Shown one piece after another: positions 1 through 33,515 of a DNA stretch of 33,515 bases. The notes under the pieces are model-generated. The model did not search any database. It had not been told where the DNA came from and was given only the letters and a program-made list of their open reading frames with translations. Position numbers and translations under genes: made by a program. The DNA is from Candidatus Polarisedimenticola svalbardensis (GTDB lineage Bacteria; Acidobacteriota; Polarisedimenticolia; Polarisedimenticolales; Polarisedimenticolaceae), in contig JACXWD010000004.1 of the NCBI GenBank assembly GCA_014764515.1, positions 79,537-113,051 on the forward strand, written 5' to 3'. How positions within the stretch are numbered: the first letter of the stretch is position 1; the number at the start of each line of letters is the position of its first letter.

Positions 1-3
1 ACC

Positions 4-34
4 AGAACGCCCGGGAGAGTCTCCCGGGCGTTCT
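4..34. terminator. Perfect 15-bp hairpin, probable terminator of the gene upstream of the window
   Basis: Bases 4-18 are exactly complementary to bases 20-34, a GC-rich 15-bp stem with a minimal loop. It lies just before the leader of the cytochrome operon. It is not followed by a long T run, so as an intrinsic terminator it is atypical. A symmetric stem like this could also act for a gene arriving from the other side. It most likely insulates the operon from an upstream unit outside the window. Confidence 0.6.
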
Positions 35-38
35 ATTA

Positions 39-104
39 GGGGGCTACCCCGATGAAAACAGGCAATCTGCACTAATATTGAGTATCTTATTGCAGGCGCG
101 GGGT
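39..104 (+). promoter_or_regulatory. Leader able to form alternative stems before the first operon gene
   Basis: Read as RNA, ACCCCG at 46-51 can pair with CGGGGT at 99-104, enclosing a second stem GCAAT (62-66) with ATTGC (89-93). The same C-run at 47-50 can instead pair with the G-run at 40-43. The two pairings are mutually exclusive, and the downstream one ends a few bases before the ribosome binding site at about 109-114. I do not recognise a known riboswitch family, and it could be chance in GC-rich DNA. Confidence 0.22.
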
Positions 105-109
105 TTGCG
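94..109 (+). promoter_or_regulatory. Possible sigma54 (-24/-12) promoter element
   Basis: AGGCGCG-GGGT-TTGCG resembles the sigma54 consensus TGGCACG-N4-TTGCA, with GG and GC in the required spacing. It is the only GG-N10-GC match in the leader with good flanks, and an NtrC-type activator lies at the end of the same gene block. The problem is geometry: a start 12 bases past the GC falls on base 120, the A of the first ATG, which would make the transcript leaderless although a Shine-Dalgarno-like GGAGAG sits at 109-114. No convincing sigma70 promoter was seen in bases 35-119. Confidence 0.2.
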
Positions 110-119
110 GAGAGCGATC

Positions 120-2210
120 ATGAGGCGAGGCAAGGCGATCCCAGGATTGGGTCTGGCGGCGGTCCTGCTGCTGCTCACCTGCCCGGCCCTCCAGGCCGCC
201 GATGTCAATGGCTCGATCCTGGTCACCGGCGGAACCAACGAGATCGACGACGAGGAAACCGATGTCCTCGATCAGCGCTACCAGATCACCCTGGTCCAAC
301 CGGTTTCACAGTTCCTCGGATTCAACCTGAACTACATATACCGGGGGCTTGAAACCAGCCCCGAGAACGGCGTCGACTTCGAGCGCAGGACCTCCCAGCC
401 CGGCATCGAGCTGTCCTACAGCCGCAACCGGTTCTCATCCCGGATGACCTACCGGGAGCGGCGCACCCGTGGGACCAGCCCGGCGGACAAACTGGACGCC
501 ACCGCGTTCGTGGCCAGCGTTACCTGGGATCCTGAACGGGGCCCGCTGGCCCAGCTGCAGTACCGGGATGAAACCAACTTTTCGGATGTTGCGGTGTTTG
601 GAAGAGATGTCACCAACCGGACCTGGGATCTCGAAGTAGGCCGGGAATACAAGGACTGGTCCGCCTGGTACGAATATTCAAACGTCAATATCGACAACGC
701 TGTGGGCGAACTCTCTCTGGAACAGCAGCAGCACGAAGTCCGAGGCAGCTACCAGTTCAAGACCTGGCAGGACCGGATGATCTTTTTCGCCAACGGTCAG
801 GTCCGGAAGGTGGACAACGACTCCCGGGTCCCCAGCGGCACCCTGTTTGACCAGCCGGTGCCGGCCCGTGGTGGACTGTTCGCCGTGGACACCACCCCGG
901 AGATCTGGCGCCTGGAGCCGGCGCCTGCCCTGGTTGACGGCGACACCGAAACACCGGTAGAGCCCGACATCAACATCGGCGGGGCCAACACGTTCCGGAA
1001 CATCGGTCTTGACCTGGGGTTCATCCGTCCGGTGAGCCAGCTGGAAGTGACGGTGGACCGATTGTCAGGCCCCGGCCTGATCTGGGAGGTCTACCACAGC
1101 CCGGACAACCTGAACTGGGAACTGGTGCCGGGGGTAACCTCCCTGTGGGACACTGCATTCTTGAGGTACTCCATCCAGTTCCCGGAAACCGAGGATCAGT
1201 ATTTCAAGGCGGTGAACGTCAGCGTCAACTCCGAAACCGACGTGCTGGTCACCGAAATTCGCGCCTTGCGGGAGGTGCAAAGTACCGGTAGAACCACGGG
1301 GCAGTCCACCGACATCCGCACCGATCTCAACCTGCTGTTCCAACCGAACGAACGGGTCTACAGCAGTTTTTCCCTGGGATACAACGATGAGGACGATGTC
1401 GTCCCCGGTGTATCCATTCGCGGCCTCCGGGATCTGTACTACACCAGCAGCGTCCGTGTTGTCCTGACGCCGGAACTGGATCTGAGCATGCATTACGGCT
1501 TTTCCAACCGGGAGGAAGACCGGGAGCCGGTGATCGAAAGGGGCGACCGATCCTACGGAGCCGGCCTGACATGGACACCGTTGCCGGCGGTGGACGGCCA
1601 GCTGAACTTCAACCATCGGGAAGAAAGCGAGCGGGGGGCCACCCTCCGGCTGGATGATACGGTTCGCCTGCGGCTGGCCACCGAACTGTTCCCGGAACTG
1701 CTCCTGACTACCGAACTGCTGGCCAACGATTCGGACAACGATTTCGCCGGGTTCAGCCAGTCCAGCTGGACCTGGCGGGAGTCACTGATCAGCCGCCCAA
1801 CCCGGCGATGGACCCTGTCCGGTGCATACAGCTACACCGAGTTCGATTCCACCGGGTCGGTGAACCTGTCGAAGCGGACCTCCCTGACGGTGCGAACCGC
1901 CTGGATGCCGGTGCCGACCGTCAACATCGGTGCGACCTACGGCGAGGGCAAGGATGACAACCAGGAAACATCCGACGAACGCTACTTCCTGGTCTGGACC
2001 CCGGGCCGCAAACTGACCTGTTCCCTGGTTTATAATGATAATGAAGCGGTAGGGTTTCGACAGCTCACCAGCGCCAGCGCTCAAGTGCAGTACCGGCCCC
2101 ACCGCAGGCTCCGTCTGTTCGTCACCGGCAGCCGGTCTGAAGAGGCGGTGGTGAACCTGGCCGTGGCAGAGACCACCAGCATCCGGGCGGGACTCAGCCT
2201 GACCCTGTAA
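120..2210 (+). CDS. Outer-membrane beta-barrel with embedded discoidin-like domain (channel component, OscE/F/G-type)
   Basis: 696 residues. The signal peptide (residues 1-26, ending ALQA) fixes the ATG at 120, which has GGAGAG 6 bases upstream; the frame is open further upstream but without a signal sequence. Residues about 30-235 and 395-696 are alternating hydrophobic/polar segments rich in Tyr, Arg and Asp, typical of a large porin-like barrel. Residues about 285-385 interrupt this with a globular domain resembling the F5/8 type C (discoidin) fold (WEVYHSPDNLNWELV, then a YFKAVNVSV-like strand). The protein ends SLTL rather than in Phe. It leads the operon and is 12 bases ahead of the lipoprotein gene. 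By position and partners it matches the channel-like parts of the published omcS-companion cluster; secretion of the cytochrome through it is inference. An electron-conduit porin of the MtrB/PioB sort is the alternative. Confidence 0.72.
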   Translation: MRRGKAIPGLGLAAVLLLLTCPALQAADVNGSILVTGGTNEIDDEETDVLDQRYQITLVQPVSQFLGFNLNYIYRGLETSPENGVDFERRTSQPGIELSYSRNRFSSRMTYRERRTRGTSPADKLDATAFVASVTWDPERGPLAQLQYRDETNFSDVAVFGRDVTNRTWDLEVGREYKDWSAWYEYSNVNIDNAVGELSLEQQQHEVRGSYQFKTWQDRMIFFANGQVRKVDNDSRVPSGTLFDQPVPARGGLFAVDTTPEIWRLEPAPALVDGDTETPVEPDINIGGANTFRNIGLDLGFIRPVSQLEVTVDRLSGPGLIWEVYHSPDNLNWELVPGVTSLWDTAFLRYSIQFPETEDQYFKAVNVSVNSETDVLVTEIRALREVQSTGRTTGQSTDIRTDLNLLFQPNERVYSSFSLGYNDEDDVVPGVSIRGLRDLYYTSSVRVVLTPELDLSMHYGFSNREEDREPVIERGDRSYGAGLTWTPLPAVDGQLNFNHREESERGATLRLDDTVRLRLATELFPELLLTTELLANDSDNDFAGFSQSSWTWRESLISRPTRRWTLSGAYSYTEFDSTGSVNLSKRTSLTVRTAWMPVPTVNIGATYGEGKDDNQETSDERYFLVWTPGRKLTCSLVYNDNEAVGFRQLTSASAQVQYRPHRRLRLFVTGSRSEEAVVNLAVAETTSIRAGLSLTL

Positions 2211-2222
2211 CGGAGTAACCAG

Positions 2223-2801
2223 ATGAACTTGAAACGTCGATTATCGGTACTGGCCCTGATCCTGGCCGCGGCAGCCTTCGCCGGCTGTGGCCGGGGGATG
2301 CGGCCTACCAAGTTCACCAATTCCGACTACAACTTCGCATATCTCGAGAGGGTCGCCATCCTGCCGTTGTTGAACATGTCGGAAGACCGCCAGGCCGGTT
2401 CCCGGGCGACACGGATCCTGATCACCGAACTCCTGGCCAGCGAGGCGGTGGACGTGGTGGAGCCTGGAGAGACGCGAGCCGCCTTGAACCGGATCACCTC
2501 CGGTGACCCGACCCCGACCACCGAACAGATCATCGCACTAGGCAAGGCGCTGAACGTCCAGGCAGTGCTCCAGGGCAGCGTGGCCCAGTCCGGGTCCAGT
2601 ATGGCCGGTACGGTGATGATCCCGGTAGTGACCCTGGATGTGCACATGCTGGAAACCGAATCGGGACAGGTCATCTGGGCCGCCACACACACCGAGAAAG
2701 GCAGCTCCGCCGGGGCCGCGATCCTGGGGACCGGATCGGAGCCGATCTCACAGACCACCCGGCGATGCGCGCGGCGTATCATCAAAACCCTGGTGAACTG
2801 A
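2223..2801 (+). CDS. Small CsgG/GNA1162-like outer-membrane lipoprotein
   Basis: 192 residues, with ATG preceded by CGGAG. The N-terminus is a lipoprotein signal: basic start, hydrophobic core, then FAGC with Cys22 as the lipidation site. The mature part has the pattern of the CsgG/TolB-N/DUF799 group: an opening strand VAILPLLNMS near residue 45, a helix leading to ITELL, a VDVVEP strand, the segment ALNVQAVLQGSVAQ, and a closing strand ETESGQVIWAATH. Such lipoproteins form or plug outer-membrane secretion pores or sit on the inner leaflet beside barrels. It lies between the barrel gene and a second CsgG-like protein, so the three probably form one export assembly (OscEFG-type). The exact subfamily is uncertain. 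Confidence 0.72.
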   Translation: MNLKRRLSVLALILAAAAFAGCGRGMRPTKFTNSDYNFAYLERVAILPLLNMSEDRQAGSRATRILITELLASEAVDVVEPGETRAALNRITSGDPTPTTEQIIALGKALNVQAVLQGSVAQSGSSMAGTVMIPVVTLDVHMLETESGQVIWAATHTEKGSSAGAAILGTGSEPISQTTRRCARRIIKTLVN

Positions 2802-2824
2802 TCGGCTCCCGGGCGGCCAGCACC

Positions 2825-3916
2825 ATGTGGCGAGCATTCACCCGACCGATACTGTTAGCGCTGGTGGCCGCATCGTGTTGCACCGCGGCCATGGCATCCG
2901 GTCCGCCACGTTTGGTCCTCCTCCCGGTCCAGGACCGGATCGGCAACCCGGAATTGGCTGAGTTGGTACGGCGGACGGTTCGGGAGGAGTTGGCCGGCCG
3001 GTTCATCCTGACCCATCCCATGACGGTACGGGACGGATTGCGGGCAGGCCGTATCCGGGATGCCGGCGCCACCACTCCTTCTCGACTGGCCGGCCTGGCC
3101 CTGGAACTGGATGCGACCCGTTTCCTGTCCGTCACCCTCCACCAGGCGGTGGAGGGCGCGATACCGATCATTACCCTCTCCGCCCAATCTTTCGAAGCCG
3201 GGGAAAACCGTTTGAGCTGGGCCGGCTTCCGGTCCGCCTCCGGTCTGGACGAACGCAAGATGCTGGGCCTGGGAGTCATCGAAAATCTGGACGACCTGGC
3301 ACGCCGTACAACACGCCGGCTGATGGAGGATTTCCTCAAGCCCGAAACCGGTCGGACCGGCCGGATTAAGGTACCCACCCCCAAGGAGGGCACCTATCTC
3401 CGCAGCATGCTCAATACCCGGACCATGAGCAAGATGGCGGTGCTGCCGTTCGATTCGGTGGTTAACCGCCAGCCCCAGGCCGCCGCGGAAATGGCCACAG
3501 CCGCACTCATGGCGGTGCTGCATCGCAAGGGCGCCCCCCTGACCCATCCGGGAATCGTGGACGAAACCCTTCGCCGACGCTACGAGCAGCGTTATGGCGG
3601 GCTGGACGAACTGTCCCGGGCGGCGCTCAAGATCGGTGGCGGAGCCCGCTGGTTCATCACGGGAACCGTGGAAACCCTTGAAATGAAAGGGGGTATCGAG
3701 CCGGTACCCTGGATCGCACTGGGGGTTCGGGTGGTGGACGTGGAAACCGGACAGATTTTCTGGATTGGCGGACTGGAGAGAACCGGCGAGGAAGAGGAAA
3801 ATGTATTTGGTCTGGACCGGGTGCACTCCCCGGGAGAATTGCTGGACGGCATGCTGGACGGGATCAGCGCCGCATTTCTTCGAACGGTCGAAGTAGAAAG
3901 GGATGGATCCAAGTGA
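2825..3916 (+). CDS. Periplasmic protein with two tandem CsgG/TolB-N-like domains
   Basis: 363 residues. I start at ATG 2825, which gives a signal peptide (residues 1-25, ending AMA). The same frame opens at 2765 inside the preceding gene but would put 20 hydrophilic residues ahead of the signal. Domain 1 (about 28-175) opens with the strand RLVLLPVQD and domain 2 (about 203-355) with KMAVLPFDS. Both continue with a helix and later a strand, the second ending VDVETGQIFWIGG, very like the preceding lipoprotein. Two Cys in SCC at residues 17-18 do not form a good lipobox. The gene ends in a GTGA overlap with the isomerase gene. I read it as a duplicated CsgG-like subunit of the same envelope assembly; nothing suggests an enzyme. 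Confidence 0.68.
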   Translation: MWRAFTRPILLALVAASCCTAAMASGPPRLVLLPVQDRIGNPELAELVRRTVREELAGRFILTHPMTVRDGLRAGRIRDAGATTPSRLAGLALELDATRFLSVTLHQAVEGAIPIITLSAQSFEAGENRLSWAGFRSASGLDERKMLGLGVIENLDDLARRTTRRLMEDFLKPETGRTGRIKVPTPKEGTYLRSMLNTRTMSKMAVLPFDSVVNRQPQAAAEMATAALMAVLHRKGAPLTHPGIVDETLRRRYEQRYGGLDELSRAALKIGGGARWFITGTVETLEMKGGIEPVPWIALGVRVVDVETGQIFWIGGLERTGEEEENVFGLDRVHSPGELLDGMLDGISAAFLRTVEVERDGSK

Positions 3917-5637
3917 AGCGCATCCTCATTTTCATATCGATAAGCCTGCTTGCCGGTTTCGCGGCAGTGGGAGCCCCGGATACAACCAAGACTCCCTCCC
4001 CCAAAAAGCAGGCGGAGCCCAACGTGGTGGCCACCGTCAACGGAGAACCGATCCTCCTCAAAGACATTGAAAGCCGTCTTGGCAAGATTCACGGCGAAGC
4101 GATGGACAGCGAACGCGCCGGTTTCGATCTGGACCTGCTGCTTTTCAAAATGACCAACGACCTCCTCCTGGGCCAGGAAGCCAGGGCCCTCGAGATGGAC
4201 CAGGAACCGCCGACCAACGATCAGATCCGGCTTTTCCGCAACGACCTGCTGCTGAAGGTCCTGGACGCCGAAGAAGTGGTGGAGCCGTCCCGGCCAACCG
4301 ATGAGGAGATCGCCGAGCGGTACGAACTGCTGTACCGCAGGATCACTCTTCGTGTGATCACCAAGTACGAACAGGAGGAGACCGGGGAGGTTATCGCGCT
4401 GCTGGAAGAGGGCGCTGATGTCGCCGACGTGGCCAGGGATCACTCGGTGGACCCTTACGCTCTACGAGGCGGTCTGGTAGACGGCATCGCCCGGATCGAC
4501 CTCCAGAAAGACATCGCAGACTTCGCATTCGAGATGAGCCCCGGGCAGGTCGCCGGTCCGATCCGAACCGACCTGGGCTGGTCGGTGATCAAGGTGGAGA
4601 GCTTTGAAGATGCCGACCCGGAACTGTTCGACGCCCGCAAGCGGAAGGTCTCCAGCCTGGTGCAATACGAGAAGGCGACCGAGCTGCGATCGAAATTGAC
4701 GATAGAAACCAAGGCCAACCACCCGGTCAAGATCGACCAGAAGGCGGTGGAGGCAGTGAAACCGAAACGGCTGCCTGACGCCCGCCTGACGCCGGACTAT
4801 CCGGACCCGGATGCCGTCGTGGTCCGCATCGGCGAGAGCCGCACCATCACCGCCGAGGAATACGGCAGGGCTCTCCTGACCCGCTGGAGCGGGGTCCGCA
4901 ACGAAGAGGCGGCGGTGGCCGCCGCTCCGATCATCCTCCAGAAGACCATCGACAAGGAACTGCTGCTGGCCGAGGCGGAAGACAGGGGCTACTCCGATCG
5001 ACCGAAATTCAAGCATGCGGTAAACAACCGGGAAACCGAACTGCTGATCCCCCGTTACCTGGACCAGGTCGTCGCGCCCCGGGTGAAGGTGACGGAGGAA
5101 GATCTCAAGCAATATTTCGCCGACCATGTAGACGAATTCCACAAGCTGCCCCGGGTCCGGCTGGGCCAGATCACCGTGGCTACCGAAGAGACAGCCCTCC
5201 GGCTGGCGGATCAGCTCAGGGACGGCGCCGACCTGGCCTGGCTGGTAAAACAGCACTCCATCGACCGTTACAAGGAGGCCGGTGGTGATCGGGGCTGGAT
5301 GACCCCGAACCCGGGCCTGGACCGGATCCACGACCAGTTGCTGGAAGCTCCCAAGGGGACCATCCTCGACCCGTTCGGGGTGACGGACAACTGGCAGGTG
5401 CTCATGGTCACCGGAAGGGAAGAGCAGGGCCTGTACACGTTCGACGAGATCTCGGGGAACATCCGCAAGAAGGTTCTCAAGGATAAGTTCGTCGTCGTCC
5501 TGGACGAATTCATGAAAAAACTCCGGGAGCGGGCTGAAATCACAGTCAACAAAGATGTCCTGGCCACCCTCAACATCAGTGGAACGATGGAGGCTGCTGC
5601 CGGGGAAGAGGGAGAACATGGTGCGCACGGCCATTAG
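3913..5637 (+). CDS. Periplasmic SurA-like prolyl isomerase with two parvulin domains (OscH-type chaperone)
   Basis: 574 residues from GTG 3913, which overlaps the previous stop by 4 bases (GTGA). A signal peptide ends near AVGA (residue 21). The architecture is a doubled SurA: a SurA-N-like helical segment starting VVATVNGEPILLKDI (about 38-130), parvulin 1 (about 142-230, with DVARDHSVDP and ending GWSVIKVES), a second helical segment from about residue 300 (ITAEEYGRALLTRW), and parvulin 2 (about 412-502, with LVKQHSIDRYKEAGGDRGW and WQVLMVTGRE). The last residues are a Gly/Glu/His tail. Parvulins isomerise X-Pro bonds and SurA escorts outer-membrane proteins. The cytochromes here are full of His-x-Pro and Pro-His pairs, likely clients. 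In Geobacter an isomerase-containing chaperone is required for OmcS nanowires. Whether both catalytic sites are active cannot be judged here. Confidence 0.85.
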   Translation: MKRILIFISISLLAGFAAVGAPDTTKTPSPKKQAEPNVVATVNGEPILLKDIESRLGKIHGEAMDSERAGFDLDLLLFKMTNDLLLGQEARALEMDQEPPTNDQIRLFRNDLLLKVLDAEEVVEPSRPTDEEIAERYELLYRRITLRVITKYEQEETGEVIALLEEGADVADVARDHSVDPYALRGGLVDGIARIDLQKDIADFAFEMSPGQVAGPIRTDLGWSVIKVESFEDADPELFDARKRKVSSLVQYEKATELRSKLTIETKANHPVKIDQKAVEAVKPKRLPDARLTPDYPDPDAVVVRIGESRTITAEEYGRALLTRWSGVRNEEAAVAAAPIILQKTIDKELLLAEAEDRGYSDRPKFKHAVNNRETELLIPRYLDQVVAPRVKVTEEDLKQYFADHVDEFHKLPRVRLGQITVATEETALRLADQLRDGADLAWLVKQHSIDRYKEAGGDRGWMTPNPGLDRIHDQLLEAPKGTILDPFGVTDNWQVLMVTGREEQGLYTFDEISGNIRKKVLKDKFVVVLDEFMKKLRERAEITVNKDVLATLNISGTMEAAAGEEGEHGAHGH

Positions 5638-7549
5638 ACACCGGGTCCTGACCTGCGGGATCGTCTTCGTCCTTGCGTTTGCGCTGCCGGCGACAGCACA
5701 GCTCAAAAAGGGCAAGCGGTTCGATAAAGGCAGCAGTTGCCTTGAGTGCCACGAAGATGTGGGCAAGGGGTTCCGGGTCACCCACGACCCTTTGAAGAAG
5801 GGTGAGTGCGGTTCCTGCCACAAGCCTCATGGACTGGTAGGCGCCCTGCGCCTGCAGAAGGAAGAGCCGGACCTCTGCCTGGATTGCCATGATGCCGGTT
5901 CAATCGACCTGAACGCCAGGCATGTCCACCCGAACACCGACAACTGCTCAACCTGCCACGCCCCCCACGGTTCGGATAACCAGGCTCTCCTGGTCAGCCC
6001 TGCCGCCCAGTTGTGCCGGGACTGCCATGACGGCGACGGGTTCAAGCAGCAGGTGGTCCATGCTCCGGTGGCGAACGGCTGCAAGTCATGCCACGTCCGC
6101 CACGGCAGCCCCCACGAGGGAATGCTGAAAAGCGAGCGGGAAGCGTTGTGCGGCTCCTGCCACAGTGGTCAGGCCGGCGGTTTCCGCTCGGCCCATGCCG
6201 GTGTCTCGGTGGAGGGAGCGGATTGCGCCTCCTGCCATCCACCCCACTCCGCCGCCTCCGCCGGCCTGTTGAAGGCATCGGTCCATCCCGAACTGGATTG
6301 CGCCACCTGCCATGAAGACGGCAATGGAGCCGCTCCGGCCGACGGTGCGGCCATCTGCCTGAACTGCCACGACATGCCGGAGAAGCCGGCAGGCGGATCG
6401 ATCCACCCGCCTGCAGCGGCCGGCGACTGTCTCGACTGCCACAACCCGCACACCTCGGACCACGCGCCCCTTCTGGTTGCATCTCAACAGATGACCTGCG
6501 GGACCTGCCACGACGGCATCGTCGACAAGGCGGCCGGTCCCCATGCCCACCCGGTAGCCCTGGAATGCGCCAACTGCCACACCGGGCACAGCTCCGGCCA
6601 GAACAACCTGCTGGTGGCGGAAGCACGGGCCCTGTGCGTTTCCTGCCATGACGACCCGGAACAGTCCGGCGACCCGGTGATCCACCCCCCTGCTACCGGC
6701 GACTGCATCGATTGCCACGACCCTCACGGCTCGGGCCTCCGCGGGATGCTGCTGGCCGAACAGGTGGAGCTTTGCGGCGACTGCCACAGCGACATCGGCA
6801 CCCTTTCCGGTATGCCGGTGGTCCATTCACCTGCGGCCACCGGCTCCTGTTCCTCCTGCCACCTGCCCCACTCCGGGCCGGACAAGCTGGTCCGGGCCCA
6901 GGGGGCGGAGCTGTGCCGGGACTGCCACGGGGCGATGCTGGACACAGCCGAGGGGCTGCCGAAACACGGACCTTTCGACGACGGCGACTGCTCCACCTGC
7001 CACGTCCCCCACGCATCGGAGACTGCCGGTCTGCTGGTGGAAGGCCAGCAGGCGCTGTGCGCCAACTGCCACGATGTGGAAACGGCCCAGCCCGCCGGTG
7101 GTTCCAGCCACAAACCGGCTGCCGACGGCCGGTGCAGTGCATGCCACCAGCCCCACGCAAGCAAGAACAACGCGTTTCTCAACGCCAAGCCGAGAGCGCT
7201 GTGCGCCAGCTGTCATGGCGCGCTGGAGAAGCGTTTGACCGACGAGGTCGCCCACGCTCCGGCGGCGGATACAGACGGCTGCCTGACCTGTCACAGCCCC
7301 CACGTGAGCCGGAACCCGGGACTGCTGCTTGAGCCTGCCACCGCCACCTGCCTCGGCTGCCACGATGGCGACGAACCGGACTTCGGCAAGAAACACCTGG
7401 GCTTCGCGGCGGAATCCATCGACTGCCGCTCGTGCCACGATCCCCATGCTTCCCCCTTGACCGGCATGCTGTTGCCGGTACTCCATCCGCCGTTTGCCGA
7501 AGGGGACTGCGCCACCTGCCATGGTGACACCGAGGGAGGCCGGCCATGA
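5618..7549 (+). CDS. 26-heme doubled-CXXCH cytochrome c
   Basis: 643 residues. ATG 5618, preceded by GAAGAGGGA, gives a signal peptide ending ATAQ and overlaps the isomerase gene by 20 bases; earlier in-frame starts would lack a signal. I count 26 CXXCH motifs, all canonical, about one per 25 residues. They fall into a repeated two-heme unit of roughly 50 residues of the form HxPxxxGxCxxCHxPHxS, then Leu-Leu, then LCxxCH. The HxP and PH histidines are the likely distal ligands, giving bis-His hemes. The protein stops immediately after motif 26, in the middle of a unit. It is probably a periplasmic or surface electron reservoir or wire feeding the hexaheme cytochrome; its exact place is not shown by sequence. 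It is coupled by ATGA to the next cytochrome gene. Confidence 0.92.
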   Translation: MVRTAIRHRVLTCGIVFVLAFALPATAQLKKGKRFDKGSSCLECHEDVGKGFRVTHDPLKKGECGSCHKPHGLVGALRLQKEEPDLCLDCHDAGSIDLNARHVHPNTDNCSTCHAPHGSDNQALLVSPAAQLCRDCHDGDGFKQQVVHAPVANGCKSCHVRHGSPHEGMLKSEREALCGSCHSGQAGGFRSAHAGVSVEGADCASCHPPHSAASAGLLKASVHPELDCATCHEDGNGAAPADGAAICLNCHDMPEKPAGGSIHPPAAAGDCLDCHNPHTSDHAPLLVASQQMTCGTCHDGIVDKAAGPHAHPVALECANCHTGHSSGQNNLLVAEARALCVSCHDDPEQSGDPVIHPPATGDCIDCHDPHGSGLRGMLLAEQVELCGDCHSDIGTLSGMPVVHSPAATGSCSSCHLPHSGPDKLVRAQGAELCRDCHGAMLDTAEGLPKHGPFDDGDCSTCHVPHASETAGLLVEGQQALCANCHDVETAQPAGGSSHKPAADGRCSACHQPHASKNNAFLNAKPRALCASCHGALEKRLTDEVAHAPAADTDGCLTCHSPHVSRNPGLLLEPATATCLGCHDGDEPDFGKKHLGFAAESIDCRSCHDPHASPLTGMLLPVLHPPFAEGDCATCHGDTEGGRP

Positions 7550-8778
7550 AGATCCTCAAGGTAACCCTGTTGTTTTTGCTCCTCTCATCGGTCGCCATGG
7601 CGGTGGATATCGATCAGGGCGAGATCTGCCTGATGTGCCACGACAGCCTGGCGGAGCAGCTCCAGGCAGCCGTCCCCCACGCACCTGCAGCCGCCGGCGA
7701 GTGCAGCGCCTGTCACAACCCTCACGTTTCCAGGTTCGAGCATCTGCTCCAGGACCGGCCCGGACCGCTGTGCCTTTCCTGCCACGAGGATCTGGGACAG
7801 GAACTGGATCGCGCCGTCGTCCACCAGCCGGTAGCCGAGGGTCGCTGCGTCGACTGTCATACCCCCCATGGGGGACCGAACCCGAAGTTGCTGGTACGGG
7901 ATACGGCAACCTTGTGCGCCGGCTGTCACGAGGACATCAACCGCTGGAAGAAACTCCCGGTACAGCACCCGCCGTTTGCAAAGGGCGATTGCAGCACCTG
8001 CCATGAGCCCCATGCATCGGATCATGATGCCCTTTCGGCCCGTCCCATCGGCGAGAGCTGCACCCAGTGCCATCAGGTGGACATTACCTTCAAGTCGGCC
8101 CACCAGGGCTACCCGGTTGAGACCGCAGCCTGCCAGCAGTGCCACGACCCCCACGCTTCGGCCCAGGCCGGCCTGTTCCGCAAACAACTCCATCCCCCGT
8201 TCGAGTCCGGGCGCTGTACCGCCTGCCATGCTCTTCCGGGATCGGAAGAGCCTTTCAGCACCCGCTTGCCGATGGACAAGCTTTGCGGCGACTGCCATGA
8301 AGAACAGGTGGAGCGCTCCCGGAACGCACCGTTCCCCCACGTCTCCGCCGGTGGCGGCGACTGCCAGCTCTGCCACAACCCTCACACTGCTGACGGCAGC
8401 GGTCTCCTGAACAAACCGATGGAGGCACTCTGCCTGTCCTGCCACGACCCGGGCGGATCCTCAACCGGCTGGGCCGGGAGGTACGTGAGTCACGGCAATG
8501 GCCTGGAATGCAGCAACTGTCATGAGCCTCACGGCGGCGACCATCCGATCCTGATGGTCGAGACGGTCATGGACACCTGCAACGCCTGCCACGAACACCA
8601 GCACAACGTGGCCCATCCCCAGGGCGAAGCGACCCGGGATCCTCGAACCGGAAGGAGTATGGACTGCATCTCCTGCCACGGTATCCACGATGCGCCTCAC
8701 CCCAAATTCATGCATCGGGAATCGGACCGGGAACTCTGCATCGGATGCCACAAGAACCTGGGGAGGAGAGACCGATGA
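7546..8778 (+). CDS. 16-heme doubled-CXXCH cytochrome c
   Basis: 410 residues, with ATG 7546 in an ATGA overlap and GAGGGAGG upstream. The signal peptide ends VAMA (residue 18 or 19). It has 16 canonical CXXCH motifs in the same two-heme repeat as its neighbour, and the two are clearly paralogous. Its first motif (CLMCH) is the second half of a unit, complementary to the half unit that ends the 26-heme protein. Spacing is looser than in the neighbour, with longer linkers between motifs 7 and 8 and between 14 and 15 (the latter with several extra His). Heme attachment would use the periplasmic cytochrome c maturation system. The role is inferred to be electron transfer between the periplasm or outer membrane and the hexaheme filament. 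Confidence 0.92.
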   Translation: MKILKVTLLFLLLSSVAMAVDIDQGEICLMCHDSLAEQLQAAVPHAPAAAGECSACHNPHVSRFEHLLQDRPGPLCLSCHEDLGQELDRAVVHQPVAEGRCVDCHTPHGGPNPKLLVRDTATLCAGCHEDINRWKKLPVQHPPFAKGDCSTCHEPHASDHDALSARPIGESCTQCHQVDITFKSAHQGYPVETAACQQCHDPHASAQAGLFRKQLHPPFESGRCTACHALPGSEEPFSTRLPMDKLCGDCHEEQVERSRNAPFPHVSAGGGDCQLCHNPHTADGSGLLNKPMEALCLSCHDPGGSSTGWAGRYVSHGNGLECSNCHEPHGGDHPILMVETVMDTCNACHEHQHNVAHPQGEATRDPRTGRSMDCISCHGIHDAPHPKFMHRESDRELCIGCHKNLGRRDR

Positions 8779-9662
8779 ACCGACGTGGAATGATCGCCTG
8801 CGCCGTCCTCCTGCTGGCTTGCCTGCCAGGCGCTCTCGCAGCGGAAGAGGACCGGCTGTTCGCCTTTGAAGTTGTCGTGGACAACGAGGACTCCTCGGCG
8901 GTACGGAAGCCGACCGGTGTGGCCGCCGGATCGGATACCGAACTGGCGGTGGTGGACGCCCACGACAACCGCCTGTTGATTTTCGGGTTCTCAGGCACCG
9001 AGTGGACTGTCCAACAGACCGTCAATCTTCCGGCTGTGCCCCTGGCCATCGCACACGACGGCACCCGCTACCTGGTCTCCCTGCGGGAAGGGATGGGGCT
9101 CATGGCGGTTGAAGGCACCCGCCACCAACTCCGGCCTGTCTCGCTGCCGGTGGGAGCGGTAGCCGGCGTCGTGGCTGGAATTCCCGGCGGCGGGTTCCTG
9201 GTTCATGATTCCGCCGGCCACCAGGTCCTGACCCTGACACAGGCCGGCAAGGTGGAAGGCGGCACTCCGGTCCAGCCGGGGACGGTGGGTATCGCCGCAA
9301 CCCGCAGCGGCGGCTTCTTCGTGTCCCTCCCGGCTTCAGGAGAGATCCTGAGTTACGACGCCACCGGCAAACAGACCGGCCGGTGGGCCGTGCCTGCGGT
9401 GGAACCGGTTCCTGCCTGGCCGGTCTCCATGGTCCAGATCGAAGGCGATCTGATCGCCCTGGATCGTCATGGCCATCGACTGGTCCAGTTCAACAGCAAG
9501 AACCAGTTCCAGGGCATCGGCGCCCGCCGTGGCTGGGAGCCGGGGTTGCTGCTGTTTCCCGTGGCCTTGACCGCGTTTCCCGACGGCCGCGTGGCTGTGG
9601 CCGACCAGATGAACGGCCGGATCCAGATCTACCGCCGCATCGAGGAAGAACCGGCGCAATGA
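8775..9662 (+). CDS. Secreted NHL-type beta-propeller, first of a pair
   Basis: 295 residues from ATG 8775 (ATGA overlap, GGGAGGAGAG upstream). The signal peptide ends GALA. The rest is a series of blades with the pattern GVAAGSDTELAVVDAHDNRLLIF, recurring as a hydrophobic strand, an Asp/Asn turn and a strand ending in Ile-Tyr or Val-Phe; the last blade reads FPDGRVAVADQMNGRIQIYRR when divided at its turns. There are no catalytic residues and no CXXCH. NHL propellers bind other macromolecules. In the omcS-companion cluster a propeller (OscD) affects filament morphology. This blade set is more degenerate than the next gene's, so this may be the divergent copy. Confidence 0.78.
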   Translation: MNRRGMIACAVLLLACLPGALAAEEDRLFAFEVVVDNEDSSAVRKPTGVAAGSDTELAVVDAHDNRLLIFGFSGTEWTVQQTVNLPAVPLAIAHDGTRYLVSLREGMGLMAVEGTRHQLRPVSLPVGAVAGVVAGIPGGGFLVHDSAGHQVLTLTQAGKVEGGTPVQPGTVGIAATRSGGFFVSLPASGEILSYDATGKQTGRWAVPAVEPVPAWPVSMVQIEGDLIALDRHGHRLVQFNSKNQFQGIGARRGWEPGLLLFPVALTAFPDGRVAVADQMNGRIQIYRRIEEEPAQ

Positions 9663-10630
9663 GACGGCTGTCGGCTATATCCGGGTCTGTTCTCCTGGCC
9701 GCCGCCATCCTGGCAGCCGGGGGAGCCGGTGCCGAAGATGTGGCGGCGCCGGCCTACCGGCAGCTTCTGAAACTACCGACCCAGGCGGACCAGATCGGCT
9801 TTCCGGGATCGGTAGTGGCCGACGTCAGAACCGGTGAGGTATTCATTCCGGACATCCGCAATCGCAGGATCACCATCTTCGACCAGCGCGGGATGTTTCT
9901 GTACCAGATCGCCGGAGGAGAGCAGTTTACCGGCCCCAGGGACCTGGCAGTGGATCCTGAAGGCTACATCCTCCTGGCGGCCCAGATCGATGAAGGGGTC
10001 GGCCTGGCCTGGCTTGACTTCGACGGCCTGTTCATCAGGCCGGTCACCCTGACCGGGGACGCACTCAAGGACCACGAACTCCCTGAACTGGTCTCGGTGG
10101 CGCTGTCTCCCGACGGGGAAAAAATCTACGCACTGGACCAGGCCAATTTCACCATGTGGATCACCGACCGCGACGGGCAGGTGGAAAGCTCGGTCCTGCT
10201 GATTCCGGACAGGGAGACCGAGAGCCCGGGCGACACCCTCCTGGGTCACGTAGACGTCTATGGAGACAAGGTTCTGGTCGCGGTCCCCTCCCTTGGATTG
10301 GTCTACGTCTATGACCTTGAAGGGGAACCGATCCGTCATATCGGCCGGAAAGGAACCGCGCCCTGCCGAACCGGGTTCCCCATGGCGGCCGCCCTGGACC
10401 GCAACGGCAATGTCATCATCATCGACCAGCAGCGCACCATCGGCATGATCTGGAGCCTGGAGAGCGGAAAGTGTCTGCAGGAGTTTTCCGGTATCGGCCG
10501 GTCCCCCGGCGCCATGTACCAGCCGAATGACCTTGCCCTGGACAGCCGCGGGAACGTATATGTAAGTCAGGGGTTCGAAGGCCGGGTGCAGGTCTACAAA
10601 GGGTTTGCACCTGCGGCTGAGGCGCCATGA
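9659..10630 (+). CDS. Secreted NHL-type beta-propeller, second of a pair (OscD-like)
   Basis: 323 residues from ATG 9659 in an ATGA overlap. The frame is open for 92 codons upstream, but only this start gives a signal peptide (ending GAGA, about residue 27). About six NHL blades are visible, for example GEVFIPDIRNRRITIFDQRG, GPRDLAVDPEGYILLAA and the closing NDLALDSRGNVYVSQG followed by GRVQVYKGF. The blades include Asp-x-Asn turns and terminal aromatic residues typical of the family. The gene lies directly before the OmcS homologue, overlapping it by 4 bases, so the two are made together. A role in assembly or capping of the cytochrome filament is inferred from the Geobacter OscD precedent. 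Confidence 0.8.
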   Translation: MRRLSAISGSVLLAAAILAAGGAGAEDVAAPAYRQLLKLPTQADQIGFPGSVVADVRTGEVFIPDIRNRRITIFDQRGMFLYQIAGGEQFTGPRDLAVDPEGYILLAAQIDEGVGLAWLDFDGLFIRPVTLTGDALKDHELPELVSVALSPDGEKIYALDQANFTMWITDRDGQVESSVLLIPDRETESPGDTLLGHVDVYGDKVLVAVPSLGLVYVYDLEGEPIRHIGRKGTAPCRTGFPMAAALDRNGNVIIIDQQRTIGMIWSLESGKCLQEFSGIGRSPGAMYQPNDLALDSRGNVYVSQGFEGRVQVYKGFAPAAEAP

Positions 10631-11661
10631 ATCGAACTGCGGCACTTATGTTGATCCTGCTGGCAGGCCTTCTGGCCTCCCCGGCAACCGCTTTCCATGA
10701 CGGCGGCGTCGGCGCCTGCAACGGCTGCCATGTCACCCACACCGTCGACGGCAGTCCGGTTATCAGCACCTTCCTCCTGATCGGCGAGAACTCCACCGAC
10801 ACCTGCCTGCGCTGCCACGGCATCACCGCAGGCAACAGCTGGGGCATGGACGTCCTGGCTCCCGGGCCACTCTACGGCGGCGGGCCGTTTATATTCCTGA
10901 CGGAAGACAACCTCAACGACGGACCGGGCAGCAGCCTGATCATTTCAGGCGACCATGCCGGCCACAATGTCGTTTCTCCCCTGATGGGGACCGGCACCGA
11001 CATCAACAACCCGACCGCTCCCGGTGGAACCTACCCTTCCAGTTACATGACATGCACTTCCTGCCATGACCCTCACGGACAGGGGAACCATTTCCGGTTC
11101 CTGTACGGTAGCGACTTTCCGTTAAGCCGGTCCGGCGGATACGAGTTCAACTACACGAGGCCCGCCATCGTGGCCGACGGTATCTCCATCTTCGGCCCCC
11201 CGGAATCGGACACCAACCACACCGCCTACCGCTCCGGTGCAGCCGCGTGGTGCGGCAACTGTCACAGCCGGATCCATCGCGGCAGCGATGCAACCTTCCG
11301 GCATATCGAGGATCGATCCCTGGGAAGCACCACCCGGGAGTACAACAGCTACCTGGGAACCGGAGATGATTCCGGGACAGGCGTCGATGCGTATTCGGTC
11401 CTGGTGCCTTACGAAGACCTGTCGTCTCCAGGGACCGGCAACACCGGCCCGGCCAACAATACGTCAAGAGTGATGTGCCTGTCCTGCCACCGGGCCCACG
11501 CTTCCTCGGCGCCCTATGCCGGCCGTTGGGACTTCAACATCCTGACCTGGGCCGACGAAGGCATGCTCTCCGGTTCCTATGCGATTCCCAACCCGTATCC
11601 TCTTGTCGGCCCGGCCCAGGCCCAGCTGTGCGAGAAGTGCCACGGAACCGGCGGCCCCTGA
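10627..11661 (+). CDS. omcS: Hexaheme OmcS-family cytochrome, predicted nanowire subunit
   Basis: 344 residues; the signal peptide ends ATA, so mature Phe1 is followed by His2. Mature CXXCH motifs start at 9, 38, 121, 187, 262 and 313, six in all as in OmcS. Compared from memory, blocks shared with G. sulfurreducens OmcS include the mature start FHxGGVxxCxGCHxxH, GHNxV, APGGTYP...CxSCHDPHG, WCxNCHxxIH, FRH/LRH, YNSY, LxPxE, CLSCHRAHAS and LCxKCH at the C-terminus. His16, which in OmcS filaments ligates heme 5 of the neighbouring subunit, is present at the same position. Ten His outside the motifs (2, 16, 88, 91, 128, 133, 176, 195, 204, 269) are enough for bis-His ligation of all hemes. The mature protein is 322 residues, shorter than the roughly 400 of OmcS, mostly through loss of loops. 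Nearby genes encode the expected assembly factors. Filament formation is predicted, not shown. Confidence 0.88.
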   Translation: MNRTAALMLILLAGLLASPATAFHDGGVGACNGCHVTHTVDGSPVISTFLLIGENSTDTCLRCHGITAGNSWGMDVLAPGPLYGGGPFIFLTEDNLNDGPGSSLIISGDHAGHNVVSPLMGTGTDINNPTAPGGTYPSSYMTCTSCHDPHGQGNHFRFLYGSDFPLSRSGGYEFNYTRPAIVADGISIFGPPESDTNHTAYRSGAAAWCGNCHSRIHRGSDATFRHIEDRSLGSTTREYNSYLGTGDDSGTGVDAYSVLVPYEDLSSPGTGNTGPANNTSRVMCLSCHRAHASSAPYAGRWDFNILTWADEGMLSGSYAIPNPYPLVGPAQAQLCEKCHGTGGP

Positions 11662-11710
11662 CCCTCGCGCTATGCTATCTTTTTGATTTCCACCGGGACG
11701 GGGTATTTCC

Positions 11711-13054
11711 GTGGCGCCTGATACCTTTCCAGTCGCAAGCAGATGGATGTTCCCCCGGGGCGTAACTGTCTGGCATTTCATCCTCATACCGCCCGTCGTC
11801 ATGGGCGGCGTCATCATCCTGTTTCGCTGGATCTCACGCTCGCTTCTGGATCCGGCCACCATCTCCGAAAACGGACTCTACGCCGTAGCCAGGATCGTGA
11901 CCATCAGCCTGGTGATGTCCCTGGTGATCGCCTGGCTGGCGTTTCGCCACCGTCGGGAATACGAGGCTCAGATCGCCGCCCAGAACGAGGATCTGGTGGC
12001 GACCCGGGACTTCCTGTCCAACGTCATCGAAACCTCCGGCGAAGTCATCATCACCCTGGACTCGGACGGCCACATCACCTCGTGGAACCGGACCGCCCAG
12101 CAGATCTACGGCTGGACCCAGGAGGAAATGCTCGGCGAGACCTGCGATCGTCTGTTCGCCGCTCCGGATGATCACGGCAACAAGTTCCGAATGCACTTGG
12201 ACACACTACAGGCCGGCGGCATGGTGCGTCATGAGGAGACCACGCACCGACGCAGGGACGGGTCCATCATCACCGTGCACGTGACCCTGTCCCCGCTGTT
12301 CGACGTTTCCGGACGATACGTCGGCGCGACCTCGCTCATCCACGACGTCACCAAGCTCAATGAGTTGCAGTCCCGCCTGGTGGAGCAGGAGCGCATGGCC
12401 GCCCTGGGGCAAATGGCGGCAGCGGTGGCTCATGAGATCAAGAACCCCCTGGCAGGGATCCGAGGCGGATGCGAGATCCTGCTCAAGGGAGCAAACGAGG
12501 TCGACCCCCGCACCGAGCTGGGGGAAGAAATGCTGTACCAGGTGGACCGGCTGAGTCGCTCCGTCCATGATCTGCTGGTGTTCGCAACGCCCAAGACAAT
12601 CAAACCGGTCCCGGCCCAGATCCATCTGATCGTGGACCGGGTGCTGAAAATGATCGCCGAAGATCCCAAAAACAAGGGGATCCAGGTGGACAGGCGGTAT
12701 GATTCGGAATTGGGCCACGTGCAGGTGGACCCTGAACTGATGGAACAGGTGTTTTTCAACGTGTTGCTGAACTCCTGCCAGGCGATGGATCTCAACGGAG
12801 CGATCACGATCACCACCGGCAAGGCGGGAAATCATGTCAGCGTGTCGGTACGGGATACCGGCGCCGGCATACCGGACGATGTCATTGCAAGAATATTCGA
12901 ACCGTTCTTCACCACACGAGCGAAAGGGACCGGCCTCGGCCTGGCGATCGTGAACAAGATCATCCACGATCATGGCGGCACTATCCGCGCCGTGCCGCCG
13001 GCCGACGGGGGGTCCGGCACGGAAGTGGTGATCCAGCTTCCGGCGGAGGCGTAA
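11711..13054 (+). CDS. Membrane PAS histidine kinase (NtrB-type)
   Basis: 447 residues. I use GTG 11711, which has a G-rich ribosome site (ACGGGG) about 8 bases upstream; ATG 11747 is the alternative. Two membrane helices (about 20-40 and 58-78) are separated by a short loop, so there is no sizeable periplasmic sensor. A PAS domain follows (about 100-215: [15 protein letters not shown]...YGWT). The HisKA H-box has His241 in [12 protein letters not shown]. The ATPase domain shows N-box Asn354, DTGAGIP at 382, FEPFFTT at 396 and GTGLGLA at 406. It would phosphorylate the response regulator encoded 2 bases downstream. It is 49 bases after the OmcS homologue with no clear terminator between, so it may share the operon transcript. 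PAS plus a membrane anchor suggests sensing of redox or of the quinone/membrane state. Confidence 0.9.
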
Positions 13055-13056
13055 CC

Positions 13057-14463
13057 ATGGCCAACGGCGAAAAGATCCTCATCGTCGAAGATGAAAAACT
13101 GATCCGGATGACGATCCGGGAGCTGCTGGAAAAAGAAGGGTACCGGGTCGGAGAGGCGGCCAACGGCGCCGAGGCGATGGAGTGCCTCCACAGCCAGGAG
13201 CCGGACCTGCTGCTCCTGGATTACCGCCTTCCGGACACCAACGGTCTCGAGATCCTCAAGGAATCACGGCGGTTGCATCCGGAAACCGGCGCCATCCTGA
13301 TGACCGCCTACTCCAGCATCGATTCCGCCGTAAAGGCGATCAAGCTGGGAGCCTACGATTACCTCAACAAACCGGTAAAGCATGACGACCTCCTGGCAAC
13401 CATCGCCAAGGCTCTGCAGACCACCCAGCTCCAACGCGAAGTGGCCCGGTTGAGAGGAGAGCAGAAGCGGGACTACGGCATCACCAACATCGTCGGCCGG
13501 TCCAGGCCTATGCTTGAGGTGTTCAACCTGATCCGCAAGGTCGCCGACTCCTCCGCCAGCACCGTTCTGCTCCAGGGCAAGTCGGGCACCGGCAAGGACC
13601 TGGTGGCCAAGGCGATCCATTTCTCGTCCGACCGGGCGGACAAACCGTTCATGAACATCACCTGCTCGGCAATCTCCGAAACCCTGATGGAGTCCGAGCT
13701 GTTCGGCCACGAGAAAGGGGCGTTCACCGACGCCCGCCAGCAGAAAAAAGGACTTCTGGAACTGGCCAAGGACGGCACGGTGTTCCTGGACGAGATCGGC
13801 GAAATGGGTCTGGCGTTGCAGGCCAAGCTGCTCCGCTTTCTGGAAGAGAAGACCTTCATGCGCGTCGGGGGCTCCCGGGATATCCAGGTGGATGTTCGGG
13901 TCATTGCCGCCACCAACCGGAATCTTCAGGAAGCGGTCGCCTCCGGGGAGTTCCGGGAGGATCTCTATTTCCGGCTCAAGGTCATCCCGATCCACCTTCC
14001 GGCGCTCAAGAACCGCAAGGACGACATCCCGGAACTGGTGGCTTATTTCATCAACCGGTACAACAAGGAATTCAGGAAGAACTGCCAGGGGATCAGCGAC
14101 GAGATGCTGAACTGCCTGATGAACTACGACTGGCCGGGCAATGTCCGCGAGCTCAAGAACATCATGGAACGAGCCATGATCCTTGAAACCAAGGACAAGC
14201 TGGACCTGGACGACCTGCCGGAAGAAATCGTGCAATACGACGGCGACCGCAGCGAAGGAAAGCCTTTAGGGGGAACGGGGCAGGCATCGGGCAGCACCGG
14301 CATCGTCCTCCCGGAAGGGGGCGTTTCACTCAAGGACGCCGAGTTCGAACTGGTCCGCCAGGCCCTGGACGCCACTGCCGGGAATCAGAGCAAAGCGGCC
14401 CGGCTGCTGAGGATCAGCCGGGACGCCCTGCGCTACAAAATGAAGAAGTTCGGCCTGAACTGA
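13057..14463 (+). CDS. NtrC-family sigma54-dependent response regulator
   Basis: 468 residues, ATG 13057, 2 bases after the kinase stop. The receiver domain (1-120) has phospho-acceptor Asp55 in [10 protein letters not shown], Thr83 and Lys105. The AAA+ domain (about 144-380) has Walker A GKSGTGKD (174-181), Walker B FLDEIGEM with Asp245/Glu246, and the sigma54-contacting loop reading GAFTDA (221-226) instead of the usual GAFTGA. A Fis-type helix-turn-helix closes the protein (about 427-465, [20 protein letters not shown]). It is the cognate partner of the kinase just upstream. The cytochrome operon is the most likely target, by position and by a weak sigma54-like element at 94-109. The gene ends 2 bases from the convergent peptidase gene. 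Confidence 0.93.
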
Positions 14464-14465
14464 AG

Positions 14466-17183
14466 CTACATCAGTTCGTCAACGGAATAGATCACAGGCT
14501 CGGGGAACCCGGCCTCCTTCAACTGGGAAACCACCGCCTCCCGGTCCCCTACCAGGATCACCAGAAGACGACTCCAGTCATAGAACCCGGAACGTGCTTC
14601 CCGGTTGGCACGGTCCAGATCGACTTTCGCCAACGATTCGAGGTACACCGCACTGTCGTCCATCGGCCTGCCGTCGGCTGCCAGGCCGGAGAACAGGGCC
14701 AGAAGCGATCCGGTTGTTCCGGCGCTGTCCACTACATCCTGACGGGCGGTTTTCACCGCCTTGGTCAACTCGTCGGCGGAGATGTCACCGCCGGCCAGCC
14801 TGTTGAACTCGTTGCGATATTCGGTCAGGGCCGGACCGGTGACGGCAGTCTGCACCCGTGAAGCGGAGAACAGCATGTACTGTTCCTTTTCCTGCAGGAA
14901 CCGGCTGAATGCGCCATAGGTATAGCCGTGTTTTTCCCTCAGATTCTGATTCAGGCGACTTGTGAAGCTTCCGCCGAACAGGATGTTGAGGCTCTCCCGG
15001 ACTCCCCGGCCAACCGGGTCGTCCGACGACAACGGCGGTACCGGCCGCAGGATGTAAACCACGGTCTGGGGTGCATCCGGCCGGTCCAGCAGAACGATGC
15101 GGCCGGGAGCCGGGTCCACCAGGGGGGGCAGGCCGTCAGGCCGGTCCCCTTTCGGCGCCCGCCACTTGCCGAACCTTTTTTCCAGGCTCTTTTTCAGCGC
15201 TTCCGTAGCGAAATCACCGACTACCAGCAGCTGTCCGTCCCTGGGGTTCAGGAGAGTGGGCAAGGTCTCTTTCACGTCGGTCACGGTCAGGGAACCGACG
15301 GTGGCGGCATACCCTGCCGTGGGCCGGCCACGGGGATCGTCACTGCCGAACAGGATCTTCCGGGACGCCAGACCGGCCAGGGTAACCGGATCGTCTGCAC
15401 GGGCCTTAATCCCGGCCAGCTGCAGTTGCTTTTCCCGGTCGAAATCGGCCTGCTCCAGGTTGGGCCGCAGCACGGCGTCGGCGAACAGGTCCAGGGTTTC
15501 CTCCATCCTTGAACCGATACCGTTGACCGAAACCGACACGGTTGCGCCGGACGAAGTCGCGTTGATTTGCGCTCCCAGAAGCGCCACCGCATCTGCGAAT
15601 TCGCCTGCGTTGCGGCCGGCCGCTCCTGCGGTAAGGAGCGTCCCGGTCAGAGCCGACAACCCGGCTTTCTCCGCCGGGATTACATACTCTCCTCCGTCCG
15701 AGAGCAGCTCCGCCGCGAACAGACCGGAGCCTGGACGGGACAGGGCGTGAACCGTCAGCCCGTTGCTCAACCGGAACGTTTCCGGCCGGGGCGGCGTGAA
15801 CCCGCCGGCGGCAAACAGCGCCGGACGGTTGTCCAGATCGGCGCCGGCCACGGTGGCGTCCCGGGGGAGGATCCTGAGATCGACCCGTCCATCGCCGAAC
15901 ACCTTGCCGGCCCAGGAACGGATACCGGCAGGCGAGGCGGTCAGGTAGCGGTCAAGATCCCACTGGAACCCGTCGGCCACTCCCAGGTAGTGGCGGTAGC
16001 GATTGATGCTGTCAGCCTTGCCGGACAGGCTCTCCATGCGCTGGAGGAACGCCGACTCGGTGGCTGCCGTTACTCTTTTCAGTTCGATGTCCGAAGGCCC
16101 CTGCTCCTTGAGATCCTCGATCACAGCAAGAGTTTCCGCCTTGATCCGCTGGAGATCGGCGCCGGGCACAGCGGTGACCTCCACGTGGAACTGGGAGCCG
16201 AGTTCCTTGGAGTATTGGTAGGAGGTGACATCCTGGGCCAGTCGCAGGTCGACCACCAGTTTCTTGTACAGACGGCTGGATTCGCCGCCGGCCAGGATTT
16301 CGGCGATCAGGTCCATCTCGGCGTCGCCGTCCCTGAAGCTGGCAGGCGAATGCCACACCAGGTACAGCCTTGGGTACTGGACGTTATCCACGGCCACCCG
16401 CCGGACTTCACGCTCGAGGGAAACGGCCGGCACCTGGATCGGAGAAGGGATCGGCCGCGCCGGTACGGCGCCGAAGGACGAGGCTATGACCTGCTTGACC
16501 TGATCCGGATCGAAGTCGCCGGCCACCACCAGGGAGGCATTGCCTGGAACGTAGTGCGTATTGAAGAAATTCTTGACGTCATCCAGGGTGGCCGCTTCCA
16601 GGTCCTCATGGCTTCCGATGACCGTGTGCCAATACGGATGCCCTTTCGGGTACAGCGCCGGCGCCAGTATCTCCTCGGCAATGCCGTACGGCGTATTCTC
16701 CACGCCCTGGCGCCGTTCGTTGCGAACCACGTTGCGCTGCAGGTCCAGCTTCTCCACGGTCATGGCGTCGGCCAGGTCGGCCAGCCGGTCCGCATCCAGC
16801 CACAGCAGGGTCGGCAACAGTTCCGGCGGACCCCAGCTGTAGTAGTTGGTCCGATCGGTGCTGGTGGAGGCGTTGTTGGCGCCGCCGCCGGTTTCCATGA
16901 GTACGTCGAACTGATTGTCCGGGACCCGATGGGTCCCCATGAACATGAGGTGCTCGAACATGTGGGCGAAACCGGACCGGCCCTGGTCTTCGTCCTTGGA
17001 TCCGACTGCAAACCATGTATTGATGGTTACACGGGGCAGACTGTGATCTTCGTACAAGGTCACGGTCAGGCCGTTGGGGAGTGTGTAGGTTTCCACCTGG
17101 ACCTCGATGGCTGATGGGAAGGACAAGGACGCGGCCAGCACGATGGCGGCCGCCAGTGCCTGAAAGACTCGATGATATTTCAT
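14466..17183 (-). CDS. Double-domain M16 zinc metallopeptidase, periplasmic
   Basis: 905 residues on the minus strand. ATG at 17183 has GGAGGAG upstream, and a signal peptide ends about PSA (residue 25). The N-terminal half carries the inverted zinc motif HXXEH (His74, Glu77, His78 in AHMFEHLMF) and the third ligand near Glu156 in VRNERRQG, with the family hallmarks LPNGLTVTLYEDHSLP and GSKDEDQGRSGFAH. The C-terminal half, from about 450, repeats the fold without the zinc motif, as usual in two-domain M16B/PqqL-like proteins. It degrades or trims peptides in the periplasm. It is the second gene of an operon with the thioredoxin, 34 bases downstream of it. No link to the cytochrome operon is shown. 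Confidence 0.93.
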   Translation of the reverse strand: MKYHRVFQALAAAIVLAASLSFPSAIEVQVETYTLPNGLTVTLYEDHSLPRVTINTWFAVGSKDEDQGRSGFAHMFEHLMFMGTHRVPDNQFDVLMETGGGANNASTSTDRTNYYSWGPPELLPTLLWLDADRLADLADAMTVEKLDLQRNVVRNERRQGVENTPYGIAEEILAPALYPKGHPYWHTVIGSHEDLEAATLDDVKNFFNTHYVPGNASLVVAGDFDPDQVKQVIASSFGAVPARPIPSPIQVPAVSLEREVRRVAVDNVQYPRLYLVWHSPASFRDGDAEMDLIAEILAGGESSRLYKKLVVDLRLAQDVTSYQYSKELGSQFHVEVTAVPGADLQRIKAETLAVIEDLKEQGPSDIELKRVTAATESAFLQRMESLSGKADSINRYRHYLGVADGFQWDLDRYLTASPAGIRSWAGKVFGDGRVDLRILPRDATVAGADLDNRPALFAAGGFTPPRPETFRLSNGLTVHALSRPGSGLFAAELLSDGGEYVIPAEKAGLSALTGTLLTAGAAGRNAGEFADAVALLGAQINATSSGATVSVSVNGIGSRMEETLDLFADAVLRPNLEQADFDREKQLQLAGIKARADDPVTLAGLASRKILFGSDDPRGRPTAGYAATVGSLTVTDVKETLPTLLNPRDGQLLVVGDFATEALKKSLEKRFGKWRAPKGDRPDGLPPLVDPAPGRIVLLDRPDAPQTVVYILRPVPPLSSDDPVGRGVRESLNILFGGSFTSRLNQNLREKHGYTYGAFSRFLQEKEQYMLFSASRVQTAVTGPALTEYRNEFNRLAGGDISADELTKAVKTARQDVVDSAGTTGSLLALFSGLAADGRPMDDSAVYLESLAKVDLDRANREARSGFYDWSRLLVILVGDREAVVSQLKEAGFPEPVIYSVDELM

Positions 17184-17217
17184 GGATGGGACTCCTCCGT
17201 GGGGAGCCCATTGTATG

Positions 17218-17730
17218 TCATTTTTCGGAGGTTTCTCCGGCCTGGCCCATCATGTAGTTCATGAACAGTTCCACATCTTTCAGGGCCCCTGGAACCGCCG
17301 CCTTTACGACCCCTTCCGAATCGATGAAAAACAGCGACGGCAGGATTCGCGTCCCGTAGCGCTCCCCGACCTTGTCGGTTGGGTCCATGAGAATGATCCC
17401 CGGCACTTCCACCTGTTCGGCAAAGGCCCGGACCGTGGCGGCGTCTTCCGCCGTGTTCACCATGATGAAGTGCACCTGGCCTTCATACTGTTCATGGAGC
17501 CGGGTCATTTTCGGGAACTGGCGGCGGCAGGGGCCGCACCAGGTCGCCCAGAACTCCAGAACCACCGGCTTGCCCCGGAATTCGGACAGGCTTACCGGTT
17601 TGCCTTCCAGGGTATTCAGGGTGAAATCCGGCGCCCGGGTGCCTTCTTCCTGAAGGCCGGCCGCCGTAAACGGCGCCAGGAACAGCAGGATAAGCGTTGT
17701 GACCCACAGCGCCCGCCTCAAATACTTCAT
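17218..17730 (-). CDS. TlpA/ResA-like periplasmic thioredoxin
   Basis: 170 residues on the minus strand; the start is preceded by GGTGGAG. The N-terminal hydrophobic segment (about 8-24) is a signal peptide or anchor. The fold is AhpC/TSA-Redoxin: APDFTLNTLEGKPVSLSEF, then FWATWCGPC with Cys65 and Cys68, and the cis-proline at Pro131 (ILPSLFFID). TlpA/ResA/CcmG proteins reduce disulfides, often those of apocytochrome CXXCH motifs before heme ligation. Beside an operon carrying 48 CXXCH motifs that role is attractive but not demonstrated. A PlcA-like general reductase role is equally possible. It heads the operon with the M16 peptidase. Confidence 0.9.
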   Translation of the reverse strand: MKYLRRALWVTTLILLFLAPFTAAGLQEEGTRAPDFTLNTLEGKPVSLSEFRGKPVVLEFWATWCGPCRRQFPKMTRLHEQYEGQVHFIMVNTAEDAATVRAFAEQVEVPGIILMDPTDKVGERYGTRILPSLFFIDSEGVVKAAVPGALKDVELFMNYMMGQAGETSEK

Positions 17731-17773
17731 GGACGCTCCACCGGGTTATGATCATTCCCTGAATATGAAACAA
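17731..17773. promoter_or_regulatory. Very short divergent promoter region (thioredoxin / permease)
   Basis: Only 34 bases separate the thioredoxin and permease start codons. On the minus strand TTGTTT (17773-17768) and CATAAC (17750-17745) are 17 bases apart, a moderate sigma70-like match, and the -35 box lies inside the permease gene. On the plus strand TATGAT (17747-17752) is a good -10 without a -35, and would start transcription about 6 bases before the permease ATG. The two candidate -10 boxes overlap, so the promoters would compete. Confidence 0.3.
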
Positions 17774-19345
17774 AAATTGTACACCAAGGATTCCACAACG
17801 GCCCGAACCGGGGTTTCAGGCGGTCTTTTGAGGGCGCTGCTCTCCTGGAAGACCCTTTCCGTTTCCCTTCTTTCGTTCTCCTCCGGACTGCCCCTGGGGC
17901 TGGTCTGGATCGCCATACCGGACTGGATGAGGGACAGCGGAGTGGATATCCGCCTGGTCGGGCTCATGACCCTGACCCAAGCGCCGTGGTCGTTCAAGAT
18001 CCTGTGGTCGCCGTTCATGGACCGCTTCGCCCCCCTGCCCCTGGGGCGGCGCCGGGGCTGGGCTCTGCTGGCCCAGATAGCCCTGCTGGCCCTGACCTTC
18101 GGAATGGCCGGCCTGGGGAACCACCCGGACGCTCCCTGGGTCCTGTTCGCCCTGGCACTGGCCATGGCGCTGTTCTCCGCCACCCAGGATATCGCCATCG
18201 ACGCCTACGCCGTAGACGTCCTGGAGAAGGAAGAACAGGGCATGGCCGTGGGGCTACGGACCGCCTTGTATCGCGGCGCCATGGTTGTCGCCGGCGGCCT
18301 GACCATTACGTTGATCGGTATTTTCTCCTGGCCCATGGTATGTATCGGACTGGGCCTGTTGTACCTGCCGATGATGGTCGTCACCCTGAAGGCGCCGGAA
18401 CCGCAGGAGCGGATCCCGCCACCCGGGTCCTTGAAGCAGGCGGTCTGGCTGCCGTTTCTGGAATTGCTCGCCCGGCATCGGGCGTTGCCGATCCTGGCAT
18501 TTGTGCTGCTGTACAAACTATCGGACAGCCTGTCCCAGTCCCTGCTCCGGCCGTTCCTGATCGACATGGGCTACGACTCGTTCCATCGCGGATTCTCCCT
18601 CGCAACCCTGGGCATCATCTTCACCGTGGCCGGCACCTTTCTTGGCGGCGCGCTGACCAACACGATCAGCCTGGGACGTTCTTTATGGCTGTTCGGGTTC
18701 CTGCAGATCTTCTCCAACATCGGATACATCCTCATCGCATCGGGCCCGGTGAACCTCCCGCTGATGTATGGCGCACTCGGGTTCGAAACCTTCACTTCCG
18801 GCCTGGGGATGGGCGCGTTCGGAGTGCTGCTTCTGCGGATGACCCACAAGCGCTTTTCGGCGACCCAGTACGCCCTGTTCTCCAGCCTGTTCGGACTTCC
18901 CCGGATCCTGGCCGGCCCGGTGAGCGGGTATACCGTCCATGCCGTCGGCTGGACGAACTTTTTCTGGTTCACCATGGTGGCGGGAATCCCCGGAATGATC
19001 CTGCTGGCCCGGTTCGTGCCCTGGTCCGTCCGGGAGCCGGAATTCGACGTCAAGGCGCCGATCAGGAGTGATCCGTTGAGCAGGAGAGCGCTGGCTTCAA
19101 GGAGCGCCCTGGGGCTCCTGGTCGGCTTCATCTTCGCCCTCTTAGCCCTGTCGCTGCTGGATGCGCTGGGCGATCCAGGTTCGGGCTTCGCTTTCCTGGA
19201 AGCGGTGGGGCGCACCCTCCGGCCGGGGACCGCAACAGGCTGGATCGGTCTCGTCGGCATCACCGCCTTCGCCGTTGTGGCCGGGCTGTTCACTGCCGCC
19301 GTCGGTATGGCGCGTTCATCCGGCGGCAGGGACGATTTGAACTGA
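17765..19345 (+). CDS. ampG: AmpG-like major facilitator permease
   Basis: 526 residues. I start at ATG 17765; the frame opens at 17699 within the divergent thioredoxin gene. No Shine-Dalgarno precedes 17765, so the start is less sure than most. About 12 membrane helices are visible, plus a C-terminal extension with two more around the last 100 residues. The signature FSATQDIAIDAYAVDVL (about 137-153) and the opening FSSGLPLGLVWIAIPDWMRD are typical of the AmpG/acetyl-CoA transporter family. AmpG imports anhydro-muropeptides from the periplasm for cell-wall recycling. The substrate cannot be read from the sequence. It starts a run of genes with short gaps (15 bases to the next). Confidence 0.82.
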   Translation: MKQKLYTKDSTTARTGVSGGLLRALLSWKTLSVSLLSFSSGLPLGLVWIAIPDWMRDSGVDIRLVGLMTLTQAPWSFKILWSPFMDRFAPLPLGRRRGWALLAQIALLALTFGMAGLGNHPDAPWVLFALALAMALFSATQDIAIDAYAVDVLEKEEQGMAVGLRTALYRGAMVVAGGLTITLIGIFSWPMVCIGLGLLYLPMMVVTLKAPEPQERIPPPGSLKQAVWLPFLELLARHRALPILAFVLLYKLSDSLSQSLLRPFLIDMGYDSFHRGFSLATLGIIFTVAGTFLGGALTNTISLGRSLWLFGFLQIFSNIGYILIASGPVNLPLMYGALGFETFTSGLGMGAFGVLLLRMTHKRFSATQYALFSSLFGLPRILAGPVSGYTVHAVGWTNFFWFTMVAGIPGMILLARFVPWSVREPEFDVKAPIRSDPLSRRALASRSALGLLVGFIFALLALSLLDALGDPGSGFAFLEAVGRTLRPGTATGWIGLVGITAFAVVAGLFTAAVGMARSSGGRDDLN

Positions 19346-19360
19346 AGGCAAGGAGAGACC

Positions 19361-20506
19361 ATGTCCGCCATCGACCTTCCCCTGGACAGTTTCGCCCGTG
19401 TATGGACCCGGGCATACATCATCGGTCGCCGGCTGTTGTGGGCCGCAACGGTGACCGTCACCATCCTGGTGATACTGGAGGCGGTCCACCTGTACGACCT
19501 GTTGGTGCGTGTTCACCCGATCCTGGCCTGGACCGTAACCGGGGGCCTGGCCACCATCATCCTCGGATGGAGCGGTTGGCGCTGCCTGCGCTACCTGCGA
19601 AATCCGACCGTTCTCTCTCCACCGGTTCTGCCGGATATCGAGGAGGGCTGGACGGCGGCGGAGCAGCGCTGCTTTGTCAGGTTCGCACGCCGCTACCTTC
19701 AGCGGCAGGAACGCAACCCCCGGCTGGACCTGGATACCAAAGCGGGTATCCCTGCCGCTGTCCTTGAACTGGAGACCGGACTGGCGCCGGAAGATGCCGC
19801 CGACCCGGCCCGGGCGGCTCTGGCCCTGTCACGCAAAGTGGAAACGATCCTCAACCGGATCACCGCCCCACTGGACAAGGAGGCCAACCGCCTCATCCGC
19901 AGAGCGGCTGTGGAAGTCGCGGTGGCCACTGCAGTCTCTCCCAGCGTGTTCATGGACTTCATGATCACCCTGGGGCGAAACATCGATCTGATCGCAAGGC
20001 TCGCCGACCTGTACTACGGCAGGCCGGGCCTCCTGGGGACCTTGAAAGTCAGCCGGGACGTTCTCGGAACAGCCGCCATGGCAGGTGCGCTGGAATATGT
20101 CAGCGACAATGTCACCTCCGCCCTTTCGGAGGTTACCGGATCCTGGAGCGCCCGGATCCTGGGTCCCCTGGGCCAGGGACTGGTGAACGGGGTCGTGACC
20201 CTGAGGATCGGAGCGGTGGCCCGGATGCGCTGTCGCTCCACCGGCGGCACCCGGCCACGCTGGCGAATCTGGCGTCCCAGGGATTACTTCCTCGCCCTGC
20301 GGTCCCTGCAGAGCATGGTCCAGGAACGGTTTCGCACACTGGATGTCGAGCCGGTGGAAAAACCGGGATGGTTCCGATCGATTTTCCGCCGGGTGGCCGG
20401 TTCGGAGCAGTCCGGGGCGACCGGCGATCAACGAACCGGGAGTGCGGCGGCCTGGGAGTCCGGGTACGATCCTCTCCTGGACAGCGACATCCTGAAGGAG
20501 AAGTGA
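19361..20506 (+). CDS. DUF697 (YcjF-like) membrane protein
   Basis: 381 residues with a strong AAGGAGAG before the ATG. Two membrane helices lie near the N-terminus (about 24-45 and 52-73), then a soluble stretch rich in charged residues. A conserved C-terminal region (about 170-300) contains ANRLIRRAAVEVAVATAVSP, MDFMITLGRNIDLIARLADLYYGRPG and the Gly/Ala-rich run up to GLVNGVVTLRIGAVA when read in pieces. This is the DUF697/YcjF pattern, often found with a GTPase such as YcjX, which is absent here. The function is unknown; a role in envelope stress or membrane remodelling has been suggested for relatives. The stop is directly followed by the GTG of the copper ATPase, implying co-translation. 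Confidence 0.75.
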   Translation: MSAIDLPLDSFARVWTRAYIIGRRLLWAATVTVTILVILEAVHLYDLLVRVHPILAWTVTGGLATIILGWSGWRCLRYLRNPTVLSPPVLPDIEEGWTAAEQRCFVRFARRYLQRQERNPRLDLDTKAGIPAAVLELETGLAPEDAADPARAALALSRKVETILNRITAPLDKEANRLIRRAAVEVAVATAVSPSVFMDFMITLGRNIDLIARLADLYYGRPGLLGTLKVSRDVLGTAAMAGALEYVSDNVTSALSEVTGSWSARILGPLGQGLVNGVVTLRIGAVARMRCRSTGGTRPRWRIWRPRDYFLALRSLQSMVQERFRTLDVEPVEKPGWFRSIFRRVAGSEQSGATGDQRTGSAAAWESGYDPLLDSDILKEK

Positions 20507-22978
20507 GTGCAGGAACCGGTCCGACAGGCGACCTACCCGGTTGGCGGGATGACCTGCGCCAGCTGCGCCCGGCATGTGGAAGATGCATTGCGCTCCACCC
20601 CGGGCGTCGACGAGGCGGCGGTGAACTTCGCCACCCGGAAGGTATCCCTGACCTTCAGGCCGGATCAGGTCACGGCTGAAGGCCTGGACCGGGCGGTCCG
20701 GGATGCCGGCTATGAGCTGGACACCGGTGAGGCGGCGGGACGACCGGATGTGTCCCTTGAAGATGCGGAGACCTCCGAACTGCGGAAGCGGTTTGTCGTC
20801 GCAGCCTGCTTCGGCATCCCGGTCATTGTGCTGGGCATGTCTCACGGAGCGTTCCATATCCCCGGTGAACGGTTCATCCAGCTTGCTCTGACAATTCCTG
20901 TGCTGCTGTTCGGTGGTGGTGCGTTCTACCGCCGGGCCTGGGCGGCTCTCCGTCACCGCACCTCAAACATGAATTCGCTGGTGGCGCTGGGGACCGGCAC
21001 CGCCTTCCTCTACTCCCTGGCAGCCACCCTTGCTCCGGCCCGGCTGGGCACCGCAACCGGGATCGAGAAGCCTCCGATCTACTTCGAGGCGACCGCTGCG
21101 ATCATCATCCTGGTGCTGTTCGGGAACCTGCTGGAAGCCCGGGCGCGGCGCAGGAGTTCTGAGGCCTTGCGGAAGCTCGCGTCCCTCCAGCCCCGCTCCG
21201 CCTCGGTTATTCGTAACGGCGAGGAGCAGAAGGTACCGGTGGAACAGGTCGCGCCTGGTGAGATGGTCCGGATCCGTCCCGGGGAGGCGATCCCCCTGGA
21301 CGGCGAAATCACCGAAGGCGAAACCGCCGTGGACGAATCAATGGTCACCGGTGAGAGCATGCCGGTGTCCAGGGGGGTGGGCGACCTGGTAACCGGCGCC
21401 ACCATCAACGGCAACGGCGCGTTCGTGTTCCGTGTCACACGCACCGGGGAGGACACCTTCCTCCAGCAGGTCATCCGGCTGGTTGAAGACGCCCAGAGCG
21501 CGGCGGCTCCGATCCAGCGCCTGGCGGACCGGGTCAGCGCCGTGTTCGTGCCGGCAGTGCTCCTGGCCGCCATCGCCACGTTTCTTGGATGGCTGTTGCT
21601 CTATGACGGCGACAACCGGCTGGCGTTCGCCGTAACCAACGCCGTCTCGGTTCTGATCATCGCCTGTCCCTGCGCCATGGGCCTGGCCACACCGACGGCG
21701 ATCCTGGTAGGCACCACACGAGGCGCCGAGTGCGGCATCCTCATCAAGGGTGGAGAGCCGCTGGAAGCGGCAGGCAGGATCGATACGATCGTTCTGGACA
21801 AGACCGGGACCCTGACCGTGGGCCGGCCTGAACTGATCGAGCTGTTCGTCCCGCCGGGAGGCCCGGGCCCGGACCGCCTCCTGGAGCTGGCCGGTAGCGC
21901 CGAAGCGCTGTCGGAGCACCCCCTTGCCGGCGCCGTCCTCGCCGCCGCGAGAGATCGAGGTATCGATCTTCCGGCTGCAGAAGCGTTTGAAGCCCGACCC
22001 GGTTTCGGACTTGTAGCCCAGGTGGACGGCCACCGGATTGTGGCCGGGTCCGGACGCCTGCTCCAGGAGGAACAGATCGATACCACGGTGCTGGAACCGG
22101 AAGCCCGGCGACTGGAAGCGATGGGCCGGACGGTAATCCAGGTGGCGGTGGACCGAACCGCTGCCGGACTGTTGGCGGTTGCCGACCCGCCTCGCACCGA
22201 GGCTGCGGAAACGGTCCGACGCCTGCGCGAGTCCGGCCTGCGTGTGGTCATGCTCACAGGCGACAACCTTGAAACCGCCCGGGCGGTGGCCGGTAGCGTC
22301 GGCATCGAGGAAGTGGTGGCCCAGGTCCTGCCCCACGAAAAACACGAGACCATCCGTAAACTTCAGGAGGAAGGGCGCAAGGTCGCCATGGTCGGAGACG
22401 GGATCAATGATGCCCCGGCCCTGGCCCAGGCCGATCTGGGGATCGCCGTCGGCACCGGCACTGACGTGGCCCAGGCAGCCTCGGACATCACCCTGGTGCG
22501 GCCGGGCCTGACGGCGATTCTCACAGCCCTGCGCCTCTCCCGCCAAACCCTGAGGGTCATCCGCCAGAACCTGGCCTGGGCCTTCGGCTATAACATGCTG
22601 GGGATTCCTATTGCGGCAGGCTTGCTGTACCCCGCCACCGGCTGGCTGCTCTCGCCTGTTATCGCTTCGGCGGCCATGGCGGCCTCCAGCGTCTCGGTAG
22701 TGGGAAACAGCCTGCGCCTGCGCCGATTCCGCGGCGATGAGCCTGGAGGGATAATGGACTCTGGAAAAGTGGAACAGGAGACCGTAATCAAGGTCGGCGG
22801 CATGACCTGCATGAACTGTGTCGGGCATGTAGAGCGCGCAATTGGTAAACTCTCCGGGATTCTGGACGTTACGGTGGCTCTGGACCCGGGAACCGCCCGC
22901 GTACGCTACGATCCGGAGAGGATTGCGCCGCGAGCAATTCGATCTGCCATCGAGGATGCCGGTTATCAGCCGGAATGA
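20507..22978 (+). CDS. copA: Copper-exporting P1B-1 ATPase with N- and C-terminal HMA domains
   Basis: 823 residues from GTG 20507, with GAAGGAG just upstream. The N-terminal metal-binding domain has GGMTCASC (Cys17, Cys20). The ATPase core shows TGES (281-284), the ion site CPC (387-389), DKTGTLT with phospho-Asp431, SEHPLAG (about 469-475) and GDGINDAP (630-637). Tyr695-Asn696 and Met724 with Ser727-Ser728 complete the Cu(I) signature of P1B-1 pumps. It moves Cu(I) out of the cytoplasm. After the last helix a second full HMA domain follows, with GGMTCMNC (Cys768, Cys771). A C-terminal HMA is unusual for CopA. It begins at an in-frame ATG with its own ribosome site (see the separate entry). 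The downstream polyferredoxin may be functionally linked. Confidence 0.93.
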   Translation: MQEPVRQATYPVGGMTCASCARHVEDALRSTPGVDEAAVNFATRKVSLTFRPDQVTAEGLDRAVRDAGYELDTGEAAGRPDVSLEDAETSELRKRFVVAACFGIPVIVLGMSHGAFHIPGERFIQLALTIPVLLFGGGAFYRRAWAALRHRTSNMNSLVALGTGTAFLYSLAATLAPARLGTATGIEKPPIYFEATAAIIILVLFGNLLEARARRRSSEALRKLASLQPRSASVIRNGEEQKVPVEQVAPGEMVRIRPGEAIPLDGEITEGETAVDESMVTGESMPVSRGVGDLVTGATINGNGAFVFRVTRTGEDTFLQQVIRLVEDAQSAAAPIQRLADRVSAVFVPAVLLAAIATFLGWLLLYDGDNRLAFAVTNAVSVLIIACPCAMGLATPTAILVGTTRGAECGILIKGGEPLEAAGRIDTIVLDKTGTLTVGRPELIELFVPPGGPGPDRLLELAGSAEALSEHPLAGAVLAAARDRGIDLPAAEAFEARPGFGLVAQVDGHRIVAGSGRLLQEEQIDTTVLEPEARRLEAMGRTVIQVAVDRTAAGLLAVADPPRTEAAETVRRLRESGLRVVMLTGDNLETARAVAGSVGIEEVVAQVLPHEKHETIRKLQEEGRKVAMVGDGINDAPALAQADLGIAVGTGTDVAQAASDITLVRPGLTAILTALRLSRQTLRVIRQNLAWAFGYNMLGIPIAAGLLYPATGWLLSPVIASAAMAASSVSVVGNSLRLRRFRGDEPGGIMDSGKVEQETVIKVGGMTCMNCVGHVERAIGKLSGILDVTVALDPGTARVRYDPERIAPRAIRSAIEDAGYQPE
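22754..22978 (+). CDS. Possible internal translation product: free CopZ-like copper chaperone from the 3' end of copA
   Basis: An in-frame ATG (codon 750 of the ATPase) lies 3 bases after GGAGGG at 22745-22750, a strong Shine-Dalgarno at a slightly short distance. Translation from it would give a 74-residue protein that is exactly one HMA domain with GGMTCMNC near residue 15 and the ending DAGYQPE, the size and layout of a CopZ chaperone. E. coli copA makes a free HMA chaperone by frameshifting from its 5' end, so a dual product is not without precedent. The site may be a relic of a gene fusion instead. Confidence 0.35.
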   Translation: MDSGKVEQETVIKVGGMTCMNCVGHVERAIGKLSGILDVTVALDPGTARVRYDPERIAPRAIRSAIEDAGYQPE

Positions 22979-22991
22979 GGCTGGAGGAGAG

Positions 22992-23381
22992 ATGTCCACA
23001 TCCGAGGCTTTGACTGAAGGGATCCGTGTGGAGGTGCGGTCGGAATATGTACCGGAACAATCCGAACCGGAACAGAACCGATGGTTCTTCGCCTACCACA
23101 TCCGGATCACCAATGAGAGCGACCGGACAGTGCAGCTTGTCAGCCGGCACTGGATCATTACCGACGCCGACGGCCATGAGGAACATATCCGGGGTGCAGG
23201 CGTTATCGGCCTGCAGCCGGTGATGGAAGCCGGCGCCTCTCACGAATACACGTCGTTCTGCCCGCTGCCGACTTCGTTCGGAACCATGTCCGGTACCTAC
23301 CGCATGCGGGACGGAGACGGCAACGAGTTTGACGCCGAGATCGCCACATTCACCTTGAACGAGCCGTTTGCCATCAATTGA
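22992..23381 (+). CDS. apaG: ApaG (DUF525) protein
   Basis: 129 residues; ATG 22992 has GGAGGAG upstream and lies 13 bases after copA. The whole protein is the ApaG fibronectin-III-like fold: VEVRSEYVPEQSEPEQ, FFAYHIRITNES, LVSRHWIITDADG, a GAGVIGLQPV-like Gly-rich turn, YTSFCPLPTSFGTMSGTY and DAEIATFTL. The family has been linked to copper or magnesium effects and to diadenosine tetraphosphate turnover, but its biochemical role is not settled. The length is normal for the family. The shared run with the copper ATPase suggests one transcript. Confidence 0.93.
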   Translation: MSTSEALTEGIRVEVRSEYVPEQSEPEQNRWFFAYHIRITNESDRTVQLVSRHWIITDADGHEEHIRGAGVIGLQPVMEAGASHEYTSFCPLPTSFGTMSGTYRMRDGDGNEFDAEIATFTLNEPFAIN

Positions 23382-23391
23382 GCCGGTCGCC

Positions 23392-23409
23392 CCGTGACCT
23401 GGGTCACGG
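23392..23409. promoter_or_regulatory. Palindrome with CRP/FNR-family half-sites upstream of the polyferredoxin
   Basis: CCGTGACC at 23392-23399 and GGTCACGG at 23402-23409 form a perfect 8-bp inverted repeat around 2 bases. It contains GTGA-N6-TCAC, the core spacing of CRP-family operators. It lies in the apaG-polyferredoxin gap, 32 bases before ATG 23442. It could instead be a short terminator stem of apaG, but no T run follows. An anaerobic or redox CRP/FNR-type regulator is the inferred ligand. Confidence 0.4.
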
Positions 23410-23441
23410 CGCCTGAACCTGAAAGAGGCTCCAATATCCCC

Positions 23442-24542
23442 ATGGAAAAAGCATCCCGGATCTCCACCCGACTAAGGCGAAGGTTCCGCCGGGGCATCGC
23501 CCAGGGCTGGTCCTGGCCCCGGTTCGGGGTGCAGCTGTTCTTCCTGCTCCTGGTGCTTCGGATCGGATGGGATTTTGCCGGATTCGTCAGCCACCATCAG
23601 ACCCTGGGCGCCGAGCCTTTCGTCGACCGGCCGGCGGGAGTGGACGGTTTCCTCCCGATCAGCGCCCTGATGAGCGTCAAGTACTGGCTTGCCACCGGGC
23701 TCGTCCACCCGTTCCACCCGGCGGGATTCGTCCTGCTGCTGATCTTCATCGGGGTCTCGGTCCTGTTCAAGAAGGCGTTCTGCTCCTGGATCTGTCCGGT
23801 GGGGATGCTGTCCGAATTCCTCGGGCGTTTCGGCAAATTCACCTTCTCCAGGAACCTGCGCCTGCCCCGCTGGCTGGACATTCCGCTACGCAGCCTCAAG
23901 TACCTGCTTCTGGGGTTCTTTCTGAATGCGGTGCTGCGGATGTCGGCCCAGGCCCTGGGATCGTTTCTGGACAGCCCGTACAACCGGATCGCCGACATCA
24001 AAATGTACAAGTTCTTTGCCCGGATGACGCCGTTCTCACTGGGAGTGATCGTCACCCTGGTCCTGCTGTCCCTGGTGATCCGGCATTTCTGGTGCCGATA
24101 CCTGTGTCCGTACGGCGCCCTGGTCGGTTTTCTGTCCCTGCTCAGCGTCTACAAGATTACCCGGATCGCACCGGCCTGCACCGACTGCGGCCTGTGCGCC
24201 AAGGTCTGTCCCGCCGACCTGCCTGTGCACCAGCTCAACCGGGTGCGGTCCGACGAATGCACCGGTTGCGTCGAATGCGTCGCCTCATGTCCAGTGGACG
24301 GCGCCCTCGCGTTCGCGCCGCCCGGCCTGGTCCAGAAACCTGCGGCCAGACTCAAACCGGTCTGGCTGGCGGTTGCGGTCCTGCTTGTGTTCCTGGTCCC
24401 GGTGGGGGCTGCCCGGTTGGCCGGGCTGTGGGACAGTTCGGTTTCGGATGCCGAATACCGCATGCGGATCCAGGAATCGGACTCCATGATTTACAACCAC
24501 ACCGGCGGCGACGCGCCTCCGGACCCGCGGCTTCGGGAATAG
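23442..24542 (+). CDS. Membrane polyferredoxin, NapH/CcoG-like 4Fe-4S protein
   Basis: 366 residues. I prefer ATG 23442 over GTG 23394, because the latter would start inside the palindrome and has no ribosome site; AGAGG at 23424-23428 is a weak site for the ATG. About five membrane helices surround two CxxxCP motifs (Cys114/Cys118 and Cys218/Cys222), as in NapH, NosR and CcoG. Two ferredoxin motifs follow: Cys246, 249, 252, 256 and Cys273, 276, 279, 283, each ending in CP. A final helix lies at about 315-335. Such proteins pass electrons from the quinone pool or cytoplasm across the inner membrane. CcoG relatives reduce Cu(II) to Cu(I), which would suit the copper ATPase upstream. The C-terminal Ig-like domain of true CcoG is absent. 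Confidence 0.85.
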   Translation: MEKASRISTRLRRRFRRGIAQGWSWPRFGVQLFFLLLVLRIGWDFAGFVSHHQTLGAEPFVDRPAGVDGFLPISALMSVKYWLATGLVHPFHPAGFVLLLIFIGVSVLFKKAFCSWICPVGMLSEFLGRFGKFTFSRNLRLPRWLDIPLRSLKYLLLGFFLNAVLRMSAQALGSFLDSPYNRIADIKMYKFFARMTPFSLGVIVTLVLLSLVIRHFWCRYLCPYGALVGFLSLLSVYKITRIAPACTDCGLCAKVCPADLPVHQLNRVRSDECTGCVECVASCPVDGALAFAPPGLVQKPAARLKPVWLAVAVLLVFLVPVGAARLAGLWDSSVSDAEYRMRIQESDSMIYNHTGGDAPPDPRLRE

Positions 24543-24577
24543 ACCCGAGTACCGCGAACTGTTAGGTTGTAGGCATC

Positions 24578-25255
24578 ATGGACGATGAGGGAAAGAAGCA
24601 ATTCCGGGAGATGGTCGACGCCCACCACGGCCGGGACGACCCGACCGGCTGGTTCGACTCGGTATACAGCAACGCAGGCGGTGACCTCTCCGCCGTGCAC
24701 TGGGCCGACCTGGCGCCCAGTCCCCACCTGATTTCCTGGATGGCAGATCATCCTGCCCGGGAGCCAGACCGCCGGGCGACTACCATCGGCTGCGGTCTGG
24801 GAGACGACGCCGAAGCGATGGCGGCACACGGTTACCAGGTGACCGCTTTCGACATCGCACCGACTGCCATCCGAATGTGCCGGGACCGTTATCCGGACAG
24901 CCCGGTGGACTACCTGGTTGCCGACCTGTTTGAACACCCTCCGGAATGGACTGCATCGTTTGACCTCGTATTCGAGTGCAACACGATCCAGGCGCTGCCG
25001 GTTCCCTACCGCTTGCAAGCTCTCAATGCCATCGCATGTATGGTCGCACCAGGCGGGGTAGTGCTGGTCTCCTGCCGCAGCCGGAAAGCCGGCGAGAGGG
25101 AGAACGAGTTCCCTCTGGCGCTGGACCGCCATGAGATCGACGGCTTCGCGAGAGCCGGTCTGGTCCAGCAGGATCTCGTGGAGTACGACGACGACCAGGA
25201 CCCGCCGGTGCCGCATTTCTTTGCCTGTTTCCGCCGTCCAGTGGAGGCGCCATGA
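24578..25255 (+). CDS. Class I SAM-dependent methyltransferase
   Basis: 225 residues. The Rossmann motif I is TTIGCGLGDDAEAMAAHG (about 68-85, the glycine loop at 71-75), followed by the acidic residue closing strand 2 in VTAFDIAPTAI (Asp92) and a DLVFECNTIQALP segment as motif IV. The ending PHFFACFRR is the usual last strand. The layout (a WFDSVYS-like opening and PSPHLISW before motif I) resembles the thiopurine-methyltransferase-like small-molecule enzymes. The substrate is not deducible. The ribosome site is weak (GTAGG). A short frame overlaps its stop by ATGA. Confidence 0.85.
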   Translation: MDDEGKKQFREMVDAHHGRDDPTGWFDSVYSNAGGDLSAVHWADLAPSPHLISWMADHPAREPDRRATTIGCGLGDDAEAMAAHGYQVTAFDIAPTAIRMCRDRYPDSPVDYLVADLFEHPPEWTASFDLVFECNTIQALPVPYRLQALNAIACMVAPGGVVLVSCRSRKAGERENEFPLALDRHEIDGFARAGLVQQDLVEYDDDQDPPVPHFFACFRRPVEAP

Positions 25256-25311
25256 ATACCGACGATAAGCCGCGTTATGGCGGCAAGACCGGCATGGAGC
25301 CTCTGACCTGA
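25252..25311 (+). CDS. Possible 19-residue microprotein or gene remnant
   Basis: ATG 25252 overlaps the methyltransferase stop as ATGA and has GGAGG at 25243-25247, a better ribosome site than many genes here. The frame closes at 25311 after 19 residues that include YGGKTGMEPLT. The coupling is like that of real downstream genes. The peptide may be functional, or the start of a gene whose remainder has been lost (the next 80 bases are noncoding). I do not recognise it with confidence. Confidence 0.22.
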   Translation: MNTDDKPRYGGKTGMEPLT

Positions 25312-25323
25312 CGCAATCGGGCA

Positions 25324-25352
25324 TTGTCCCGGGTACTCCGGTGCAGTATATT
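25324..25352 (+). promoter_or_regulatory. Sigma70-like promoter for the DUF4956-CotH-VTC genes
   Basis: TTGTCC at 25324-25329 and TATATT at 25347-25352 are separated by exactly 17 bases, matching the consensus at four and five of six positions. Transcription would start near 25359, giving a leader of about 35 bases to the ATG at 25394. It lies in the only longer noncoding stretch of this gene block and in unusually AT-rich sequence. Confidence 0.55.
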
Positions 25353-25393
25353 TCCAGCTTAAGCATTGCATATCCATTTACTAGGAATTGAGC

Positions 25394-26074
25394 ATGCAGG
25401 AATTCAGCTTGTTGTCGCCGGGCGCGCCGCTGTCGATCACGGATCTTTTGATCAATCTGGTCATCGGAGCGATCCTCGCAGGCGTCCTGAAGTGGCATTT
25501 CGGCAAATTCGCATCCACTCTTTCGAACCGCGGCGCTTTTGCCCAGGTGTTTCCGTTCATCCTGCTGACCACCATCCTGATCATCAGTGTGGTGAAATCG
25601 TCCCTGGCCCTCTCCCTGGGTCTGGTCGGCGCGCTGTCAATCGTCCGGTTCCGGACGCCGATCAAGGAACCGGAAGAGCTCGCCTACCTCTTCATGGCGA
25701 TCTCCGTAGGCCTTGGACTGGGTGCGGATCAGAGGGGGGCGACCATCGCGGCGGCCGCCGTCATTCTGGTCGTCGTCGCCTTGTATAAACGAGCCGGTCG
25801 GCGGATCGACCAGAAAAGCATGTTCCTGTCGGTGCGATACAGCGAGAAAAGCGGTGAGGGCAATTTCCTCAACTCGGTGAGCGAGATCCTGGGGAAGCAC
25901 ACCCTGTCGCAGGATATGCGCCGGGTCGACACGGCGGAAGGCCAGGTCGATGCGACATTCTTCGTGGACATCGAGCATGAAACCAGTCTGGTTCCGATGC
26001 TGGACGAGCTCAGGGTGGCATTCCCGGGAATTGATCTGACGTTCATCGATCAAAACCGCCTGCCAAGCGTCTAG
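25394..26074 (+). CDS. DUF4956 membrane protein
   Basis: 226 residues from ATG 25394 (a TTG two codons earlier is less likely; AGGA is 7 bases upstream). Three to four membrane helices fill the first 130 residues. The family hallmark LGLVGALSIVRFRTPIKEPE (about 77-96), followed by ELAYLFMAISVGLGLGA, is intact. The C-terminal 95 residues form a soluble domain ending IDLTFIDQNRLP. The biochemical function is unknown. DUF4956 genes commonly sit beside VTC-domain and CotH genes, as here, and a role as a membrane partner of polyphosphate synthesis or export is often assumed by context. The stop is 5 bases before the CotH gene. Confidence 0.87.
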   Translation: MQEFSLLSPGAPLSITDLLINLVIGAILAGVLKWHFGKFASTLSNRGAFAQVFPFILLTTILIISVVKSSLALSLGLVGALSIVRFRTPIKEPEELAYLFMAISVGLGLGADQRGATIAAAAVILVVVALYKRAGRRIDQKSMFLSVRYSEKSGEGNFLNSVSEILGKHTLSQDMRRVDTAEGQVDATFFVDIEHETSLVPMLDELRVAFPGIDLTFIDQNRLPSV

Positions 26075-26079
26075 AACCG

Positions 26080-28719
26080 ATGCTGATTCGTTCCCGAGAG
26101 AGTCAGCAGCGCATCCGGCTGCCGGGACGTCGACGTTATCGACTGATACTCCTCCTGGCGGTCCTGGCGTTGTGGTCCGGCCTGATGTTCGCGGCCGGAT
26201 TCGTCTTCCTCGATTTCATCCGGCCCAACCTCCAGTCACTGACCGGCCGCACTTCCGTCGCCTCCGCCGTTTCGGCGTTGGCCGGGGCGCCGGCCCGCTG
26301 GCTCGCCGCCGCCACTTCAGGGAGCGAACCCGAAAAGCTGATCCTGGACATTCCGTTCGAGAGCCTGCACCAGATCCACCAGAAGCGGGATGAGGCCCTG
26401 GCCCAGGGGCTGCTGGTGACCGGTTCCGATGATCTGGTGCGAGCCGAAATCCGACACGGAGATGAAACTCACCGTGTGCGGCTGCGGCTGAAAGGCGACC
26501 TCCCGGATCACCTGGAAACCGAGAAGTGGTCCCTTCGAATTCAGGTCCGCGGTGGCGATGCGATCCTGGGAATGAGGCGCTTTTCCATCCAGGCGCCTGA
26601 AACCCGTGGTTTCCAGGCCGAACCGCTGTTCCTGGAAGCGTTGCGGGATGAGGGCATCCTCGCGCCGCGCTACAGCTTCGTGGAGGTTGTGAGGAACGGC
26701 AAGGAACTGGGCCTTATGGCCCTGGAGGAGCATTTCAGCAAGGAACTGCTTGAATCCCAGGACCGCCGCGAAGGGGTCGTCCTGAAGTTCGATGAAACCC
26801 TGTTCTGGGAAAACATGCTGCTCAACGACGCCCACGGACCTTACGAGAACTACAAAACGGCAACCATTTCGGCGTTCCAGACCAGCCGGATCGTCAAGAA
26901 CCCGATACTGGCATCCGACTACCTTGAAGCGCGAGCACTGCTCCGGGGTTTTGTGGACGGGCACCTGCCGGCCTCCGACGTGTTCGATGAAAAGCTGCTG
27001 GGCCGCTTCCTGGCCCTCTCCGAAATCTGGGGCTCCATCCACGCCGTTCGCTGGCACAATCTGCGGCTGTACTACAACCCGGTAGACCGGGAACTGGAGC
27101 CGATCGGGTTCGACGCGAATCTCCAGGCCCATCACATCGACCGCAATCTTCTTATCGGGAATGAGCCGATCTGCCGCAGCTTCCTGGCGGACCCTCGTGT
27201 CCGGTCCGAGTTCATCAGCTCTTTGCAGCGGTTGACAGGCCAGGTCCTGGACGGAACGCTGATCAGCCGCTGGCAGGATCGGGAGAAGCGCTATCTTCAT
27301 ATACTGAACCGGGAGTATCCGGTTCGGGCGCCCATCGATTTCGATCCGATCGTCCGGCGGGCAGAAGCTCTGCAACCGCTTACGATGGACGCCCTGTTCG
27401 GATTCGGCAACGCTCTTCATACTGCCGACACCCGGTATCCGGAGGTCGTATACGCCAGGCTGATCCAAACCGGGGAAGGGCATTATCTGGAACTCGCCAA
27501 CGCCTTGCCTGTGCAGGTTTCCGTCGGTGACATCCGGATTCGCCTGGAGACGGAAATCCTGGTCCTGCCGGACAGCTTCGTTTTGGCGCCCACACCGTTC
27601 GGCGACCATCCGGCCCGCCACCGGGTGGAACTTCCGGTACGATCCGATGACCCGCGGCCACTGCTGATTGAAGGCGCCGCGTCCATCCCCGGGCAGGCTC
27701 AACCGTACCGATTCATCGCCGAACAATATCCGGAAGCGACTGTTTCCCTGTCCGTCCCGAATCCAACTGCGGAAGAACTGCTTGCCGGCCACGACATGCT
27801 GGCGTTCGACGACAGCACCGGCATGTTCCACGTCGGCCCCGGCGACTACGAGGTCCGCCGGCCCCTGATCCTGCCCCGGGACACCGGACTCCGTATCGAG
27901 GCGGGCACGACCCTGCGATTCGGCTCCGAAAGCGCCGTTCTGATCCGTGGCGCCGTGATCATGGCCGGCACCGAAGCCGATCCGGTCATCCTCAAACCAG
28001 CCGGAACCGTTGAAGACGGATGGCCCGGCATACTCGTTCTTGGTGAAGGCGCCAGTTCCAGCCTGGCCTGGGTGCAGGTCGAGAACACCACCGGATTCCG
28101 TCTGGGTGGATGGACAATGACCGGAGGGTTAACCTTCCACGACAGCCGGGTCGATCTCGATCATGTCTCTTTTCTCGGCACCGCCGCCGAGGACGCCCTG
28201 AATACGATCCGGAGCAACTTTACGCTCACCGGCTGCGATTTTTCGGATACCCACTCCGATGCCTTTGACGGTGACTTTTCAGACGGCACGATTTCAGGCG
28301 GCACCCTCCAGCGCATCGGAGGCGATGCCATCGACTTCAGCGGATCCAACATCGAGGTGGATGGGACGATCTTTCGGGAAATCCGGGACAAGGCGATTTC
28401 CGTCGGTGAAGCCAGTGTTCTCTCCGCGGACAATACCCGCATCGAGAACGCAGGCACCGGCGTGGTCAGCAAGGATCGCTCAACTACCACGATCAGGAAT
28501 TGCACCATGACCGGCATCGTCCATGTCGGACTTATGGCTTACGTCAAGAAGCCCGAGTACGGCCCGGCCGAGCTTGTAGCCGACAAGGTCGTGATTTCCG
28601 GCGCCGGCGAGCCGGCTCTCGCCCAGACCGGCAGCAGAGTTGTTGTGGACGGACAGGAGATCACGGCGGAAGAGCTGGACGTGGACGCCCTGTACGAACA
28701 GGGGTACATGAAGAAATGA
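26080..28719 (+). CDS. Membrane-anchored CotH-like protein with C-terminal beta-helix
   Basis: 879 residues with a single N-terminal membrane helix (about 21-45) and the rest presumably periplasmic. Residues about 85-440 resemble the CotH kinase family: LRLKGDLPDHLETEKWSLRI, MRRFSIQAPETRGF, a long ALEEHFSKELL segment with GVVLKFDE, and IGFDANLQAHH, where the Asp may stand for the metal-binding Asp of CotH. The canonical WDxDxxFG motif is not obvious, so kinase activity is doubtful. Residues about 590-850 are a right-handed parallel beta-helix with repeats such as GTEADPVIL, SDAFDGDFSDG and GGDAIDFSG. CotH proteins phosphorylate spore-coat proteins in Bacillus, but their role in Gram-negatives is unknown. 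It ends in an ATGA overlap with the VTC gene, so the two are co-translated. Confidence 0.8.
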   Translation: MLIRSRESQQRIRLPGRRRYRLILLLAVLALWSGLMFAAGFVFLDFIRPNLQSLTGRTSVASAVSALAGAPARWLAAATSGSEPEKLILDIPFESLHQIHQKRDEALAQGLLVTGSDDLVRAEIRHGDETHRVRLRLKGDLPDHLETEKWSLRIQVRGGDAILGMRRFSIQAPETRGFQAEPLFLEALRDEGILAPRYSFVEVVRNGKELGLMALEEHFSKELLESQDRREGVVLKFDETLFWENMLLNDAHGPYENYKTATISAFQTSRIVKNPILASDYLEARALLRGFVDGHLPASDVFDEKLLGRFLALSEIWGSIHAVRWHNLRLYYNPVDRELEPIGFDANLQAHHIDRNLLIGNEPICRSFLADPRVRSEFISSLQRLTGQVLDGTLISRWQDREKRYLHILNREYPVRAPIDFDPIVRRAEALQPLTMDALFGFGNALHTADTRYPEVVYARLIQTGEGHYLELANALPVQVSVGDIRIRLETEILVLPDSFVLAPTPFGDHPARHRVELPVRSDDPRPLLIEGAASIPGQAQPYRFIAEQYPEATVSLSVPNPTAEELLAGHDMLAFDDSTGMFHVGPGDYEVRRPLILPRDTGLRIEAGTTLRFGSESAVLIRGAVIMAGTEADPVILKPAGTVEDGWPGILVLGEGASSSLAWVQVENTTGFRLGGWTMTGGLTFHDSRVDLDHVSFLGTAAEDALNTIRSNFTLTGCDFSDTHSDAFDGDFSDGTISGGTLQRIGGDAIDFSGSNIEVDGTIFREIRDKAISVGEASVLSADNTRIENAGTGVVSKDRSTTTIRNCTMTGIVHVGLMAYVKKPEYGPAELVADKVVISGAGEPALAQTGSRVVVDGQEITAEELDVDALYEQGYMKK

Positions 28720-29405
28720 CGATCCCCCTGGATGATCTTCGGTACGAGATCAAATTTGTCGTTCCCCGTCCTGAAGCGTACAGGATGCATGGATGGCTCA
28801 AGACCCATGCCGAGGGTTTCCGTGTGGCCTATCCTCCCCGGAAGGTCAACAACGTCTATTTCGACAATTTCGACCTGGCGACCTACGACGAGAACCTGTC
28901 GGGTGTCAGCGAACGGACCAAGATCCGGCTTCGGTGGTACGGCATCGACAAGGAACTCCTGGATGGCCGTCTCGAACTGAAGCAGAAGAAGAACCGCCTG
29001 GGCTGGAAGACGACTTTCAAGGTTCAGGGCCTGCCGTTCATCGGGCGCACCTGGCAGCAGATCGGACGTGATTTGCGGGAACTCCTTCCTATGGAGGCCC
29101 AGAGGTGGCTCGACCTTCATCCCGAGCCGGTGATCATCAACCGCTACGAGCGGGAATACTACGTCTCCCGTGACGGGCAGGTGCGCATCACTCTCGACAC
29201 CGGTCTGACAGTGCTGGATCAACGCCTGGCCCGCAGCCCCAACCGCACCGCCAGGACCAACCTGCCGGATGTGATGATCGTGGAGGCCAAAGCGGTGGAC
29301 AGGGCGTTTCGCGAGCTGGGACGGGTCGTCTCCGACATCCCGGTTCGCGTCGGACGATTCTCCAAGTACGTCAACGGGTTGCAGACGATCCTGACATCAT
29401 CCTGA
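28716..29405 (+). CDS. VTC-domain protein (polyphosphate polymerase fold)
   Basis: 229 residues from ATG 28716 (ATGA overlap); the frame is open upstream inside the CotH gene but without a ribosome site. The tunnel-fold motifs are all present: YEIKFVV with Glu11/Lys13, the basic strand RTKIRLRWYG (Arg67, Lys69, Arg71, Arg73), LELKQKK (Glu87, Lys89), YEREYY with Arg146, RITLDTG with Arg157/Asp161, VEAKA (Glu190, Lys192) and RFSKYVNG (Lys217). In yeast Vtc4 this domain makes polyphosphate from ATP inside a basic tunnel. It has no membrane segment, so it presumably works at the inner face with DUF4956. It converges with the EamA gene and overlaps its 3' end by 9 bases. Confidence 0.88.
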   Translation: MTIPLDDLRYEIKFVVPRPEAYRMHGWLKTHAEGFRVAYPPRKVNNVYFDNFDLATYDENLSGVSERTKIRLRWYGIDKELLDGRLELKQKKNRLGWKTTFKVQGLPFIGRTWQQIGRDLRELLPMEAQRWLDLHPEPVIINRYEREYYVSRDGQVRITLDTGLTVLDQRLARSPNRTARTNLPDVMIVEAKAVDRAFRELGRVVSDIPVRVGRFSKYVNGLQTILTSS

Positions 29406-30278
29406 TTGTCTTGCGCCGGTGGCTTTCTTTCGAAACGCCCACCACACTCCCAGCAGTACAAGTCCTCCGCCAACGGCGGTAAACGGGCCGAACGGCTCAT
29501 GCAGGTACGGCACTGCCAGAGCGGTAGTGGCCAGCGGCTCAAGGTATAGATAGATCCCGGCCCTGGAGGCGCCCAGGGCGGCCACTCCCCGTTGCCAGAA
29601 CAGATGTGCGGCGGCCGTCCCCAGAATCCCCAGGAACAACAGCGCCACAACCGCTTCGGCAGGCAGGTCGAGCCACCGGGCCGGTTCGGAACGGATGGAG
29701 GTCCAGGCCGTCATCACCACCGCAGCGGGGATCATCAGCAACAGGGTCACCACCAGCGGATCCCTCCGGCGGGTCAGGTCCCGGGTGGCGATGGTGAACA
29801 GCGCCCAGGTGTGGCAGGAAGCGAGGATGAGCCAGTCTCCGGTGCTCTTGAGCCAGGCCAGGTCTCCTATCCGCCCCCGGGAAACCAGGAGGACGATCCC
29901 CAGTGTGGCGATAGCGATACCGGCGATCTCCCGCTTCCCGAGCCTCTCGCCCAGGATCAGGAACGACAACAGCGCCATGACCAGCGGTATGGCGGCGATG
30001 ATCCACCCAGTATTGGTGGCCGAAGTACTCTTCAACCCGGTGATCTGAACCAGGAAGTGAGCGGTCAGCAGGCCGGAACCGGCCAGCAGCGGACCGAGCT
30101 CCCGGCGTGATACGGACAGTCGCTTCTTCCGGGCAAAAGCGATCACGGCCAGAACGGGGATGGCGATCCAGAGTCTGAACGTCAGGACTTCCGCCGGGGT
30201 CAGAAACTGCAGACAGACCCGCGTCGCGACGAAGGTCCAGCCCCAGATGATGACGGAAGCGAGCAGATCCAACCGCAA
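29397..30278 (-). CDS. EamA/DMT-family transporter
   Basis: 293 residues if TTG 30278 is used; it has AGGGGGG about 8 bases upstream and no ATG or GTG fits. The frame is open far upstream (to 30758), but that part is antisense to the heme lipoprotein gene and has no membrane character. Ten predicted helices fall in two EamA repeats: the first from IIWGWTFVATR, with TSATNTGWIIAAIPLVMALLS when split at its helix ends, and the second from DWLILASCHTWALFTIATRDL. The family exports amino acids, metabolites or drugs, but the substrate is unknown. It is transcribed away from the heme lipoprotein, with about 45 bases between starts. Confidence 0.85.
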   Translation of the reverse strand: MRLDLLASVIIWGWTFVATRVCLQFLTPAEVLTFRLWIAIPVLAVIAFARKKRLSVSRRELGPLLAGSGLLTAHFLVQITGLKSTSATNTGWIIAAIPLVMALLSFLILGERLGKREIAGIAIATLGIVLLVSRGRIGDLAWLKSTGDWLILASCHTWALFTIATRDLTRRRDPLVVTLLLMIPAAVVMTAWTSIRSEPARWLDLPAEAVVALLFLGILGTAAAHLFWQRGVAALGASRAGIYLYLEPLATTALAVPYLHEPFGPFTAVGGGLVLLGVWWAFRKKATGARQSG

Positions 30279-30323
30279 CAGGCCACCCCCCCTGGATCCG
30301 GACGAAAGGGGTACAATAATGCC

Positions 30324-30887
30324 ATGATGCAAAGACAATCGCTCGCCGCGCTTCTTTCGCTGGCATGCCTTCTCACCGGCTGCGCCGGACAGGACAGCTC
30401 CCCCGAGATACAACAGGAAACAGTCCTGCAGGCGTCGAACCTGGCGGCCGGGTTCAAGGCCACCCTCATGGCGACCCTCATGGAAGGGTTGGCCGACGGT
30501 CCCGAACAGGCGATCGGGGCCTGTGCCGTTCGTGCGCCGGAACTTGCGGCGGAGTACTCGAGAGACGGCATCCGGATCGGACGGACCGCCCTGCGGCTGC
30601 GGAACCCGGCCAACGCGCCGGAACCGTGGCTGGAACCGCTCCTCGAGGAGTACCTTGCGGCCGGACCGGGTGCAGGGCCGCAGGCGGTGCGGATCGACGC
30701 CTCCACAGTCGGCTACGTGGAGCCGTTGTACGTCGGGAGGCCTTGCCTGACCTGCCATGGCGAGATCATCGCCGAGGAGGTGCGGGATCAGATCGAGGCA
30801 GCGTACCCGGAGGACGACTCAGTCGGTTTCCGGGAGGGCGACTTTCGCGGCCTGCTGTGGGTGACAATCAACGAAGACGGGGTCTGA
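30324..30887 (+). CDS. Heme lipoprotein with DUF3365 (Tll0287-like) domain
   Basis: 187 residues. The lipobox LTGC places the lipid on Cys20. The mature part matches the Tll0287-like heme domain: a helix with GLADGPEQAIGAC, then DGIRIGRTALRLRNPANAPEPW when divided at the Arg-Asn turn, and one c-type heme motif CLTCH (141-145) in a VEPLYVGRPC context. This fold is a PAS-like heme sensor or single-heme cytochrome of the periplasm. Members usually end in a further strand, whereas here the protein stops at NEDGV because a TGA lies inside a palindromic repeat. The 3' end overlaps the convergent RND gene by 69 bases. The ribosome site AAAGGGG is about 12 bases from the ATG, rather far. Confidence 0.8.
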   Translation: MMQRQSLAALLSLACLLTGCAGQDSSPEIQQETVLQASNLAAGFKATLMATLMEGLADGPEQAIGACAVRAPELAAEYSRDGIRIGRTALRLRNPANAPEPWLEPLLEEYLAAGPGAGPQAVRIDASTVGYVEPLYVGRPCLTCHGEIIAEEVRDQIEAAYPEDDSVGFREGDFRGLLWVTINEDGV

Positions 30888-33515
30888 CTTTAGTCTGACC
30901 CCTTTCCCCAGTGACCTCTTCATCGTCTCTGCCAGCACCTCGCGGGCGTCGTCGAAGAAGGTATAGAACACCGGAACCACCAGCAGGGTCAGAAGAGTGG
31001 CCGTGGTCATGCCGCCGATCAGGGTCATGCTGAAGCTGGTGTAGCTCAACCCGTCGTCGCCTCCCCCGCTGCCTGCAAGTGCAAGTGGGATCATGCCGCC
31101 GATGGTGGTGATGGCGGTCATCATGATCGGCCGGAAGCGCCTGTCCGTTGCCTGTGCCAGGGCTTCGGTCCGGGACATCCCGCCGGCGCGCAGCCGGTTC
31201 ACATAGTCAATCAGGACGATCCCGTTGTTCACCACCACGCCGATCAGCAGGACGATCCCGACGATCCCCAGCATGTCCAGATCCTTGCCGGCGGCAAAGT
31301 GCATCCAGTAGACCCCGATGATGGACAGCGGGATGGTCAGGATGATGGACAGGGGCAGGATGAAACTCTCGAACAGAAATCCCATGAGCAGATAGATGAA
31401 GACCACCGACAGCAGGGCCGCAAAAAACATGGCGCCGACGTCATCGTTGAAGGAGATCCTGGTGACGTTGGCCCCCAGGGTCACGCCCTCGGGGAGGTCG
31501 ATCCTGGAGGACAAAGACGCCAGACGGGCGGTGGTCTCTTCCTCCGTCCCATCTTCAAGCTCAAGAGTAATCCGGCGCAGAGCGCGCTTGTCCAGGCGGA
31601 AAATACGATTGCGGGCCGGCAGGAAAGTGGCGTCGGTCACAGCGGACAGCGGCATGGCGCCGCCGGTCTGGGTCGGAACCATGAAATTTTCCAGGTTGCT
31701 CAGGTTCTCCCGATCCTCTTCCTGGAAACGGATCCGGACCGGTATCTCCTTGCCGTCATCGTAGTATTTCGGCAGGTCGGCGCCCCTCAGGGCGTATCCG
31801 ACCACGCCGGCAACGACCTGGGGGTTGACCTGGTAGCGCTGGGCCAGTTCCCTGTCCACCACCAGACCGAGTTCATTGGGGGGAGGATCAGACCGGCGCT
31901 GCAGCCCGAGAACGCCATCGATCTGGAGGAACATCTTTTCGAGATTCTGCGCCGTCTCCTCCAGGATATCGATATCTTCGCCGTACAGCATGACCGGGTA
32001 GGTTGCGATGCTGTTTTCATCTTCGGTTTCGCTTTCCTGACCGGTAAACACTTCCATACCGGGAATGACGTGCAGTTCCTCCTTGACCCTCTCCGTCGCT
32101 TCCCGGGCCGTGATTTTCACCGAATGCGGGTTATCGAACCATCCATGAAGTTCGCCGCCTTCCTCATCGTGAGACAGGAACCAGCCTTCAAGGCCCAGTT
32201 CCTCCTGCATACCCTCGATGGTCTGCTCCGCACCAAGGAACCAGGTTTCAGCCTCTTCCAGGGTGGAGCCGGGCGGCATCTCGACATACAGGGAAAACCC
32301 CCCGGCTTCCTCGTCCTGGCTCTCGACTACCTTCACTTCCTTCATGGGCAGGGCGGCGGTTATGACGAACACCACCAGCAGCGAGATAACCAGATCCAGG
32401 CGACGGGCCAGGAAGAAGGCGAGCATCCGGTTGTAGTTTCGGTTCAGGCGTCCGAACACGCCATCGTAGATCCGGCGCATGATGCCGTTGAGTCGTTCAT
32501 GGAACCTGAGGAACAGGACCGTTCCGCGGCCCGGCTCCGCAGCGGTGCGGGCGGCGGCGGCGGCCGGCAGGGTCAGGTAGACGCACAGCGGGATGAACAC
32601 CAGCGCCACCAGCAGTGATGCGGCCAGGGATACACAGACCGGGATCGCCAACCGGGTCAGGAAGAACTGTCCCGGGCCTTCCACCAGGGAGACCGGCAGG
32701 AACACCACGATGGTGGTCAGCGTAGACATGGTGATGGCCAGGGCGACTTCTCCGGCGCCGTGGATGCATGCGTCCCGCCGATCGGCCCCGCCACGGTGCA
32801 GCCGGAAAATATTTTCCGCCACTACCACCGAGTTGTCCACCAGGAGCCCGACACACAGCATCAGCCCCAGCAACGTCAGGAAGTTCAACGTCTCCCCTGC
32901 AAAGAACATCACCGTCAAACCGATCAACAGGCTCAGGGGAATGGACAGGGAGACGATCAGTGTCATGCGGAAACGGCGCAGGAACAGGAACAGGACCATG
33001 CCGGCGATGATCCCGCCGATCATACCGCTTTGCAGCATGGTGGCGAGAGACTCCTCGATGACCGCCCCCTGGTTGAACAGGACGATCGATTCGAAACCGC
33101 TCAGGCGAGGATCGGATTTCATCCGCTCAACCTGGGCCACCAGCTTGCGGCAGACTTCCGTCGCGTTGGCGTCGCCCTCTTTCATGACCACCAGGGCGAA
33201 CGCCGGCTCGCTCATGGCGCGAGCCCGGTAATCCTTTTCCTCTTCCTCGTAGCGGATGGTGGCGATATCTCCGAGACGGACCGACGGACCGACCATGCGC
33301 TGTCTCAACGCGTCCACCGAGTCGTACCGGGCGATGGAGCGCAACGCCAGCTTGTTGGCTCCTTCCAGAACCGTGCCGCTGGACATGGTGAAATTGTCGC
33401 CGCCCAGGTCCTGGGCCAGCTGGTAGATGTTCAGACCGGAGGCCGCCACCTTCCTGCGATCCAGCTCGATGAGGATTTCCTTTTCTTCCATCCCGTCGAG
33501 CTGGATATTGGCCAC
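30819..33515 (-). CDS. RND transporter, inner-membrane subunit (HAE1/AcrB-like), N-terminus outside the window
   Basis: 898 residues are visible; about 150 N-terminal residues lie beyond the right end. Helix 4 carries the proton-relay Asp in GLMLCVGLLVDNSVVVAENI, and the duplicated second half carries GVVVNNGIVLIDYVNRLRAGG without it. Large periplasmic loops follow helices 1 and 7 (the second begins VVESQDEEAGGFSLYVEMPPG when split at Gly-Gly). The helix-rich ending TTATLLTLLVVPVFYTFF is typical. Together with an adaptor and TolC it would export hydrophobic compounds or lipids. The last 35 or so residues after FDDAREVLAETM are unusual, highly charged, run through a palindromic repeat and continue antisense to the heme lipoprotein gene, suggesting loss of the original stop. 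Confidence 0.9.
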   Translation of the reverse strand: MANIQLDGMEEKEILIELDRRKVAASGLNIYQLAQDLGGDNFTMSSGTVLEGANKLALRSIARYDSVDALRQRMVGPSVRLGDIATIRYEEEEKDYRARAMSEPAFALVVMKEGDANATEVCRKLVAQVERMKSDPRLSGFESIVLFNQGAVIEESLATMLQSGMIGGIIAGMVLFLFLRRFRMTLIVSLSIPLSLLIGLTVMFFAGETLNFLTLLGLMLCVGLLVDNSVVVAENIFRLHRGGADRRDACIHGAGEVALAITMSTLTTIVVFLPVSLVEGPGQFFLTRLAIPVCVSLAASLLVALVFIPLCVYLTLPAAAAARTAAEPGRGTVLFLRFHERLNGIMRRIYDGVFGRLNRNYNRMLAFFLARRLDLVISLLVVFVITAALPMKEVKVVESQDEEAGGFSLYVEMPPGSTLEEAETWFLGAEQTIEGMQEELGLEGWFLSHDEEGGELHGWFDNPHSVKITAREATERVKEELHVIPGMEVFTGQESETEDENSIATYPVMLYGEDIDILEETAQNLEKMFLQIDGVLGLQRRSDPPPNELGLVVDRELAQRYQVNPQVVAGVVGYALRGADLPKYYDDGKEIPVRIRFQEEDRENLSNLENFMVPTQTGGAMPLSAVTDATFLPARNRIFRLDKRALRRITLELEDGTEEETTARLASLSSRIDLPEGVTLGANVTRISFNDDVGAMFFAALLSVVFIYLLMGFLFESFILPLSIILTIPLSIIGVYWMHFAAGKDLDMLGIVGIVLLIGVVVNNGIVLIDYVNRLRAGGMSRTEALAQATDRRFRPIMMTAITTIGGMIPLALAGSGGGDDGLSYTSFSMTLIGGMTTATLLTLLVVPVFYTFFDDAREVLAETMKRSLGKGVRLKSDPVFVDCHPQQAAKVALPETD
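30879..30902. repeat. 24-base palindromic repeat or hairpin between converging genes
   Basis: GGGGTCTGAC (30879-30888) and GTCTGACCCC (30893-30902) flank TTTA. The stem is 6 bp, a T-T mismatch and 3 bp with a four-base loop; read as a direct repeat, GTCTGAC occurs twice. The form resembles short dispersed REP-like palindromes with GGGGTC/GACCCC ends, and it may also serve as a bidirectional terminator. Its TGA is the stop of the heme lipoprotein, and on the other strand it is translated as part of the RND tail. Confidence 0.55.

Follow-up and report, generated by a model that had tools for sequence, protein, structure and literature searches.

How far from Geobacter does the machinery that builds electrically conducting OmcS-type cytochrome filaments reach? 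This question is raised by a locus in an Acidobacteriota MAG, the genome of the uncultured bacterium Candidatus Polarisedimenticola svalbardensis, from which a stretch of 33,515 nucleotides (the window) was analysed. In Geobacter sulfurreducens, the osc cluster has been described as GSU2501-GSU2493 with omcS/omcT (Shen et al. 2025, as excerpted in PMC12977616 and PMC13194489), and the window carries a block that matches this published one (PMC12977616). The osc machinery has already been reported as widespread; what is new here is a further member with variant features.

An osc operon in an acidobacterial genome

The first-pass annotation had called the locus a complete OmcS-type nanowire locus, and every part that it listed (a barrel, two envelope proteins, a double parvulin, the cytochromes, the propellers and a hexaheme) is encoded where it had been placed. 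The features are as follows:

C156:78462-79469 (upstream of the window, directly before the barrel gene): HexA, OmcS-like hexaheme in the omcS position
4..34, + strand: perfect 14-bp hairpin between HexA and the barrel gene (RNA fold -36.6 kcal/mol, z -6.3)
120..2210, + strand: OscE homologue, outer-membrane beta-barrel (homology and same position as the barrels of Geobacter-type clusters)
2223..2801, + strand: OscF homologue, PelC-type lipoprotein (lipobox FAGC, PelC profile match, homologue in the G465 cluster)
2825..3916, + strand: OscG homologue, C-terminal PelC-type domain and N-terminal domain of unknown type (profile, homologues in G465 and G388)
3913..5637, + strand: OscH homologue, exported double-parvulin prolyl isomerase of the SurA/PrsA type (two rotamase stretches, homologue in G465)
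5618..7549, + strand: OscI homologue, 26-heme cytochrome c with Sec signal (26 CXXCH; 26-heme counterpart in the same position in G388 and G256)
7546..8778, + strand: OscJ homologue, 16-heme cytochrome c with Sec signal (16 CXXCH; 16-heme counterpart in the same position in G465, G388 and G256)
8775..9662, + strand: NHL propeller 1, GSU2493-position type (Pfam NHL)
9659..10630, + strand: NHL propeller 2, the type upstream of omcS in Desulfobacterota (Pfam NHL/SBBP)
10627..11661, + strand: HexB, OmcS-like hexaheme, short form with 322 mature residues (OmcS PDB match, six CXXCH)
11711..13054, + strand: PAS sensor histidine kinase (Pfam/NCBIfam)
13057..14463, + strand: NtrC/AtoC-type sigma-54 response regulator (NCBIfam AtoC/NtrC matches)

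The first gene of the operon thus lies outside the window, on its upstream side, and encodes a second hexaheme, HexA. It is followed by the genes for the homologues of OscE, OscF, OscG, OscH, OscI and OscJ, two NHL propellers and HexB, and then by the NtrC-type kinase/regulator pair (11711-14463). Four junctions are 4-bp overlaps (7546/7549, 8775/8778, 9659/9662 and 10627/10630), a pattern that fits a translationally coupled operon. For comparison, we used Desulfobacterota genomes with OmcS relatives 74-78% identical (G465 78%, G388 74%). The OscE-F-G-H block is ordered as in G465, G388 and G257, with sequence matches to their genes, and E-F-G-H-26 hemes-16 hemes-NHL is collinear with the clusters of G465, G388 and G256. 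Since the order E-F-G-H-26 hemes-16 hemes is found again in about ten phyla, the locus is not a product of chance. All 26 loci that have enough sequence downstream encode the barrel together with a PelC-type protein, and 24 of them encode the isomerase. The similarity of barrel, isomerase and propeller to osc proteins, on which the annotation had made its reading depend, is there, even if barrel and isomerase are only ~20-28% identical to the Geobacter-type proteins, which counts against the explanation preferred below.

The two giant cytochromes were correctly counted at 42 hemes together (26 + 16 CXXCH). They had been taken for an extension of the machinery, which they are not, because they are OscI and OscJ, present in Geobacter-type clusters with equal heme counts: GSU2495 is a 26-heme protein (PMC12977616) named oscI, and GSU2494 is named oscJ (PMC13194489). 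Counterparts in the same position across clusters likewise rule out a local insertion. Intact large cytochromes in osc clusters have 26 hemes (28 cases), 16 (24) or 42 (7), i.e. the counts are fixed at 26+16 and the two genes are sometimes fused.

The two related lipoprotein-type proteins encoded at 2223-2801 and 2825-3916 had been read as CsgG-like. Their better match is PelC, and both are PelC-type: the OscF profile matches the PelC structures 5t11, 5t10 and 9h80 at 4e-11 to 3e-8 and the OscG profile matches 9h80 at 1e-13, whereas Pfam CsgG reaches 13 bits against a cut-off of 20.8 for OscF and finds nothing in OscG. A lipobox is clear in OscF and possible in OscG. For the OscH homologue, the PDB matches are PrsA and SurA.

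Of the part classes that had been equated with the osc cluster, the barrel, OscF, OscG, OscH, the hexaheme and one propeller are indeed homologous and in order, but neither propeller is OscD. The best Geobacter-type match of propeller 1 is the NHL protein immediately after the 16-heme gene, and that of propeller 2 the NHL protein upstream of omcS in G388 and G465. OscD itself, which we deduce to be GSU2500 from oscC = GSU2501, oscI = GSU2495 and oscJ = GSU2494, gave nothing at E 0.01 in a search of the whole genome, while the same search returned clear matches in G027, G031, G100, G388 and G256. Nor can it lie hidden in the run of Ns immediately before the window, because the DNA of the sibling species G001 is contiguous there, with no room between HexA and the barrel. 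The locus is hence not complete in the sense claimed, and the absence of a protein named for wire morphology counts against wire assembly.

Set against the G. sulfurreducens cluster as excerpted in these sources, the acidobacterial locus shares the hexaheme, the barrel, two PelC-type lipoproteins, the double parvulin, the 26- and 16-heme cytochromes and the NHL protein in the same order, and both have a kinase/sigma-54 regulator nearby. It differs in its host phylum, in lacking OscD, in hexahemes ~80 residues shorter, in an additional NHL protein and an additional hexaheme at the end of the operon, and in an omcS-position subunit apparently of foreign origin.

Two short hexahemes and an intergenic hairpin

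OmcS is the sole PDB match of HexB (6EF8/6NEF, E 1.4e-29). With OmcS, the hexahemes share the six CXXCH motifs, six distal histidines including His16, the N-terminal FH..GGV and the segments round hemes 3-6. The invariant distal histidines of HexB are H24, H38, H113, H150, H226 and H291, where H38 is the equivalent of OmcS His16 (H36 in HexA), and all twelve heme-ligand histidines are retained in both proteins. Unlike OmcS with its 407 mature residues, HexA and HexB have 322-326 and are just 48% identical to each other. A quick tree places both in a separate 70-row clade, sister to OmcS with support 100, which has no characterised member, so that their polymerisation is putative. The hexaheme of the window had been called the OmcS homologue; OmcS-like it is, but the omcS-position subunit is the upstream HexA, and HexB belongs to the sister clade. 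The AlphaFold model of HexB (pLDDT 47) was not used.

The hairpin at 4-34 is a probable partial terminator or mRNA-stabilising element. The sibling G001 has the same hairpin in contiguous DNA, and it is found again after omcS-position hexahemes in many phyla, in association with hexahemes of the CH[T/S]MH type (43/64 versus 5/37). Queried with the window and the stretch before it, three sibling loci and C55, Rfam gave no match, and hence no known riboswitch.

Filament assembly, electron conduit or both

A gene set in Geobacter order within the Acidobacteriota leads to the prediction of wire-building by the same machinery well outside Geobacter. Our preferred reading, to which we assign a probability of roughly 0.78, is that this operon serves to produce a cytochrome filament of the OmcS type, to export it and to link it with the periplasm. 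HexA would be the principal subunit of the wire, and by separating its expression from that of the genes downstream, the hairpin would, as we propose, lead to its production in excess; HexB would be a minor or alternative subunit. The OscH isomerase would fold the subunit in the periplasm, from where it may exit by way of the OscE barrel, which would sit on a ring formed by the PelC-type lipoproteins OscF and OscG. Such a route would resemble the PelBC exporter, in which PelC forms a 12-mer ring (PDB 9h80; PMC12141448) and an outer-membrane barrel is likewise encoded with PelC-fold lipoproteins; here, however, there are two different PelC-type proteins, and the cargo would be a cytochrome instead of a polysaccharide. 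No sequence similarity was found between the barrel and PelB. Outside the cell, polymerisation could proceed via the head-to-tail His16-to-heme bond of OmcS, and OscI and OscJ, with 42 hemes between them, would serve as a periplasmic relay of fixed length feeding the wire. Filament formation by this locus is inferred from its genes, and the dispute in the literature over the physiological importance of OmcS wires (PMC11077965, PMC13194489) also weighs against this reading.

The locus supports the idea of one assembly machinery for conducting OmcS-type filaments common to many phyla. Its reduced gene set (no OscD, a shorter subunit) offers a means to ask which parts are essential, the 26+16 count conserved even in fused genes turns the role of OscI/OscJ into a sharp, testable question, and the PelC identity of OscF/OscG provides a structural model for cytochrome passage across the outer membrane.

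The fold of the barrel leaves room for other readings. Its gene starts with ATG at 120, the AlphaFold model (mean pLDDT 88) has about 28 strands as counted on the model, and a discoidin-like (F5/8 type C) domain with a weak Pfam F5_F8_type_C match is inserted at about 828-1286. In Pfam, the barrel is matched by Porin_4 alone, below cut-off. Its highest TM-score is to MtrB (6r2q_B, 0.42; 0.18-0.35 for the other listed matches), and the 26-heme protein has 6r2q_A, chain A of the Mtr complex, as its sole PDB match at 1e-5 (E 1.4e-22) and passes the NCBIfam cut-off for DmsE/MtrA-type decahemes.

One way to accommodate these matches, which we consider doubtful, is a sub-case of filament assembly and overlaps with it in probability: a single complex in which OscE, resting on its PelC-type rings, first exports the subunit and afterwards anchors the wire at its base, with OscI/OscJ sitting in the same pore, so that both published readings would be partly right. 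The homology of OscF/G to PelC, the similarity of OscI/OscE to MtrA/MtrB and the joint conservation of all parts, with heme counts that are fixed and genes that are sometimes fused, speak for it, although it joins two weak structural similarities and the part-to-part contacts are putative.

We regard it as less likely still that the barrel and the 26-/16-heme cytochromes are an Mtr-like porin-cytochrome conduit, with the hexahemes acting as terminal cytochromes outside the cell without any need to polymerise, and that there is no wire factory at all. The Mtr matches would fit such a conduit as well and to that extent count against filament assembly; as in MtrCAB (6R2Q), a large barrel and an MtrA-like multiheme protein share one operon. 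However, a TM-score of 0.42 falls short of fold identity, and matches among CXXCH-rich proteins arise easily. In contrast to MtrCAB, the heme count is 26+16 and not 10, there are additional parts for export and folding, and no MtrC/OmcB-type outer-surface lipoprotein cytochrome is encoded next to the barrel. PF11854 (MtrB_PioB) is nowhere over cut-off in the genome, which sets the locus apart from MtrCAB and is also counted in favour of the conduit. A porin:cytochrome reading (OetABI) has been given to OmcS-containing cassettes of syntrophic sulfate reducers (PMC10553843) and favours the conduit, although the OetABI genes may be other than those of osc. It also speaks against the conduit that it needs neither the PelC-type lipoproteins nor the folding isomerase, which are nearly always present, and that the inter-subunit histidine is retained in the hexahemes.

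A decayed or repurposed cluster with soluble periplasmic hexahemes, as the missing OscD, the apparently foreign HexA and the divergence between the two hexahemes might suggest, is very improbable, given that all reading frames are intact and conserved in the sibling species at ~80% DNA identity, every ligand histidine is kept and other Acidobacteriota share the OscD-less arrangement.

Subunit origin and regulation

HexA nests among Krumholzibacteriota hexahemes in the quick tree, with 72-79% identity to their subunits, whereas the OscH homologue is nested among Acidobacteriota and HexB is of the native acidobacterial type. A Krumholzibacteriota-like HexA next to acidobacterial assembly genes suggests a horizontally swapped subunit, apparently supplied by Krumholzibacteriota-like donors to an acidobacterial assembly line already in place. 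Tentatively, and at somewhat less than even odds, the wire subunit may be an exchangeable cartridge: within this genus of Acidobacteriota, the Krumholzibacteriota type would have replaced the omcS-position subunit, OscE to OscJ would have stayed acidobacterial and the original type would have been kept as HexB. If so, the machinery would be blind to much of its subunit, wires of two compositions would be possible and hairpin-controlled excess of the first subunit could hold for osc operons in general, whatever their phylum.

As for regulation, the PAS kinase probably controls the operon, which the NtrC-type pair would turn on. With one mismatch allowed, the window gave no sigma-54 promoter hit; with two, there was no upstream excess. 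A sensor kinase, GSU2507, is encoded near omcS (PMC3495685), and kinases with sigma-54 regulators also adjoin the osc clusters of L141, L170 and L166, with the response regulator of the window 42-46% identical to regulators adjoining other osc clusters.

Gene content and kinship of the cluster

All genes named in the first-pass annotation were found, each where it had been placed. The locus as a whole reads:

4–34, hairpin preceding the barrel gene
120–2210, OscE, outer-membrane barrel
2223–2801, OscF, lipoprotein
2825–3916, OscG, lipoprotein
3913–5637, OscH, double-parvulin isomerase
5618–7549, OscI, 26-heme cytochrome
7546–8778, OscJ, 16-heme cytochrome
8775–9662, NHL propeller 1
9659–10630, NHL propeller 2
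10627–11661, HexB, hexaheme cytochrome
3′ of HexB, PAS kinase, then NtrC/AtoC-type regulator

Overlaps of 4 bp at four gene junctions follow the pattern of a translationally coupled operon. The operon starts outside the window: another OmcS-like hexaheme gene, HexA, precedes it and stops 37 bp short of the window. The final 10 bases of this gap are N in the metagenome-assembled genome (MAG; 3.69 Mb, 180 contigs; window at C156:79537–113051). The link between HexA and the operon is real because the equivalent DNA of the genus sibling G001 (on record as uncultured Acidobacteria bacterium, FO_M_Acidobacteriota_03.1) is unbroken from HexA to the barrel and collinear, with 80% identity.

In Geobacter sulfurreducens, the OmcS-like hexaheme GSU2501 is followed by an eight-gene block, GSU2500–GSU2493, tied to nanowire maturation and secretion (PMC12977616). 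Given that oscC, oscI and oscJ are GSU2501, GSU2495 and GSU2494, respectively (PMC13194489), D to H are GSU2500 to GSU2496. As reference we used genomes of Desulfobacterota that encode close relatives of OmcS (G465, 78%; G388, 74%); here, exactly eight genes follow the hexaheme, i.e. OscD, the barrel, two lipoproteins, the isomerase, the 26-heme and 16-heme cytochromes and an NHL protein. The proposed osc kinship is borne out, as the barrel, both lipoproteins, isomerase, cytochromes and NHL proteins of the window match genes of these clusters with their order kept; for the non-heme parts, bit scores (~27–100) are a better guide than E-values, since the latter were computed on a small set. In our locus survey, the order recurs in Acidobacteriota, Krumholzibacteriota, Zixibacteria, Calditrichota, Gemmatimonadota, Fibrobacterota, Poribacteria and others, and where 7.5 kb or more of sequence follows a first-position hexaheme, the loci encode the barrel (26/26), a PelC-type protein (26/26) and the isomerase (24/26). 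Judged by its sequence, the locus is a real osc-type cluster in Acidobacteriota and a further member of a machinery that Shen et al. 2025, by the title of their paper, already reported as widespread; its variants are the lack of OscD, short subunits, two flanking hexahemes and a probable subunit swap.

To describe the OmcS nanowire locus as complete was too strong because OscD is missing and the NHL proteins correspond to other genes. OscD, in G465 a 467-aa YNCE/lactonase-type propeller, has no match anywhere in the genome of the window at E 0.01. Both NHL proteins are ruled out as OscD, as propeller 1 matches the NHL protein 3′ of the 16-heme gene and propeller 2 the one 5′ of omcS. OscD is present in G027 and G031, two genomes of the same class, alongside long, OmcS-sized hexahemes; on one and the same contig, these Acidobacteriota carry a long OmcS-clade hexaheme with OscD plus a hexaheme of the short type (L155, L157/L158). 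The two lipoproteins, once labelled CsgG-like, both fall under the CsgG cut-off, but their family profiles match structures of PelC (4e-11 and 1e-13), which forms a periplasmic ring of twelve on the barrel PelB (PMC12141448).

Large cytochromes and the role of the barrel

The 26- and 16-heme cytochromes are standard parts, with counterparts of the same heme counts in Desulfobacterota clusters, rather than an extension of the machinery. Intact large cytochromes of osc clusters carry 26 (28 cases), 16 (24 cases) or, when fused, 42 hemes (7 cases), other counts being rare. Fusion into one 42-heme protein, leaving the total unchanged, is seen at L057, L063, L067, L073, L075, L089, L093 and L141.

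The AlphaFold model of the barrel (pLDDT 88) displays ~28 strands by our count and a discoidin-like insert, expected on the outer side from strand parity. Two readings compete because the best TM-score of this model among the matches listed is to MtrB (0.42) and the sole strong PDB match of the 26-heme protein is chain A of the Mtr complex. OscE would either be an export channel seated on PelC-type rings or form an electron conduit with OscI. Besides the two Mtr matches, the conduit can draw on OmcS-containing cassettes of syntrophic sulfate reducers that were read as porin:cytochrome (PMC10553843) and whose genes may be the same as osc. The conservation of the isomerase and the PelC-type proteins favours export. 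The co-conservation of cytochromes with fixed heme counts suggests that wire feeding belongs to the same device.

A second multiheme cluster of this genome (C55; L021:3190–11619) contains 21-heme, two 4-heme and 7-heme cytochromes interspersed with two NHL proteins; no barrel, PelC-type or isomerase genes were detected in it.

Two hexahemes of different kinship

OmcS is the only PDB match of HexB (1.4e-29). Six histidines beyond those of the heme motifs are invariant across 15 relatives, including the equivalent of OmcS His16, which we take from the OmcS structure to be the ligand of a heme in the neighbouring subunit. This cross-subunit bond has been described (PMC12307469). The locus is predicted to form filaments; OmcS wires are themselves of disputed physiological importance (PMC11077965). 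Hexahemes ending Desulfobacterota osc clusters (L135:12487–13875, L135:14069–15409, L139:17768–19204) have lost the His16 equivalent and are therefore probably unable to link a neighbour as OmcS does; possibly, they are wire caps or terminators.

A quick tree built from 105 hexahemes places both HexA and HexB in a 70-row clade of short proteins, separate from the clade that holds the Desulfobacterota OmcS relatives. HexB groups with acidobacterial relatives, some of which hold the first slot in their own clusters (G021, G037). HexA (L003:16454–17500) sits inside a mainly Krumholzibacteriota clade, with ~71–79% identity to its best matches; for the Krumholzibacteriota-type proteins of L049, L046 and L043 the figure is 75–79%. 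Compared with the Krumholzibacteriota clusters of these HexA kin, barrel and isomerase share 20–26% identity; in cluster pairs with hexahemes at least 70% identical, isomerases normally share 33–49%. OscH groups with Acidobacteriota in its tree. A Krumholzibacteriota-like HexA adjacent to acidobacterial assembly genes is most simply explained by a probable horizontal transfer that exchanged the subunit. This mismatch could also stem from unequal rates or from contamination, but the sibling MAG G001, with the same arrangement on a single contig, makes both less likely.

Hairpin and neighbouring genes

Between HexA and the barrel lies a perfect 14-bp stem (4–34; −36.6 kcal/mol, z −6.3) with a weak T-run. 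Stems of at least 9 bp are found 3′ of 62/113 hexahemes versus 44/253 other genes, and more often after CH[T/S]MH-type hexahemes (43/64) than after the other type (5/37; Fisher p 1.3e-7, which is optimistic because the loci are related). Strong intercistronic hairpins follow the omcS-position hexaheme across phyla (window 4–34, L163:11535–11567, L046, L049, L061, L087, L100 and others), often with the core ACGCCCGGG...CCCGGGCGT. Such a hairpin may act as a partial terminator or stabiliser yielding excess subunit mRNA.

Further downstream, the window encodes a P-type ATPase for a heavy metal, probably copper, with a metal-binding domain at each end (20507–22978; from motifs only). Neighbouring proteins at 25388–29405 are read as a membrane protein similar to DUF4956, one of the CotH/parallel-beta-helix kind and one with a VTC-like domain; these three commonly co-occur.
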